64,000 nucleotides of DNA, taken from positions 186,001-250,000 of the forward strand of contig NZ_JAUFQF010000004.1 of the NCBI RefSeq assembly GCF_030409635.1, read 5' to 3'. Below the pieces are notes generated by a model. That model saw nothing but the letters and a program-made list of their open reading frames with translations. It had not been told where the DNA came from and made no database searches. A program made the position numbers and the translations under genes. This DNA is from Vibrio agarivorans (GTDB taxonomy: Bacteria; Pseudomonadota; Gammaproteobacteria; Enterobacterales; Vibrionaceae). This document shows, piece by piece, positions 1 through 64,000 of the stretch (positions are counted from its first letter, which is position 1; every line of letters starts with the position of its first letter).

Positions 1-564
1 GAAGATAACCACAATTTAGAGTATGCCGATCTTATTGTTGAAGTGCGTGGTTTCAAACTCCCTACACGAACAGCTTTTCTCGGGTGGGTGATCATGAATG
101 GTATTACTGAACAGGTAAACGAGATACATCAGCAATTTATTGATGCCGGCATTTATGAAAAACATGGGAAAACCATGCCTCTGCATCTGGTTTTATTGCA
201 AGGGACTGATTGGGTTTTAAATGGTACTTCGCTGTTTACTCTACCGACCGAGAAAAATGTGCCAAATATGATTAGAACCGTAAAGTTTATTCAACAATAC
301 GTTGAGCCAGAGCTAGGGCCACTAATCCCAGTGTCAGGTAAACGCAGCACCTTATATAATCAATCGGCAGGGGGCGCACCAAGAAGTAAACATATGGAGT
401 TTTGCGCGCTTGATCTTGTCCCAGCAAAAGAGATAACTCGCACAGAGTTACATCGCGCTTTAATGAGGATATACAATAAAGTTGGCAGAGAGCATAGTAT
501 GGGGCTGGGGCTCTATTCTGGTGTACGATTTCATATCGACACCTGTGGGTATAGAAGTTGGTAG
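1..564 (+). CDS. Peptidase M15A-like protein, 5' end outside the window
   Basis: The reading frame is open to the first base of the window, so the gene starts upstream; a GTG at 43 is an internal codon candidate only. The C-terminal half carries the pattern of the M15 D-Ala-D-Ala carboxypeptidase-like family: a GGAPRSKH stretch, then a His with an Asp seven residues on (SKHMEFCALDL), then an FHID motif close to the C-terminus. Those His/Asp/His residues would be the zinc ligands. Known M15 members cut peptidoglycan stem peptides, and many stand-alone copies are phage- or element-associated. Here the substrate is unknown. No signal peptide can be judged because the N-terminus is missing. Confidence 0.6.
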   Translation, partial: EDNHNLEYADLIVEVRGFKLPTRTAFLGWVIMNGITEQVNEIHQQFIDAGIYEKHGKTMPLHLVLLQGTDWVLNGTSLFTLPTEKNVPNMIRTVKFIQQYVEPELGPLIPVSGKRSTLYNQSAGGAPRSKHMEFCALDLVPAKEITRTELHRALMRIYNKVGREHSMGLGLYSGVRFHIDTCGYRSW

Positions 565-580
565 ACTGATGAAATCACCC

Positions 581-618
581 CAAACCGTCTCGTTTGAACA
601 GCGTATCGAAACGGTTTG
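581..618. terminator. Hairpin between convergent genes
   Basis: An 8-bp inverted repeat (CAAACCGT ... ACGGTTTG) lies between the stop codons of the M15-like gene and gmhB. There is no clear T-run on either strand, so it may end transcription weakly or just cap the mRNA 3' ends. Confidence 0.3.
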
Positions 619-634
619 AGTGTCTTGTGTTTAT

Positions 635-1186
635 CTAGCTTGCAAGATAGCTTGGCACGTCGGCGATGCTGTCTAGCACGGCATCAGCAATAGCTTCGCC
701 TTTTTCAGTCATTGGCTTGCCTGTACGCACAAGGATTTTTGTGCCAACACCTGCCGCTTGAGCTGCCATCATGTCTTCAGCTTTATCACCCACCATGACC
801 GAGTTTGCCATGTCGATTTTTAGGAAATCTTTGGCGGAGTTAAACATACCTGGTTTCGGCTTACGGCAATCACAGTCTTGTAAGTAGTCGCCTTGGCCAT
901 GCTCTGGGTGGTGAGGGCAGTAATAAATGCCATCAAATTCGACACCATTATCTGAGAAATTCCAGTCCATCCATTGCGTCAGTGAAAGAAAACGGTCTTC
1001 TGAAAACTTACCACGCGCAATACCTGATTGGTTGGTTACCAGCACAAGCATATAGCCCATCTCTTTGAATTTCTTTGCTGCTTCAAAGACACCATCTACA
1101 TACTCAAAATCGTGCTCATCATGAACATAGCCATGGTCTACATTAATAACACCATCACGGTCTAAAAATACTGCTGGTTTCGCCAA
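635..1186 (-). CDS. gmhB: D-glycero-beta-D-manno-heptose 1,7-bisphosphate 7-phosphatase
   Basis: A HAD-superfamily phosphatase of 183 residues that removes the C7 phosphate from heptose bisphosphate in the ADP-heptose branch of LPS inner-core synthesis; cytosolic. The catalytic motif FLDRDG (Asp9, Asp11) opens the protein. A zinc-binding loop with Cys90, His92, Cys105 and Cys107 follows, which is typical of GmhB and absent from many other HADs. The start is a TTG: it gives the expected N-terminus [12 protein letters not shown], has a GAG motif 9 nt upstream, and the nearby ATG is out of frame. It is divergent from metN. Confidence 0.93.
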
Positions 1187-1269
1187 AATAGGTTTCTCAT
1201 TTCACTCAGGAATTGCGCTAATTATCGCACGCTTTACGGATTTGAGCACGGCTAAATTGTCTGAAAGCC

Positions 1270-1309
1270 GGACATTTAACCGTTTGGACGTCTAGACGTA
1301 AAAATATCT
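1270..1309 (+). promoter_or_regulatory. MetJ operator: tandem met boxes
   Basis: Five contiguous 8-bp units can be aligned to the met-box consensus AGACGTCT: 1270-1277 (5/8), 1278-1285 (5/8), 1286-1293 GGACGTCT (7/8), 1294-1301 AGACGTAA (6/8) and 1302-1309 (5/8). MetJ dimers bind such tandem boxes cooperatively with S-adenosylmethionine as corepressor. The position directly before metN predicts repression of the importer when methionine is plentiful. Confidence 0.85.
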
Positions 1310-1310
1310 A

Positions 1311-1339
1311 TTGACTTAAAAACATGAAACCAATAGCAT
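1311..1339 (+). promoter_or_regulatory. Candidate metN promoter
   Basis: TTGACT (1311-1316) and TAGCAT (1334-1339) are separated by 17 bp, immediately downstream of the met boxes. An alternative -35/-10 pair lies inside the boxes (TTGGAC 1284, TATCTA 1305, 15-bp spacer). Either placement would let bound MetJ block the polymerase. Confidence 0.45.
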
Positions 1340-1402
1340 CATCTACTCAATGCGATGTAGATCAAAATAACTCACTATCAACACCGGTATACAGGTTTAT
1401 CG

Positions 1403-2437
1403 ATGATTGAAATTAATCAAGTTAATAAAGTTTTCTACCAGGGTGCGAAAGAGATCCATGCCCTTAAAGACATTAATCTCCAGATCCCACAAGGCAATAT
1501 CTTTGGTGTGATCGGCTCTTCAGGTGCGGGAAAAAGTACCTTAATCCGATGCGTGAACATGCTTGAGGCACCAACCAGCGGCTCAATCATTGTTGATGGT
1601 GTCGATCTGACCCAGTTGACCAAAAGCCAGCTTGGTGAAGCGCGCCGAAATATCGGCATGATCTTCCAACACTTTAACCTACTCTCTTCACGTACCGTAT
1701 TTGACAACGTTGCTCTGCCTCTTGAGCTTGCAGGAACCAGTAAGCAAGACATCAGCAGCAAGGTGACTGAGCTTTTAGCTTTAGTCGGTTTGGCAGATAA
1801 ACATGAAACCTATCCAGCAAACCTAAGTGGTGGCCAAAAGCAACGTGTGGCGATTGCTCGTGCACTCGCATCTGATCCGAAAGTGCTACTGTGCGATGAA
1901 GCAACAAGCGCACTTGACCCAGCAACCACACAATCGATTTTAGAACTGCTACGGGAAATCAACCGTAAGTTGAACATCACTATCCTATTGATTACTCACG
2001 AAATGGATGTGGTCAAAAGCATTTGTCATGAGGTAGCGATTATTGGTGGTGGTGAATTAGTCGAGAAAGGCACTGTCGGCGACATTTTTGCCCACCCTAA
2101 GACAGAGCTTGCCCATGAATTTATTCGCTCAACACTCGATCTGACGATCCCAGAAGATTATCAAGTACGCCTACAAGAGAGCCGCGTAGAAGGCAGCTAC
2201 CCTCTAGTGCGTCTTGAGTTTACTGGTGAAACGGTCGATGCCCCTGTAATGAGCCAAATCGCACGTAAATTTAATATCGATGTCAGCATCTTAAGCTCAG
2301 ACCTTGACTACGCTGGCGGCGTGAAGTTCGGCATGATGGTCGCTGAGCTCTTTGGTAGCGAAGCGGATGACAATGCAGCTATCGAATATCTAAAGCAACA
2401 CAAAGTGAAAGTCGAGGTACTTGGTTATGTCCTTTAA
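1403..2437 (+). CDS. metN: Methionine ABC transporter ATP-binding protein
   Basis: ATPase of the MetNIQ D/L-methionine importer, on the cytosolic face of the inner membrane. Walker [10 protein letters not shown] is at 38-46, signature LSGGQ at 140-144 and Walker B LLCDEAT at 161-167. The C-terminal ~80 residues fit the NIL domain, which in this family binds methionine and inhibits transport when the cell is replete. Its 344 residues are the usual length. It is first in metN-metI-metQ, and its last 11 bp overlap metI. Regulation by the upstream met boxes is expected. Confidence 0.96.
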
Positions 2438-3104
2438 TAGCGTATCAGAATGGCTCAGCCTAAATAGCGACCTACTGCTTGGTGCCACTTGGGAAACCAT
2501 CTACATGGTGGCTGTTGCTGGCATTGTTGGCTTTGCTGTTGGCATCCCATTAGGCGTTATCTTACACACGACCAAAAAAGGTGGCTTGCTTGAGAACGTT
2601 AAGTTCAATGCCATCCTTGGGGCTATCGTCAATATCGGTCGCTCGGTACCGTTTCTTGTTTTGATGGTGGCGATCATCCCAGTCACGAAATTGTTGGTAG
2701 GTACTTTCATTGGCACAACGGCGGCTATCGTCCCACTGACCATTGGCGCAATCCCATTTGTAGCTCGTCTTATCGAAAGTGCGTTATTGGAAGTCCCGAC
2801 TGGACTGGTAGAGGCCGCTCAATCAATGGGCGCAACGCCAACACAAATTATCACTAAGGTATTGCTCCCTGAAGCACTGCCGACCATCCTCAACTCAGTC
2901 ACGATCACGCTAGTGACACTCGTGAGCTACTCGGCAATGGCTGGAACCGTCGGTGGCGGTGGCCTAGGCGATGTGGCAATTCGTTACGGTTTCCACCGTT
3001 ATGATGTGGTGATCATGGCAGTGACAGTTGTGATGCTTATTGTGCTGGTTCAAATCATTCAATCTATTGGTGACGCGCTTGTTCGCCGCGTTGACCACCG
3101 TTAA
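2427..3104 (+). CDS. metI: Methionine ABC transporter permease
   Basis: Inner-membrane permease of the MetNIQ importer, 225 residues with about five membrane segments. The cytoplasmic coupling loop has the EAA-type pattern ([22 protein letters not shown]). The frame opens at a TTG two codons earlier, but ATG at 2427 gives the expected MSFNSVSEW start and an 11-bp overlap with the end of metN, so translation is probably coupled. Confidence 0.95.
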
Positions 3105-3144
3105 TTCAAAGCTTAAAACAAATTACATTTACAAGGAGAGAGTC

Positions 3145-3954
3145 ATGAAATTCAATGTAAAAAGCCTTCTAGCAATTGCAGCAGCTGCGTCTGCAATCGT
3201 TCTTACTGGTTGTGGTGACAAAGAAGTCGACACAAGCAAAATCAAAGTGGGTGTGATGGCTGGTGCAGAAGCACAAGTTGCGGAAGTTGCGGCGAAAGTT
3301 GCAAAAGAAAAATACGACCTAGACGTACAACTGGTGACGTTTACTGATTATGTAACGCCAAACGCAGCACTGGATGATGGTTCTATTGACCTAAACGCAT
3401 TCCAGCACAAACCATACCTAGATCAGCAAGTGGCTGACCGTGGTTACAAGCTGACTATCGCGGGCAACTCATTTGTTTACCCGATTGCAGGTTACTCTAA
3501 GCAAGTGACATCGGTTGACGAGATTGCAGACGGTGCACGTATTGCCGTGCCAAACGATCCAACAAACCTTGGCCGTTCACTAATACTTCTTGAGCAGCAA
3601 GGCCTGCTGACTCTTCGCGAAGGTGTTGGCCTACTTGCAACCGTTCGTGATATTACCGAGAACCCGAAAAACCTAACTATTCTTGAATTAGACGCAGCTC
3701 AGCTTCCTCGCTCTCTTGACGACGTGGCGCTTTCTATCATCAATACCACTTACGCAAGCTCAATCAACCTAACTCCAGAGCGTGATGGTGTTTTTGTTGA
3801 AGGCAAAGAGTCTCCATACGTCAACCTAATCGTGGCACGTGAAGACAATGTTGATGCTGAAAACGTACAAAACTTTGTAAAAGCGTACCAAACAGAAGAA
3901 GTGTACACGGCAGCTTCTGAGATCTTCCAAGGTGGTGCGGTTAAAGGTTGGTAA
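3145..3954 (+). CDS. metQ: Methionine-binding lipoprotein MetQ
   Basis: Periplasmic substrate-binding lipoprotein of the MetNIQ importer (NlpA family), 269 residues. The chosen ATG follows a strong AAGGAG and opens a signal peptide ending in the lipobox LTGC, so Cys23 should be lipidated and the mature protein tethered to the inner membrane. The open frame begins 105 bp earlier inside metI, but that extension has no signal-peptide character. The family-typical segment VGVMAGAEAQVAEVA follows the lipobox. A terminator comes directly after the gene. Confidence 0.95.
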   Translation: MKFNVKSLLAIAAAASAIVLTGCGDKEVDTSKIKVGVMAGAEAQVAEVAAKVAKEKYDLDVQLVTFTDYVTPNAALDDGSIDLNAFQHKPYLDQQVADRGYKLTIAGNSFVYPIAGYSKQVTSVDEIADGARIAVPNDPTNLGRSLILLEQQGLLTLREGVGLLATVRDITENPKNLTILELDAAQLPRSLDDVALSIINTTYASSINLTPERDGVFVEGKESPYVNLIVAREDNVDAENVQNFVKAYQTEEVYTAASEIFQGGAVKGW

Positions 3955-3968
3955 TTTCTGATTACTGG

Positions 3969-4003
3969 AAAGGGGCTGATGTGAATGCATCAGCCCCTTT
4001 TTT
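3969..4003 (+). terminator. Rho-independent terminator of metNIQ
   Basis: A 13-bp perfect stem (3969-3981 with 3988-4000), 6-nt loop, and a run of T ending at 4003. Confidence 0.9.
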
Positions 4004-4011
4004 GTAGGGTG

Positions 4012-4050
4012 GTTGTGAGGAGTAGATCCTGATATTCATCAGGATGAAGG
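4012..4050. repeat. Palindromic repeat-like unit, copy 1
   Basis: The core TCCTGAT-ATTC-ATCAGGA (4027-4044) is preceded by GAGGAGTAGA and followed by TGAAGG. The same pattern recurs at 17075-17107 (see there). It sits in the metQ/DUF2310 convergent gap behind the metQ terminator, which is typical of dispersed REP-like elements. Confidence 0.4.
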
Positions 4051-4114
4051 TCACCATCCAATACAGACTGTTGTCAGGTGACTGTGGTTCTCAGATGACG
4101 GGCTGGCGATGAAA

Positions 4115-4891
4115 TTACTTTAAGTGATCCCAAGAGATATTGGAGACAATTCGGCAGTCGTCGCACTTAAAGTAGAAAATATCGTGAAGCGGCTCTTCTA
4201 GTAGCCACTCACCGCCACACTTAGGGCACTTGCGTGCTTTCTCTTCTGCCAGAGACTTGCCACCGACTCGGTATTGATAGTAATAGGTCGGGACTTTGGT
4301 GATGAACTCGATACGGCCACGCAGATCCCAGCCGCGACGAAATAGAACACTGTCAGTATCACAAATTTCATGCAGCGCGGCGTGCTCTGCTCGGCAGCCT
4401 CCCGCCATCTGAATTTCATCACACGCTTGCCACTCAGTTTGCCACTTGATGACCGCTTTGTGGTCACCATTTAGGGTTGGCGGGTTGCGATATAGAGGGA
4501 TAGGTAGCAGGTCTTCCCCGCTTCTGAGCGGAGAGCATGTGTGGACATATGTTGTATAAAGCACTTGCCAGCTTGGTTGCTCCGGCTCAGCACTCTGCTC
4601 TGAGTTCAAGTCGCGACCAAGCAAGCGCATTTTCGGTGATAATAAACACGCCTCAGACAAGCGCTGCAAACAAACCTTTACAAAGTCAGAGTGATTACTT
4701 GGGTGCAGGCTATCTTCTTCTGGACACACAACGCGTACATAAAACTCGCCCTCACCCATGGTGATAGGAAACTCACGCCCCAACACCTGACCGTTATAGC
4801 GCAGCGCATCCATCAAACCATTAATCGCTTTATCGACGGCCGATACCGTTGTGTTATCAAAACACTCAAATTGCAGTTCAACAACAAACAC
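4115..4891 (-). CDS. DUF2310 family zinc-ribbon protein
   Basis: A 258-residue protein of unknown function. The C-terminus has a CPKCGG ... CDDC arrangement, a four-cysteine zinc ribbon, matching the DUF2310 Zn-ribbon family known from Vibrio and relatives. No signal peptide or membrane segment is seen, so it is probably cytosolic. The start is a GTG (MFVVELQFECF) with AAGGTATAAACT just upstream. It lies 3 bp after the syd stop codon, so both genes should be one transcript. A role in translocation or nucleic-acid binding is only guesswork. Confidence 0.75.
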   Translation of the reverse strand: MFVVELQFECFDNTTVSAVDKAINGLMDALRYNGQVLGREFPITMGEGEFYVRVVCPEEDSLHPSNHSDFVKVCLQRLSEACLLSPKMRLLGRDLNSEQSAEPEQPSWQVLYTTYVHTCSPLRSGEDLLPIPLYRNPPTLNGDHKAVIKWQTEWQACDEIQMAGGCRAEHAALHEICDTDSVLFRRGWDLRGRIEFITKVPTYYYQYRVGGKSLAEEKARKCPKCGGEWLLEEPLHDIFYFKCDDCRIVSNISWDHLK

Positions 4892-4894
4892 AGT

Positions 4895-5440
4895 TTATAC
4901 CTTCGGCTCTAGTTGATTGAGAAACTCCACCACATTATCTGCCAGCACAGTACGTTTATCTGTACCGATACGCTCCAAGATAACTTCCCCTGTCAGGTTA
5001 CAGATAGAGATGATTTTCATTTCATCGTCTGTTGCAGCGATAAACAGCGTAGGTTTGAGCTTTAAACGGCGCTGCATAACAAGGTGGCCCAAGATATTTT
5101 CCTGCAAGCGAGTAAAGTCTTCATCACTCCAAACCTGGATAAGCGTCAGCTCATTGCCCTGATATGTCGCTTCGATATCAGCACTGTATTGGCTGCCAAA
5201 GAATGCCTTAACATCGTCCTCTAAGGTCAACTCTATGGCATTTTCAACATTAGAAAAATCGGCCGGCACATCACGTGTCACCGCTTGCCAAATCACGCTA
5301 TCACCGGATTTCCCAACCACACAAGGAGAGACTAAATCAGCGAGCTCTTCATTTTTTGGCAACGACTGATGTTTCTGTTGATACGCTTGCTGATAGCGTA
5401 CATTTAATGCCTGTAAAGCACCCAAGACGGTTTGTGCCAT
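4895..5440 (-). CDS. syd: SecY-interacting protein Syd
   Basis: A cytosolic protein of 181 residues. In E. coli Syd binds the SecY translocon channel and is proposed to act in quality control of SecYEG complexes. The family pattern is visible: an N-terminal helix with YQQAYQQKH, acidic stretches ([16 protein letters not shown]), and [12 protein letters not shown] near the middle of the C-terminal half. ATG start with GGAGTAGGGA upstream. It is divergent from queF, as in E. coli, which supports the assignment. Confidence 0.92.
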
Positions 5441-5550
5441 TCCCTACTCCGGATATTTGCTGATCGTGTCATACCTAGGGCGATCATAAGATGACAGCGC
5501 CTCTGGTATCTCGTAAAATCCCGCTATTCTAATTGAAATTGACGTAAAGT

Positions 5551-6396
5551 ATGAGCAAATATTCTGACGCTAAAGAACTTGCCAGTCTGACCCTAGGTCA
5601 AAAAACCGAATACGCTAACCAGTATGATGCAAGCCTTCTTCAACCTGTTCCTCGCAGCTTAAACCGTGATGACCTCGAACTGGGTGATTCACTGCCATTT
5701 CAAGGCTGTGATGTATGGACACTTTACGAACTCTCTTGGCTCAATAGCAAAGGCTTGCCACAAGTTGCGATTGGCAATGTCTCTATTCCTGCCACCAGCC
5801 CAAACCTTATCGAGTCTAAATCATTCAAGCTTTACCTAAACAGCTACAATCAGACCCGCTTTGCTTGTTGGGATGATGTTCAAGCACAGCTGAGCAAAGA
5901 TCTCTCTGCCTGTGCTGGTGGAGAAGTCAGTGTCGACATTTTACCTGTTCAGTCTTTCACTCAAACCCCGGTTGTGACCATGCTCGGCGAATGCATTGAT
6001 GACCAAGACATTGAAATCGATAGCTATGACTTTGATGCGACACTGATAGAAAACGCAACTGGCAGCGAGGTAGTCTCTGAACAACTGCACAGCCACCTAC
6101 TTAAATCGAACTGTCTGATCACTAACCAACCTGATTGGGGTAGTGTTGAAATTCAATATTCCGGCAAAAAAATTAACCGTGAAGCCTTACTTCGTTACTT
6201 GGTGTCTTTCCGTGAACACAATGAGTTTCACGAACAGTGTGTCGAGCGTATCTTCACTGACATCATGAAATACTGCCAGCCGACTGAACTGACTGTCTAT
6301 GCGCGTTATACACGTCGTGGTGGGTTAGACATCAACCCATTCCGTTCAAACGTCACAGCACAACCACTCAACAACGCACGCATGGCACGTCAGTAG
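5551..6396 (+). CDS. queF: NADPH-dependent 7-cyano-7-deazaguanine reductase
   Basis: Reduces preQ0 to preQ1 in queuosine biosynthesis, a nitrile reduction. It is the long bimodular QueF (281 residues; E. coli 282). The NADPH-binding signature ESKSFKLYL is at about 88-96. The catalytic motif [13 protein letters not shown] places the thioimide-forming Cys at 188 and the proton-donor Asp at 195. It is followed after 11 bp by the TPR/GGDEF-like gene, so the two are probably cotranscribed. Confidence 0.97.
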
Positions 6397-6407
6397 GAAC
6401 TTTAAGC

Positions 6408-8669
6408 ATGGTAAGACAAGGGCGTCTTTTCACCTCTCTATGGAGTGTTTTCACTCTGCTGCTTGTGCTTGTTTGTCACAGTGCGAAAGCTGAGATTTAC
6501 TCATCGCCTCTGCTACGCGAAGCCGAAGGGCTGGTGGATATCATTCCGCAGCAGTCCAAAGATTTGACTAAGAACTTCCTTAGTCAGCGCAGGCTTACGT
6601 CTGAAACCAACATGAATATGGTCAATCGTGACGGCAGTGCCGATACTCGTTCGCCAAACAGTTCAGTTGAGGCGCTGAAAATTCTTGCGCAGGCGGAGTT
6701 TAACCTGGGTAATTACCATGCTTCCAATCAATACCTCAATGAGGCGATTGAACTTACCCAACAATACACACTGCCCTTTCTCAACATCGATGTGCGCATT
6801 TTACAGACGCACCTAACATGGCAAGCCGATAGCGACACGCAAAAAGCCAAAAACACGCTTGAAGGCCTGAGACAAGACTATTTAGCCATTCGCAACTCCG
6901 AGCAATTTGCCAAAGGCATCAACTATAAACTGACTATGTTCGAGGCGGCGATTGCGTCAGCCGAGAACAACCTTGAGCGTGCTCAAGCCCTGTATGATGC
7001 AATAAAGCCGTACATTGATCGCTCAAACAACCCGCGTATCTTTATCGAGTTTCATACAACTGTGGGTAAGCACTATCTAGAGCACCGTTTGTATAACCGC
7101 TCACTGTCTTCGCTATTGATGGCTTATTGGAAAGCGATAGAAGAAAACTCCAGTGCGCAGTTAGCGATAGTGAACACTTACCTCGCCAACCTGTTCTATG
7201 AGCGTAAGGTGCTTGATAAAGCGCTCGACCACCTTTCGCAAGCCGCTGATTTTTACGGGAGCTATCAAGCCTCGCCAAAGCTTATCAAGCTGTTAAAAAT
7301 GATGGGTGATGTCTATTTCCAACAGGGTCGTTATAACCTGGCATTAGTGCACTATTTCAATGTCCTTGACCAAGAGCGCAATGGCAGCAATGTAGAGAAC
7401 GTGATTGATATTCGCCTATCACTGGCAGCAACATATCTTCAACTCTACAACTACTCACTCAGTGAACAATACTTAAAGCGTGCGCAAGAGTTGCTGCGCT
7501 ACACAGATATACCCGCGATGAAAGGTCGATCTCTGCTCCTTCAGGCCGGGCTCGCTTATCATCAGGCTGAAAATGACCAAGTGGTTGAATACGCAGAGCA
7601 AGCACTCGACATTGCAGTACAAACGGAAGACCTTGAGCTAGAAGCGAATGCACATCTACTGCTACAAATGGGCTTCGAGCGCCAAAAGAACTTTGACTTT
7701 GCGCTGTTGCACCTCAAGCACTACAACCGCATCAACAATATTCTGCAAGAGTCATTGAACCTGATTAACGAAGAAGCATTTCGTCAGCAGAAAGAGTTCG
7801 TAGAAAAAACCCTCCACCTCGAGGGGCAGCAGCAAGAGTTGGTGGAAATCAACCATGAGCTCGTGACCTATCGCCGTGTGACTATGGGATTAATCGTCAC
7901 CTTTATGCTGCTTCTGATCTGGTTCTCACGCCGTGGCGTGGTGCTGCAACGTCAAAAACAGCAATTGACCATCGTCAACAAAGAGCTGTTTAGTCATACC
8001 CGTTCTGGCTTGAGCAACCTGCGAATGCTGAATAAAAACCTACCGATGAACCAAAAAGGGCTCATGGAATGGAATGTCGGGGAGCTGATTAATGAGCCCC
8101 TTAGCGATCGGCTGCACTTTGTATTAATTGATGTCCCTTTCTTGCGTAACCTCTATTTGCAGCATGGCTATAAAGCAGGCCTTGAATTAGAGCAAGCGTT
8201 CGGCGCCTATATGAATAATAGGGTCGAAGCACCAGCCCGCATATATCACTACTCTGATGCCAATTTGCTTTACATTGAACCTAAATCAGAGCAAGAGCTG
8301 ACACCTGAAGACCTGTTCAACAAAGTACAAACGTGGATTAACGAGTTTGAGGTCGATAAAACTCTTAACCGCACAGTACGAGTAGGTATCGCAGACTACC
8401 CATTCCTACCGCGAGCTTATACGGCAGTAGATGATAAAGAGCTCCTCGATATATTGTTGATGTCGGCGAGCTTTGCGCGAAATATCAGTATGAAAGAGCA
8501 ATCCAGTCAATGGGTCTATTTTAAAGCCATCGATAATGCGCCCGCGGCGAGTATGGGCCGTGGTAATGTGCGTGCCGCGTGTAAAATGGCGATAAACCAA
8601 GGGCTGATTAAAGTCCATTCTTCTTGCAAGAATGAGGACAACATCAAAAAATTACTTAAAGCTAATTAA
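6408..8669 (+). CDS. TPR protein with degenerate GGDEF-like C-terminal domain
   Basis: A 753-residue membrane protein. An N-terminal signal sequence (about 1-28) is followed by a long tetratricopeptide-like helical region (about 70-450), one membrane segment (about 487-505, VTMGLIVTFMLLLIWF), then a cytosolic domain from about 555. That last domain has the spacing of a GGDEF fold (FVLIDVPFLRNLY..HGYKAG), but the active loop reads HYSDANLLY where GGDEF would be, so cyclase activity is unlikely. It may sense a periplasmic signal or bind a partner. SD GGAAC precedes ATG. It is followed by an apparently active diguanylate cyclase. Confidence 0.7.
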   Translation: MVRQGRLFTSLWSVFTLLLVLVCHSAKAEIYSSPLLREAEGLVDIIPQQSKDLTKNFLSQRRLTSETNMNMVNRDGSADTRSPNSSVEALKILAQAEFNLGNYHASNQYLNEAIELTQQYTLPFLNIDVRILQTHLTWQADSDTQKAKNTLEGLRQDYLAIRNSEQFAKGINYKLTMFEAAIASAENNLERAQALYDAIKPYIDRSNNPRIFIEFHTTVGKHYLEHRLYNRSLSSLLMAYWKAIEENSSAQLAIVNTYLANLFYERKVLDKALDHLSQAADFYGSYQASPKLIKLLKMMGDVYFQQGRYNLALVHYFNVLDQERNGSNVENVIDIRLSLAATYLQLYNYSLSEQYLKRAQELLRYTDIPAMKGRSLLLQAGLAYHQAENDQVVEYAEQALDIAVQTEDLELEANAHLLLQMGFERQKNFDFALLHLKHYNRINNILQESLNLINEEAFRQQKEFVEKTLHLEGQQQELVEINHELVTYRRVTMGLIVTFMLLLIWFSRRGVVLQRQKQQLTIVNKELFSHTRSGLSNLRMLNKNLPMNQKGLMEWNVGELINEPLSDRLHFVLIDVPFLRNLYLQHGYKAGLELEQAFGAYMNNRVEAPARIYHYSDANLLYIEPKSEQELTPEDLFNKVQTWINEFEVDKTLNRTVRVGIADYPFLPRAYTAVDDKELLDILLMSASFARNISMKEQSSQWVYFKAIDNAPAASMGRGNVRAACKMAINQGLIKVHSSCKNEDNIKKLLKAN

Positions 8670-8683
8670 TAATCTGCCGATAT
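8657..8683 (+). promoter_or_regulatory. Sigma-28 (FliA)-type promoter before the diguanylate cyclase gene
   Basis: TAAAGCTA (8657-8664), an 11-bp spacer, and GCCGATAT (8676-8683) match the FliA consensus TAAAGTTT-N11-GCCGATAA at 6/8 and 7/8 with exact spacing. It overlaps the last codons of the preceding gene and would give a leader of about 200 nt. Confidence 0.5.
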
Positions 8684-8892
8684 ATAAAAAGAGTCAGTGA
8701 CTCAATATGCAGAAATGTTATTATCGATAGATTACTAAATAACTGATGTATTATGAATTTTCGAGTTTTTAGCATTGCTAACAACTTATTGTAACATTCT
8801 GATATTCCGATACCTTTGAGTTGGGCTCTCATCAACGTCCGTTCAACAGCGTTCAGGGCAGTAAATAATTAGGCTAAGCAGTAGTTATATAA

Positions 8893-10458
8893 ATGGGCGT
8901 TTTAGAACACGACATTCAAGCAGAAATTCACAAGTTGAAGCATCAACTGGAAGAGGCTCGCCTCTCTCAGCGTGAAAGTAGCTTCAAAACGACTCGTGAA
9001 CTCACTGTATTAAGACGCGCCATCATTACCCTAACGGAAGCATGCCACACCGATTCTGATTCTTTACGTCGGGCTTTAGGGGAGCTGCGCTATGCGATGG
9101 AGCAAAAGCAGGACATCAGTAAACTGGTGCCTCAACTTGCGGTCATCGAACGTCAGCTACGCCAGCAAATTACCGACACCAACAAACGCGAAGAGCATGC
9201 TTCGAGTGAGTTTATCCGTTGTGGTGAAACTCTCCTGCGAGTTCCCGGCCTGCCAATGAAGCTCAAGCGAGACTTGCGAGAACTTCTTGGTCAAGTTGCC
9301 TCTCCTTTCAGTATTAAGCTCGAACTGGCGGGCTCGCTGCTAGAACTCTACCAACGCTCGATAAAAATCCTAACGTCTAACCCTGATGTCGCGATTCAAG
9401 ATTTAGAAAATGCCGCTGACAGAGAGCTACTGATGCGCCTCTCTAGTGAGCTGCAACATTTAATCACTGAGCTCGACTTTGAAGGGGAGTCTGGTGAGCT
9501 GCTGTTTGATATTCGCGCTAAGCTATTGATTGGTGTGAGTACTGAGAGCTTACTTGAACTCACTCTCCAAGTTCTTAAACTGGTCATTGATGGTACCCAT
9601 TTTGAGCGTAAATCTTCGGAGCAATTTTTAGAACAGGTCAATACAACACTGGCCTCTTCACTCAAAAGCAGTACACAGAGTATTGAAACGCAGCACAGTT
9701 ATTTAGAGCAACGCAAAGAGATGAACCGCGAGCTGGATCTTCTGGCGAGTAAGTCTCAGCATTGCATAGAGAACGCTGGCTCGTTTGAACAACTGAAAGG
9801 GAACATGACTAGCATGGTCTCACAGTTGAACTCACTCTCTGAGCGCCTAAAACTGGCCGAGCAGCGTGAACAAAGCTTGATTGAGCAGATGAACTACAGC
9901 AAAGGTCAGGTTCAATCGCTCTTTGAACAGACACAAGACCATCGCCGCCGATTAGATGACCAATCAAAGCGTCTATTGCTTGACCCATTGACCAAAGTGT
10001 ATAACCGCAGCGCGTATAATGATCACCTTGAGCTTGAATACCGTCGCTGGGTCCGCTCCCAAGAGCCTCTGCGTGTTGCGTTGCTCGATATAGACGGCTT
10101 TAAAGCGCTCAATGACAGCTTTGGCTACACTGCTGGTGACAAAGCACTGAAAATTATCGCGCGTACTATTTCTACCGAGCTTGCCGACACCGACATCCTG
10201 GGGCGCTTTGGTGGTGAAGAGTTTGCCCTTCTGCTTCCAAACCGCTCTGACAACGATTGCCATGAACTGATCAAACGTATTCAAGCGGCAATCTCTAAAC
10301 TGCCTTTCAAATTTAAAGATCAGCAAATCTCTATTACCGTGTCCGTTTCCAGCACCGCGTTTAAAGACTCTGATTCACCAGAAGAAGTGATGGAGCGCCT
10401 GCTGCGCCATCTTGCTGAAGCAAAAAGACTCGGCCCACAACAAGTCGTGTGGAAATAA
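8893..10458 (+). CDS. Diguanylate cyclase, soluble, with long helical N-terminus
   Basis: A 521-residue protein with no membrane segment. Residues 1-360 are almost wholly helical with coiled-coil stretches near 1-30 and 300-360. The GGDEF domain follows from about 363 (DPLTKVYNR), with DIDGFKALNDSFG and an intact active motif GRFGGEEF (GGEEF 440-444), so c-di-GMP synthesis is expected. The inhibitory RxxD site is missing: the equivalent residues are ADTD, so product feedback is unlikely. A weak SD precedes the ATG. V. cholerae has a GGDEF gene in the same place near queF; I recall it as VC0900/CdgG but cannot verify that here. Confidence 0.85.
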   Translation: MGVLEHDIQAEIHKLKHQLEEARLSQRESSFKTTRELTVLRRAIITLTEACHTDSDSLRRALGELRYAMEQKQDISKLVPQLAVIERQLRQQITDTNKREEHASSEFIRCGETLLRVPGLPMKLKRDLRELLGQVASPFSIKLELAGSLLELYQRSIKILTSNPDVAIQDLENAADRELLMRLSSELQHLITELDFEGESGELLFDIRAKLLIGVSTESLLELTLQVLKLVIDGTHFERKSSEQFLEQVNTTLASSLKSSTQSIETQHSYLEQRKEMNRELDLLASKSQHCIENAGSFEQLKGNMTSMVSQLNSLSERLKLAEQREQSLIEQMNYSKGQVQSLFEQTQDHRRRLDDQSKRLLLDPLTKVYNRSAYNDHLELEYRRWVRSQEPLRVALLDIDGFKALNDSFGYTAGDKALKIIARTISTELADTDILGRFGGEEFALLLPNRSDNDCHELIKRIQAAISKLPFKFKDQQISITVSVSSTAFKDSDSPEEVMERLLRHLAEAKRLGPQQVVWK

Positions 10459-10641
10459 TCGCCAATCAAGCGAAAAAATCCTGCTAAACCTCACATCCCG
10501 CACCGAATTAGTGTGTTCACATCTTTGCAACTTATACCAGTGTGATATAGGTTGTTATAGAGGTGTGACACTACACCGTTATAAAAACAAAGAATAAAAA
10601 ACAACAAACAATTCAATGGGGAATACCTCAAAGGAGGTTCT

Positions 10642-12000
10642 ATGAATACTATCATTAGCCCTGCGGGCAGTATGGATCTGCTTTCTCAGCTTGAAGTCGA
10701 GCGCCTTAAAAAAACCGCATCCAGTGAGATATACCAGCTCTATCGTAATTGTACGTTAGCGGTACTCAACTCGGGTAGCCATACAGACAACTCAAAAGAG
10801 CTGCTCGATAAACACAAATCGTTCGATGTCAACGTAGTGCGACGTGAGCGAGGCATCAAGCTTGAGCTAACCAACCCGCCAGAGCATGCCTTTGTTGATG
10901 GTGAAATCATCAAAGGTATCCAAGAGCACCTGTTTTCGGTGCTGCGTGATATTGTTTACGTCAATATGCACCTTGCTGATAACCAACGCCTAAACCTAAC
11001 CAATGCCGTGCACATTACCAATCTAGTGTTTGGGATTTTGCGCAATGCGGGGGCGTTAACTCCGGGCATCGACCCGAACCTAATTGTTTGTTGGGGCGGT
11101 CACTCAATCAACCCAACGGAATATCAATATACGCGTGAAGTGGGTAATGAACTCGGCCTGCGTGAGCTGAATATTTGTACTGGTTGTGGTCCGGGGGCAA
11201 TGGAAGGGCCAATGAAGGGAGCTGCTATCGGTCACGCCAAGCAGCGCTACACCGAGCAGCGCTATCTTGGCCTCACAGAGCCTTCGATTATTGCAGCAGA
11301 GCCACCAAACCCTATCGTGAATGAATTGGTGATCATGCCCGATATCGAAAAACGTCTCGAAGCCTTCGTGCGCATGGCCCACGGTATTATCATTTTCCCT
11401 GGTGGCCCCGGAACAGCCGAAGAGTTGCTGTATATCTTAGGGATCATGATGCACCCTGATAATGCCGACCAGCCTCTGCCGATTGTTCTCACTGGCTCAA
11501 AAGAGAGTGAAGAGTACTTCCGTTCTATCGACCGATTTATTGGTGATACATTAGGTGAAGAAGCGCAAAAGCGCTACACGATAGTGATCGATAACCCAGC
11601 AGAGGCCGCGCGCATAATGAAACGAGCAATGCCCCAAGTTCGCGATCATCGTAAAGACAATGGCGATGCGTACAGCTTCAACTGGTCACTGAAAATTGCT
11701 CCAGAGTTTCAACTCCCGTTTGATCCTACCCACGAAAGCATGGCGGCTCTCGACTTGCACCTCAATCAACGTCCAGAAAATCTCGCAGCCGCCCTACGTC
11801 AGGCGTTCTCTGGTATTGTTGCTGGTAATGTCAAAGCGGAAGGCATCAAAGAGATTGAGCGCCACGGCCCGTTTGAACTCAACGGCGACAAAGAGCTGAT
11901 GAAAAAGATGGATAAATTGCTACAAGATTTTGTCGAGCAGGGTCGCATGAAGCTCCCCGGCGGTACAGCCTATGTGCCATGTTATAAAATCACCACTTAA
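10642..12000 (+). CDS. ppnN: Pyrimidine/purine nucleotide 5'-monophosphate nucleosidase
   Basis: PpnN (YgdH) splits NMPs into base and ribose 5-phosphate, a nucleotide salvage enzyme that in E. coli is controlled by (p)ppGpp. The length is 452 residues (E. coli 454). The central Rossmann-like LOG domain has [10 protein letters not shown] (181-190) and GGPGTAEE (254-261), the family phosphate-binding motifs. ATG is preceded by an almost perfect SD (AAAGGAGGT). The gene order syd/queF/ppnN/xni parallels E. coli, where sdaCB sits between ppnN and xni. Confidence 0.94.
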
Positions 12001-12040
12001 GTGACTTAATCTTACCTAGCAATATTGATGGCATTGATTA

Positions 12041-12072
12041 AAATAAGGGCTGAGTTAAGCCCTTATTTTTTG
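12041..12072 (+). terminator. Rho-independent terminator of ppnN
   Basis: An 11-bp stem (12041-12051 with 12058-12068), 6-nt loop, and a T-run to 12071. It ends only 8 bp before the xni start, so xni needs read-through or a promoter inside this short gap. Confidence 0.85.
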
Positions 12073-12079
12073 GAATATT

Positions 12080-12850
12080 ATGTCCCTTCATCTTGTGATC
12101 ATCGATGCTTTAAATCTTATTCGCCGAGTGCATTCCGCTCAGCCAGACCCTACCGATATCGCAAGAACCATCACCACCACAGGGCGAACACTGCAGCGTA
12201 TCCTCAATGAGAGTCATCCAACTCACATCATTGCGGTGTTTGATCATCACCTGCAAGACAGAGGCTGGCGCGCTGAAATCCTACCGGGTTACAAAGCCAA
12301 TCGAAAGCCAATGCCAGAGCCTCTACTGCAAGGGCTAGACAGTATTCAGCAAGCTTGGTGGGAATTGGGTATCGATTCACTGCTCTCCGACGGAGATGAA
12401 GCGGATGATCTTGTGGCAACCTTGGCCGTTAAAGTGGCCAGTCACGGCGAAAAGGTCACCATTATCTCGACGGATAAAGGGTATTGCCAACTGCTCTCTC
12501 CGACATTACAAATTCGAGATTACTTCCAACATCGCTGGCTAGATGAACCGTTTATTGAAAAAGAGTTTGGGGTAAAGCCAAGTCAACTTGCCGATTACTG
12601 GGGACTGACTGGCGTTAGCTCTAGCCAAGTGCCCGGCATTCCGGGGATCGGGCCAAAGGCCGCCAAAGAAATCCTGGATCTCTACCCCGATATTGAAACC
12701 GCCTATGCCGCCGAAGATCTTGCCAACAAGTATCGTAAGAAGTTCGACGAACATATCGAGTCAGCACGGGTTTCTAAACAGGTATCGGCGTTAAAAACCG
12801 ATATTGAGCTTGGCTTTAACCTACAAGATATTCGCTTTACGCAAGATTGA
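12080..12850 (+). CDS. xni: Flap endonuclease Xni
   Basis: A stand-alone 5'-3' exonuclease/flap endonuclease related to the N-terminal domain of DNA polymerase I, 256 residues. Visible family features are the acidic metal-binding cluster in DGDEADDLVATLA, the STDKGYCQLL segment, and the helix-hairpin-helix VPGIPGIGPKAAKEIL that grips DNA. Xni homologues bind a K+ ion and lack one Asp of the full polymerase exonuclease site. The start ATG has only a weak SD and follows the ppnN terminator closely. Confidence 0.93.
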   Translation: MSLHLVIIDALNLIRRVHSAQPDPTDIARTITTTGRTLQRILNESHPTHIIAVFDHHLQDRGWRAEILPGYKANRKPMPEPLLQGLDSIQQAWWELGIDSLLSDGDEADDLVATLAVKVASHGEKVTIISTDKGYCQLLSPTLQIRDYFQHRWLDEPFIEKEFGVKPSQLADYWGLTGVSSSQVPGIPGIGPKAAKEILDLYPDIETAYAAEDLANKYRKKFDEHIESARVSKQVSALKTDIELGFNLQDIRFTQD

Positions 12851-12926
12851 CCCAACACGACAGATTTTTCACGTTTGATGACCTAATATTATTGAGTGTT
12901 TGATAAATATTGAGGTCATTGACTCT

Positions 12927-13518
12927 GTGACAAGATTGCACCAATTTGCCTTCGTGGTTTGCACCGCCCTTATACTATCGGGGTGCAATAAAGAAACCGA
13001 TCAGCCTGTCTACCAAGCCTCTGAAGCTCTACCTGACTATAACCAAAGCCGTTTTTCCTACTATCAACAAGAAACGCGAGACTGGCTATTAGAACACCGT
13101 GTCTTTATGACTAAAGATAAAGAACGAGAACTCTCGCTAATCATGCCCCAAGAGTTCACCCCTACGACACCCAATGGTGAAGCGGTGCTACTTGTGCATG
13201 GTTTGGGGGATAGCCCATTCTCTTTTAAAGATATTGGTCGCCACTTGGCCTCACAAGGCTATCTTGTTCGCACCATACTCCTACCTGGGCATGCTATTTT
13301 CCCCTTTGAACTCCGAATACGGAACGCAGGGTACGATTCGCATTTGCAATAATGGACAAGGAGATGATCTTGAAGCTCGTTGCCTGGCTGGCGAAGAGGT
13401 GTGGTATTCGGCTTGGGGCTACACCGAACCAGACAAAGTCCACGCGCGCCTGACCTACAACCCCTATTTTGCAGAAAGCATGCAGATAATGGAAAAGATG
13501 ATGCAGGTGACTCAGTAG
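12927..13518 (+). pseudogene. Lipoprotein alpha/beta hydrolase, broken by internal deletion
   Basis: The 5' part (GTG at 12927, SD-like GAGGT upstream) has a lipoprotein signal with lipobox LSGC and then the start of an alpha/beta hydrolase: LLVHGLGDSPFSF and LLPGHA. Right after this the frame runs into unrelated residues and a stop at 13350. In another frame, from about 13310 to 13518, lies what reads as the C-terminus of the same kind of protein (YGTQGTIRIC, CLAGEEVWYSAWGY, ARLTYNPYF). The nucleophile-elbow and acid region between them is gone. The simplest reading is a deletion near 13290-13310 that also shifted the frame. Confidence 0.75.
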
Positions 13519-13523
13519 AAAGC

Positions 13524-13560
13524 AAAGGGCTCGATCAATATCGAGCCCTTTATCTATTTT
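13524..13560. terminator. Bidirectional terminator between the pseudogene and rlmM
   Basis: A perfect 12-bp stem (13524-13535 with 13540-13551) with a 4-nt loop in a convergent gap; T-rich on the plus side (TTTATCTATTTT). Confidence 0.8.
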
Positions 13561-14650
13561 AGTGCGGAGAGATGTTCGATAGACACTGAACGTGTACTGT
13601 GATCTCTTCTCGATCGTGGTATAAGTGCTTGGCTTGCATCTTGAACTTAACGCCATTTTCAATCATGAAGTACTTGAGGTTTTCAATATCTTCTAAAACT
13701 TCGTCATAGCGACCTTTCATTGGTAGCTTGAGGTTGAAAATCGCTTCTTTCGCCCAGCCGCGAATGATCCACTCACCCATCAGCTGTGCTACGCGCGATG
13801 GCTTTTCTATCATGTCACACACCAACCACGTGACGTTCTTACGAGCTGGCTCAAATTTAAAGCCATCTTCTTGATGGTGCTTCACCTGACCGGTTTCCAT
13901 CAAGCTGTCTGCCATCATGCCGTTGTCTACCGAGTGAACGAACATTGAGCGCTTGACGAGTTGGTAAGTCCAGCCACCAGGACAAGCACCTAAATCTACA
14001 CCCCACATGCCAGAAGCCAAACGCTCGTCCCACTCTTCACGAGGAATGAAGACATGAAACGCTTCTTCTAGCTTCAAGGTTGAGCGACTTGGCGCATCTG
14101 ATGGGAACTTAAGACGTGGGATCCCCATAAAGAACTGAGAGTTATTCGTCACCAATGAGTAGCCGATATAACAATGACCTGGTGCGACAAAGCAGATGTG
14201 TAATACTGGCTTTTTCGGGTTGTCTTTCGCCAGCAAGAGGCCTTTACCGCGAAGCGCTTGACGCATTGGCACAGTAAATTTACGGCAGAACTTCAATAGC
14301 TCTTTTGCCTCATTCGTATCTGGCGTTTCAATACGTAAGTCGCCACAGCGAGGAAAGCCTTCCACTTCAGCAAGCTCTTGTAGAATCGGTGAGATACGAT
14401 CACTGGTTGGTAGTTCTTTCAGCTCAGCAGCAACTGCAAAAATCTGACGTGCAAAGATCAGAGATTTAAAATCAAGCTCTTTGACTAGGCGCTCTGCGTC
14501 ACCGGCTTGATAACACTCAAATACCACAAAACCAGAGTTATTTTTTACGCGAGGAAAACCGAACACCTCTAGCTGAGTAGCTTTGTCCTGGATTTCACCA
14601 GCACACTCTTTTTCAAAGCCTGAGCGGCAGTAAAGCATTAAGTGTTTCAC
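13559..14650 (-). CDS. rlmM: 23S rRNA (cytidine 2498-2'-O)-methyltransferase
   Basis: RlmM (YgdE) methylates the ribose of C2498 in 23S rRNA with S-adenosylmethionine, before full 50S assembly. An N-terminal THUMP-like region is followed by the Rossmann methyltransferase domain with motif [10 protein letters not shown] (219-227). A late [15 protein letters not shown] segment carries the catalytic Lys. The start is a GTG with GAGGAAA upstream, overlapping the ygdD stop as GTGA. Length 363 residues, usual for the family. Last gene of a gcvA-hydrolase-ygdD-rlmM run. Confidence 0.95.
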
Positions 14651-15066
14651 AAGTTTTCCTCGTTAGTTTGTGTGAGTTGAGATTGCAGCGCTGCGAATAC
14701 AAAGATTCCCCAGCCAATAATAAACAATAGACCACCAAATGGTGTAATTGGACCAAACCATTTAATGCCTGTCAGGGCAAGCGCGTATAGGCTACCACTG
14801 AAACAAAGGGTGCCGATAATAAAGCAAATTGCCGCTCGGAAAAAATACTTTTTACCTTTATCCCTAATCGATGGCAGTTTCATCGCGATTGCGCACACCA
14901 AAACCCCAAGCGCGTGAATAAATTGATACATGACTCCGGTTTGAAAAACTTCCAGAAGATAAGGGGCAAGTAGAGATTTAAGACTATGGGCTGCAAACGC
15001 GCCAAGCATCACTCCAATACCACTTAGGACGCCCCCTATTGCTAATAATATTGAACTACTCGGCAT
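14647..15066 (-). CDS. ygdD: DUF423 family inner-membrane protein (YgdD-like)
   Basis: A small hydrophobic protein of 139 residues with about four membrane segments. The N-terminus [20 protein letters not shown] is the DUF423 hallmark. Function unknown. The ATG at 15066 has AAGGAGC 7 nt upstream; an in-frame start 27 bp earlier gives a less likely Ser/Arg-rich extension. It overlaps the upstream hydrolase gene by 11 bp and the rlmM start by 4 bp, so all are translationally coupled. E. coli keeps gcvA, ygdD and rlmM together in the same order. Confidence 0.88.
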
Positions 15067-15679
15067 TGAGCTGCTCCTTAACAAACTGCGCAACCTTCCC
15101 AGCGGCTAAGCTCAAATTGCCAGCTTCGGTGTGACCTGAGCGCTTTCTTGGTTTGAAACTATGATCGCCATCAGGGATGAAGCTTGTTTGAATCGAGTCC
15201 GATAATTCAAAATGCTCAAACTCATCACGCGAACCAAAGGCATCTCTCTCACCCTGCAAGATTAAACAAGGCTTCTGAAATGTCGCCAAATGCTCGCCTT
15301 TGAATTTTTCTGGTTTACCAGGTGGGTGGAATGGAAAGCCCAAACAAGTCACAGCCACCACATTCGGGTGCTCTGCTAGTAGGCTGGCCATACGCCCCCC
15401 CATCGACTTCCCACCAATCACCACTTTGCTTGGCGCTAAAGACTCAATAACCTCGCTAAAGACTTCAAGTAGCTTTGGCGCTCGGTCTGGCGGACGCCTT
15501 TTGCCATCCTCTGCTCTTTTCACCATATAAGGAAAGTTAAAACGAACAACACGCAGATCGTGCTCCGCAACTTGTTTAGCCACCTCATTCATGAAGTCGT
15601 GATCCATACCTGCACCCGCGCCATGAGCAAATATAAAGATCGGGTGGCCTTCATTGCCATCGTAGAGACGATTATCCAT
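15056..15679 (-). CDS. Alpha/beta hydrolase, small KANL/Tex30-like family
   Basis: A 207-residue cytosolic alpha/beta hydrolase. FAHGAGAGMDHDFM forms the oxyanion region; GGKSMGGR places the nucleophile at Ser92; GERDAFG supplies the acid and DGDHSF the catalytic His. The fold and length match the small predicted dienelactone-hydrolase-like family common in proteobacteria; substrate unknown. It is inserted between gcvA and ygdD compared with E. coli and overlaps gcvA by 8 bp, so it belongs to the same transcript. Confidence 0.82.
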   Translation of the reverse strand: MDNRLYDGNEGHPIFIFAHGAGAGMDHDFMNEVAKQVAEHDLRVVRFNFPYMVKRAEDGKRRPPDRAPKLLEVFSEVIESLAPSKVVIGGKSMGGRMASLLAEHPNVVAVTCLGFPFHPPGKPEKFKGEHLATFQKPCLILQGERDAFGSRDEFEHFELSDSIQTSFIPDGDHSFKPRKRSGHTEAGNLSLAAGKVAQFVKEQLNAE

Positions 15680-16580
15680 TTAAAATATCCTGTTGTTCAC
15701 TTTTCGCCTTCGCGATCATCCAATCACGGAAGGTGGCGATACGCCCCATGTCCGCTTGTTTGTCATGACAAACCACATAGAACGCGTTCGGAGTGAGAAG
15801 AATCTCATCAAAAGGAGCAATCAAACGCCCCGCATCCAATTCTGGCTGTGCTAGAACGTTATTACCCAGCGCAATACCTTGTCCGTGGGCTGCCGCTTGC
15901 AAAACCATGGTTGTGTGGCTGAAGATTGGTCCTTGGTTTACATTGACCTCAGAAAGGTGATTCTCTTTCACAAACTGCTTCCAACCTTTTCTAGACGTAT
16001 TGTGTAACAGAGTATGTTGAGATAGGTCAGCTAATGTTTCTAATGGTTTTTGTCCAAGCAACAATGTCGGTGAACAGAGCGGCATTAAAAACTCTTGATA
16101 GAGTTTATCTGCGCGCAGCCCACCCCAGTTTCCGCGCCCGTAATAGATTGCCACATCAACATCATCAGTAAGCGAGCCTTCATCCATATCAACTGCTTTA
16201 ATGCGTACATCAATGTCTGGCTCTTGTTGGTTAAAGTCAGCCAGTCTTGGTACCAACCACTGAATGGCAAAGCTCGGAGGCATCGCAATCGTCAATGCCC
16301 CTTTTTCACTGCGCTCAAGCACCTTATCAGTGGCTTCGGCAATAGAAGAAAAAATGTCTTTAATGTCAGTAAAATAGCTCTGTCCTTCTTCGGTAAGAAG
16401 CAGTGAACGATTGCGACGACGAAAGAGCTTTAGACCCAAGAATTCTTCTAGTGCTTTGATCTGATGACTGACTGCTGCTTGGGTGACAAACAGCTCTTCA
16501 GCTGCACGAGTGAAGCTTAAGTGACGAGCCGCAGCTTCAAACACTTTCAACGAGTTGAGCGGAGGTAATCGACGAGACAT
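15672..16580 (-). CDS. gcvA: Glycine cleavage LysR-type regulator GcvA
   Basis: LysR-family activator/repressor of the glycine cleavage operon and activator of the gcvB RNA. The winged helix reads RLPPLNSLKVFEAAARHL and TRAAEELFVTQAAVSHQI, nearly the E. coli GcvA sequence. The effector-binding domain follows from about 90. An ATG six codons upstream is possible, but 16580 gives the conserved MSRRLPPLN start (302 residues). The gene is divergent from the GcvB RNA, the classic arrangement. Confidence 0.95.
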   Translation of the reverse strand: MSRRLPPLNSLKVFEAAARHLSFTRAAEELFVTQAAVSHQIKALEEFLGLKLFRRRNRSLLLTEEGQSYFTDIKDIFSSIAEATDKVLERSEKGALTIAMPPSFAIQWLVPRLADFNQQEPDIDVRIKAVDMDEGSLTDDVDVAIYYGRGNWGGLRADKLYQEFLMPLCSPTLLLGQKPLETLADLSQHTLLHNTSRKGWKQFVKENHLSEVNVNQGPIFSHTTMVLQAAAHGQGIALGNNVLAQPELDAGRLIAPFDEILLTPNAFYVVCHDKQADMGRIATFRDWMIAKAKSEQQDILNG

Positions 16581-16633
16581 AGGCGGATAACTTTCCATTA
16601 GTTTTTTTAATCTGAAACATTATAAATTGTCCG

Positions 16634-16662
16634 TTGCTCAGCGGCTAGAGAAATTCTATATT
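16634..16662 (+). promoter_or_regulatory. Candidate gcvB promoter
   Basis: TTGCTC (16634-16639) and TATATT (16657-16662) lie 17 bp apart, placing the transcript start near 16670. It lies in the short divergent gap with gcvA, where GcvA is expected to bind. Confidence 0.5.
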
Positions 16663-16669
16663 TCACCCC

Positions 16670-16883
16670 GTAGCAAGGAGCCTGAACGGCTCAGTTCTCT
16701 CTAGAATTGATTGGCTTGTTGCTGCGATGTTGTGTTTGCAAAACTCGGATTTCGAGTTTGGGTAGAATTCTACCATTCGTTTAGTGGTCACCTCCTTGAC
16801 GGCTAAACCATACTTCCTGTATTCATTTTGACCTGTCTGTCAAAAAGATATTTAGCACCGCCTCCCTAAGGCGGTGTTTTTTT
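16670..16883 (+). ncRNA. gcvB: GcvB small RNA
   Basis: Hfq-dependent trans-acting RNA that represses many amino-acid and peptide transporter mRNAs. The recognisable parts are the G/U-rich R1 seed (16716-16740, with GCGATGTTGTGTTTGC almost as in E. coli), a hairpin directly after it (16741-16758), the segment ACTTCCTGTA near 16812, ACCTGTCTGTC near 16841, and the terminator stem CACCGCC/GGCGGTG (16856-16876) with seven T. Its place opposite gcvA fits. The 5' end is inferred from the promoter and may be off by a few nt. About 214 nt, against 205 in E. coli. Confidence 0.93.
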
Positions 16884-17018
16884 ATGTGTGCAATTTAAAA
16901 ACTAGACTCTTTCCCTATTTCTAACCCACACCAATACGCCCCCCAAACATCGTCACCAAAACATCGTTACCAAAACACTTCGTCAAACCAAATAGCCTGA
17001 TATGATAAATAGTCCGTC

Positions 17019-17107
17019 ATACTGAATTCATTTCAGTATCTAACCAAACCTGACACATCAGCCTCTCTTTCGTGGAGAGTAGGTCCTGAAACGAGTTCAG
17101 GAAGACA
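17019..17107. repeat. Three adjacent stem-loops including palindromic repeat copy 2
   Basis: Three small inverted repeats follow each other: 17019-17026/17032-17039 (ATACTGAA/TTCAGTAT), 17063-17067/17075-17079 (CTCTC/GAGAG) and 17084-17090/17096-17102 (TCCTGAA/TTCAGGA). The last, with its flanks GAGAGTAGG and AGACAAT, resembles the unit at 4012-4050. The rest of the gap from 16884 to 17140 shows no ORF or other feature. Confidence 0.4.
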
Positions 17108-17140
17108 ATTCACAGCACACATCACTCAAATCCAGGCATA

Positions 17141-17174
17141 AAAAAACGCAAACCGTCTAACGATTTGCGTTTTA
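17141..17174 (-). terminator. Terminator of thiI
   Basis: The stem AAACGCAAACCGT/ACGATTTGCGTTT, imperfect at one pair, is followed on the minus strand by TTTTTT. Confidence 0.8.
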
Positions 17175-17200
17175 TCTATTATCAGGGGTTGAGACGCACT

Positions 17201-18649
17201 CTAAGGGCGGTAAACCTTCACATTGTTAAAGCCTTGCTCTTGCAAATACAACGCTTGTAGACGGCTCATCACGCCGCGGTCACAATAAAGCAAGTAGGTC
17301 TTCTGCTGGTCAAGGTCACCAAACTGAGTCCCTAGTTTGTAGAACGGTAGGTGCTTCACATCGACACCATCGATCTCTAGTGGGCTCTCGTCTTCTTCTT
17401 CTGGGCTACGAATATCCAGAACAATCGCGTTATCTACAACATCTTGAACCTGTTCAACCTCTGGGGCTGCTTCTTGGCTCTCTTTTTCGATATCACGAAT
17501 ATCCATCACTCGAGCTTCCATCACCACTTTCTCAAGCACTGAGTAGTCGAACTTCTCTTCTTCCGCTTCTAGCTTCGCTTTCACGGCTTTCACGGTTGGT
17601 TTGCGTGAGATAACACCACAATATTCTGGCATTGTCTTCGCAAAGTCTTCTGTACCGATGATGCGCGAAAGGTCGATGATGTCTTCTTTATCCCAGTTAA
17701 TCAGAGGGCGTAGAATCAAGGTATCGGTCACAACGTCAATGTGGCGCAAGTTAGTCAATGTCTGGCTTGATACCTGACCTAACGCTTCACCTGTCACTAG
17801 CGCTTGAATACCAAATTTCTCAGCAATCATGCCACCTGCGCGCATAAACATACGCTTGAGCACAACGCCCATTTGGCCATCGTCGACTTTCTCTAGGATT
17901 TCAGCCACAACCGGCTCAAAGTCTACCGCGATAAACTTCACTTTTGCCGATGAGCCGAACTTGTTCCATAGGTAGTGAGCAACCTGCTTAACACCGATTT
18001 CGTGCGCTGGGCCACCTAGGTTAAAGAAGCAGTAATGGGTTTTTGAACCACGTTTAATATGCAGGTAGCTGGAAACACCAGAGTCGAAGCCGCCAGAAAT
18101 CAGGCTAAGTACATCTTCTTGAGTTCCCAGAGGGAAGCCGCCCAGGCCTTTGTGGCGTGCAATCACCTGATTGAGCTTGTCACCAGCAATCTCAATCTTA
18201 ACCGTAACATCAGGTTTGTGCAGTTTAACGCTTGCTGACTCAACCGCTTGGTTCAAGCCACCACCAACGTAACGTTCTAGTTCAATAGAGGTAAAGTCAT
18301 GCTTACCACGACGTTTTGCGCGCACAACAAACGTTTTGTTTTCGATGTTTGGACGATTAAGCTCTAACACCTGCTCAAAGATGTCATGCATATCGGTAAA
18401 CTCAGACTGTTTCACCTCTAGTACGTGGTGAATACCCGGTGTGCTGGTTAAAATCTCAATCACTTCATTGAAGTACTGATCGCTTTCTGATGTCACTTCA
18501 ATGTGATCACGGCGGTTGAATACCGCTACCGACTCAGTGCGACGCTGAATGATGTTACGAATGTTGCACTCTAGAATTTTAGTGAAGCGCTTGCGGACAG
18601 ACTCACTTTTAACAAAAATTTCTGGATGGGGCTTTACAATAAATTTCAT
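17201..18649 (-). CDS. thiI: tRNA 4-thiouridine sulfurtransferase ThiI
   Basis: Adenylates and thiolates U8 of tRNA and feeds sulfur into the thiamine thiazole ring. Layout: N-terminal ferredoxin-like domain plus THUMP (about 1-165), PP-loop ATPase motif SGGFDS (185-190), and a C-terminal rhodanese domain whose catalytic Cys456 lies in [10 protein letters not shown], the same number as in E. coli. Full length at 482 residues. No strong SD before the ATG. It is single, with a terminator on its 3' side and the pomB terminator upstream. Confidence 0.97.
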
Positions 18650-18858
18650 AACTATTTCGCCGTTTTGTTCGTAATCGAATACATAAGAGCACTGAGTGGT
18701 AGACCTGCTTAGGCTCTATAAGCATAGCAACACTTGCTAGGCTGTATTATCAATTTGGTCTAAAACCAAGCCTATCGAACAAGTCCCTGTCTGGATTGGT
18801 CTTTTAAAGGTCGGTGAGTATACATGACGCTCACAACTCAAACAACAAACCGACAGGC

Positions 18859-18893
18859 ACAAAAAAGGTGAGCTTTTTTGCTCACCTTTTGTT
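18859..18893. terminator. Terminator of pomAB (bidirectional form)
   Basis: A perfect 11-bp stem AAAAGGTGAGC/GCTCACCTTTT with a 6-T loop and, on the minus strand, a T-run after the stem. Confidence 0.88.
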
Positions 18894-18898
18894 GCTTG

Positions 18899-19843
18899 TT
18901 ATTCGCTCACGTTGACTTCATCACTGTAGAGCGGTTCGCCTTGCATGATACTGATCTCTACACGGCGATTTCGTGAACGCATCGCTTCGTTCTCATTCGG
19001 CACGAGCGGCTTAGTATCGGCTAAACCTTGTACCCGCATGCGTTGATATGGGAAACCACGTACTTTTTCCATCTCTTGCGCTACGGATACAGCGCGCTGT
19101 GATGAGAGGTCCCAATTGGAACGATACAGCTCCGAATCTAAACGCTGATTGTCTGTGTGGCCCGAGACGCTTATCATCCCCGGAACGTCTTTCACCAAGT
19201 CGGCAATCTGTCGCACCAAAGGACGGAACTTAGGCTGCAAGAAAGCAGAACCTTCGGGGAATGCGCCTTTCTCTCGGATACGAATCACAATCTGCTGCCC
19301 AAGGTTTTCTACCTCTATCGCGCCGCTATCAATTTCTCTATCCAGCGCTTTTTTGATCGCTTCTTCAAGCGTCTCCATCTCTTGCGCCATGGCCTCAGAT
19401 TGCTGCTGGTTCATCTCCGATTCAACGTTCTGGTTATTCTGCGTTGACGTTTCCGGAGATTGACCGCCGTCTAACTGGCCAGCGTCGCGTTGCGCGCCAC
19501 CCGCTCTGTCAGACTCTCCTTCGTGGAACTCCAGCGTTTGCTGAGTGATGTCCATGGTTTGCTGCATTATGACATCAATGGGGGTCGGCTCTGGTCTGCC
19601 AGGGCGAAATTCTTGTGCGATGATGCTGGTGCCTTTTGGAATGTCTTTGACTTCCAATCGGTTTTGTACACCAAAAGCGAACTTCATCGAACCTGCAATT
19701 TGCTTGAACTTGAGGACATCCATCTCAGAAAACGACAACAAAAGAACGAAGAAACACATCAATAACGACATCAAGTCGGCAAACGTGCCCATCCATTGGG
19801 GAAGCCCCGGAGGTGGACACTTACAATTTTGATCATCTTCCAT
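18899..19843 (-). CDS. pomB: Sodium-driven flagellar motor stator protein PomB
   Basis: B subunit of the Na+ stator of the polar flagellum, 314 residues. One membrane segment (about 19-43) holds the essential ion-binding Asp at residue 23 in GTFADLMSLLM. A plug/linker rich in Gln and Asn follows, then the OmpA-like peptidoglycan-binding domain (about 170-300) with SGHTDNQ and SRNRRVEIS. The PomB-type N-terminus with CPPPGLP indicates the sodium rather than proton stator. It follows pomA after 10 bp. Confidence 0.96.
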   Translation of the reverse strand: MEDDQNCKCPPPGLPQWMGTFADLMSLLMCFFVLLLSFSEMDVLKFKQIAGSMKFAFGVQNRLEVKDIPKGTSIIAQEFRPGRPEPTPIDVIMQQTMDITQQTLEFHEGESDRAGGAQRDAGQLDGGQSPETSTQNNQNVESEMNQQQSEAMAQEMETLEEAIKKALDREIDSGAIEVENLGQQIVIRIREKGAFPEGSAFLQPKFRPLVRQIADLVKDVPGMISVSGHTDNQRLDSELYRSNWDLSSQRAVSVAQEMEKVRGFPYQRMRVQGLADTKPLVPNENEAMRSRNRRVEISIMQGEPLYSDEVNVSE

Positions 19844-19853
19844 CTTTATGTCC

Positions 19854-20618
19854 TTACTCAGCGTCTACGCCAAGTGAGCGTTTACCTTCGTTGAGGTAGT
19901 TCTTCAAGTAACTGTCTATCACTCGTGGGTTCTGACCATCTTGAATAGCCAACACACCGTCCATAATCAAACGACGATTGAGGGTCTCTTGCTCACGGCG
20001 CAGAGCCAATTTGTCCGCAATCGGGAAAAACACCATGTTAGACAAAATCGCGCCGTACAGGGTGGTAAGAAGTGCAACAGCCATCGCAGGACCGATAGAC
20101 TTTGGATCATCCATGTTAGAAAGCATCGCCACCAAGCCGACCAAGGTACCAATCATCCCCATCGCTGGGGCAACATCACCAAACGCTCGAAAAACCGCGC
20201 CACCACTATCATGACGGTTATCCGTCAGGCCGATATCTTTTTGCAACGCCGTACGCACCACATCCGCATCATGTCCATCAACGAGAAGATCAATGCCCTT
20301 TTGCATAAAGCTGTTGGTGATCTCCATCTCCTCAAGCGCTAAGAAACCGCCTTTACGAGCGGCATCAGCCATCTCGACAATTTTAGCAATCAAGTCTTCA
20401 GGCTCATCGGTTTTAAACATAAATGCTTTCGCAGCAATTTTTGCCGCACCGAAAAACTGCCCCATAGTGAATTTCATCAACACCACGAAGGTAGAACCAC
20501 CCACAACGATTAAGATCGAGGTGACGTCGACAAACATAGTAATGCTGCCGCCTAATACCATCGCCATAATAACGAAGGCGAAACCACCAATTAGCCCTAT
20601 CAGGGTTGCTAAATCCAC
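19854..20618 (-). CDS. pomA: Sodium-driven flagellar motor stator protein PomA
   Basis: A subunit of the Na+ stator, 254 residues with four membrane helices (two near the N-terminus, two around 150-200, including DVAPAMGMIGTLVGLVAML). The cytoplasmic loop carries charged residues that contact the rotor protein FliG. The start is a GTG (VDLATLIGLIGG) with GAGGAG six nt upstream, agreeing with PomA of other Vibrio. The frame stays open to an ATG 51 bp further up, but that extension is very polar and lacks a good SD. Confidence 0.96.
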   Translation of the reverse strand: MDLATLIGLIGGFAFVIMAMVLGGSITMFVDVTSILIVVGGSTFVVLMKFTMGQFFGAAKIAAKAFMFKTDEPEDLIAKIVEMADAARKGGFLALEEMEITNSFMQKGIDLLVDGHDADVVRTALQKDIGLTDNRHDSGGAVFRAFGDVAPAMGMIGTLVGLVAMLSNMDDPKSIGPAMAVALLTTLYGAILSNMVFFPIADKLALRREQETLNRRLIMDGVLAIQDGQNPRVIDSYLKNYLNEGKRSLGVDAE

Positions 20619-20739
20619 TCGATACTCCTCGCTTCTCTTTTCTTGCGCGTCTATCTCTTCAATCGCCATGGCCTACGCAGCCAAATAACTGAGTACGCAC
20701 TCGCGCATATCTTACGCAGAGTAAACTGCTTTAAAAGAA

Positions 20740-20766
20740 TTATCGGCACCTGGAAGGTAACTTTTA
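20740..20766 (-). promoter_or_regulatory. Sigma-28 (FliA) promoter of pomAB
   Basis: On the minus strand TAAAAGTT (20766-20759), an 11-bp spacer and GCCGATAA (20747-20740) match the FliA consensus, the -10 perfectly (8/8) and the -35 at 6/8. The transcript would start near 20733 with a leader of about 115 nt. Stator genes are late flagellar genes in Vibrio, so this fits. Confidence 0.75.
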
Positions 20767-20892
20767 ATGAAAATGCGCGTTTTTTTCCAGTAAGGCCACA
20801 AAATGTAGCCAAACAAGCATAACTTCAACAAGTTACCACCAAGATAATTGCGTCTAATCGCGCGACTTTTCCGACAAAAACCACTGATAAGT

Positions 20893-20921
20893 TTGACCAA
20901 TACCCTGCCCTGATGTAACTT
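20893..20921 (+). promoter_or_regulatory. Candidate promoter of xseB-ispA-dxs
   Basis: TTGACC (20893-20898) and TAACTT (20916-20921) have a 17-bp spacer, about 30 bp before the xseB start. The -10 match is weak. Confidence 0.35.
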
Positions 20922-20950
20922 GCGAGCATCTATTAAATAAGAGACATTTC

Positions 20951-21193
20951 ATGGCCAGCAAGAAACCCGAAAACATGAGCTTTGAAGCCAGCATTGAAGA
21001 GCTTGATGGCTTGGTTGAACAGCTTGAAAACGGTGATTTAGCCCTAGAAGACGCTCTGAAAAAATTCGAGCGTGGTATCGCATTAGCTCGTGCAAGCCAA
21101 ACCAAGCTTGAGCAAGCTGAACAGCGTGTGAGCATCCTGCTAGAGCAAGGACAAGACGCCGAACTTAGCGAATTTCATACAGAACAAGACTAA
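20951..21193 (+). CDS. xseB: Exodeoxyribonuclease VII small subunit
   Basis: An 80-residue helical protein, the small subunit that coats the large XseA subunit of exonuclease VII, which degrades single-stranded DNA. The family motif is clear: SFEASIEELDGLVEQLENG, then ALEDALKKFERGIALAR. ATG with AAGAGA upstream. First gene of xseB-ispA-dxs, an arrangement conserved in gammaproteobacteria; ispA follows after 15 bp. Confidence 0.96.
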   Translation: MASKKPENMSFEASIEELDGLVEQLENGDLALEDALKKFERGIALARASQTKLEQAEQRVSILLEQGQDAELSEFHTEQD

Positions 21194-21208
21194 ATAATAG
21201 ATAACTCT

Positions 21209-22093
21209 ATGATTGCGGCTTTAAGCGAATATCAATCGCGCAATAATCAACAATTGGATGTCTGGTTATCCCAACTACCACATCAAGATAACGCGCTAAT
21301 CCAAGCAATGAAATATGGCCTACTGCTTGGCGGTAAGCGAGCACGGCCATTTTTGGTCTATGCTGTAGGCACAATGCTTGGACAATCTCTGCAAGATTTG
21401 GACACGCCAGCATCGGCCATTGAGTGTGTACATGCCTACTCTCTCATTCACGATGATTTACCTGCGATGGATGACGATGAGTTGCGCCGCGGCCAGCCAA
21501 CTTGTCACATTAAGTTTGACGAAGCCACCGCTATCTTGACCGGTGATGCACTGCAAACTCTCGCGTTTACGATTTTGGCGGATGGATCTCTTGCACCCAA
21601 TGCTGAATCTCTGCGTATCAAAATGGTATCAGAGTTAGCCAAAGCCTCTGGCGCGCAAGGGATGTGCGTAGGGCAAAGCCTTGACCTTCAGGCCGAGAAC
21701 AAAGCGGTTTCTTTGTCTCAGCTAGAGGAGATTCATCGCAACAAAACCGGCGCACTTATCTCATGCGCTGTGCGTTTGGGCGCACTGGCAGCAGGTGAAA
21801 AAGGCGTTGACGTGTTACCGGCCCTTGATCGCTACGCGAAAGCGGTCGGGTTAGCCTTCCAAGTCCAAGATGACATTTTGGATGTGGTAGGAGACACAAA
21901 AACGCTAGGCAAGCCTCAAGGTTCTGATCTAGCGCTGCACAAAAGCACTTACCCTGCTCTACTTGGGCTTGAAGGTGCGCAGCAAAAAGCGAGCTTACTG
22001 CTCGAAGAAGCACTCCGCGCTTTAGACGAAGTGCCTTACGATACGACATTATTACAATCTTTTGCTCGATACGTGATCGAGCGAGAGAGCTAA
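21209..22093 (+). CDS. ispA: (2E,6E)-farnesyl diphosphate synthase
   Basis: Condenses IPP with DMAPP and then GPP to farnesyl diphosphate, the precursor of quinones and undecaprenyl carrier. The two aspartate-rich motifs are DDLPAMDDD (82-90, with the two-residue insertion typical of bacterial type II enzymes) and DDILD (221-225). GGKRARPF at 41-48 is the IPP-binding segment. The length, 294 residues, is usual. It lies between xseB and dxs with gaps of 15 and 21 bp. Confidence 0.96.
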   Translation: MIAALSEYQSRNNQQLDVWLSQLPHQDNALIQAMKYGLLLGGKRARPFLVYAVGTMLGQSLQDLDTPASAIECVHAYSLIHDDLPAMDDDELRRGQPTCHIKFDEATAILTGDALQTLAFTILADGSLAPNAESLRIKMVSELAKASGAQGMCVGQSLDLQAENKAVSLSQLEEIHRNKTGALISCAVRLGALAAGEKGVDVLPALDRYAKAVGLAFQVQDDILDVVGDTKTLGKPQGSDLALHKSTYPALLGLEGAQQKASLLLEEALRALDEVPYDTTLLQSFARYVIERES

Positions 22094-22114
22094 ACAATAA
22101 GTGCGCGAATTAGA

Positions 22115-23980
22115 ATGACACTAGATATTTCAAAATATCCAACGCTAGCTTTAGCAAATACGCCAGAAGAGCTTCGCAGTCTGCCAAAAGAGATGCTACC
22201 AAAGCTGTGTGAAGAACTACGCACCTATCTACTGAACTCTGTCAGCCAGTCCAGTGGTCACCTTGCGTCTGGCCTCGGTACCGTCGAGCTTACCGTTGCG
22301 ATTCATTACGTCTATCACACACCGTTTGACCAACTCGTCTGGGACGTAGGTCATCAAGCTTATCCACATAAGATCCTAACAGGTCGTCGTGACCAGATGC
22401 CGACCATTCGTCAAAAAGATGGACTTCACCCCTTCCCTTGGCGTGAAGAGAGCGAATATGACACGCTTTCGGTAGGGCACTCTTCAACATCGATCAGTGC
22501 CGGTCTTGGCATGGCAATCTCCGCCGCCAAAGAAGGCAAAAATCGCAAAGTAGTCAGTGTGATTGGTGACGGTGCAATTACCGCAGGTATGGCATTTGAA
22601 GCGATGAACCACGCGGGTGATGTGCACCCAGATATGCTGGTTGTTCTCAACGACAACGAAATGTCTATCTCAGAGAATGTTGGCGCACTCAATAATCATC
22701 TGGCACAGCTGTTATCTGGCAATTTTTATACTTCTATCCGCGAGGGTGGTAAGAAAGTGCTGTCTGGTGTCCCACCCATCAAAGAGCTGGTACGCCGCAC
22801 CGAGGAACACCTCAAAGGCATGGTAGTTCCGGGCACGCTATTTGAAGAGCTCGGCTTTAACTACATTGGCCCCATTGATGGCCATGATGTGCTTGATTTG
22901 GTTAAGACTCTGAAGAATATGCGAGACCTCAAAGGACCGCAGTTCTTGCATATCATGACTAAAAAAGGCAAAGGCTATGAGCCTGCCGAGCGCGACCCAA
23001 TTGGCTATCACGGCGTTCCTAAGTTCGACCCCGCGAAAAGTAAGCTACCAAAAAGTTCAGGCGGTAAGCCGACCTTCTCCAACATTTTTGGAGACTTCTT
23101 ATGTGACATGGCGGCGCAAGATCCTAAGTTGATGGCGATCACCCCAGCCATGCGAGAAGGCTCTGGTATGGTGCGCTTCTCTAAAGAGTTCCCAGAGCAA
23201 TATTTTGATGTCGCGATCGCAGAGCAGCATGCCGTAACACTGGCAACGGGTCTAGCGATTGGTGGCAACAAACCTATCGTCGCCATCTACTCGACCTTCT
23301 TGCAGCGCGGCTATGACCAGCTTATCCACGACGTGGCCATCATGAACTTACCTGTTATGTTCGCAATTGACCGCGCGGGATTAGTGGGTGCCGATGGCCA
23401 AACTCACCAAGGAGCGTTTGATCTAAGCTTTATGCGCTGTATTCCAAACATGGTGATCATGGCGCCAAGCGATGAGAATGAGTGTCGCCAGATGCTCTAC
23501 ACCGGCCATCAACACCAAGGTCCAAGTGCAGTCCGTTACCCTCGCGGTAGTGGCTGTGGTGCTGAGATTGAATCACAATTTACTGCTCTAGAGATCGGCA
23601 AAGGGCGAATGATTCGCCGCGGTGAAAAAGTCGCCATCCTGAGCTTTGGTACTTTCCTACCTGACGCTCTGGAAGCCGCAGATGCCCTTAATGCAACGGT
23701 TGCCGATATGCGCTTTGTCAAACCGCTTGATGAGGCGCTGATCACTGAGTTAGCACAATCTCACGATGTATTGGTCACCTTAGAAGAAAACGCCATAGCA
23801 GGCGGCGCTGGCTCTAGTGTTATCGAGTTCTTGATGCAAGAGAAACTGATGAAACCAGTGCTAACACTCGGCCTTCCTGATAAGTTTGTCGCTCAAGGCT
23901 CACAACAAGAGCTCTATCAGGAGCTTGGGCTTGATGCCGAAGGGATTCGCCAGTCAATTGAGCGTTATTTGGCAAAGTAA
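22115..23980 (+). CDS. dxs: 1-deoxy-D-xylulose-5-phosphate synthase
   Basis: Thiamine-diphosphate enzyme that joins pyruvate and glyceraldehyde 3-phosphate in the first step of the MEP isoprenoid pathway. At 621 residues it is full length. Visible motifs: [14 protein letters not shown] with the catalytic-site His, [13 protein letters not shown] with the Mg2+/TPP site, DGHD before the second domain, and the transketolase-like pyrimidine domain with AEQHAVT. ispA, two genes further along the pathway, is directly upstream. A terminator follows. Confidence 0.98.
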
Positions 23981-24005
23981 GCAGATTACTTTCCTCTTAA
24001 TAGAC

Positions 24006-24037
24006 AAAAAGCAGACTGGTTGAAGTCTGCTTTTTTG
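24006..24037 (+). terminator. Rho-independent terminator of dxs
   Basis: Stem GCAGACT/AGTCTGC (24011-24017 with 24024-24030), 6-nt loop and six T; the preceding five A also allow partial function for the minus-strand truC transcript. Confidence 0.88.
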
Positions 24038-24057
24038 TGTCTTGCTGCCCAAAAAAA

Positions 24058-24780
24058 TTACTCTGGCTTTTGCCAGTCAAATTGCTCAAACAACCCTAGC
24101 CATGTTTCATCAAAGCTCGCTTCCAAGATCAATTCATCACCAGTAATCGGGTGGGTTAGCTCCAATCGAGAAGCATGTAGCAACAACCTGTGAGAATCAT
24201 AGTGCTCGCGAAACAGTCTATTGTGTTTACCGTCACCATGAGACGTGTCGCCGACAATAGGGTGGCGAAGGTGAGCCATATGGCGTCTCAATTGATGTTT
24301 GCGGCCGGTTTTGGGTTTCATCTCAACCAAGCAATAACGGCTAGTAGGAAAACGTCCGGTTGAATAAGGTACTTCGACCTTAGCCAGTGGCTCATACTGC
24401 GTGATCGCCTCTTGTGCTTCTTTCTCTTGGTCAGCAAATTTGTCGGCAATTTTGTCGAGTTCAACTTTTAGGGCGTAGTCCAGCGTGTCACCCTCTTCAA
24501 TCCAACCACGCACGATAGCATGGTAGGTTTTGACCATCTCATGATTGGCAAACATTGGCATCACTTGGGATGCCACTTCACTCGATAAAGCAAAAACCAA
24601 CACCCCTGATGTCGGGCGGTCTAAGCGATGTAATGGGAAGACATGCTGACCTATTTGGTCACGTAGTGTTTGCATCACGAACTGAGTTTCGTGTTTATCC
24701 AGCCATGAACGATGCACAAGCATGCCTGCTGGCTTGTTGACGGCAACCAGATACTCATCTTGATAAATAATCTCAAGCAT
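24058..24780 (-). CDS. truC: tRNA pseudouridine(65) synthase TruC
   Basis: RluA-family synthase that isomerises U65 in some tRNAs. The catalytic motif HRLDRPTSG gives Asp54; other family parts are VNKPAGMLVH near the start and KTGRKHQLRRHMAHL late. The 240 residues are slightly shorter than the E. coli enzyme. Its ATG overlaps the yqcC stop by one base (TAATG), and the yqcC-truC pair is conserved in enterics and vibrios. Confidence 0.94.
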   Translation of the reverse strand: MLEIIYQDEYLVAVNKPAGMLVHRSWLDKHETQFVMQTLRDQIGQHVFPLHRLDRPTSGVLVFALSSEVASQVMPMFANHEMVKTYHAIVRGWIEEGDTLDYALKVELDKIADKFADQEKEAQEAITQYEPLAKVEVPYSTGRFPTSRYCLVEMKPKTGRKHQLRRHMAHLRHPIVGDTSHGDGKHNRLFREHYDSHRLLLHASRLELTHPITGDELILEASFDETWLGLFEQFDWQKPE

Positions 24781-25094
24781 TATGCGCAGGCCTCATCAAT
24801 TTGTTTTAGTAACGCCACGAGATCATGCATCTCTGGTTGCTCTTTCCAAGCTTCTTCAAAATATGGGGTAATGGAAAATCCGCTCGGTAACGGTTGCTTT
24901 TGCTCAATCAGCCACTGCATTTTGGGCATAAAGATCCATTGAAGCCACTCACTTGGCGTCAAGGTATCGATCGCAAAAGGCTCACTGCTCATGAGTTTCT
25001 CTTGCACTGGCGGCGTGTCTTGCCAAATATTAAGGGCTTTTAAAGCTTGCTCAAGCTGATTCAGTAGCGGAAGAAGTACATGACTACGTGACAT
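24780..25094 (-). CDS. yqcC: YqcC family protein (DUF446)
   Basis: A 104-residue cytosolic protein of unknown function. Family features are the N-terminal helical part with LLNQLEQALKALNIWQ, the segment PFAIDTLTPSEWLQWIFMPKMQWLIE, and the ending FEEAW. It is always next to truC, so a link to tRNA modification or its control is possible but unproven. The stop codon overlaps the truC start. Confidence 0.9.
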   Translation of the reverse strand: MSRSHVLLPLLNQLEQALKALNIWQDTPPVQEKLMSSEPFAIDTLTPSEWLQWIFMPKMQWLIEQKQPLPSGFSITPYFEEAWKEQPEMHDLVALLKQIDEACA

Positions 25095-25184
25095 TGTTCA
25101 CCAAGTAAATTGCATCTAGACCTTGAAAATGGCGCTAAGGATACCATTTAACAGGGTATTATTCTCTTTTATTGCTGAGTGCTT

Positions 25185-26228
25185 ATGGAAACGCTGCATA
25201 CCCTGACTGAACTTCTTCAAAATAGCGGTTGTGAATACCAAATTTACGATCTTGGTCGCCGAATTCAACCCATTGAAAATACACTTTTTGAAAAAGTCGA
25301 AAAGGGGTTACAAGCCTACCCTTACCCAGTGCAGCGTCAGGCCCAGCTTGCCATCGCTTACTGGAATGAATCTCAGCAACCTTGGATTTGGTTCCTCAAG
25401 TTTAATCTGGATGAAAGAGGCCTGCTAAAACAAGCCGATGTCGGTCAATTCATAAAGTTTGTCTTAGAAGCGATGGGCTCTCGACTTAGCAGTGAGATGA
25501 CAGATGAGCAGCAGCAAAAGCTTGCTAATAACCCTTATACCTTTAAGCCAAATGAAGACAAAATGGCGGTATTCCATAGTCACATCCGCGCAAAGCTCAA
25601 CTTAGAAACAAGCCAATACTACGAGCATGCACAGCACTATTTTACTGGCGATTTGGGTTGGAACAATTGGCAAACTGTGGGCTTGCAAGGTATTACCGAC
25701 ATCGCGGCACGCCTATCATCGCAGCAGAATCATGTCGCGGTTCGCAAAGCCCTAGCAAGCCTGCCGAATGAACCGCTGTACGCATTATTAGGTGCGCTTG
25801 AGCATACTCCGCTTCCTGAGAAGTTGGCACAGCGTTTATGTGACCAAGCCAAAGCACAAATCGAAAGCAATGAGCCAGACCTTTTCCTTCTATCTGCCCT
25901 TGTAAGAGCGCTTTCTGGTGCGCAAACTCAGAGTGTTGCTGATATTTACCAAGCCATCCTGAACTCCTCTCGATTGAGCCATCAAGAAGTACTCATCGGT
26001 ATCGCTGGGCGCAGTTGGCATTGGCTTACTGACCCAAAAACCGCAGAGCTGTTTTTACTCCGCCTTGCAGAGACCGGAAACCAAGCGCTGTTTAATCAGT
26101 TGTTTGCTGACTTAGTTATGTTGCCAGAGCTGCGTGTCGTGATGCTTCCACTCCTGCACAGCAACCCTTCACCTCAACTTGCTCAAGCGCTAATTAAGCT
26201 ACAAGACCACGCAAAGGCAGGCCAATGA
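25185..26228 (+). CDS. DUF3549 family protein
   Basis: A 347-residue protein of a Vibrio-type conserved family of unknown function. It is soluble, without signal peptide, and has a helical repeat-like C-terminal half (about 160-345). The frame opens at a GTG two codons earlier; ATG at 25185 gives METLHTLTELL. It overlaps the next small gene by 4 bp (ATGA). Divergent from yqcC. I recognise the family, not a function. Confidence 0.75.
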   Translation: METLHTLTELLQNSGCEYQIYDLGRRIQPIENTLFEKVEKGLQAYPYPVQRQAQLAIAYWNESQQPWIWFLKFNLDERGLLKQADVGQFIKFVLEAMGSRLSSEMTDEQQQKLANNPYTFKPNEDKMAVFHSHIRAKLNLETSQYYEHAQHYFTGDLGWNNWQTVGLQGITDIAARLSSQQNHVAVRKALASLPNEPLYALLGALEHTPLPEKLAQRLCDQAKAQIESNEPDLFLLSALVRALSGAQTQSVADIYQAILNSSRLSHQEVLIGIAGRSWHWLTDPKTAELFLLRLAETGNQALFNQLFADLVMLPELRVVMLPLLHSNPSPQLAQALIKLQDHAKAGQ

Positions 26229-26524
26229 TAGGCGACTTGTTAGCGATTCTAGGACTGAGCTTCGCTTGCTTCCTTTTTTGGCAACAGCGTCGTCAAGCGG
26301 AGCTCGCTAAAGCGGCAATCTCAAGAAAGTGTGATCAACTTGATCTTCAATTGGTGAGCATTGCATTAGGGGCGCATAGAATAAAAACGCCAGCAGGTCG
26401 CTGGCGTTGGCATACAGTTTATCAATTTGAGTTCTCCGCTCTTGGCGATGATTGTTATGTGGGAGAGTTAGTCATGATAGGGTTTAGGCCAATGAACTTC
26501 TCTCTTCCACCGCATCGTATGTAG
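26225..26524 (+). CDS. DUF3301 family small membrane-anchored protein
   Basis: 99 residues. One N-terminal membrane segment (about 3-19, LLAILGLSFACFLFW) followed by a basic stretch QQRRQAELAKAAISRKC and a beta-rich domain with GRWRWHTVYQFEFS. This matches DUF3301, a family of unknown function. It overlaps DUF3549 by ATGA, so both are co-translated. Its last 41 bp overlap the 3' end of the convergent acetyltransferase gene. Confidence 0.8.
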   Translation: MIGDLLAILGLSFACFLFWQQRRQAELAKAAISRKCDQLDLQLVSIALGAHRIKTPAGRWRWHTVYQFEFSALGDDCYVGELVMIGFRPMNFSLPPHRM

Positions 26525-27008
26525 TGTCTGCGTTCACGCTAAACATCAACTCATAATAGGGGCTAAACTCATCACGGGTTTGGCCTTGTATTTTAAACCC
26601 CAGCTTAGCAAGTAGCTTTAAAGAAGCGAGGTTATCAATGTTGACCGACGCCTTAACTTGAGTCAGCTCAAGGTGCTTCACTACTTTAGGGAAGAATGCC
26701 AGCAATGACTCCGTCGCTAAACCCTGTCCCCATACTGATTTGTCAAAAATAAAGCCAAGCTCGGGGGTCGTATCTAGATCAGAAATAAACAGGTGGCCAA
26801 TATACTCATTGGTGCTGCTTTGGACGACGGCTACTGAGTAGTTAGACTCATCGCTCATCATCGAATCAAATAGCTGCTTCGCACTGGCAACAGTATGTGG
26901 ACCGTTCATTTGCGCGCGATTCTTAGGGCAACAGTTCAACATAATGAATTCATTTCTGAATTCATTACTGTAAGGCAGTAACAGTGTTCTTCGCGTCACT
27001 AATGTCAC
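26484..27008 (-). CDS. GNAT family N-acetyltransferase (RimJ/RimL-like)
   Basis: A 174-residue acetyltransferase. The acetyl-CoA binding region reads VWGQGLATESLLAFF (motif A, Gln/Gly-x-Gly/Ala), preceded by GFIFDKS and followed by SVNIDNLASLKLLAKLGF, the pattern of the ribosomal-protein-type GNAT group. The start is a GTG with no clear SD; a second GTG lies three codons in. Substrate unknown. The 3' ends of this gene and DUF3301 overlap by 41 bp in convergent orientation. Confidence 0.78.
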   Translation of the reverse strand: MTLVTRRTLLLPYSNEFRNEFIMLNCCPKNRAQMNGPHTVASAKQLFDSMMSDESNYSVAVVQSSTNEYIGHLFISDLDTTPELGFIFDKSVWGQGLATESLLAFFPKVVKHLELTQVKASVNIDNLASLKLLAKLGFKIQGQTRDEFSPYYELMFSVNADTTYDAVEERSSLA

Positions 27009-27240
27009 AACATACTCTCACAAAATCATATCGCTGCCAGTGTGCCTAAGGCTCAACGACAGAGGTTCGTAAACGGGATAGTTATCTTGGATAGTTGCCA
27101 AAATAGACGGTTATCAAAGATAGATAGTAAAAGTGCGAACTGACGAAATTATTGTTGTGCTCTTTACTGTTAAGCGAGCATTCTTTATTGAGAGTCGTAT
27201 ACCGATAAATAACCACTTACTTTCAAGTGGCATAGAGCCA

Positions 27241-27275
27241 GAAAAGACAAGCCCCGATACTCTCGTATCGGGGCT
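27241..27275 (-). terminator. Terminator of the CsrB-type RNA
   Basis: A perfect 11-bp GC-rich stem (27265-27275 with 27250-27260), loop GAGA, then TGTCTTTTC on the minus strand. Confidence 0.88.
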
Positions 27276-27615
27276 AAAGTCTTACTCGCAGCGATCCGGC
27301 TACAAATTATGCTCCATGCATCATCCGTAATAGTGCTGAATCCTTCAGCTTTCCATTCATCGCCTTACCTAGCGGTGTCCTTTACTTCCATAATACTTTT
27401 CATCCTCGAAAAGTACTCATCACCCTATCCGTGAGTGGTGTCCATTGCATTCATCCTAAATGCGCATCCTACTTCATCCTGAAGTGCATCCTATTCGTCC
27501 CTAGTCTTACTTCCTGTAAGTCTCTGTCCTTGGGCTTCCTGCAATAACAACCTTGTTTGTATCGGCTTCTATTCCTAAAGCTCGATTTTTATCCTTAAGT
27601 CGACTCCCTGCCGAC
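27242..27615 (-). ncRNA. csrB: CsrB-family regulatory RNA
   Basis: No credible protein gene fits here, but the minus strand reads as a CsrA-sponge RNA of about 374 nt. It contains 21 GGA triplets, many as AGGATG or AGGAA in loops between short inverted repeats (for example CTTCAGGATGAAG and ACTTTTCGAGGATGAAAAGT). It ends in a strong terminator. CsrB-type RNAs bind many CsrA dimers and so relieve CsrA control of carbon flow, motility and virulence. Upstream are a promoter and a VarA/UvrY palindrome. Vibrio has several such RNAs (csrB, C, D); which one this is cannot be told. Confidence 0.88.
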
Positions 27616-27621
27616 ACCTAT

Positions 27622-27650
27622 AATCTACCTCTAACGAGTGACTCTCTCAA
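27622..27650 (-). promoter_or_regulatory. Candidate csrB promoter
   Basis: On the minus strand TTGAGA (27650-27645) and TAGATT (27627-27622) are 17 bp apart; transcription would start near 27615. Confidence 0.5.
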
Positions 27651-27774
27651 TACAGCTAGAAAATAGAAATTCTCCGAAAAAACACAAAGCAACCACTAAA
27701 ACAATAAATAACAACAACTTAAATAGAATTCAGGTCATAATCCACCTCACAAAATGCTAAATACTCACATAGGG

Positions 27775-27792
27775 TGTAAGAGATCTCTCACA
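27775..27792. promoter_or_regulatory. VarA/UvrY/GacA binding palindrome
   Basis: TGTAAGAGATCTCTCACA is almost the inverse of the UvrY site of E. coli csrB (TGTGAGAGATCTCTTACA) and matches the GacA-box pattern TGTAAG-N6-CTTACA in both arms but for one base. Its centre is about 168 bp upstream of the inferred csrB start, close to the distance in E. coli. It is also about 105 bp upstream of the next plus-strand gene. Confidence 0.85.
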
Positions 27793-27897
27793 CTCAGTTG
27801 CCCATTTATCCCTTCGGTAAAAAGACTCCCGTTCCAGACAAAGAATCGTTATCATGATCACTACCAAGCAATTAGCCGAATTTTGATAGGAGCGCTT

Positions 27898-28197
27898 ATG
27901 CTAACCAAAGATGTCACTCAAGAAATTGAGGCGGCGATTGAGCAGATTCACGCTCTTGGCAAAGAGCCAACCGTAGCTTTAGTAAAAAGCCGCATTTCCA
28001 CCGGTGTACCTATGCCAGCCTTGATCACCGCGATCAGAAGCTGGAAAAATGCAAAGCGTATACCCAAAGTAGAGGTTGCTGCCCAGCAAGAGCCAAGCGA
28101 TCGCCTGACAGAACTAGAGAACAAAGTAGCAACACTGACGGCTAGGATAGAGCAACTAGAAGCGCTAATTAGTGAGAAAGTCGGTGAGAAAGCATGA
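27898..28197 (+). CDS. Small KfrA-N-like DNA-binding protein
   Basis: 99 residues, with the ATG chosen because TAGGAGC lies 6-10 nt upstream (the frame runs open further up without a start signal). The N-terminal part [29 protein letters not shown] resembles the winged-helix of KfrA-type proteins, and residues 68-99 form a heptad-like coiled coil ([21 protein letters not shown]). It overlaps yaiI by ATGA. A DNA-binding role is inferred from resemblance only. Confidence 0.6.
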
Positions 28198-28643
28198 CGA
28201 TTTGGGTTGATGCCGATGCCTGTCCGAAGGTTATCAGAGAAACACTGGTTCGCGCTGCAGAACGCACTGGTGTTGAGTGTGTGTTTGTTGCAAACCACGC
28301 CATTCCATTGCCAAAGCGCAACAATATTCGTTCATTGCAAGTCTCAGCGGGCTTTGACATTGCCGACAACGAGATAGTACAACGCTGCCAAAATGGCGAT
28401 TTGATCATTACTTCTGATATTCCACTTGCGGATGAAGTGATCGCAAAAGGTGCGCTGGCACTGAGTTCCCGTGGCGAGCTTTACACCAAAGAGACCATCA
28501 AAGCACGCCTCAATATCCGTGATTTTATGGATACGATGCGCTCAAGTGGTATTCAAACGGGTGGCCCTGCTGCGCTCAGTCAAACCGAACGTCGTGAGTT
28601 TGCCAATCAACTCGACCGCTGGCTGGCCAAACAAAAGCGTTAA
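28194..28643 (+). CDS. yaiI: YaiI/YqxD family protein (UPF0178, DUF188)
   Basis: A 149-residue protein with the start [14 protein letters not shown] and the motif [13 protein letters not shown], the two acidic signatures of the UPF0178 family, which has a PIN/NYN-like nuclease fold. No enzymatic activity is established for the family as far as I know. Translationally coupled to the small KfrA-like gene upstream through ATGA. A perfect hairpin terminator follows. Confidence 0.92.
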
Positions 28644-28665
28644 GCCTAACGGTTACTTATCTATA

Positions 28666-28703
28666 GAAACAAAAAAACCTGCCGAAGCAGGTTTTTTTGT
28701 TTC
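28666..28703. terminator. Bidirectional terminator, yaiI / abgT-type gene
   Basis: A perfect 17-bp stem (28666-28682 with 28687-28703), loop CGAA, flanked by A7 and T7 so it works for both convergent genes. The core AACCTGC-CGAA-GCAGGTT recurs at 40651-40670. Confidence 0.93.
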
Positions 28704-28715
28704 TATCAATTCGCC

Positions 28716-30305
28716 TTAAGGCGTGTAGTACGTTGCCGCACCAGGACCTACTGGCAAGCCTAGGACAAATACCCAGATGTAGAACAGTAGTGACCAACCC
28801 ACGATGAAGACAAGTGAGTAAGGAAGCATCGTCGCAATCAGCGTACCGATACCTAGATTCTTCATGTAACGAGTTGCTACCGCAAGGATAAGGCCGAAGT
28901 AGCTCATCATTGGCGTAATGATGTTTGTCGTTGAGTCACCGATACGGTAAGCCGCCTGAATAGTTTCAGGTGCGTAGCCAACTAGCATCAGCATCGGAAC
29001 AAAGATAGGTGCTGTTACCGCCCACTGTGCAGAAGCTGAACCAATCATTAGGTTGATAAAGCCACACATTAGGATGAATGCAAAGAACAGTGCAGGGCCA
29101 GTTAGACCGATGTTCTGTAGGAACTCTGCACCGGTTACCGCGATAACTTGGCCAAAATTTGTCCAGCTAAAGAAAGCAACGAACTGAGCAGCGAAGAATA
29201 CCAGAACAATGTACATACCCATTGATGACATTGACTTAGACATCGCGTCAATCACATCACGGTCAGTGTTCATCACGCCAGTTACTTTACCGTAGACAAA
29301 GCCAGGAATCGCAAAGAAAACAAAGATAAATGCTACGATACTTCTTAAGAAAGGCGAGCCAGAGATCTGACCGTCAGCAGTACGTAGTACACCGTCAGCA
29401 GGAACGACAGTCCAAGCAATTAGAGCACTGACAACCAAAACAGCGATACCCGCCATTTTCAGGCCTTTCTTCTCGATGTCTGTCAGCTTACCCATGGTAT
29501 CGCCAGAAAGATCTTCTGCCGCTTCTTCTTCGTTGTATTTGCCGAGCTTAGGCTCAACCAGCTTCTCCGTTACAAATGCACCAGCAAATGAGATGAAGAA
29601 GGTTGAAACGAACATGAAGTACCAGTTCACCTCTGGGCCTACTCGGTAAGTTGGGTCAATCATAACCGCCGCTGTTTCTGTAATACCAGACAACAGTGGA
29701 TCAACCGTACCGATAAGAAGGTTTGCAGAGTAACCACCCGATACACCAGCAAAAGCGGCTGCTAGGCCTGCAAGTGGGTGACGACCCATAGAGTGAAATA
29801 GCATTGCTGCTAGTGGAATAAGAACCACATAACCAAGCTCAGAGGCTGTGTTTGAGATAATACCCGCGAAGACAACCGTTACGGTTACCATGCGCTGAGA
29901 TGCGCCCATCACTAGGCCACGCATTGCCGCAGAAAGAAGACCTGAATGCTCAGCAATCGCAACACCCAGCATTGCAACTAATACAGTACCTAAAGGAGCA
30001 AAACCAACAAAGTTTGAGACCAGATTAGTAACAATACGCTGAAGACCTTCAGCATTAAGCAGACTCACTACATGAATCATACCGTCAGCAGCACGACCCG
30101 GTGCGCCTTCTGGGCGTGGGTCCATAACAGAGACATCAAAATAGCCTGCAATGCCAGAACTCACGAGAATCGCTAAACAGAAGATAGCAAATAGTGTGAT
30201 TGGGTGTGGCAGTAGATTCCCTAAATATTCTACTGCATCAAGAAAACGCGTAAACAGCGATTTCTTCTGTGTGTTTGTATCTTTAATTGAAGCAGATGAA
30301 CTCAC
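28716..30305 (-). CDS. AbgT family transporter (copy 1)
   Basis: An inner-membrane protein of 529 residues with about 10-12 membrane segments, belonging to the AbgT family (p-aminobenzoyl-glutamate importers; some homologues export sulfonamides by proton exchange). Typical motifs: GFAPLGTVLVAMLGVAIAE, ISNTASELGYVVLIPLAA, GSASAQWAVTAPIFVPM and YRIGDSTTNIITPMM. The start is a GTG with AAGGAGG 6 nt upstream; the frame extends 16 codons higher without support. Substrate not known. A paralogue lies at 51633-53192. Confidence 0.9.
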   Translation of the reverse strand: MSSSASIKDTNTQKKSLFTRFLDAVEYLGNLLPHPITLFAIFCLAILVSSGIAGYFDVSVMDPRPEGAPGRAADGMIHVVSLLNAEGLQRIVTNLVSNFVGFAPLGTVLVAMLGVAIAEHSGLLSAAMRGLVMGASQRMVTVTVVFAGIISNTASELGYVVLIPLAAMLFHSMGRHPLAGLAAAFAGVSGGYSANLLIGTVDPLLSGITETAAVMIDPTYRVGPEVNWYFMFVSTFFISFAGAFVTEKLVEPKLGKYNEEEAAEDLSGDTMGKLTDIEKKGLKMAGIAVLVVSALIAWTVVPADGVLRTADGQISGSPFLRSIVAFIFVFFAIPGFVYGKVTGVMNTDRDVIDAMSKSMSSMGMYIVLVFFAAQFVAFFSWTNFGQVIAVTGAEFLQNIGLTGPALFFAFILMCGFINLMIGSASAQWAVTAPIFVPMLMLVGYAPETIQAAYRIGDSTTNIITPMMSYFGLILAVATRYMKNLGIGTLIATMLPYSLVFIVGWSLLFYIWVFVLGLPVGPGAATYYTP

Positions 30306-30635
30306 CTGTTCCCTCCTTATTTTGTTTTGTAGCCTTGTGCGAACGAAACACAAAGCTCGCGCAGGTTACTGCAACATGACAAAAATTTGAAGGGCAAAAA
30401 GTCATCAACGCATCATAAAAACCCATACTTTCTGTATAAATTACATAAAAAACCTAAAAAAGAATAAAAACACAACATTTTAACAACACCATAAAAACCA
30501 ACCCGATTCATCTATAACGCCCCGTTGTCACTTATAATTCTCTCAATAAGTCGGTTTTCGAGAGTTCTAATTTACTGCGACTCGATGTTATTCGATATAA
30601 TAAGCCTATTGCATCCATTTTTGTGAAGTTGATCA
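30306..30635. other. AT-rich divergent intergenic region
   Basis: The gap between the AbgT gene and trmO contains no ORF or RNA that I can support. It is A/T-rich around 30420-30500. A candidate trmO promoter (see next) is its only clear signal. Confidence 0.5.
30571..30601 (+). promoter_or_regulatory. Candidate trmO promoter
   Basis: A perfect -10 TATAAT (30596-30601) with TTTACT 19 bp upstream, about 35 bp before the start codon. Confidence 0.45.
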
Positions 30636-31331
30636 ATGTTTAACATTACACCAATTGGGGTTATTGAGAGCCCCTTCAAAGAAAAGTTTGCCGTTCCTCG
30701 TCAGCCACGCCTTACCAAGAACGCAACTGCACGCATAAAACTCATCGGGACAGCCAACTGCCCGGAAGCGGTACGTGGCTTGGATAATTTCTCTCATGTT
30801 TGGCTGTTATTCCTATTCGACCAAAACCTTGAGGCGGGTTGGAAACCAACCGTTCGCCCTCCTCGCCTAGGTGGCAATGAACGTATCGGCGTATTTGCAT
30901 CGCGTTCTACTTTTCGTCCAAATGGTATTGGCATGTCTGCGGTGGAAATTAACGGCATTCATATTGAGGGAGACCAAGTTTATATCGAACTTGGCAGTGT
31001 CGATTTGGTTGACGGCACCCCGCTCGTGGATATTAAACCCTATATCCCCTACTCCGACTCTATACCCGAGGCGCAAGGGAGTTACGCAGAGGAGCAACCC
31101 AATACCCTACCGGTTACTTTTAGTGAGCAAGCCAACCTATACTTAGACCAACGCTTGGAAGGTGAGAGTGAAAAACAGGTGATCCACCAAGTGTTGGCTC
31201 AAGACCCTCGCCCGGCCTATAAGAAAAACAAGCCTGACACTAAAGAATATGCGGTGAATTTGTACGATATGAACGTAAAATTCCAAGTAAGCGACAAGTT
31301 AGTAACAGTTACTGCAATAGAAGGCTTTTGA
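30636..31331 (+). CDS. trmO: tRNA (N6-threonylcarbamoyladenosine(37)-N6)-methyltransferase TrmO
   Basis: TrmO (TsaA, YaeB) methylates t6A37 to m6t6A in certain tRNAs, using S-adenosylmethionine in a distinctive beta-barrel fold. The family segments are GVIESPFKEKFAVPRQPRL, FSHVWLLFLFDQN, RLGGNERIGVFASRSTFRPNGIGMS, and DLVDGTPLVDIKPYIPYSD. The length, 231 residues, is normal. It lies just upstream of proS; the two genes are also neighbours in E. coli, though oriented differently. Confidence 0.95.
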   Translation: MFNITPIGVIESPFKEKFAVPRQPRLTKNATARIKLIGTANCPEAVRGLDNFSHVWLLFLFDQNLEAGWKPTVRPPRLGGNERIGVFASRSTFRPNGIGMSAVEINGIHIEGDQVYIELGSVDLVDGTPLVDIKPYIPYSDSIPEAQGSYAEEQPNTLPVTFSEQANLYLDQRLEGESEKQVIHQVLAQDPRPAYKKNKPDTKEYAVNLYDMNVKFQVSDKLVTVTAIEGF

Positions 31332-31433
31332 CAAAGCCAATTGGCTGATATTATACACGGCTTGATTTGATTCCCTCTGCCAATAACAACTTGGTTCAGG
31401 GTCCTTTAAATATGATGAAACGGATACCATAGA

Positions 31434-33149
31434 ATGCGTACCAGTAACTATCTTCTTTCTACTCTGAAAGAGACTCCAAACGACGCAGAAGTTATCAGCC
31501 ACCAGCTGATGCTACGTGCAGGTATGATCCGTAAGCTAGCTTCAGGTCTATATACTTGGCTACCTACCGGTCTGCGTGTACTGCGTAAAGTCGAAAACAT
31601 CGTTCGCCAAGAGATCGATAATGCAGGTGCAGTTGAGACTTTAATGCCCGTAGTGCAGCCGTTTGAGCTTTGGGAAGAGACTGGTCGTAGCGAAAAGATG
31701 GGTGCAGAGCTTCTGCGCTTTACCGACCGTCATGAGCGTCCGTTTGTTCTTAGCCCAACGGCTGAAGAAGTGGTCACTAGTCTAGTGCGCAATGAAGTGA
31801 ACTCTTACAAACAGTTGCCGTTAAACCTATACCAAATTCAAACTAAATTCCGTGACGAGCGCCGCCCACGTTTCGGCGTGATGCGTGCACGTGAATTCTC
31901 AATGATGGACGCATACAGCTTCGACTTAGACAAAGAAGGTCTAGAGAAGTCATACGAAGCGATGCATAGCGCATACTGTAAAGCGTTTGACCGCATGGGT
32001 CTTGATTACCGCCCAGTGTTGGCTGACACCGGTGCTATCGGTGGTAATGGCTCACACGAATTCCACGTACTCGCAGAAAGCGGCGAAGACCTTATCGCCT
32101 TCTCTTCTGAGTCTGACTACGCTGCCAACATCGAAAAAGCGGAAGCATTAGCTCCAGCAACAGAATTGGCCGCGCCAACTCAAGAGATGACGCTGGTTGA
32201 TACGCCAAATGCGAAAACCATCGCTGAGCTTGTTGAGCAATTTGATCTCCCTATCGAGAAAACCGTTAAGACACTCTTCGTTAAAGCCTCTGATGAAATT
32301 GACGCAGACATCATCGCGCTGATCATCCGTGGCGATCACGAGCTAAACGAAATCAAAGCAGAAAACCTTGCTGAAGTGGCTTCTCCTCTTGAGATGGCGA
32401 CAGAAGAAGAGATTCGTGCACTCATCGGTGCAGGCCCTGGCTCTCTAGGTCCTGTCGGCCTTGAGCTGCCATTCATCGTTGACCGTTCAGTTGCTGTTAT
32501 GAGTGACTTTGGTGCTGGCGCAAACGTGGATGACAAGCACTACTTCGGTATCAACTGGGGTCGTGATGTTGAGCTTGGCCAAGTAGAAGATCTGCGTAAC
32601 GTTGTCGAAGGTGACCCAAGCCCATGTGGCCAAGGTGTTATCCAGCTTAAGCGTGGTATCGAAGTAGGTCACATCTTCCAACTAGGTACTAACTACTCTG
32701 AGAAAATGAACGCAGGTGTACTTGGTCCTGACGGTAAGAACACTATCCTAGAGATGGGTTGTTACGGTATCGGTGTTTCTCGTGTCGTTGCTTCTGCAAT
32801 TGAGCAGAATCACGACAAATACGGCATCATCTGGCCTGACGCATTAGCTCCTTTCCAAGTCGCTATCGTACCGATGAACATGCACAAGTCAGAAGAAGTG
32901 AAAGAAGCGGCTGAAAAGCTCTACGCTGAACTGACTGCAATGGGTATTGAAGTGCTGTTCGATGATCGTAAAGAGCGCCCTGGCGTCATGTTCTCAGATA
33001 TGGAACTTGTTGGTATCCCACACACTATCGTGATTGGTGATCGCAGCATGAAAGAAGGCAACTTCGAGTACAAGAACCGCCGTACAGGTGATAAAACAGC
33101 CATCGCTATGGCAGATATCGTCGAGCACGTGAAAGCACAGCTGAGCTAA
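31434..33149 (+). CDS. proS: Prolyl-tRNA synthetase
   Basis: A class II synthetase of 571 residues, the bacterial type with an editing domain. The motif 2 region reads [25 protein letters not shown]. The INS editing domain that hydrolyses Ala-tRNA(Pro) spans about 225-400. Motif 3 lies in [19 protein letters not shown]. The C-terminal anticodon-binding domain ends in [12 protein letters not shown] start with a modest SD. No T-box or leader peptide is visible upstream. A terminator follows. Confidence 0.98.
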
Positions 33150-33180
33150 TCACTCACCAGCGCAATTGCTTTAAATCAAA

Positions 33181-33209
33181 GGGTTGAGCACTAGTCTCAG
33201 CCCTTTTTT
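33181..33209 (+). terminator. Rho-independent terminator of proS
   Basis: Stem GGGTTGAG/CTCAGCCC (one G-T pair) with a 7-nt loop and six T. Confidence 0.85.
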
Positions 33210-33283
33210 GTATTTGCGTTTTGCAGTGTGTATATTGTCTGGCAGTTAGAATAGGGTCAAAGACCAAAGAATAAGGAAACCTC

Positions 33284-33490
33284 ATGCAAGTTTACGGTTG
33301 TTGTGAATTAGTTCGCGAGCTATACGCTCAAATTGGCAGTGGCGATCAAGCGTATATCCCACAAGCGATCAGTTGTGCAGTCAAGGCACTCAATGAGATC
33401 GCTGCGGATGAGTCATTACCAAAAGAGGCGCGTGAAAAAGCAGCCTTTGCTGCGGCAAACTTACTGATCTCTGATTTTGAGGATAAGTAA
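33284..33490 (+). CDS. yaeP: YaeP family protein (UPF0253)
   Basis: A 68-residue helical protein of unknown function. It matches YaeP: start [22 protein letters not shown], then [35 protein letters not shown] with AAGGAAA upstream. Overlaps the next gene by one base (TAATG). Confidence 0.93.
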
Positions 33491-33681
33491 TGAACCTTTC
33501 AAACTTTGAAAACATGGATCCAGTCATGTTGATGAGTATCGTTAACATGAAGTTGCGTGATGACTTTTCAGGGGATCTCGACAAACTCGCGGTGTTTTTC
33601 GAGATAGATCGAGCAGCGCTAGAAGCAAAGCTCGCTGCTGCTGGGTTTGATTATCTGCCTGACGCAGGTCAGTTTAGGTAA
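33490..33681 (+). CDS. DUF4250 family small protein
   Basis: A 63-residue cytosolic protein with the DUF4250 pattern: DPVMLMSIVNMKLRDDFSGDLDKLAVFFEID and AKLAAAGFDY. Function unknown. Coupled to yaeP through TAATG. It is separated from the convergent LuxR-type gene by a long hairpin. Confidence 0.85.
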   Translation: MNLSNFENMDPVMLMSIVNMKLRDDFSGDLDKLAVFFEIDRAALEAKLAAAGFDYLPDAGQFR

Positions 33682-33704
33682 ATTAGAACAACTCTAGAAC
33701 TAGA

Positions 33705-33742
33705 ACTCTTGTGCCAATACTTCCCGCTATTGGCACAAGAGT
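33705..33742. terminator. Perfect 15-bp hairpin between convergent genes
   Basis: Arms 33705-33719 and 33728-33742 (ACTCTTGTGCCAATA and its complement), 8-nt loop. No T-run follows on either strand, so it may act with Rho or as a 3'-end stabiliser. Confidence 0.6.
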
Positions 33743-33746
33743 ACTC

Positions 33747-34406
33747 TTAGCCCATCATATCGACTGGTTGCGGTATATGATGAAGTTGAGACACAAAAGA
33801 GACCGCTTCGCTGCGCCGCCGCACTCCCAGCTTTTTATACAGCTTATAGATATGGGTTTTCACCGTACTCTCTGCAACAAATAGATCATCCGCAATCTCT
33901 ATATTCGACTGCCCTTGAACAAGCCGTTCAAGTATCTGCTTTTCGCGCCGAGTTAAGTGGGTAAGACTTGTCTCATACCCGACATTTGCTTGCCTGTATC
34001 GCTCAAGCATTTTACCCATAACGTTGCGCGGCAACCATGTACCACCGCTCATTATCTCTTCAACTGCTCGTGTGAGGTGATCGGCAGGTGCATCACTTAA
34101 CAACATACCCTTTAAGCCATGCCACTGTATGATCTCCTCTTGAGGAAAACGCTGGGGGACGTTATAGATGATTAGATCATGACTGATGATCTCTGTCCAT
34201 AACAGCTCTGATATCGACAGTTTTCTAGCATCCTGAAAGTCCATTAATATCAAACAAACGTTTACAAATTTCGAGTTCTGATTAAGCCTATCGATTGAAC
34301 AAGAAATCACTTCGAACTGCGCTAAATGGTTTAGCTGCTGTTCTACCAACTTAGTTGTTATATTTGCGTTCCCTAGTAGCAGTACCGACATATTATTCTT
34401 ATTCAT
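33747..34406 (-). CDS. CsgD/VpsT-like LuxR-family regulator
   Basis: 219 residues. The N-terminal receiver-like domain (about 7-120) lacks a clear phospho-Asp pocket. A C-terminal LuxR helix-turn-helix follows (about 148-205, LTRREKQILERLVQGQSNIEIADDL and STVKTHIYKLYKKLGV). This is the layout of CsgD and VpsT. VpsT binds c-di-GMP through a W[FLM][TS]R motif; here residues 124-127 are WLPR, so one position deviates. It is divergent from the pilus genes, which makes it their likely local regulator. ATG start with AAAGGACC upstream. Confidence 0.75.
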   Translation of the reverse strand: MNKNNMSVLLLGNANITTKLVEQQLNHLAQFEVISCSIDRLNQNSKFVNVCLILMDFQDARKLSISELLWTEIISHDLIIYNVPQRFPQEEIIQWHGLKGMLLSDAPADHLTRAVEEIMSGGTWLPRNVMGKMLERYRQANVGYETSLTHLTRREKQILERLVQGQSNIEIADDLFVAESTVKTHIYKLYKKLGVRRRSEAVSFVSQLHHIPQPVDMMG

Positions 34407-34617
34407 GCCTGTTGGTCCTTTACTCTAAGTACAATCCTATCCTAGCCACTTTAATGTGACATTCAATCCAAAATGTTAATTTTTGCGCCACTATACATCA
34501 GTGCAAAAAATACTTTTATCGACACAAATCATTGATGTAAATACAAAACCAGAATTAACCTCATAAAAAGTATGAGAAAAAAATACTACTTTTTTCAGTG
34601 ATACAACCTCTATCGTA

Positions 34618-34646
34618 CTGACCGATTTTCTATCTCAGATTATATT
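34618..34646 (+). promoter_or_regulatory. Candidate pilus operon promoter
   Basis: CTGACC (34618-34623) and TATATT (34641-34646) are separated by 17 bp, giving a start near 34653. Confidence 0.45.
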
Positions 34647-34673
34647 TTTTCACCAACAGGACGGGTTATTTTT

Positions 34674-34695
34674 CGAGTAAGAGGCTCTCTACTCG
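34674..34695 (+). promoter_or_regulatory. Leader hairpin before the first pilus gene
   Basis: CGAGTA/TACTCG (34674-34679 with 34690-34695), extended inside by GAG/CTC with one bulged A, lies just before the SD GGAG (34699). It could affect ribosome access. Confidence 0.4.
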
Positions 34696-34710
34696 ATCGG
34701 AGAAACTGAA

Positions 34711-35211
34711 ATGGACATTCGATATACCAAAGTACCACGCAGGCTATGTGCAGCGTTTTTGTGCGCCAGTGCCCTCTCAGTTCAAGTGTGTGCCTCTGAT
34801 GATCTTTCTATGACCGTTTCGGGGCATATCGAGTCTATGTGCTATCTAACGCTAGAGCAGGAAGCTGCTGTCACATTGCGCAATAACACTCTCTCTCGTG
34901 TTGACTTAGATCTCTATTGTAATCAACCCATGTCACTAGGCATTCAATCTCGCAACGGGGGCATAAAGCATGATAGCTCCAATTTACTCAGTCCCTACTC
35001 TGTCAAGGTCAGCGTCCCTAAAGCCCTGATCAACAGCGAGATAAAAAGCCCTGATTTGCAACAGATACACTATTTCGACTCAGGCCAAACAATCCCTTAT
35101 TCAGCGATTGGTCAACTGACCTTCGAGCTGCAAGAACCTCTCATTGTTGCCGGTATTTACCGAGATACGGTAACCGTCAGTTTGGCACCAAGGTTAATTC
35201 TGAGTCCTTAA
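34711..35211 (+). CDS. Chaperone-usher pilus subunit (minor pilin candidate)
   Basis: A 166-residue secreted protein. A signal peptide (about 1-29, ending VCASDD) leads into a single beta-sandwich domain with two cysteines (CYLTL and YCNQP), the disulfide pattern of usher-pathway pilins. Near the C-terminus VAGIYRDTVTVSL has the aGxYxDTxTv signature of spore-coat-U-type subunits, shared with the two other structural proteins of this cluster. Being first and less Thr/Ser-rich than the next gene, it may be a minor or base subunit. SD GGAG is present. Confidence 0.65.
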   Translation: MDIRYTKVPRRLCAAFLCASALSVQVCASDDLSMTVSGHIESMCYLTLEQEAAVTLRNNTLSRVDLDLYCNQPMSLGIQSRNGGIKHDSSNLLSPYSVKVSVPKALINSEIKSPDLQQIHYFDSGQTIPYSAIGQLTFELQEPLIVAGIYRDTVTVSLAPRLILSP

Positions 35212-35214
35212 AGG

Positions 35215-35232
35215 TTTTGCCATAAGGCAAAA
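35215..35232 (+). promoter_or_regulatory. Hairpin between first and second pilin genes
   Basis: TTTTGCC-ATAA-GGCAAAA, a 7-bp stem followed by a few A, not T. It may be an mRNA processing or 5'-stabilising element for the major pilin message. Confidence 0.4.
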
Positions 35233-35291
35233 AACTCTATGCCATGAGCATGGAACCCAAAACTAACTATCGTAAAGACGGAGTTTTACTC

Positions 35292-35804
35292 ATGAAAAAA
35301 TTAGCACTAACAGCAGCAGTCAGCGTACTAATGGCAGGTCAGGTTTATGCGGATCCAGACTTCTCTGGTGAACCAATTGACTTTGAATTGGAAGCAGAAG
35401 TAGAGAGTACATGTTACGTATCATTTTTCAGCAGCACATTACTCAATGACACAATGAACTTCGGTACACCTTCTGTCGATGACTCTCTAGACGGCGATAT
35501 TACGTTTAAGTGTAATGACCCTGATGGTGCCACCCTCACAATGACCTCTGCTCAGGGCGGCCTAACAAACATTGACTTGCTATCTGAAAAAGTCAAATAC
35601 GAGGCAAAACTGACTGTCGGAACAGCTTCAAGCACCCTTGTAACCACTGAAGGCGAAAATGAGTCTGCTACTTTAGAAGTGCCTGCATCAGCAACACTGG
35701 CCGGCGCTGGCCAGTCAGGTAATGTCTTGGTGACGCTAAAAGAGAGTGCAACCTATGCGGGTGAGTACTTAGATACTCTAACTATTCAGATCGCGGCCAA
35801 CTAA
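35292..35804 (+). CDS. Chaperone-usher pilus major subunit candidate
   Basis: 170 residues. The ATG at 35292 starts a canonical signal peptide (MKKLALTAAVSVLMAGQVYA) with ACGGAG upstream; the frame extends 16 codons higher without signal-peptide character. The mature domain has two cysteines 40-45 residues apart (STCYVSF and FKCND) and ends with YAGEYLDTLTIQIAAN, the spore-coat-U type terminal strand. It is acidic and rich in Thr, Ser and Ala, as major pilins often are. Hairpins flank the gene on both sides. Confidence 0.7.
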   Translation: MKKLALTAAVSVLMAGQVYADPDFSGEPIDFELEAEVESTCYVSFFSSTLLNDTMNFGTPSVDDSLDGDITFKCNDPDGATLTMTSAQGGLTNIDLLSEKVKYEAKLTVGTASSTLVTTEGENESATLEVPASATLAGAGQSGNVLVTLKESATYAGEYLDTLTIQIAAN

Positions 35805-35820
35805 GCCATCGTTATAGATA

Positions 35821-35848
35821 AAGGTATGAGGTTCAGGCCTCATACCTT
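35821..35848 (+). promoter_or_regulatory. Hairpin between major pilin and chaperone genes
   Basis: A perfect 11-bp stem (AAGGTATGAGG and its complement) with a 6-nt loop and no T-run. This position, right after the major pilin, is where fimbrial operons often have an mRNA stabiliser or partial terminator that makes subunit message exceed assembly message. Confidence 0.6.
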
Positions 35849-35868
35849 CAATAAATCGGAAGTTGGTT

Positions 35869-36576
35869 ATGACAAGACTGTTACTCATACTCTCTCTTTT
35901 CACATGTTCAACGCTCTCTTTTGCTTACAGCGTACAACCCATGGTAAGCGAAATATCACCAAGTGGGTCAAATTCTCAATTAATGATGAAGGTTGAGAAC
36001 ACCAGCACAGAACCGTTAGAGTTACAAATCGACCCCTACCACCTGCAATTTAATGAAAACCAGACAGAAGAGTTAGTCGAAGCTTACGATGATATTCTCG
36101 TCATTCCCCCCACAGTCACTGTGCAGCCAGGACAGTTTCAATCCATCTTAGTGCGCTACATTGGCGATCCATCAATCCTTACATCAAAAAGCTATCGTGT
36201 CGTGTTCGACCAAGCAGAGGTACAAAACAACTCAAATAAAGGGGAATCAAGCATTAAGATGAAGTATCAATTTTTAACACTTCTCAATGTAAAGCCCGCA
36301 AACTCAAGCCCAGACATTAAACATGAACGCACCTACACAGAAAACGGGAAATGGTTTTTGGAACTAACAAATAATGGTACCAGCTACGCTCGCCTATCAA
36401 GAATGGAATGGAAGGTTGGTTCGCCAGGCAGTTTACTCGCCATTACAGCGAATGATATTCGATCACACATCAGCGGCAACTTACTGCTTCCTCAGCAAAC
36501 ACGCTCATTTGAGTTCATCCCTTTTGACGGTATTGAACCTCAAGCCATGGCCGTTCAGATCAAGGAAAGCAAGTAA
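35869..36576 (+). CDS. Periplasmic pilus chaperone 1
   Basis: 235 residues. A signal peptide (about 1-20, LLLILSLFTCSTLSFA) is followed by two immunoglobulin-like domains. Domain 1 contains VIPPTVTVQPGQFQSILVRYIG, the edge strand and PGxxQ pattern of PapD/Csu-type chaperones, which donate a strand to pilin subunits. The ATG at 35869 has GGAAG upstream; a TTG two codons earlier is possible. It overlaps the next chaperone gene by TAATG. Confidence 0.8.
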   Translation: MTRLLLILSLFTCSTLSFAYSVQPMVSEISPSGSNSQLMMKVENTSTEPLELQIDPYHLQFNENQTEELVEAYDDILVIPPTVTVQPGQFQSILVRYIGDPSILTSKSYRVVFDQAEVQNNSNKGESSIKMKYQFLTLLNVKPANSSPDIKHERTYTENGKWFLELTNNGTSYARLSRMEWKVGSPGSLLAITANDIRSHISGNLLLPQQTRSFEFIPFDGIEPQAMAVQIKESK

Positions 36577-37271
36577 TGACTCGTGGCTTTCTATGGTTAA
36601 TGCTGATCATTCCTATAACATGCAAGGCATTAGTTATAGAGCCTTTGGTATTAGAGATGAACCGCCAGCAGCAGGGACAAATCATCATCTCTAATCCAAC
36701 TGCCCAACCATTAGCCGTCGATACACAAGTATTAGAAATCGACTTTGCTCAGGCGGTGGCACTGCTTGAGGCAGATGATGCTCTTTTGGTTTATCCACCA
36801 GCAGTTTTACTTCAACCAGGTGCGAAACAGAGTATCCGCTTGATATGGCAAGTCGCTGGGACGATGGATCGTTCACGTAGTTTCTATATCCGTTTCACCA
36901 CACCAAAGATCAATGTTGTCACCGAGCCCAGCACGAGTCGCGTTGACGTGCAAATAGACTATAACGCATTGATTCATATTGCGGACAAGCAGCACCGACC
37001 CATCATTGCAATAGCCGATCAATATGTCGAGTCGCAATCTTTAGTCGTTAAGGTAGAGAACCAAGGGAGTGGTTACGACTCACTGGTCAATTACACGCTG
37101 ACTGATACCAGTAGCAAGCCTGTCATTGCTCAATTAGCCGATTCAGTGGGAAATGTGTTCTTCCCGCCCATGAGCACGAGCCATCTGCGGATACCGCTGG
37201 TAGAACTTGATTCGAGCTTTAACTTCTCTGCTCCTTTAACCTTGAAACGCACCTCCCCCATCAAAGATTAA
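36576..37271 (+). CDS. Periplasmic pilus chaperone 2
   Basis: 231 residues with an N-terminal signal peptide (about 1-18). The chaperone pattern is again clear: LLVYPPAVLLQPGAKQSIRLIWQVAG in domain 1, with RSRSFYIRFTTPKI after it. It differs strongly in sequence from chaperone 1, so the two are not a recent duplication. One may serve the tip subunit and the other the shaft subunits. Coupled to chaperone 1 by TAATG. Confidence 0.78.
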   Translation: MTRGFLWLMLIIPITCKALVIEPLVLEMNRQQQGQIIISNPTAQPLAVDTQVLEIDFAQAVALLEADDALLVYPPAVLLQPGAKQSIRLIWQVAGTMDRSRSFYIRFTTPKINVVTEPSTSRVDVQIDYNALIHIADKQHRPIIAIADQYVESQSLVVKVENQGSGYDSLVNYTLTDTSSKPVIAQLADSVGNVFFPPMSTSHLRIPLVELDSSFNFSAPLTLKRTSPIKD

Positions 37272-37286
37272 TGCAAGGATGAGTCT

Positions 37287-39725
37287 ATGTGGCGCAGAAA
37301 TGGCTTCTACTTGCTTGTATTATTTTGGGGCTGCTCAGTTTTCGCCTCCATCAACCCTTTTGGGCGCGCCATCACCATTACCAGTGTGCTGCGCACTGAA
37401 CAACGAATCCTTGGGCAAGTTGAAGTCGAAATCGGTGCAGACGGGAGTCTAACCTTACCAACGGATAGTACTTCTATCTTGCTAGCAAAAGTGCTGCCGG
37501 ACAGTGTGATTGATTCTTTCCAGATCCAATCTATCGATAACCAATTGACCGGACAAACGCTTGAACAGCTAGGCTTCCCAATCCAACTAGACCCAGCAAC
37601 ATTCGAACTGCTCATCGCCATTCCTCTGCAAGCAAATAGGATTTACCCCCTCTCAATGGCAACCTCAGAGGGAAAAAGAGAATATACCGAAGCTAGCCCT
37701 TTCAGCGGCTATGCTAACTTGTTCCTCAGCGGCTCTCGAAACGATGTGATCAGCGAAGGCTCTAGTGGCGATGACACTTACTCACAAAGCCATCGTCTTC
37801 AATCTGGTCTTAACTACCATGCTGCCAACCTCACTTATGAGGCTGAATATCTCGATTCAGACACCAGTGAAGCGCAATACAACCGCGCGTCGACAAAACT
37901 GACTTATGACTTTCCAAGCCAAGGCACCCGCCTAACCCTTGGTGATACCAACCCTGAAACCGCCTCTTTTCAAGATGGTGCTGATATGCTCGGGATATCA
38001 ATAAGCCGAGACTTTAACGAGATTCCCACCCGCAACGTTCGCCCAACCGCGACACAACAGTTTACCTTGGCGCGCACTTCTGATGTCGATGTGGTGATTG
38101 ATGGGGTTGTGGTGCAAAGGCTAACACTGCCGGCTGGGCGCTATAACCTCAGTGACATCCCCCTTGCTCAAGGCAGTAATGACATCAACCTTGTCATTAA
38201 AGATCAAGCCGGTAATGAAGAAACCATCTCTTTCTCAATCGCTGTCGATAGCGACCTGATCAAACAGGGAGAATTTGAATATGTGATGAGCGTCGGTGCT
38301 CCTGCCAGTTACTCCAATGGCAAACGTGACTATGATGGCGAGCAGTTGCTCGTTAACGGACTGGTAGAAATTGGCGTAACCCCATCTTGGACGCTCGGGC
38401 TCAACGGGCAATACTATGACAGCAATTATCAAATAGGCACCAAGCTTCTTAATGCATGGCGTTTTGGTACAACAGAAGTCGTTGCGAGCCACAGCCAACA
38501 CGGTATTTCTGGCAGTGGTGAAGCCTTACGGCTGGGCTATTCCTCACCCAGCGAACTTTATGAGGAGTTTGGTATCCGGTTAGATGTTCGTTATGAGTAC
38601 TACTCGCCAACCTTTACCCAAGTCATGATAGATGAAGTCGATACGTCCAGTCTCAACCAACACTATGGGCAAGTATCCCTCTCTATGCCGCTTTTCCATT
38701 ACTATCGTGCAGGGTTAAATGTTAACTACCGCGAGCGATATGAACAAGATGAAGGCTATTGGTCTATCGGCTCAAGCTTCTCGGGCCCAATAGTCAATAC
38801 TCGCGCCACCTTTGGCCTTAATCTCAACTACACTGCTAGCCCATCTAGTAAAGACGAGTTTGATGTCTCTGCAACACTGAGCTATCCACTTGGTCGAAAA
38901 CACCGCTTCGTGGGACGCTATCAAACTAATAACAACCTCTATCAGCTCGACTACAGTTATCGCAACAACACAGGCAGTGTTGGTGGTACTTCTGTTAATG
39001 CAACTGTCAGTCATGATGATAGTGACGATTTGGAGTTTGATGGTGGAATAGATTACACCGCGAACCGCTTCAATATCAGCTTTGACCACGACTCACGCTT
39101 TAGCGAACTCGATAGCGACCTAAATCGTGTCGACACCACTAGGCTAGAGTTAGGCACGGCGATAGCATTCTCTGGTAGCAATGTCGCCATTGGCCGCCCA
39201 GTTGGTGAGAGCTATGCCGTTGTCAGCACTCATAACAACTTGAGCTCTAACAAAGTTCTACTTTCACCGAGCAGTCAAGGTAGCGCGCGCGCAGAGATCA
39301 ACCATGGAACTAACGTTCTACTGCCAGATTTGATCGCCTATGCGCCGCAACTTATTACCTACGATGTTGAAGACCTACCTCCCGGTTACGACTTAGGCGC
39401 AGGCCTATTCTCTGTTAACCCTACACTGGGGCAAGCCTATCACCTTCAGATTGGCTCAGATGCGGTTCTGACATTGATAGGAACTCTTGCAGACAAACAA
39501 ACGCTTGTCCCCATACCCTTGGTCGCTGGTAAAGCTTACAAACCAGATACCCCTGAACAGAGCATTGAGTTTTTTACTAATCGAAAAGGTCGCTTTGCAG
39601 TGATGGGAATGTCGGCGGGAGAGTGGGTGATCGAGCTTCAAACCAACCCCATCAAGCGCACTGTTATCAACATGGTTGAGAACGAAACCATGCTAGACCA
39701 AAAAGGGACTCTTTATGTTGAATAA
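37287..39725 (+). CDS. Outer-membrane pilus usher
   Basis: 812 residues, secreted by an N-terminal signal peptide (about 1-21). The N-terminal periplasmic domain (about 22-120) resembles the alternate, non-FimD type usher start (ITITSVLRTEQRILGQVEVEIGADGSL). A long beta-barrel region follows with the usual Tyr/Asn-rich strands (for example LTYEAEYLDSDTS and FGLNLNYTASP). A plug-like segment lies near 270-320 (TSDVDVVIDGVVVQRLTLPAG). The C-terminal domains follow from about 640 (VLLPDLIAYAPQ, DLPPGYDLG). Overlaps the tip gene by 11 bp. Confidence 0.83.
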   Translation: MWRRNGFYLLVLFWGCSVFASINPFGRAITITSVLRTEQRILGQVEVEIGADGSLTLPTDSTSILLAKVLPDSVIDSFQIQSIDNQLTGQTLEQLGFPIQLDPATFELLIAIPLQANRIYPLSMATSEGKREYTEASPFSGYANLFLSGSRNDVISEGSSGDDTYSQSHRLQSGLNYHAANLTYEAEYLDSDTSEAQYNRASTKLTYDFPSQGTRLTLGDTNPETASFQDGADMLGISISRDFNEIPTRNVRPTATQQFTLARTSDVDVVIDGVVVQRLTLPAGRYNLSDIPLAQGSNDINLVIKDQAGNEETISFSIAVDSDLIKQGEFEYVMSVGAPASYSNGKRDYDGEQLLVNGLVEIGVTPSWTLGLNGQYYDSNYQIGTKLLNAWRFGTTEVVASHSQHGISGSGEALRLGYSSPSELYEEFGIRLDVRYEYYSPTFTQVMIDEVDTSSLNQHYGQVSLSMPLFHYYRAGLNVNYRERYEQDEGYWSIGSSFSGPIVNTRATFGLNLNYTASPSSKDEFDVSATLSYPLGRKHRFVGRYQTNNNLYQLDYSYRNNTGSVGGTSVNATVSHDDSDDLEFDGGIDYTANRFNISFDHDSRFSELDSDLNRVDTTRLELGTAIAFSGSNVAIGRPVGESYAVVSTHNNLSSNKVLLSPSSQGSARAEINHGTNVLLPDLIAYAPQLITYDVEDLPPGYDLGAGLFSVNPTLGQAYHLQIGSDAVLTLIGTLADKQTLVPIPLVAGKAYKPDTPEQSIEFFTNRKGRFAVMGMSAGEWVIELQTNPIKRTVINMVENETMLDQKGTLYVE

Positions 39726-40617
39726 CGTTATATTGAATACACTGACGGCTAAACATCTCAGCTTTTGGCGCTACTCTGTGCTTATAAGCACTTTACTTGC
39801 CACGTTCAATGCTTTGGCTTGTGATGGCCAAATCACCCCAATAGCACAGAACAACACCAACAATCACTATGATGTGTTTAACACAGGAACTTACGCGCTA
39901 CAGCAGCACTTTACGCTGGAAACGTCAACCTCATGTGAAACACAACTGGTCATATCAACACTCGATCAGTCAAACACCGTCACTGGCTTCGGTCAACAGC
40001 TTCAGTTCGGTTTTTACTCGGCGAGTGGGGATTCAAAAAACCATCAAATTGCCTTTGCACCATTGCAAGGCGATACCTCCCACAGCTTTTCACTTCGCTA
40101 TCTATCAGGCCAATATGCCGCAGCAGGCACGCTTTCAAATACCTTAAAAGCCCAACTCATCAATAAAGCAACACAACAAGTTATCAGTGAGCAAGAGTTT
40201 GAGCTCACCACCCAAGTGACCGCCAGCGCAGCGGTCTATTTCTCTGGCTTGAATGAGCACCATACCTTCGTTGACTTAGGGGCGCTTTCGAGTAACAAAG
40301 TCATTTCACACCTACCGACTCTGCGTGTCATCAGTACTAGCCCCTATATTGTCAGTTTTTCTTCTGATGGATTAGGCAAGCTCACACACGCTACGGGTAA
40401 CCCTCAATGGTTCATTGACTATCAATTGATGGCAAATAAAGACACTTTAGAGCTATCGAATGGCAAACAAAAGTGGCAAGCAGCGCAAATGACCAACCAG
40501 CTAGGCGAGTTAATTTCGCTTTCCATGCGGATAGGAAATACTGAGGAAAAACCAGCAGGAGACTATCAAGATACGATTCATATTTCGGTTCTTCCAGAAC
40601 TCACCATCGCACCATGA
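39715..40617 (+). CDS. Two-domain pilus tip subunit/adhesin candidate
   Basis: 300 residues with a long signal region (about 1-35, ending NALA|CDG). Two beta domains are apparent: residues 36-165 with two cysteines (ACDGQ and TSCETQ), and 166-300 ending in PAGDYQDTIHISVLPEL, again the spore-coat-U type donor-strand end. This architecture is that of CsuE-like tip proteins, where the N-terminal domain binds the surface. Its start overlaps the usher stop by 11 bp, so translation is coupled. No receptor can be predicted. Confidence 0.65.
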   Translation: MLNNVILNTLTAKHLSFWRYSVLISTLLATFNALACDGQITPIAQNNTNNHYDVFNTGTYALQQHFTLETSTSCETQLVISTLDQSNTVTGFGQQLQFGFYSASGDSKNHQIAFAPLQGDTSHSFSLRYLSGQYAAAGTLSNTLKAQLINKATQQVISEQEFELTTQVTASAAVYFSGLNEHHTFVDLGALSSNKVISHLPTLRVISTSPYIVSFSSDGLGKLTHATGNPQWFIDYQLMANKDTLELSNGKQKWQAAQMTNQLGELISLSMRIGNTEEKPAGDYQDTIHISVLPELTIAP

Positions 40618-40648
40618 CACATGCCTGCAACCATGTCTATAAGTACAA

Positions 40649-40674
40649 AAAAACCTGCCGAAGCAGGTTTTTCT
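40649..40674. terminator. Terminator of the pilus operon
   Basis: Stem AAAAACCTGC/GCAGGTTTTT with loop CGAA, near copy of the hairpin at 28666. It also serves the convergent DUF3622 gene (A-run on the left). Confidence 0.88.
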
Positions 40675-40699
40675 ATTCATTCATAATTGAGCTTATCGA

Positions 40700-40942
40700 T
40701 TAAGATTCACTCTCTGCACGTGCTTTACGCTGAGCAGATTTGCGCTGGTTACGCTCTGTTTGGTTCTTGATGAAACCAGCGAGCTCTTTCTCGCCCCAAG
40801 CTTGAGCTTCCGCTTCTGTTTTAAAGCCCATTTCGCGCTTTGAAACAGTTGTTTTACGTGAAGTCACTTGACGAGTGATCTCTGCGCACCAGCCTTCACG
40901 TTTTTCAACAACGCGAACGGCAAATTTTTTACTAGTCGACAT
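40700..40942 (-). CDS. DUF3622 family small basic protein
   Basis: 80 residues, cytosolic. The sequence FAVRVVEKREGWCAEITRQVTSRKTTVSKREMGF matches DUF3622, a Vibrio/Shewanella family of unknown function. The C-terminus is highly basic (NQTERNQRKSAQRKARAESES). Start chosen at the second ATG because AGGA is 8 nt upstream; the first ATG, two codons earlier, is too close to it. Confidence 0.8.
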   Translation of the reverse strand: MSTSKKFAVRVVEKREGWCAEITRQVTSRKTTVSKREMGFKTEAEAQAWGEKELAGFIKNQTERNQRKSAQRKARAESES

Positions 40943-41135
40943 TTTCATATTCCTAAAGGATTGGGCATCGCTTACTTCGGTTAGAGTTATCCATATCTAA
41001 AAAGCGAACTTTTTGGGTAATCAGCTTAATATTAAGAGCCTATACCAACATTGGTAACACACCATCCCTTGGTAAGGGCGCTATTAGAGCATAGATACCT
41101 GCCTTCTGGTAATCATTTATCGCGTTTGAGCGCAA

Positions 41136-41675
41136 TTAAGCTCGCGTGTTGTTGTACGCTTCAAGCTCTTGAATCGTTGTTTGAGCAATCACTTCACCGT
41201 CTAGGTAGAAAGTCACATTGTCTTCTTGCTTCACTCCAATTAACGTTGCCTGCTCACCCGTATTGTAAGTGATGTCCATTTGCAGTGTGTTTTCATCAAT
41301 TTGCTGCATCTGGCCCTTTTCAATCGCACGCACTTCACTGATTGGCGGCACTGGTGCTTCGGTCAGTGATGGATCAAGCTGATGATTGATCTCAATGTAT
41401 GTCCCTGTCTTTGTATCAAAGATGTGTGGATTACCATTGATTGGGTTTTTACCTGTCCAGAACTCTAGTGAGTTAAACACAATGTAGTCTGCTGCAACCG
41501 TAATACCGTAAACAGGCGCCAACAACATGTTTAGGCCACCACGCGCATAACGGTTATCAACGGCTTTTACGTTGAACTCCATCAACTTGCCTGTCACTGC
41601 ATTGCTACCAACACAACCTGAAAGGGCTAATACGACGCCCGCAACCGCGCTCAGTTTGATGATTTTATTATTCAT
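41136..41675 (-). CDS. DUF3332 family lipoprotein
   Basis: 179 residues. The signal peptide ends with the lipobox LSGC, so it should be a lipoprotein. After it comes SNAVTGKLMEFNVKAVDNRYARGGLNMLLAPVYG, typical of DUF3332, a family of unknown function also common in Vibrio. Asp is not at the +2 position (Val is), so outer-membrane sorting is likely. It stands alone with its own short 5' region. Confidence 0.82.
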   Translation of the reverse strand: MNNKIIKLSAVAGVVLALSGCVGSNAVTGKLMEFNVKAVDNRYARGGLNMLLAPVYGITVAADYIVFNSLEFWTGKNPINGNPHIFDTKTGTYIEINHQLDPSLTEAPVPPISEVRAIEKGQMQQIDENTLQMDITYNTGEQATLIGVKQEDNVTFYLDGEVIAQTTIQELEAYNNTRA

Positions 41676-41775
41676 TTTTTTGTATTACTCACTGCTATGT
41701 AGAAATTGGCGCGCATAGTACTTAAGCCACTAAAAATCTCTGTTAGGAAATTGTCAGATTTGCGTGCTCCAGATA

Positions 41776-41804
41776 ACAAAAACGCCAGTCAAGTGACTGG
41801 CGTT
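41776..41804 (-). terminator. Terminator of purL
   Basis: Stem AACGCCAGTCA/TGACTGGCGTT (41781-41791 with 41794-41804), then five T on the minus strand. Confidence 0.85.
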
Positions 41805-41832
41805 CTATTTGGGTTGTAAGAATTATCGGAAA

Positions 41833-44800
41833 TTAGCCGATGTTCTTACGTGCGTTCTGGAACATACGCATCCAAGCGCCGTTCTCACCCCATGAATCTG
41901 GAGCCCAAGAGTTTGCTACCGTACGGAAAACACGCTCTGGGTGAGGCATCATGATAGTCACGCGACCATCTTGAGTCGTAAGGCCTGTGATTGCGTTTGG
42001 TGAACCGTTCGGGTTGTTCGGGTATTGCTGTGTTGGGTTGCCGTTGTTGTCAACGTAACGCACAGCTACCGTACCTGACGCTTCAATCGCTGCTAGGTGG
42101 TCAGCATCACGAACTTCTACGCGACCTTCACCGTGAGACACAGCGATAGGCATACGAGATCCCGCCATACCATCGAAGAATACTGAATCAGACTTCTGAA
42201 CTTCAACCAAGCTAAAGCGAGCTTCAAAGCGCTCAGATTCGTTACGAACGAAACGAGGCCATAGGTCTGCACCTGGAATCAGCTCTTTCAAGTTCGATAG
42301 CATCTGACAGCCGTTACATACACCTAGCGAGAAAGTGTTGTCTCGGTTGAAGAAACCTTGGAACTGGTCACGAGCGGCCGAGTTGAACAGGATAGACTTA
42401 GCCCAACCTTCACCAGCACCTAGAACGTCACCGTATGAGAAGCCACCACAAGCAACAAGGCCTTGGTATTCATCTAGAACCGCTTGACCCGTTAGGATAT
42501 CGCTCATGTGAATGTCAGTAGCTTCAAAGCCTGCACGGTCAAATGCCGCTGCCATTTCAACGTGAGAGTTCACACCTTGCTCGCGTAGAATCGCCATCTT
42601 AGGTTTAGCACCTTTTGCGATGTATGGCGCTGCAACATCTTCGTTGATGTCAAAGCTTAGGTTTACGTTCAGACCTGGGTCAGAGTTGTCTTTCTTCGCT
42701 TCAAATTCTTGGTCAGCACAAGCTGGGTTGTCACGTAGGCCTTGCATCTTATGCGTTGTTTCAGCCCAGATAGTACGAAGCTCTGTACGCGAGCGCTCAA
42801 CGATAACCGCATCACCAGACGTGATAACAAAGTTGTCTGTTGCTTCCACTGAACCAATCACGTGTGAACACGCTTCTAGGCCATTTGCGGCTAGCACTGC
42901 TTTTACCGCATCTAGGTCATCGTTCTTAACCTGAACAACCGCACCTAGCTCTTCGTTAAATAACGTTGCTAGAACATCATCATCTAAGTTCGCGATATCT
43001 GCTTTCACACCACAGTGACCAGCAAATGCCATCTCAGCTAGCGTTACGAATAGACCGCCATCACCTTTATCGTGGTAAGCCACCAGCTTGTCATCACGAA
43101 CCAGTGTTTGCATTGCATCAAAGAAGCCTTTTAGCTGCTCTGCGTTATCAACGTCAGCCGGTTTATCACCAAGCTGCTTGTAAACCTGTGCCAATGCTGT
43201 TGCGCCTAGACGGTTCTTACCGTTACCTAGGTCAACAAGAACCAGTGAGCTATCACCTTTATCAGTGCGAAGCTGAGGAGTTACCGTCTTACGAACATCT
43301 TCTACACGACCAAATGCAGTGATAACCAATGAAAGTGGTGATGTCACCTCTTTGCTTTCACCGTTATCTTCCCACTTAGTCTTCATCGACATTGAGTCTT
43401 TACCTACTGGGATAGTAAGGCCAAGCGCTGGACATAGCTCTTCACCGACCGCTTTCACCGCTTCGTAAAGACCTGCGTCTTCACCTGGGTGACCCGCTGG
43501 AGACATCCAGTTAGCAGACAGTTTGATATGCTTGATGTCGCCGATATCTGTCGCTGCAATGTTCGTTAGAGACTCACCTACCGCTAGACGTGCTGAAGCA
43601 CCAAAGTCTAGAAGTGCGACTGGCGTACGCTCTCCCATAGACATCGCTTCGCCGTGGTAAGAGTCGTAGCTCGCTGCGGTTACTGCGCAGTTTGCAACCG
43701 GCACCTGCCAAGGACCAACCATTTGGTCACGTGCAACAAGACCCGTTACCGTGCGGTCACCGATAGTGATTAGGAATGTTTTCTCTGCCACTGTTGGTAG
43801 ACGTAGAACACGGTCAACCGCTTCGTTGATTTCGATACCATCACGAGTAATCGCTGGGCTATCAACCTTTAGCGTTTTCGCATCACGGTGCATCTTCGGC
43901 GTTTTACCAAGCAAGATATCCATTGGCATATCGATTGGTGTGTTGTCGAAGTGAGAATCTTCTAACGTTAGGTGACGCTCTTCAGTTGCAACACCCACAA
44001 CCGCATAAGGCGCACGTTCACGCTTACAGATTGCATCGAATACTTCCATATTCTCTGGCGCAACTGCCATTACGTAACGCTCTTGAGATTCGTTACACCA
44101 GATCTCAAGTGGGCTCATGCTGAGTTCGTCGTTTGGTACATCACGTAGCTGGAATAAACCGCCACGCTCACCATCGTCACAAAGCTCTGGAAGTGCATTC
44201 GAGATACCGCCCGCGCCCACATCGTGGATAAACGCAATTGGGTTGCTCTCACCAAGCTGCCAACAACGGTCGATCACTTCTTGACAACGACGCTCCATTT
44301 CTGGGTTTTCACGCTGTACAGAAGCAAAATCAAGGTCTTCAGCAGATTGACCAGAAGCCATTGATGAAGCAGCGCCGCCACCAAGACCGATGTTCATTGC
44401 AGGACCACCTAGCACGATTAGCTTCGCGCCTACAGGGATCTCTTTCTTCTGAACGTGCTCATCACGGATATTACCCATACCACCAGCAATCATGATTGGC
44501 TTGTGGTAACCACGGATCTCTTCACCCGCGTGAGACGTCACTTTTTCTTCGTAAGTACGGAAGTAGCCTAGTAGGTTAGGACGACCAAATTCGTTGTTGA
44601 ACGCCGCGCCACCTAGTGGACCTTCTAGCATGATATCTAGAGCATTTACAATGCGACCTGGCTTACCAAAGTCCGTTTCCCATGGCTGTTCAAAACCAGG
44701 AATACGAAGATTAGAAGTGGTAAAACCAACCAGACCTGCTTTTGGCTTACCGCCGATACCTGTTGCGCCTTCGTCACGAATCTCACCACCAGAACCTGTC

Positions 44801-45726
44801 GAAGCACCTGGCCACGGAGAGATTGCTGTTGGGTGGTTGTGCGTCTCAACCTTCATCAGGATGTGCGCATCTTCATTGTGATAGTTGTATTGACGAGTTT
44901 CAGGATCTGGGAAGAAACGACCCACTTTAGAACCTGTCATTACCGCTGCGTTATCTTTATATGCAGACAGAACGTGGTCTGGTGTCGTTTCAAATGTGTT
45001 CTTGATCATCTTGAACAGAGACTTCTCTTGATCAACGCCGTCGATCGTCCAGTCTGCGTTAAAGATTTTGTGACGACAGTGCTCTGAGTTTGCTTGAGCA
45101 AACATCATGAGTTCGATGTCGTTCGGGTTGCGACCCAGCTTAGTGAAGTTTTCTACCAGGTAGTCAATTTCATCTTCCGCAAGAGCAAGACCTAGAGAGA
45201 CGTTTGCCTCTTCTAGTGCTGCGCGACCGCCAGCAAGAATATCAACGTGAGCAACAGGTGCAGGCTCAGCCACAGTGAATAGCGCGGCAGCTTGTTCCAT
45301 TTCAGTGAAAACCGCTTCCATCATGCGGTCATGGATCAGTGCTTTAACAGCCTGAACTTGCTCTTCAGAAAGGTCTGCAGATGACTCAAGGTAGTAAGCA
45401 GTACCGCGCTCTAGACGGTTCACTTTGCCTAGACCACAGTTGTTTGCGATATCTGTTGATTTTGATGACCAAGGAGAGATCGTACCTGGACGAGGAGTCA
45501 CTAGAAGTAGAAGACCTTCTGGCGCATGCTCTTCGATTGTCGGACCGTAAGTCAGCAGTTTCTCTAGCTTCTCAATTTCTTGAGTATCTAGGTCTGATGT
45601 TAGGTCTGCAAAGTGCATAAACTCGGCGTAAATACCTGTTACAGGTAGGCCTTGTTCACGACAAAGTTCCAATAGTTTGTTTACACGAAACTCTGAAAGA
45701 GCTGGGGAACCACGCAAAATTCTCAT
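41833..45726 (-). CDS. purL: Phosphoribosylformylglycinamidine synthase
   Basis: The large single-chain PurL (1297 residues), which makes FGAM from FGAR, ATP and glutamine in purine synthesis. Layout: N-terminal PurS-like domain, two AIRS-related ATPase halves (motifs such as [19 protein letters not shown] and [15 protein letters not shown]), and a C-terminal class I glutaminase with the nucleophile Cys in [11 protein letters not shown] and catalytic HPE in [10 protein letters not shown]. The start [11 protein letters not shown] is the family standard; seven more upstream codons are open but unlikely to be used. A PurR site is upstream. Confidence 0.97.
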
Positions 45727-45833
45727 GTGCTTAGGTCTCTTATGCAATGAATTAAGATAAAATTAGCCTAAATTCAGATACTTAAATCAAAAGTATTGAA
45801 CTTATGTCAATTTCATCTCCCTGTTGCGAGCGC

Positions 45834-45839
45834 ATTATA
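45834..45839 (-). promoter_or_regulatory. Candidate purL -10 element
   Basis: A perfect TATAAT on the minus strand about 110 bp before the start codon; no good -35 at the usual spacing was found. Confidence 0.45.
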
Positions 45840-45868
45840 TAGCAATTGGTTTTGTGATGTAACACCAA

Positions 45869-45884
45869 ACGCAACCGTTTGCGT
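45869..45884. promoter_or_regulatory. PurR operator
   Basis: ACGCAACCGTTTGCGT matches the PurR consensus ACGCAAACGTTTGCGT at 15 of 16 bases. It lies 30 bp upstream of the purL -10 element, so purine-dependent repression is expected. Confidence 0.9.
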
Positions 45885-46018
45885 CATTTTTTTTCATTTC
45901 ATGATGCTTAAATTTAGCGACAGGAATGATTTGTCCATTGGGCAAGGGCTTTGCTCAAGCTATAAGAGCTGTTATAAAGAAGGTCTAAACGATAAATTAC
46001 TACCTTGACGTTGGCTGC

Positions 46019-47581
46019 ATGTTGATAAAATCTCGAGCTTTTCTTGTTATTGCCCTTTCCAGCTTAACGCTGCTCATGGGGTGTCAGTATGACTCTACCC
46101 CAGACAGCGAATTGCAAGAGATCAAAGATCGCGGAGTACTGCGCGTCGGTACCATCAACAATCAACTGTCCTACTATATTGGTCCTGATGGCCCAGCTGG
46201 CTTAGATTATGAGCTTGCTCGCGAATTTGCCGATGAGCTCGGCGTACGCCTAGAGATGCGACCAGCTTATCGCATATCCAACCTCTACCCTGCACTGCAG
46301 AACGGTGAAATTGACATTATTGCTGGCGGTCTCACTCAGGCAAGCGCCAAAGAGACCCCATTCCGTGCTGGCCCTGCTTACTATTACGTGAGCCAACAAG
46401 TCGTCTACAAAACAGGCAGCTGGCGACCAAGAAACCTTGGTCAACTAGTGGATCGTTTACCACAACTGGTTGCTGAAAGTGACGTTGAAAGCACATTAAC
46501 GATTGCAGACAATGCTGAATTTAATCGCACATTGAGTAGCATTAAGCAACTCAACCCCAGCTTTCAGTTTTGGGTCGACCTCGACTCAGATGTAAACCAG
46601 CTTCTGCAATCTGTATCGACCGGTGAAATCCAATTTACTGTGGCGGACTCGGTTGAGCTATCACTGTCTCAACGTATCTACCCTGAACTTGCGATTGCTT
46701 TCGAGTTGACCGAAGACCAACCTGTCTCTTGGTTGCTGAGACGTTCAGACGATGAAAGTTTGTATGCTCTGACGATTGAGTTCTTTGGTAAGCGTAAACA
46801 GAGTGGTTATCTAGACAAGCTAGAAGAGAAATACATCGGCCATATTGGTAGCTTTGATTATGTTGACACTCGTGCCTTCATTCGAGCACTTGATAACACG
46901 CTGCCGAAATGGGCGCCGCTATTCCAGAAATACTCGGGCGAGTTTGATTGGCGCCTGATTGCGGCTCTTGCCTATCAAGAGTCACACTGGAAACCGCATG
47001 CGAAATCCCCGACGGGTGTGCGCGGTATGATGATGCTCACTCTACCAACCGCAAAAAGTGTCGGCGTGTCTAATCGACTCGATCCTGAACAATCTATTCG
47101 CGGTGGCGCTGAATATCTTCGCCGCATGGTTGCGCGTATTCCTGACAGTGTGACTGAGCACGAAAAGATTTGGTTTGCTTTAGCGTCATATAACGTGGGC
47201 TATGGTCATATGATGGATGCTCGCCGCCTGACACGAGCACAGGGTGGCAACCCTGATGCGTGGGCTGATGTGAAAGAGCGCTTGCCGCTGCTGCGTCAAA
47301 AGAAATATTACAGCCAAACTCGCTATGGTTATGCGCGTGGCGACGAAGCTCAGAAATATGTCGAGAATATTCGCCGCTATTATCAAAGCATCATTGGTCA
47401 CGTTGAGAAACACCCAGAGCTTGAAAACGACGAAAGCAAAGAGTTTACGGTAATTGAACCGGTCATATCAGCGGCGCAAGGCAGCATCTCTAGCGCGCAA
47501 GGTTCTATATCAGAAGCCAAACCTACTCTTAGCGCTGCGGCTGAAACCGAGGAAAGCCAAGATAGTGAAGCACAACGTTAG
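46019..47581 (+). CDS. mltF: Membrane-bound lytic murein transglycosylase F
   Basis: Cleaves peptidoglycan glycan strands to 1,6-anhydro ends; outer-membrane lipoprotein. Lipobox LMGC gives Cys22. A periplasmic solute-binding-like module (about 35-275, LRVGTINNQLSYYIG) is followed by the SLT domain (about 295-450) with catalytic Glu321 in LAYQESHW. The C-terminal 50 residues are low-complexity (Ser/Ala/Glu-rich). E. coli MltF is close in size. It starts just beyond purL on the other strand, the usual neighbourhood. Confidence 0.95.
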   Translation: MLIKSRAFLVIALSSLTLLMGCQYDSTPDSELQEIKDRGVLRVGTINNQLSYYIGPDGPAGLDYELAREFADELGVRLEMRPAYRISNLYPALQNGEIDIIAGGLTQASAKETPFRAGPAYYYVSQQVVYKTGSWRPRNLGQLVDRLPQLVAESDVESTLTIADNAEFNRTLSSIKQLNPSFQFWVDLDSDVNQLLQSVSTGEIQFTVADSVELSLSQRIYPELAIAFELTEDQPVSWLLRRSDDESLYALTIEFFGKRKQSGYLDKLEEKYIGHIGSFDYVDTRAFIRALDNTLPKWAPLFQKYSGEFDWRLIAALAYQESHWKPHAKSPTGVRGMMMLTLPTAKSVGVSNRLDPEQSIRGGAEYLRRMVARIPDSVTEHEKIWFALASYNVGYGHMMDARRLTRAQGGNPDAWADVKERLPLLRQKKYYSQTRYGYARGDEAQKYVENIRRYYQSIIGHVEKHPELENDESKEFTVIEPVISAAQGSISSAQGSISEAKPTLSAAAETEESQDSEAQR

Positions 47582-47587
47582 CCACCA

Positions 47588-47632
47588 TCAACGGACAAAT
47601 TTGAAACTGCGACACTGAAAAGAGTCCGTTGA
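47588..47632 (+). other. Inverted repeat after mltF
   Basis: TCAACGGAC (47588-47596) and its complement (47624-47632) are separated by 27 nt. There is no T-run, so it is a poor rho-independent terminator. Confidence 0.3.
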
Positions 47633-47717
47633 AGTGCAAATTATCTTGAGTTATTGCACTATTTCCATAATATAGGCGTTTGCCATAAAGAAATGGCAGT
47701 TGAGTATGGAGGTTTGT

Positions 47718-47852
47718 ATGCTCAGACGCAGAAGACTATCTCAACGCCTCAACAAGACAGTTTCCGCTAATCGCCGCAAGCGAGTACTAGCAAATAACAA
47801 AAAGAAACTGATTCGACGTAACAATACTTACGTTCAACTACTGGCTAGTTGA
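47718..47852 (+). CDS. Small Arg/Lys-rich protein, 44 residues
   Basis: A short ORF preceded by TGGAGG 5-6 nt before the ATG, a strong SD. The product starts MLRRRRLSQRLNKTVS and contains several more Arg/Lys clusters (NRRKR, NNKKK), ending YVQLLAS. It has no resemblance to a ribosomal protein I can name, and the surrounding 350 bp has no other gene. Expression is plausible because of the SD and a promoter-like TTGAGT/TAATAT pair about 50 bp upstream (47646, 47668). Function unknown. Confidence 0.55.
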   Translation: MLRRRRLSQRLNKTVSANRRKRVLANNKKKLIRRNNTYVQLLAS

Positions 47853-47931
47853 GTTGAGCTAGATAGCAAAGCCGTTGCTCGGGAATAATAGATACTCGGG
47901 CAACATCCCCTCCCTTCTTTTGATCCCACGC

Positions 47932-48468
47932 TTATTCATTACTTTTTGCTTCCAGCAAACGCTTGGCTTGTTTCTCCGCTTTAATCTCTTTTCGACGGCG
48001 TTTGAAAAAAGCCTGCAACTGCTCTCGGCACTCTCGCTCAAGCAATCCACCTTCAACGTCAGCATAGTGGAAGGCCGCTTTGCTATCGAATAGGTTTAAC
48101 ACTGTGCCAGCAGCGCCAGCTTTAAGGTCACTTGCACCAAATACCACTCGCTTGACTCGGCTGTGCAGTAGCGCACCAGCACACATCGGGCACGGTTCTA
48201 ACGTCACATATAAAGTGGTATCTAACAAACGATAGTTGTCTAAAAGCTTACCTGCTTGACGTAGCGTTTGGATCTCAGCATGAGCCGTTGCATCATTATC
48301 AATAATGGAGCGGTTATACCCTTGAGCCACGATCTCTCCATCTTTTACCAAGAGCGCCCCTACCGGCACTTCGCCCAAAGCTTCTGCCTTCGCAGCAAGT
48401 TCAATGGCGCGGCGCATAAAGGCTTCATCTTGTGAATCGAATAGAGGGTTAGCTTGATTGATGTTCAT
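47932..48468 (-). CDS. tadA: tRNA-specific adenosine deaminase
   Basis: Deaminates the wobble adenosine 34 of tRNA-Arg(ACG) to inosine. The zinc site is intact: HAEI (His63, Glu65) and PCPMC (Cys93, Cys96). An extra N-terminal 10 residues and a basic helical C-terminus (RRRKEIKAEKQAKRLLEA) are usual in gammaproteobacteria. Its start overlaps the LysR gene by 20 bp, so the two are co-transcribed. Confidence 0.95.
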   Translation of the reverse strand: MNINQANPLFDSQDEAFMRRAIELAAKAEALGEVPVGALLVKDGEIVAQGYNRSIIDNDATAHAEIQTLRQAGKLLDNYRLLDTTLYVTLEPCPMCAGALLHSRVKRVVFGASDLKAGAAGTVLNLFDSKAAFHYADVEGGLLERECREQLQAFFKRRRKEIKAEKQAKRLLEAKSNE

Positions 48469-49345
48469 GATTGTCGTGACTCAGTTTTGCAGATAAGTAA
48501 TCGATTAGTGTACGCACTTTAGACGTCAGCATTCTGTTTTGCGGATAGAGTGCCCAGATGCCCTCTTTGTTACCTCGGTAATCCGTCAAAAGCTCAATCA
48601 GCTCACCAGAGGCTAAATAGGGCTGCACATAATAATCGGGAAGTTGCACAATGCCCAACCCTTTTAGTGCCGCGTTGAGTAAAGCATAGCCACTATTACA
48701 CTGCATTCGCCCTCGAACCTGTACAAGCCGCTCTACTTTGCGATCATCAAAGCGCCAATACTGGGTACTACCCTGCAAACAATTGTGATATTTGAGCTCT
48801 GATAAAGAGTGTGGCTCACCATATTGCTTTAAATACTCTGGACTTGCACAGACAAACATGTGTCTATCGCGCAGCTTCTTGGCCATCATCGTGGAATCAT
48901 CCAGTCGCCCTAAGCGCACGGCAAGATCAAACCCTTCTGCTACCAAATCTTGCTTTTGGTTTGACAACACCAGTTCAAGCTCAAGGCTTGGGTGCTCCAT
49001 CAAAAAATCGTGCATGAGTGGCGCTATCACCTGCTCACCATATGTCACAGGCGCGGTCATTTTAATGCTACCTTTCGGCGTCAATTGCAGTTGGTTCACC
49101 GCTAACTCCGCATTATTCAGCCCCTCAACCAACGGTTTGCAGTGTTGATAATAAGTTGCACCCACTTCAGTTACTGTTACCTTTCTGGTTGTGCGTGAGA
49201 GCAGTTTTACCCCGAGCCGCTCTTCTAAGCTGTTAACTCTGCGACTCACATTGGCGACAGAGGTCCTCATCCGTGTGGCCGCTTTAGTAAAGCTCTGCTC
49301 CTCTACAACAGCAACATACTCAATGACCCCTTCCCATTGACTCAT
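48449..49345 (-). CDS. LysR-family regulator beside frmA
   Basis: 298 residues. N-terminal winged helix (VEEQSFTKAATRMRTSVANVSRRVNSLEERL) and C-terminal effector domain with KGSIKMTAPVTYGE, a type of LysR close to those governing dehydrogenases. It is divergent from the glutathione-dependent formaldehyde genes, so it probably controls frmA-frmB. It overlaps tadA at its 3' end. Confidence 0.85.
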   Translation of the reverse strand: MSQWEGVIEYVAVVEEQSFTKAATRMRTSVANVSRRVNSLEERLGVKLLSRTTRKVTVTEVGATYYQHCKPLVEGLNNAELAVNQLQLTPKGSIKMTAPVTYGEQVIAPLMHDFLMEHPSLELELVLSNQKQDLVAEGFDLAVRLGRLDDSTMMAKKLRDRHMFVCASPEYLKQYGEPHSLSELKYHNCLQGSTQYWRFDDRKVERLVQVRGRMQCNSGYALLNAALKGLGIVQLPDYYVQPYLASGELIELLTDYRGNKEGIWALYPQNRMLTSKVRTLIDYLSAKLSHDNHEHQSS

Positions 49346-49471
49346 AACGTAACAGCCCCCAATTATTACAACTGCGTAATAGTGTATTTCAAAAATGCCG
49401 GATTATCACTTTATTGAGAATATATATACTGGACCCAACAACGCAAACAAGCCAGCTTCTACTATTCTTAA

Positions 49472-50632
<1,161 letters not shown>

Positions 50633-50647
50633 TTCCCCCAACTAACC

Positions 50648-50674
50648 AAGACGCTAGCGGATCTCTAGCGTCTT
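50648..50674 (+). terminator. Hairpin between frmA and frmB
   Basis: A 10-bp perfect stem (AAGACGCTAG/CTAGCGTCTT) with a 7-nt loop and TCTTTT downstream, ending only 17 bp before the frmB start. It may reduce, not abolish, frmB expression. Confidence 0.6.
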
Positions 50675-50690
50675 TTAGGATCACTCAACA

Positions 50691-51551
50691 ATGAACTTAG
50701 AAAACATCAGCCAAGCCAAGGTGTTTGGCGGTTGGCATAAGCAGTACACACACACTTCAACCGCTCTCGATTGCGACATGCGTTTCGCGATATTTTTGCC
50801 GCCTAATGCCACGAAAGAGACACCTGTTCCAGTTATGTACTGGCTATCAGGCCTGACATGTACCGACGAGAACTTCATGCAAAAAGCAGGAGCCTTTCGC
50901 AAAGCAGCAGAGTTAGGTATAGCTATTGTCGCCCCAGATACCAGCCCTCGCGGAGACAAGGTTCCAGATGATCCCAACGGTGCATACGATTTTGGCTTAG
51001 GCGCAGGTTTTTACCTCAATGCCAGTCAACCCCCATGGTCTGGGCACTATCAAATGTACAGCTACATTGTTGATGAGCTACCAAATCTGATTGAAGCGCA
51101 TTTTCCAGTAACGCAGCAACGGGCGATTTCTGGCCACAGTATGGGGGGGCATGGTGCACTAACTATTGGCCTAAAACACCCAGAGTCTTTCTGTTCTATT
51201 TCTGCTTTTAGCCCGATTGTAAACCCGATGAACTGCCCTTGGGGGCAAAAAGCCTTCCATCACTACCTTGGTGATGATCGAACAACTTGGGCTCAATACG
51301 ACAGTGTCGAACTGCTAAAAACACAAAGCAGTATTCCACCGATCCTTATTGATCAGGGTGATAGCGACAGCTTTTTAACGGAGCAACTGCAACCGGAGAA
51401 ACTAATGGCTGCAGCCGAGCAAACTGGTCACGTTATTGAGCTAAGAATGCAGGCGGGTTATGACCATAGCTATTTCTTTATTCAGAGCTTTATTGAAGAG
51501 CACCTCGACTTTCACGCCACACACCTGTTCCCAAACACTGACGATGAGTAA
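50691..51551 (+). CDS. frmB: S-formylglutathione hydrolase
   Basis: An esterase that releases formate and glutathione, completing formaldehyde detoxification. Alpha/beta hydrolase with nucleophile Ser150 (GHSMGGHGA), Asp in IDQGDSDSFL and His in YDHSYFF. SGLTCTDENF is a family hallmark. 286 residues. A GGA SD lies 10 nt before the ATG, right after the hairpin. Confidence 0.94.
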   Translation: MNLENISQAKVFGGWHKQYTHTSTALDCDMRFAIFLPPNATKETPVPVMYWLSGLTCTDENFMQKAGAFRKAAELGIAIVAPDTSPRGDKVPDDPNGAYDFGLGAGFYLNASQPPWSGHYQMYSYIVDELPNLIEAHFPVTQQRAISGHSMGGHGALTIGLKHPESFCSISAFSPIVNPMNCPWGQKAFHHYLGDDRTTWAQYDSVELLKTQSSIPPILIDQGDSDSFLTEQLQPEKLMAAAEQTGHVIELRMQAGYDHSYFFIQSFIEEHLDFHATHLFPNTDDE

Positions 51552-51584
51552 CACAACACGAACCTATCCAACCCCATAAAAACA

Positions 51585-51611
51585 CAAAGCCCGTCATGAA
51601 GACGGGCTTTG
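51585..51611. terminator. Terminator between frmB and the second AbgT gene
   Basis: A perfect 11-bp stem CAAAGCCCGTC/GACGGGCTTTG, loop ATGAA; on the minus strand TGTTTTTA follows, so it mainly ends the transporter transcript. Confidence 0.85.
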
Positions 51612-51632
51612 AATATCTGGAGTATAAGCGGT

Positions 51633-53192
51633 TTACATTGTGTAAGTGTAAGGTGCTTGAATACCTAGAGGGATACCTAGAGCCCAGTATGCCAGTAGGA
51701 AGATAGTCCAACCAATTAGCATCGCAATAGAGTAAGGCATCATTAGAGAAGCTAGTGTACCGATACCTGTCGACTTAACATAACGCTGACAGTAAACCAC
51801 AACTAGTGGGAAGAATACCATCAGTGGAGAGATAATGTTCGATACAGAATCACCAACACGGTACGCTGCTTGAGATAGCTCTGGAGAGATACCTACTGCC
51901 ATTAGCATTGGTACAAGGATAGGACCAATCAATGCCCACTTCGCAGAAGCAGAACCAACCAATAGGTTAACGAATGCCGTTAGAAGAATCATACCAACGA
52001 TGGTTGCTTCACCAGCAAGGTTCATCGCTTTAAGACCTTCAGCACCATAAAGCGCTAGCATAGTACCGATGTTTGACTGTGCGAAAGCCGCTAGGAACTG
52101 AGCACAGAAGAATGACATTACAATGTAAGCGCCCATAGTCGACATTGTGTCGCCCATCGCTTTAATTACATCGTTGCTGTTCTTAAATGTGCCTGAAACG
52201 CGACCGTAAACATAGCCTGGAATGATAAACAGGATGAAGATTAACGGTACGATTGACTGCATCAGTGGTGCAGAAAATGCTGTGATTTCACCTTCAGGAG
52301 AACGCAACGCTGAAGACTCAGGGATGATAGCTGCTACAAGCAGCGCGATACCCGCAACCATAGCCCAACCCGCAGCGCGGAAAGCTTTTGATTCAGTTTC
52401 AGTGAAAGTACCAAGATCTGGTGCCTCTTCAGCATCTTCATCAATCTCAGTATTAGCAAGGCGAGGTTCAATAACCTTCTCTGTCACAATCCAACCGATA
52501 GTCACAATCAGAATTGAAGATAGACCAGTAAAGAAGATATTTGATAGTGGGTTAACGATGTACTCTGGATCCAGTACGTTAGCAGCTGTTTGTGTAAAGC
52601 CAGCTAGTAGTGGGTCGATACCAGATGGAACAAAGTTCGCAGCAAAACCGCCCGATACACCAGCAAACGCAGCTGCAATACCAGCTAGAGGGTGACGACC
52701 TGCTGCGTGGAAGATGATACCACCTAGAGGAATAACAAGAACGTAACCTGCGTCCGCAGCAGTGTGCGATACGATAGCAACCAAGATAAGCATTGGTGTT
52801 AGAAGTTTCGCTGGTGTGAAGTTCAGCATCTTCTTAAGGCCAGTAGTGATGAAGCCTGAAGAGTCAGCAACACCAACACCTAGCATCGCTACTAAAACGA
52901 TACCTAGAGGTGCGAAGCCAGTAAAGGTTGTCACCATATTTGCTAGGAAACTCGCTAGAGCTTCACCAGTTAGAAGGTTTGTAACTTCTAGAGCGTCACC
53001 AGTACGCGGGTTGATCAGGTCAAAAGAGACGTTTGAAAGTGCAGCTGATGCTACCCATACGATAACTAGTGCCCAGAAGAACAGGATTGCTGGATCAGGA
53101 ATTTTGTTACCTGCTCGCTCAATAAAGTTCAAAAAGCGATCCATGCCGCTCGGCTTCGGCTCTGGTGCTTTATTAATTGCTTGGTTACTCAT
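51633..53192 (-). CDS. AbgT family transporter (copy 2)
   Basis: 519 residues with about 10-12 membrane segments. It aligns by eye with copy 1 along its length: GFAPLGIVLVAMLGVGVAD, VSHTAADAGYVLVIPLGGI, FAGVSGGFAANF, GSASAKWALIGPILVPMLM, YRVGDSVSNIISPLM. Substrate unknown (p-aminobenzoyl-glutamate import or drug efflux in characterised members). ATG start with GGACTAATC upstream. The two copies are 22 kb apart in the same orientation and clearly diverged. Confidence 0.9.
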   Translation of the reverse strand: MSNQAINKAPEPKPSGMDRFLNFIERAGNKIPDPAILFFWALVIVWVASAALSNVSFDLINPRTGDALEVTNLLTGEALASFLANMVTTFTGFAPLGIVLVAMLGVGVADSSGFITTGLKKMLNFTPAKLLTPMLILVAIVSHTAADAGYVLVIPLGGIIFHAAGRHPLAGIAAAFAGVSGGFAANFVPSGIDPLLAGFTQTAANVLDPEYIVNPLSNIFFTGLSSILIVTIGWIVTEKVIEPRLANTEIDEDAEEAPDLGTFTETESKAFRAAGWAMVAGIALLVAAIIPESSALRSPEGEITAFSAPLMQSIVPLIFILFIIPGYVYGRVSGTFKNSNDVIKAMGDTMSTMGAYIVMSFFCAQFLAAFAQSNIGTMLALYGAEGLKAMNLAGEATIVGMILLTAFVNLLVGSASAKWALIGPILVPMLMAVGISPELSQAAYRVGDSVSNIISPLMVFFPLVVVYCQRYVKSTGIGTLASLMMPYSIAMLIGWTIFLLAYWALGIPLGIQAPYTYTM

Positions 53193-53467
53193 GATTAGTC
53201 CACATGTTTTGTGTTGCTTTGAATGACTTCGAATCGAGTCTATTTTCGGCGGGTATTGTAGTCAATTCGAATAAAGAAAGCACAAATAACTGTAGCAAAA
53301 TGTAATATTAGTGAGATATTTTGCAAAAACGCCATGGGCGTGTAACAGGAAATACACACTAACACTCTCAACTGTAAAACAATTTACCTACCACTATGAA
53401 AACTCATTGATGTATGGCGGAAGTTGCCGATTTTCAGCTTTGGGGTAGTATTCAAGAAAAATAGCAG

Positions 53468-53881
53468 CTAATTGTCACTAAACTCACTGTATTTAGAGAT
53501 CATGGTTTTTAGCTCTACCGACTGGGTTTCACCGAGCCTATCCTGCCAACTTGATTTGATGGTGACGGTTTTTAATGCCCCCGATACGGTCGCAGCAGGT
53601 ACTGTCCATTCAAGGGTATAATCCCCCGCAGAGATTGCTCCTGTTTCTATTGCTGCAAAACTAGCCGTAGAAATCGTAGAGAATGCATCTGACGCCCCCC
53701 GAGTGCGGAACCACTCGAGTTGGTTTTCTGCTAAACGAAGGGCCTCAAGGCTTTTTACTGCATAGTTGGACTGCTGCTCCATGTGTACTTGTAACTTCAT
53801 CAGGCTGATGGCCCCAACCCCAAGCAATAGAAAAGCTATCAGCACTTCGATAAGACTAAAGCCATATTGTTTAGAGATCAT
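53468..53881 (-). CDS. Minor type IV prepilin PilV-like
   Basis: 137 residues. Leader MISKQYG is cut before FSLIEVLIAFLLLGVGAISLMKL, the N-methylated helix of a type IV prepilin with Glu5. The PilV-like body follows. It overlaps the upstream pilX-like gene by 11 bp and is last in the fimT-pilW-pilX-pilV run. In V. cholerae the equivalent minor pilins serve the DNA-uptake (chitin-regulated) pilus. Confidence 0.82.
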   Translation of the reverse strand: MISKQYGFSLIEVLIAFLLLGVGAISLMKLQVHMEQQSNYAVKSLEALRLAENQLEWFRTRGASDAFSTISTASFAAIETGAISAGDYTLEWTVPAATVSGALKTVTIKSSWQDRLGETQSVELKTMISKYSEFSDN

Positions 53882-55106
53882 GCCAAGAGCCTCTTTGCCA
53901 TCGAGGAGTAATGAGTGCGCTTCTAGAATTATCGATTATGTCCTTATTGTATCTAAAGTCTAATGAATCAAAAAAAACTGCTGCCTGATCTGTACTATCG
54001 AAATATTGACCGCCTGAGACAGTAAATGACCCATGCTGATAATAAGAGGCAATCGTTCTATAAGACGCTTCTACGACACTTGAAGAGTGATGCAAATGAT
54101 TGTTCGCATCAAACCCTGACCAGTCGGCGGGTGTTGGAGTATAGTCATAGTTGAAGTGGAACAGGACACCTTTAAATTTATTGTCAGACGCTCCAGAGCT
54201 TGGAGCTCCCATGATTGAAAACAAGCCATCATGAACAAGAACTGTCACCCCATCTGTACTTTGAGTAGCATCAACTAAGTTGTTGTAGTCGGTGATTTTA
54301 ATTTCACAATGCCCTTCCACCCAAAGGTGATGATGCCCTGCTTGAATTGCATCAATCAATGCTATTCCACATTGCGCGCCTGCAGCAGAGATTATATTAA
54401 ATACACCATTATCTCGAACCTCATTATGTTTCTCTGATTTGACACCAAAATAAGATTCAAATGGTGTTACGTCACTATCCTTTAAAAAGTCCTTGCCTCC
54501 TCCAACACCACTTAAAACCGATGTCATATGGTTATTAGCACTTGTATTTGCACAATCTTGATTCGTAGGGTTAGTAAAATTGGTGTACGGAGGCTCACCG
54601 TGGATAATGCCTTTGTTATCAGAAACTGCTGAATAAAACCTATTCTTATAACGCAGTGCGATGCACTCCCACCCATCCGTTCCTAGCAACCCTGGATCTG
54701 GGGTAGAAAATGTCGCGCTTGAATTAAAATAAATATCAGCGCTCGACTGCATTGCTCCAAAATCTAAACTTCCCGACAGGAGGATCGCCTTATGCAAGCT
54801 TTTGTAACCTGCACTGGATGAAACACGATAACCGTATGAGCTGGCTATAAATGTGGGGAACACACCAAAACCTGTATCACAATCCGTTATATTCAGAGGT
54901 ACACTTCTCTGAACTTTAAACTGAGCCCAGCCACACTCCAACCCACCCTCAGCCAACCAATGCACCTGCCGAGCCTCTATATGGTTATTTGCTCTCTTAA
55001 TTTGAAAATAGAGCGACTTATAGCTGCCCAAAACCATAATCAACACCACCAAAAGTAAAGCACTGACCACAAAGAGTACTGCCGCTCCGGTTTGTTTTTG
55101 TCTCAC
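53871..55106 (-). CDS. PilX-like minor pilin, unusually long
   Basis: 411 residues. Start GTG chosen: GAGGA lies 7 nt upstream, and it overlaps the pilW stop as GTGA; a TTG two codons earlier is possible. Leader MRQKQTG is followed by AAVLFVVSALLLVVLIMVLGSYK, which lacks Glu5 (Phe there), as in PilX/GspK tip proteins. The rest, about 370 residues, is far longer than usual PilX and is rich in His, Asn and Ser (GHHHLWVEGHCEI), suggesting a separate secreted domain at the pilus tip. Confidence 0.72.
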   Translation of the reverse strand: MRQKQTGAAVLFVVSALLLVVLIMVLGSYKSLYFQIKRANNHIEARQVHWLAEGGLECGWAQFKVQRSVPLNITDCDTGFGVFPTFIASSYGYRVSSSAGYKSLHKAILLSGSLDFGAMQSSADIYFNSSATFSTPDPGLLGTDGWECIALRYKNRFYSAVSDNKGIIHGEPPYTNFTNPTNQDCANTSANNHMTSVLSGVGGGKDFLKDSDVTPFESYFGVKSEKHNEVRDNGVFNIISAAGAQCGIALIDAIQAGHHHLWVEGHCEIKITDYNNLVDATQSTDGVTVLVHDGLFSIMGAPSSGASDNKFKGVLFHFNYDYTPTPADWSGFDANNHLHHSSSVVEASYRTIASYYQHGSFTVSGGQYFDSTDQAAVFFDSLDFRYNKDIIDNSRSALITPRWQRGSWHDL

Positions 55107-55735
55107 TGCCAATTCCTCTGCTTGATGGTTAGTGCCTGCCTTGACTCTATGCTTGGTTGGTCTGTAATGTGAGTCACAACTTCGATGCTGACTAGCGCCG
55201 TTCTTGCTTTTAGGCCCTCTACTCTTTCGCTTTTCACCTCAAAGTTGCTGAGCTCTATCACTTTGCTATCAAAAAGATTAAAGCAAGTTCCTGTTCCGGT
55301 CAGATTAACCACCTCATTGATATCCATGAGTGTGGTACGTTTTTTTTCACACACCAATAGCGAGTTGCTTGCTCCACTGCGCTGTTGATACACAACATTT
55401 TTATACAAAGGCAAAGCGCCTGATGTACCTACCTGATAGGCGTACGCTACCAACCCATGATTAACACCATTGAGGGTATATAACGTATCTGTTGCACCCG
55501 ATATCCGCACAGAGTAACCATTATTTCCATCATACCCGGCACGCTGGAGATCACTGCTGAGCATCTGAACGACACTCGCCGTATTTTGAAGCAAGGTTAG
55601 TTGTTTATAGCGCTCTGCCGCCACTTTGTGCACATTGATGTACAAAGAACCAATGGCCATCAGAGCAACAATGCCGATGACCGATGCAATCATTAGCTCA
55701 ATAAGCCCAGCTCCAATCTGCTTGTTTATCGACAT
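55103..55735 (-). CDS. Minor type IV prepilin PilW-like
   Basis: 210 residues. Leader MSINKQIG is cut before AGLIELMIASVIGIVALMAIGSLY; Glu5 is present. PilW-type body with MLSSDLQRAGYDGNNGY. ATG with AGGGAG 5 nt upstream. fimT ends 12 bp upstream; pilX starts within the last codons of this gene. Expected to prime assembly of the type IV pilus tip with the other minor pilins. Confidence 0.83.
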   Translation of the reverse strand: MSINKQIGAGLIELMIASVIGIVALMAIGSLYINVHKVAAERYKQLTLLQNTASVVQMLSSDLQRAGYDGNNGYSVRISGATDTLYTLNGVNHGLVAYAYQVGTSGALPLYKNVVYQQRSGASNSLLVCEKKRTTLMDINEVVNLTGTGTCFNLFDSKVIELSNFEVKSERVEGLKARTALVSIEVVTHITDQPSIESRQALTIKQRNWQ

Positions 55736-55747
55736 CTAGACTCCCTT

Positions 55748-56266
55748 CTAGTTACACAATGCAAAACCATAGAAGTTCTCATTATTGTCACTGTCGCTAC
55801 ACACACGCACCCGAGCCGACTGCGTGTGTGAAATAAGTTTAAGTGATTGGTCAGCGCTAGCTATTGGATGAAACTTGATATTGCCGGAAGACGGGCGACC
55901 ATGCACATCATCAAAACTGATTTGATTTGAAGCATACCCAACCTCAACAACCAGACCTCGAAACTCATTACCATCGAGCTTTTGCAACACATCACCGGAA
56001 CCTGGGGTTTCATTATCCGTTAGTTCAATTTTCCATTGCCCATCGGCCGATGACACACCAGACATAATCACATGTGCCCATAGGCGCTCACGCCTTAGCA
56101 CCGCTTGCGACTTGCCTAACAACACGATGCCATGCAGTTCTGCCGCTAGCCGTTTCATCTTGCTGCTTTCTGTTACAGCCTTATAACTAGGAGCAGCCCA
56201 GCTGATCAACAGGGCTAAAACCACTAGCGTGATCAACAACTCCAACAAGGTAAACCCGCGATTCAA
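55748..56266 (-). CDS. Minor type IV prepilin FimT/GspH-like
   Basis: 172 residues from a TTG start that gives the compact leader MNRG cut before FTLLELLITLVVLALLISWAAPSYK. AGGGAG lies 9 nt upstream of this TTG. An ATG 51 bp further upstream would give a 21-residue leader without a good SD. The body contains RERLWAHVIMSG, typical of FimT/GspH. In competence pili, FimT can bind DNA; that is known from other species, not shown here. Confidence 0.8.
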   Translation of the reverse strand: MNRGFTLLELLITLVVLALLISWAAPSYKAVTESSKMKRLAAELHGIVLLGKSQAVLRRERLWAHVIMSGVSSADGQWKIELTDNETPGSGDVLQKLDGNEFRGLVVEVGYASNQISFDDVHGRPSSGNIKFHPIASADQSLKLISHTQSARVRVCSDSDNNENFYGFALCN

Positions 56267-56362
56267 CTCGAAAAACTCCCTGTAAACACTGATATTCAAT
56301 GGATAACTATTGAACAAATGCTATCAGCAATGAACACTGGTTTAAGTTGAATAAAACAGTGT

Positions 56363-56797
56363 ATGGAAATGATTCAAAAAGAAATGTGTAACAACAGAGT
56401 AAAGCGACATCGGGGCATGACATTGATCGAAATATTGATTGCCGTTGTGATCATTGCCGTGCTTACGAGTATTGCTTATCCGAGCTATACCCAACATGTT
56501 ACTCAGTCGCACCGACAAAGTGCCAAAGCGGATATGTTGAAAATTCAGTTACTTTTAGAAAAAGGTTATACGTCTGGCTATAGCACTAATGAAGTGCTAT
56601 CGGGAGGCTTGTGCTTAGTCTGCGATACAGACAGTCAGCGCTATGATATCGATATCACTATTTCTGGCTCTCAATACAGCATTAGCGCAACGCCACTGGC
56701 AACAAGGGGGCAAAACAAAGATAAGTGTAATGGGAGCCGTTATTCAGAGCTAACACTCAACCAAGCTGGTCAAGCTGAGCCCTCTGAGTGTTGGTAA
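56363..56797 (+). CDS. PilE-like minor type IV prepilin
   Basis: 144 residues in the longest form. The cleavage site is HRG before MTLIEILIAVVIIAVLTSIAYPSYTQHV, with Glu5; four C-terminal-half cysteines (CLVC, KCNG, ECW) suggest disulfides. The leader length is unclear because ATGs at residues 1, 3 and 8 all lack a strong SD. It is divergent from fimT with a short gap, which should hold both promoters. Likely part of the same pilus as the four minus-strand genes. Confidence 0.78.
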   Translation: MEMIQKEMCNNRVKRHRGMTLIEILIAVVIIAVLTSIAYPSYTQHVTQSHRQSAKADMLKIQLLLEKGYTSGYSTNEVLSGGLCLVCDTDSQRYDIDITISGSQYSISATPLATRGQNKDKCNGSRYSELTLNQAGQAEPSECW

Positions 56798-56811
56798 CAA
56801 TAAAGAAAGGG

Positions 56812-56838
56812 AAAAATTGGGCTGAGAGTTCAGCCCAA
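56812..56838. terminator. Terminator of nqrM (shared with pilE)
   Basis: Stem TTGGGCTGA/TCAGCCCAA with a short loop; on the minus strand TTTTT follows. Confidence 0.8.
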
Positions 56839-56844
56839 AACAAT

Positions 56845-57078
56845 TTATGCGATGCGGTCTTTATCCCACGCCGCGAGCTTTTCTGCTCGAGCCGCTTCAC
56901 GCGCTTCACGTTTTTTACGCGCATCACAAGGCTCAGGGCAGTTACACACTTTATCAATGCCTACTGCGCCTAGACCGCCACAGCTGCCTTTAACCACTTT
57001 TTTCTGGAAGATGTAACCTACTGCCATTGCTGCAATGACCGCTAAGAAAACACCAAATGTAATTAAAAATGTGCTCAT
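56845..57078 (-). CDS. nqrM: Na+-NQR maturation protein NqrM
   Basis: 77 residues. One membrane segment (about 3-23) then a Cys-rich part: Cys33 in GSCGGLGAVG, and Cys45, 47, 51 in CNCPEPC. NqrM is needed for assembly of the Na+-NQR, probably iron delivery to the cysteine site between NqrD and NqrE; Cys33 is essential in the V. cholerae protein as I recall. AGAGGTAAGC precedes ATG. It follows apbE by 8 bp. Confidence 0.93.
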   Translation of the reverse strand: MSTFLITFGVFLAVIAAMAVGYIFQKKVVKGSCGGLGAVGIDKVCNCPEPCDARKKREAREAARAEKLAAWDKDRIA

Positions 57079-57086
57079 GCTTACCT

Positions 57087-58088
57087 CTAATTCTGATATT
57101 GCTTGTAAGCGCTTGATACGCGCTCTACAAACCCATCTTCTGTCTTAATTATCATCATTGCTGGAATATTTTCCAGCTCGGCAACGGCCATACCCGCTTC
57201 TTCACCCATCACCATAAGACCTGTGGCTAAGCCATCAGCAGTCATTGAAGAAGCATCAATCACCGTCACGGAAACCACATAATTATTAATCGGCTTGCCT
57301 GTGTGTGGGTCAATGATGTGTGAATATCTTACGCCATTTCGCTCAAAGTAATTACGGTAGTCGCCAGAGGTGGCCACGGCCATATCACCAGGCTCAATAA
57401 TCTCTTGAATCGAGCGCTCATCCGCTGTCGGCTTTTCTATCGCGATACGCCAAGGGATACTTTCACGGTTCACGCCTTTTAGACGCATCTCACCGCCGAC
57501 TTCGACCATATAGTCGTTAATCCCTAGGTCATTCAGATACTCGGCTAATACGTCCACTCCCCAGCCTTTTGCGATAGTAGAAAGGTCTACATAAAGTTCA
57601 GGAATATCTTTAGTTAACGCATTTCCGTCAATCTTTAAGTGGTGGATACCTGTCATCGCTTTACGTTCAGCCAGCTTCTCATCACTTGGCACTTTATCTC
57701 GGCGTGCTTCTGGGCCAAACCCCCAGAGATTGACCAGAGGCCCTACCGTCACATCGAGTGCGCCTTGAGTTAGACCGTTCAAGCGAATCGCTTCTTTCAC
57801 CACAAGGGCTGTTTGTGGTGATACCTCAAAAGGCTCACTGCTTGTATGCTGATTGAATCGGCTTAGCTCAGAATCCGCTCGATAGGTAGACATTTGATCG
57901 TTCACCTCTTCCAGCAAGCGATCGATTTCTTGTTGTACTGCCTCTGAGGTAGGAAGACCTTCTTGGCTAATGTACTTAATATTGTAACTTGTGCCCATAG
58001 TTGGGCCACTTAAATGCACTTGCTGACGAGGTTGCTCACAACCTACGAGTGCCAACAAGGAAGCTAATGCAACAAGCCAAACTTTCAC
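57087..58088 (-). CDS. apbE: FAD:protein FMN transferase
   Basis: A periplasmic lipoprotein (lipobox LVGC, Cys17) of 333 residues that attaches FMN through phosphoester bonds to Thr residues of NqrB and NqrC. Family segments: GTSYNIKYIS, GALDVTVGPLVNLWGFGP, DLSTIAKGWGVD, YSHIIDPHTGKP. The start is a GTG with AAGGAG 7 nt upstream. It lies after the nqrF terminator and is followed by nqrM. Confidence 0.96.
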   Translation of the reverse strand: MKVWLVALASLLALVGCEQPRQQVHLSGPTMGTSYNIKYISQEGLPTSEAVQQEIDRLLEEVNDQMSTYRADSELSRFNQHTSSEPFEVSPQTALVVKEAIRLNGLTQGALDVTVGPLVNLWGFGPEARRDKVPSDEKLAERKAMTGIHHLKIDGNALTKDIPELYVDLSTIAKGWGVDVLAEYLNDLGINDYMVEVGGEMRLKGVNRESIPWRIAIEKPTADERSIQEIIEPGDMAVATSGDYRNYFERNGVRYSHIIDPHTGKPINNYVVSVTVIDASSMTADGLATGLMVMGEEAGMAVAELENIPAMMIIKTEDGFVERVSSAYKQYQN

Positions 58089-58165
58089 TCATTCACTCCT
58101 TAAATCCAATTTTTAAATATTCATAGTACAGAGCTAAATCGACTCTCTACTATAAACACTCTCTT

Positions 58166-58200
58166 TCAAAAACAATGGCTGACTCTATGAGTCAGCCATT
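58166..58200 (-). terminator. Terminator of nqrABCDEF
   Basis: A perfect 12-bp stem (58189-58200 with 58174-58185), 3-nt loop and GTTTTTG on the minus strand. apbE and nqrM lie beyond it and need read-through or their own promoter. Confidence 0.88.
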
Positions 58201-58248
58201 AGTATCAATACGTTAGCAAAATGCTTGCTAACTTATGTACTTGTGGGA

Positions 58249-59475
58249 TTAGCCACCGAAGTCATCAAGAAGGATATTCTCTTCTTCAACACCAAGGTCT
58301 TTTAGCATGCCGATAACAGCTGCGTTCATCATTGGTGGACCACACATGTAGTATTCACAATCTTCTGGCGCTTCGTGATCACGCAGGTAGTTCTCGTAAA
58401 GCACGTTGTGAATGAAGCCTGTGTAACCATCCCAGTTATCTTCTGGCATTGGATCAGACAGCGCACAGTGCCATACGAAGTTGTCATTTTCAGCTTGTAG
58501 GCCGTCAAAGTCTTCTACGTAGAACATTTCACGTTTAGAGCGAGCACCGTACCAGAAAGACATCTTACGCTTAGAGTGCAGACGTTTTAGCTGATCGAAG
58601 ATATGTGAGCGCATTGGTGCCATACCCGCACCGCCGCCGACAAAGACCATTTCTGCGTCAGTATCTTTCGCGAAGAACTCACCAAATGGACCAGAAATCG
58701 TACACTTATCACCCTCTTTAAGAGACCAGATAAATGAAGACATGATGCCTGGTGGCACATCAGGGTTGTTTGGTGGCGGAGTTGCAATACGCACGTTCAG
58801 CATAATAATGCCGTGCTCTTCTGGGTAGTTAGCCATTGAGTATGCACGGATTGTCTCTTCGTTAACCTTAGACTCGTAACGGAACAAGTTGAACTTATCC
58901 CAGTCTTCACGATATTCCTCAGGTACATCGAAGTCAGCGTATTTAACGTGGTGAGCAGGCGCTTCAATCTGGATGTAACCACCAGCACGGAAAGGTACTG
59001 ATTCACCATCTGGGATTTGAAGTTTAAGCTCTTTGATGAATGTCGCTTTGTTATCGTTAGAGATAACCGTACATTCCCACTTTTTAACACCAAAAATTTC
59101 TTCTGGAAGCTCGATGTCCATGTCAGTTTTCATTGCAACCTGACATGCTAGACGTTCACCCTCGCGCGCTTCACCTTTAGTAATATGGTCAAGCTCGGTT
59201 GGCAGAATGTCACCACCGCCTGATTTTACTTTTACGCGACACTGACCACATGAGCCACCGCCACCACAAGCAGAAGAAACGAATACGCCAGCGCCCGCTA
59301 GAGCGCTCAACAGCTTTCCGCCTGGTTGTGTAACGATCGCCAATGATGGGTCATCGTTCACAGCGATCGTAATGTCACCTGATGGTACGAGCTTAGATTT
59401 AGCGAATAGAATCACTAATACTAGAGCCAGTACGATTAGGGTAAACATCACTACACCAAGAATAATAGTATTCAT
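58249..59475 (-). CDS. nqrF: Na+-translocating NADH:quinone reductase subunit F
   Basis: NADH-oxidising subunit of the respiratory sodium pump. N-terminal membrane anchor (about 3-25), [2Fe-2S] ferredoxin domain with Cys70, Cys76, Cys79 and Cys111, then FAD- and NADH-binding domains ([11 protein letters not shown] for [16 protein letters not shown] for NADH). 408 residues, same as V. cholerae. ATG start. Ends the six-gene nqr operon. Confidence 0.98.
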
Positions 59476-59508
59476 TGATTATTCCTTAATTGTTACGGTT
59501 TACCCGAA

Positions 59509-60105
59509 TTACAGTTGAACACCAGAGAAAGACATAAAGCCTAACGCCATAAGACCTACTGTGATGAACGTGATACCAAGGCCGCGTAGACCCGGAGGCA
59601 CATCAGAGTACTTCATCTTCTCACGAATACCTGCAAGCGCTACGATTGCTAGCATCCAGCCGATACCAGAACCGAAGCCGTAAACGACTGATTCTGCGAA
59701 GTTGTAGTCGCGCTGTACCATGAAAGATACACCACCGAAGATCGCACAGTTCACCGTGATAAGAGGTAGGAAGATACCCAGCGCGTTATATAGCGGCGGG
59801 AAGAAACGGTCTAACACCATCTCTAGAATCTGTACCAAAGCAGCGATAACACCAATGAACGTAATGAAGTTCAAGAAGCTAAGATCAACACCTTCAACTA
59901 ACACGTTTTCTTTCAACACTAGGTTGTAAAGAAGGTTGTTCACTGGTACTGCGATAGTCAATACAACAACAACCGCGACACCTAGGCCAAATGACGTTTT
60001 TACTTTCTTAGAAACCGCTAGGAATGTACACATACCCAGGAAGAAAGAAAGAGCCAAGTTTTCGATGAAAATCGATTTAACTAATAAGCTAATGTAATGT
60101 TCCAT
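59509..60105 (-). CDS. nqrE: Na+-NQR subunit E
   Basis: 198 residues, six membrane segments in two inverted halves ([18 protein letters not shown] near the start). NqrE and NqrD share a membrane iron site on cysteines (Cys26 and Cys120 in the Vibrio enzyme); here Cys26 and a Cys in [11 protein letters not shown] are present. Gap of 33 bp to nqrF. Confidence 0.97.
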
Positions 60106-60112
60106 AACGTCC

Positions 60113-60745
60113 TTACTCCTTCGCTTCTACTTGTTCAGGCTTGAACACACGGATTGCCCAAATTAGGAAACCGATCAAGAAGAAAGCGGATGGTGCGAGT
60201 AGCATCATACCGTTTGGCTGATACCAACCACCATTGCTCACAAGCGGCAATACTTCCATACCAAATAGCTTGCCTGAACCAAACAGTTCACGGAAGAAGC
60301 CTACTGTGATGAGTACAAAACCGTAACCTAGACCGTTACCAATACCATCAATCAAAGAAGGAATTGGCTCTGACTTCATCGCATATGCCTCTGCACGGCC
60401 CATAACGATACAGTTAGTGATGATAAGACCTACGAATACCGACAACTGCTTAGAGATGTCGTAAAGGTATGCCTTCAACACTTGGTCTACCACGATTACC
60501 AATGAAGCGATGATCGCCATCTGAACGATGATACGCACACTGTTTGGAATGTGGTTACGGATTAGAGAAACAGAGAAGTTAGACAGTGCCGTAACGAAGA
60601 TTACCGCGAGTGTCATTACAAATGCTGTTTCAAGCTTGGTCGTTACTGCCAATGCAGAACATACACCTAGAACCTGAAGCGCAATCGGGTTGTTATCCAA
60701 GATTGGCGAGACTAGGTTTTGTTTCATGTCTTTAGTCGCTGACAT
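60113..60745 (-). CDS. nqrD: Na+-NQR subunit D
   Basis: 210 residues with six membrane segments, homologous to NqrE. The paired cysteines appear in [20 protein letters not shown] and [13 protein letters not shown]. Its start codon overlaps the nqrC stop by one base. Structural role around the iron site and Na+ channel. Confidence 0.97.
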
Positions 60746-61512
60746 TAGTTCAAGCCTCCATCACGAACTGAGGTAAGGTATGGACCAAAGCCCATGTCAC
60801 CCAACCAGAAGTCGAAAGTGCCCTGAACACCGTTGCCGGTCAGTGTTGCGCCAGATAGGCCGTCAACACCGTGTTCAGAACCGGCTGGTGCGCCGCCTTT
60901 CACGATTTGGATTGCTGGTTTGTGGTTTTCATCAAACAGTTTTTTACCCACAAACTGTGCACGCCATGCTGGGTTCTCAACTTCACCACCAAGTCCAGGT
61001 GTTTCACCTTGCTCGTAGTAAGTGATGCCCGATACTGTGTTACCGTCACTTTCAACAGCAACAAAAGCGTACATCATTGACCAAAGACCGTTACCGTGAA
61101 CAGGAAGGATGACTTTTGAGAAACCATCTTCTGCTTTCACTAGGTAAACCACACCCGTGTTAGCACGGCGTAGGATTTTAGCGTTATCTTCATCTGAAGC
61201 TAAGCGAACTGACGTTGCAGGATCTTTCGCTGCCTTACGTTGGTCGTATGCTTGCGCATCGCCTTCAACGTATTCGCCGGTATCAAAGTTTACCAAGCGA
61301 GGCTCGATGTACTCGGCAAAAAGCTCAGGTACTGAACCCTCAGCTGAGATGCCTGCGACTTCAACAATCTTGCTCTGCTTATCAAGCACAGCGTTGGCTT
61401 GTTGCTTGCTGCGAAGGCCCACTGCTGCCGCTGATACGATGATTGAACAAACTAAGCTAAGTCCGACAACAACGCCCAGCGTCTTTTTAATGCTATCGTT
61501 ATTACTTGCCAT
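60745..61512 (-). CDS. nqrC: Na+-NQR subunit C
   Basis: 255 residues. One N-terminal membrane helix (about 10-33) and a periplasmic FMN domain. The covalent FMN attachment motif SGAT gives Thr223, equivalent to Thr225 of V. cholerae. Overlaps nqrB by 11 bp. Confidence 0.97.
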
Positions 61513-62746
61513 AGCGCGCTAGTCTCCGTTTGATGTTCTTCTCGATTACAACGTGGTCGAACAAAGGTGCAAACAGGTTCGCGAATAGGATAGCCAGCAT
61601 CATACCTTCTGGGTATGCTGGGTTAACCACACGAATCATTACACACATTGCGCCAATCAAGATGCCGTACCACCATTTACCTGTATTAGTAAATGATGCC
61701 GACACTGGGTCAGTCGCCATGAAGAACATACCGAATGCAAAACCACCAAGTACTAGGTGCCAGTGCCAAGGCATGCTGAACATTGGGTTAGTGTCTGAAC
61801 CGATGACGTTGAACAGTGTTGAAACTGCAATCATACCAACCATAACACCTGCGATGATGCGCCACGATGCGATTCGCATGTAGACTATCATTGCAGCACC
61901 AATTATCAGCGCTAGCGTCGATACTTCACCGATAGAGCCTGGAATGTTACCAATGAACGCATCCATCCAAGTGATAGGCGCGCCAGTAACTACATTCATA
62001 AGCTCGCCGTTACCGCCCTGTGCCCACTGGCTTAGTGCTGTTGCACCAGAGAAGCCGTCAGCAGCAGTCCAAACTACGTCACCCGAGATTTGTGCTGGGT
62101 AAGCAAAGAATAGGAATGCACGACCAGCTAAAGCCGGGTTTAGGAAGTTGCGGCCAGTACCACCGAAGATCTCTTTTGCAACAACAACACCAAAGGTAAT
62201 ACCTAGTGCCGCTTGCCAAAGAGGTAGCGTTGGTGGAACGATCAAAGCAAACAAGATTGAAGTCACAAAGAAACCTTCGTTAACTTCGTGCTTACGAACC
62301 ATACAGAACAGTACTTCCCAGAAACCACCAACGATAAATACCGTTGCATAGATAGGTAGGAAGTAGGTTGCACCTAACAGCATCTTACTTGCCCAACCGG
62401 CCTCTGCGGTGAGTGTCCCGCCGAGCATCTCGGTTAGCCAGTAGTGCCAGTTACCTGCAATTACTTGGTTAAGCTGGTCGCCAACATAAAGGTGGTTAAG
62501 CGCAGTAATTGCCTGCCCACCCGCGTTGTACATACCCCAGAACATTGCCGGGAATACAGCGAACCAAACCATGATCATGATGCGTTTTAGGTCAACGCTA
62601 TCACGTACGTGCGAGCTCTTTTTAGTGACAAGACCAGGCGTGTAGAACAGCGTTGCCGCTGCTTCATAGAGAGCAAACCACTTTTCGTGTTTGCCGCCGG
62701 GTTCAAAATGATGCTCGATGTCTTCAAGAAACTTCTTAAGAGCCAT
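61502..62746 (-). CDS. nqrB: Na+-NQR subunit B
   Basis: 414 residues, about ten membrane helices, the main Na+-translocating subunit; it also binds riboflavin and ubiquinone. The FMN attachment site is Thr236 in SGAT, the same position as in V. cholerae. The N-terminal cytosolic part (about 1-55) precedes the first helix. It starts 5 bp after nqrA. Confidence 0.98.
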
Positions 62747-62751
62747 GAGGA

Positions 62752-64000
62752 TTACCCTTCCTTCTCAATCGTGTCTAGGCATTCACGAAGCAGTTGACCG
62801 TACTCGTATTTACCTGGACAAACAAAGGTACACAACGCTAGATCTTCTTCATCTAGTTCAAGTGCACCCAGTGCCTGAGCACTATCGATATCACCTGCAC
62901 ATAGATCACGAAGCAGCAGTGTCGGTTCCATATCTAACGGCATTACGCGTTCGTAGTTACCAATTGGAACCATCGCACGGTCACTACCATTAGTCGTAGT
63001 TGTCATGTTGAACAACTGACCTTTGAATAGGTGACCAAGGAAAGAGCGAGTTACAGAGAACTTGTTCTTACCTGGCATCGCCCAGCCAAACAACTCTTTA
63101 TCACGACCTTCGCGTAATACAGAGATTTGGTTGTGATAACGACCAAGATAAGCGTGAGGACCTGTTGCATGAGTACCTGTTAGTACAGAACCTGAAATCA
63201 CACGTACTTCACCTGGCATCAACTCGTTATCAGTAACATTTTCTAGGCTTGCTCCTAGAGTTGTACGAATCAAACGAGGATTGTTCACAACTGGGCCTGC
63301 AACTGAGATAACGCGGTCGGTGTAGAGTTCACCAGTCAGGAACAACTTACCAAACGCAATCACGTCTTGATAACCAATGTTCCACGCGATATTTTCAGCG
63401 TTAACAGGGTAAAGGAAATGCATGTGAGTCCCTACAAGACCCGCTGGGTGCGGACCTGAGAACACATGTTCTTCAACATTAGATTGACCTGAGCGCGGTA
63501 AACTTGTGCCTTTTTTGCACACATAAACCTTGCCTTCAGTCAGAGCACAAAGAATATCAAGACCAGCAACGAATGCTTCTGGTTGCTCATTGATAATCAA
63601 TTCAGGCTCTGCAGCAAGAGGATTGGTATCCATTGCTGTTACGAAGATAGCTTGGGTAGTTGAGCCTACGGCAGGTACCTTGCTGAACGGTCGAGTACGT
63701 AAAGCGGTCCAAAGACCAGATTCAACCAACTGATTTGAGATCACTTCACGATCCAAACCGGCCAATTGACCTGCTTCAAACTTATCGAACGTCACCTGCT
63801 CGTTGCCTGCCACTTCAATCACTACTGACTGAAGTACACGCTTCGCGCCACGGTTAACCTCGATCACTTTACCGCTTGCTGGTGAAGTAAATTTCACGCC
63901 AGGATTCTTTTTATCTTCAAAAAGAATTTGACCTTTCTTTACTTCATCGCCTACGCGAATATGCATTGTTGGACGCATACCCACGTACTCTTCGCCAAGC
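62752..64000 (-). CDS. nqrA: Na+-NQR subunit A, 5' end outside the window
   Basis: The reading frame runs through the last base of the window; about 30 N-terminal residues are missing compared with the 446-residue Vibrio protein. The visible part begins [20 protein letters not shown] and ends [10 protein letters not shown]. NqrA is the cytosolic ubiquinone-associated subunit with an NqrA-type barrel-sandwich domain at the start and a Rossmann-like core. It is first in nqrABCDEF, so the operon promoter is outside. Confidence 0.97.

Follow-up and report, generated by a model that had tools for sequence, protein, structure and literature searches.

Archaic (Csu-type) pili are characterized by a zigzag, superelastic fiber. 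Their usual layout has one chaperone per operon, although this is not a strict criterion, and the Csu gene set has a single chaperone, CsuC. In chaperone-usher pili, delivery of the tip ahead of the shaft is usually attributed to the affinities with which the complexes of a single chaperone bind the usher. Two chaperones per usher is an unusual arrangement but has precedents. ECP of Escherichia coli combines two chaperones (ecpB and ecpE in K-12) with one usher and an adjacent regulator gene, and CupB of Pseudomonas aeruginosa has two chaperones for one usher that are suggested to be nonredundant, CupB2 being of the PapD/FimC type, together with a POTRA-domain P-usher and the TpsA-like CupB5 (PMC3031594). 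An earlier note on the DNA described here had called this layout not the textbook one, which holds insofar as it is unusual but overlooks CupB (PMC3031594) and ECP. The role of the second CupB chaperone, CupB4, is called speculative by the authors of that work (PMC3031594). An Arg89-type anchor for the C-terminal carboxylate is reported to function in CsuC and EcpB (PMC4654587). A one-chaperone archaic-type pilus is described for Vibrio vulnificus (PMC13348674), and the one-chaperone loci discussed below are grouped with it on the strength of its published description.

The locus studied here lies in a 64,000-nucleotide stretch of Vibrio agarivorans DNA, referred to as the window. All seven open reading frames were found at their expected places, with the regulator gene on the minus strand and six operon genes on the plus strand (34711-40617); the view that the six co-oriented genes form a whole pilus operon was borne out by the reading frames, the Pfam matches, and 29 of 29 neighborhoods fetched from other genomes (Table 1). 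The genes are tightly packed, with an overlap of one base between CH1 and CH2 and of 11 bases between the usher and tip genes. On the basis of predicted signal peptides, the more likely starts of S2 and CH1 are 35292 and 35869, respectively. A scan of positions 33100-41900 gave 9 promoter-like sites compared with 13.3 in shuffled sequence, i.e., none above chance.

Table 1. Features of the pilus locus and its surroundings in the window.
Feature	Positions	Strand	Description	Basis
REG	33747..34406	-	VpsT/CsgD-type LuxR regulator, WLPR for W[FLM][TS]R	Pfam, alignment
Divergent intergenic region REG/operon	34407..34710	.	304 bases; presumed regulatory region	ORF coordinates
S1	34711..35211	+	small pilin, donor-strand-like N-terminus, 14-residue tail after GxYxD	
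S2	35292..35804	+	small pilin, 9-residue tail after GxYxD	weak SCPU, alignment
CH1	35869..36576	+	PapD-like periplasmic chaperone, both CsuC-type anchor arginines	PapD_N below cut-off
CH2	36576..37271	+	second periplasmic chaperone	PapD_N above cut-off, profile matches
USH	37287..39725	+	outer-membrane usher	PF00577, usher tree
TIP	39715..40617	+	two-domain tip subunit, pilin-like C-terminal domain, 14-residue tail after GxYxD	
Terminator-like hairpin	40649..40672	.	3' of tip gene	
Stretch missing in near relative G270	33681..40646	.	flanks match at 28006-33680 and 40647-45980	blastn

The site of the locus was examined in a close relative, genome G270, which lacks the operon there: according to blastn, 44 other bases stand in place of the missing stretch, and none of the operon genes was found in the G270 stretch that was fetched. 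The hairpin downstream of the tip gene belongs to the flank because a similar one is present at the empty site of G270. The composition of the locus gave no sign of foreign origin.

The profile searches that had been proposed for the proteins succeeded in part. The usher matched PF00577 with 85.4 bits (cut-off 27.1) and CH2 matched PapD_N with 29.1 bits (cut-off 23), but the PapD_N score of CH1 (20.2 bits) and the SCPU (PF05229) scores of S2 (16.0 bits) and the tip (20.1 bits) were below their cut-offs, that for SCPU being 22.4; S1 had no Pfam match. No POTRA family was listed in the Pfam scan of the usher. Among family members searched at an E value of 0.01, SCPU was matched by 14 of 40 TIP proteins (best 3.3e-6), 3 of 17 S2 proteins, and none of 41 S1 proteins, and PapD_N was matched by 8 of 20 CH1 proteins. 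All three structural subunits carry the aGxYxDT-type strand earlier read from their C-termini (VAGIYRDT, YAGEYLDT, and PAGDYQDT), and donor-strand alternation is seen in the N-terminal sequences of S1 and S2. Structure predictions, made for S1 and TIP only, match pilin domains, in agreement with the expected subunit folds, and the top Foldseek match of the two-domain tip is CsuE, which supports the suggested Csu/spore-coat-U-like lineage. Sequence searches of solved structures gave no match for S2 and a single weak CS6 chain for TIP.

A clearly related usher was present in 48 of 296 sampled family genomes. The other 47 strong-hit genomes yielded 29 fetched neighborhoods, all of which have both chaperones before the usher, so the gene arrangement is not due to chance and the two dissimilar chaperones singled out by the earlier note are a conserved trait; in 5 of the 29 the gene in the S2 place was barely or not recognizable as S2. 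Both chaperones were also found in named Vibrio, Enterovibrio, Shewanella, Alteromonas, Salinimonas, Marinomonas, and Photobacterium records (from a contig scan covering the best 80 of 115 relatives) and on a V. alginolyticus plasmid. These gene counts derive from simple longest-ORF calls. A single-sequence usher scan of genome contigs returned no relative, but an alignment-based scan did find relatives; a tip search of a large protein set yielded one cluster, from Vibrio astriarenae, and a CH1 profile search yielded 10 proteins, one of them 97% identical (V. agarivorans). The usher of genome G534 is 26% identical, and no CH1 or CH2 was recognizable in the ORF calls beside it.

The ushers of the two-chaperone loci form one clade (SH-aLRT 99) in a tree that contained neither CsuD nor CupE ushers, with E. 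coli EcpC and an Acinetobacter plasmid usher outside it, each on a long branch. The description of the usher as alternate type (ECP/CFA) was not upheld by the position of EcpC, long branch notwithstanding. Taken at the sequence level, these results show a complete chaperone-usher pilus operon of an unnamed marine gammaproteobacterial clade characterized by two chaperones and a pair of small pilins. The papers searched contained no account of a pilus composed in this way, as had been surmised. The pilus resembles Csu of Acinetobacter in its CsuE-like tip, its small pilins with donor-strand N-termini, a donor register that, as in CsuC, places a large residue at P0, and the anchor arginines of CH1. 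It differs in having two chaperones and two small pilins, a CH2 without Arg89, a VpsT/CsgD-type regulator, and longer tip and S1 tails. We name it archaic-type, or Csu-like, and not a Csu pilus because of the two chaperones at all 29 fetched strong-hit loci. One-chaperone archaic-type pili of Vibrionaceae, two of which (L044 and L045) occur in the same genome as the window, share related ushers (∼25% identical to the window's), a chaperone, a tip, and a LuxR-type regulator ahead of these genes, but they have one chaperone, one small subunit, and tip tails of 9-10 residues.

Membership in one of the named two-chaperone pili is very improbable. Two chaperones are found in ECP as well as in CupB (PMC3031594), and ECP also has a DNA-binding regulator next to its genes. 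However, EcpC does not fall within the usher clade, the EcpB-EcpE pair (100/99) is separate from CH1 and CH2, and ECP has a different gene order, A-B-C-D-E, with the second chaperone at the end. As for CupB, the operon ORFs include no TpsA-like gene of the CupB5 type described for that system (PMC3031594).

The lengths of the C-terminal tails after GxYxD distinguish the subunits. The tail of S2 has 9 residues in all 40 sequences bearing the motif (45 S2 in all), that of S1 has 12-17 residues in 43 of 43, and that of the two-chaperone tip has 10-16 residues in 47 of 47 and at least 11 in 46 of these. One-chaperone tips have tails of 9 or 10 residues in all 37 bearing the motif (38 in all); the one-chaperone pilins are too variable for comparison, with the motif in 9 of 29 and a tail of 9 residues in 6 of those 9. 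These counts omit L074, a locus classed as one-chaperone in which the operon runs into the end of a contig. S2 is the probable main shaft subunit, and S1 is possibly an adaptor.

The two chaperones are homologous (99.9% in hhalign) but differ in their relationships and anchor residues. The CH1 profile matched CsuC with an E value of just 0.023, and the CH2 profile matched 4ncd (5.1e-7), CsuC (1.9e-6), and CfaA (3.4e-6), the latter two about equally. In the window, CH1 has arginine in the columns of CsuC residues 89 and 174, and CH2 has tyrosine at donor position P0 and in the Arg89 column, with an arginine two residues on. Basic residues at both CsuC anchor positions are found in 39 of 46 CH1 and 0 of 47 CH2 sequences; 37 of 47 CH2 sequences have the arginine two residues past the Arg89 column, possibly representing the same anchor shifted in register. 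One five-locus Photobacterium branch has CH1 with neither arginine and S2 without the motif, but Photobacterium is not uniform given that P. damselae (L042) retains S2 and the CH1 arginines. At one-chaperone loci, 26 of 37 chaperones lack R/K at position 89 and the tips still have 9-residue tails, and the single Vibrionaceae chaperones have R89 without a basic residue at 174 in 8 of 8 among those listed. A general rule linking R89 loss to a proline or a longer tail fails on these loci, and the anchor-tail link is therefore claimed within the two-chaperone clade only. In a tree of thinned sets (32 CH1, 32 CH2, 26 single, and 3 E. coli chaperones), CH1 (100/98) and CH2 (97/99) each formed one clade.

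Co-evolution of chaperones and subunits was assessed by partial correlations of tree distances across 31 loci (30 plus the window) with 2000 permutations; 16 of the 46 distinct two-chaperone loci were omitted because they closely duplicated others, lay on truncated contigs, or came from Photobacterium and had no recognizable S2. The correlations were 0.60-0.73 for S2-CH1 and 0.42-0.58 for CH2-TIP, each reached by 0 of 2000 permutations, and -0.14 to -0.28 for S2-CH2. In a 24-locus core, S2-CH1 was 0.77 and CH2-TIP was 0.49. CH2 correlated more strongly with the pilin domain of the tip (0.59) than with the N domain (0.24), but this preference vanished in the core (0.24 versus 0.31). The split between CH1 and CH2 is not clean because CH1 also tracked the tip N domain in one analysis (0.44; 0 of 2000) and TIP in rank mode (0.25; 23 of 2000). 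S1 tracked both chaperones to an extent that varied with mode.

We consider it rather probable, judging from sequence comparisons, that this is a Csu-like (archaic-type) pilus with divided labor, in which CH1 serves the S2 shaft and CH2 serves the tip. CH1 would take the shaft pilin in the manner of CsuC, with a donor strand and arginines gripping the C-terminal carboxylate, and CH2, which either lacks the anchor arginine or has it displaced by two residues, would carry the tip and perhaps S1, both of which have longer tails. The usher would then receive the CH2-tip complex first, S1 as an adaptor next, and CH1-S2 for the shaft last. With two clamps, the tip-loading chaperone would be spared competition from the abundant shaft pilin. 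Somewhat more tentatively, with the chances put a little short of even, this may be a split-clamp pilus, in which shaft and tip are divided between two chaperones whose different C-terminal anchors match the tails (9 versus ∼14 residues) and the choice of chaperone partly encodes the subunit order before the usher is involved. Dozens of natural replicates are available in the clade, for which the prediction is clear: CH1 would pair with S2, CH2 would pair with the tip, and the position of the anchor would match the length of the tail.

It is unlikely that CH1 and CH2 arose in an old duplication and are redundant, both serving all subunits and differing by drift. Their homology fits such an origin, a common origin apart from the single chaperones was not rejected (p-AU 0.206), and some correlations, such as that of CH1 with the tip N domain, cross the proposed split; nevertheless, both chaperones are retained at all 29 fetched strong-hit loci, their partner correlations are opposite, and their anchor positions differ and are conserved. 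We give a similarly low probability to CH2 being an accessory factor that primes the usher or works via a third protein, as CupB4 may do, and not a subunit carrier. The anchor arginine is missing from its usual place, CH2 evolves fast (mean patristic distance of 2.29 versus 1.35 for CH1), and CupB4 is reported to have bound neither C-terminal peptide tested (PMC3031594). On the other hand, the donor positions of CH2 stay hydrophobic, with tyrosine at P0 in 42 of 47 rows, and its correlation with the tip is far above that with the usher.

An origin of the co-evolution signal in blockwise recombination or shared fast or slow rates is no better placed and appears improbable. S1-S2-CH1 and CH2-USH-TIP are contiguous blocks, the genes of the S2-CH1 pair are neighbors, the adjacent USH and TIP likewise gave a high value (0.43-0.49), CH2 and TIP are both fast, and CH1 and S2 are both slow. 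Adjacency alone is insufficient, however, because low values were obtained for the neighboring pairs S1-S2 (near zero) and CH2-USH (0.08-0.12) and because CH2 and TIP are apart. S1 and TIP are both fast, yet their correlation is near zero, and linear, rank, and log variants run with quadratic controls were consistent. The division of subunits between CH1 and CH2 remains our preferred reading.

The neighboring regulator is of the CsgD/VpsT type, as had been proposed, with a GerE match of 73.7 bits and a VpsT-like_REC match of 26.5 bits, just below the cut-off of 27. It resembles VpsT, BrpT, and QstR in having a LuxR helix-turn-helix after a VpsT-like receiver domain. In the alignment, its motif is the proline variant WLPR, which departs from the c-di-GMP motif W[FLM][TS]R and is shared with BrpT and QstR; VpsT has WLTR at this place. 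VpsT needs c-di-GMP, and the WLPR regulators BrpT and QstR are reported to act independently of it (PMC6237807). The likeness to VpsT/CsgD is not to be read as c-di-GMP control because the motif is the proline variant, and by analogy REG probably controls the operon without a need for c-di-GMP. The locus would specify a widespread unnamed surface fiber of marine Vibrionaceae, and its regulator is expected to work independently of c-di-GMP. Among 38 regulators of related loci, 32 have WLPR, 3 have WFPR, 2 have WFTR, and 1 has WFSR.

The operon encodes two small pilins (S1 and S2), two periplasmic chaperones (CH1 and CH2), an usher, and a two-domain tip, with a VpsT/CsgD-type LuxR regulator (REG) beside it. 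Pfam searches supported the chaperone-usher pilus of the earlier note through usher and PapD_N matches, whereas the SCPU profile was weak in S2 and the tip and did not match S1. The tip is 94% identical to a protein named Vibrio astriarenae and CH1 is 97% identical to one named V. agarivorans, which makes one of these species or a near relative the probable source. The host genome is 4.9 Mb, with the contig of the window accounting for 3.0 Mb, and contains two more ushers (L044 and L045), each preceded by one chaperone and one small gene. Both belong to one-chaperone archaic-type pilus operons, and the small pilin of L044 carries a Cys/Gly/His-rich C-terminal extension.

Genes of the two-chaperone pilus operon and its regulator
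Feature	Position	Strand	Remarks
S1	34711-35211	+	ORF
S2	35292-35804	+	ORF; start chosen by the analyst
CH1	35869-36576	+	ORF; start chosen by the analyst
CH2	36576-37271	+	ORF
Usher	37287-39725	+	ORF; Pfam usher match
Tip	39715-40617	+	ORF
REG	33747-34406	divergent from operon	ORF

The usher query matched in 99 of 296 sampled family genomes; counted from the match table, 48 of these 296, including its own, exceeded 420 bits, and the next match scored 184 bits. Neighborhoods were fetched for 29 of the other 47 strong-match (>420 bits) genomes, and all 29 displayed the order S1, second small gene, CH1, CH2, usher, tip. The two-chaperone pilus operon is a conserved system. The second small gene was barely or not recognizable as S2 in five of six Photobacterium-type loci and S2 was kept in the remaining one, from P. 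damselae (L042). Among the best 80 of 115 relatives in a named-genome scan, the layout occurred in V. harveyi, V. splendidus, V. rotiferianus, V. aestuarianus, V. atypicus, V. sinaloensis, and V. hepatarius, as well as in Enterovibrio, Photobacterium, Salinimonas, Alteromonas, Shewanella, and Marinomonas. The whole operon and regulator also reside on a 142 kb V. alginolyticus plasmid (L146) typed as non-mobilizable, the record of which annotates two "fimbria/pilus periplasmic chaperone" genes. Since a class-wide sample of 369 genomes yielded no usher match above 201 bits except in the window's own genome, the operon seems rare outside these groups. Three Marinomonas loci (L092, L094, and L097) hold a divergent version, with ushers ∼30% identical to that of the window and a downstream regulator in convergent orientation; a Vibrio-like version occurs in other members of the genus.

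In an usher tree (95 rows, quick method), the 48 ushers of two-chaperone loci grouped on one branch (SH-aLRT 99) together with one usher whose operon is cut by a contig end. Beside it lay 40 one-chaperone ushers from Vibrionaceae, Alphaproteobacteria, and Cyanobacteria, on a branch with support of only 80; EcpC, FimD, and the one-chaperone ushers L060, L061, L062, and L147 fell outside on long branches where the branching order is unsafe. In the chaperone tree, CH1 and CH2 (32 rows each) formed single clades (100/98 and 97/99, respectively) and EcpB and EcpE formed their own pair (100/99); having two chaperones thus apparently evolved separately here and in ECP. No recognizable description was found in the literature searched, a scope outside which most subscription journals fall, in agreement with the earlier note, which knew of no named pilus of this composition. 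The closest system in that literature (PMC13348674, excerpt) is a V. vulnificus operon, assigned there to the archaic sigma-clade, for which one chaperone is named, in contrast to the two described here.

Co-evolution was assessed in three modes from maximum-likelihood tree distances across 31 loci, the remaining proteins being controlled for with quadratic terms. The top chaperone-subunit pairs in all three modes were S2-CH1 (0.60 to 0.73) and CH2-tip (0.42 to 0.58), values reached by 0 of 2000 permutations in each case, and the S2-CH2 correlation was negative. The corresponding values in a 24-locus core were 0.77 and 0.49. CH2 tracked the tip pilin domain (0.59) more closely than the tip N domain (0.24), a preference that vanished in the 24-locus core, and CH1 tracked the N domain (0.44). 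Among neighboring genes, S1-S2 and CH2-usher gave low values and usher-tip a high one (0.43 to 0.49), so linkage by itself is an unlikely explanation, though less unlikely for S2 and CH1, themselves neighbors.

In CsuC, the subunit C-terminus is held by Arg89, Tyr196, and Arg174, the first of which is described as the trait that best characterizes archaic and alternative chaperones (PMC4654587, excerpt). On alignment to CsuC, positions 89 and 174 were both basic in 39 of 46 CH1 proteins and in 0 of 47 CH2 proteins, with neither basic in 38 of the latter. An Arg two residues past position 89 was present in 37/47 CH2 versus 0/46 CH1 sequences. The CH2 donor-strand position P0 was Tyr in 42/47, with Asn after it in 32/32 of a thinned set. 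The tail following the C-terminal GxYxD motif was exactly 9 residues in all 40 S2 proteins with the motif (of 45), 12 to 17 in S1 (43/43), and 10 to 16 in the tip (47/47, one at 10). One-chaperone tips had tails of 9 or 10 residues in 37/37 with the motif (of 38); the pilins of those loci, with GxYxD in 9/29, were too variable for tail comparison. A simple anchor-tail rule is contradicted by 26 of 37 one-chaperone loci that have no Arg or Lys at position 89, yet whose tips retain 9-residue tails. A five-locus Photobacterium branch (L043 and L052-L055) has lost both CH1 anchor arginines and GxYxD from S2, and two Shewanella CH1 proteins have Ser and Lys in place of these arginines. The protein in the S2 place of that Photobacterium branch is barely recognizable.

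REG accompanies 38 of the 46 distinct two-chaperone loci. Its placement takes four forms: downstream in the same orientation (18), downstream opposed (5), upstream divergent (10), and upstream in the same orientation (5). Six of the eight loci without REG group with Enterovibrio and two lie near contig ends. Its c-di-GMP motif reads WLPR in 32/38 and WFPR in 3/38. QstR, with the same WLPR variant, is described as working at low c-di-GMP, and BrpT as likewise c-di-GMP-independent (PMC6237807, in part); by this motif likeness, and contrary to its VpsT/CsgD resemblance, REG would be expected to lack direct c-di-GMP control.

The nearest of 41 searched genus genomes by ProS (G270, 98%) has the flanking genes of the operon but holds 44 bases in place of window positions 33681-40646, and operon profiles had 0 matches in the fetched G270 stretch. 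Two short ORFs after proS (33149-33690, read by eye) occur in both genomes, shortly before the insertion point. On its right side, the stretch missing in G270 has its edge within a terminator-like repeat (40636-40677), which has an 88% identical, 42-base direct copy 12 kb upstream (28660-28701). No integrase gene was detected within 33681-40646 among ORFs and Pfam matches. The flanking ORFs vary among many fetched loci and a plasmid carries one of the copies, which fits gain of the operon at this site rather than loss, short of proving the direction. L035, L036, L037, and L140 share four downstream genes (70-96% identical), and the operon next to these genes is of the two-chaperone kind in three Vibrio genomes and of the one-chaperone archaic type in V. 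inusitatus; a single chromosomal slot thus takes either pilus type.
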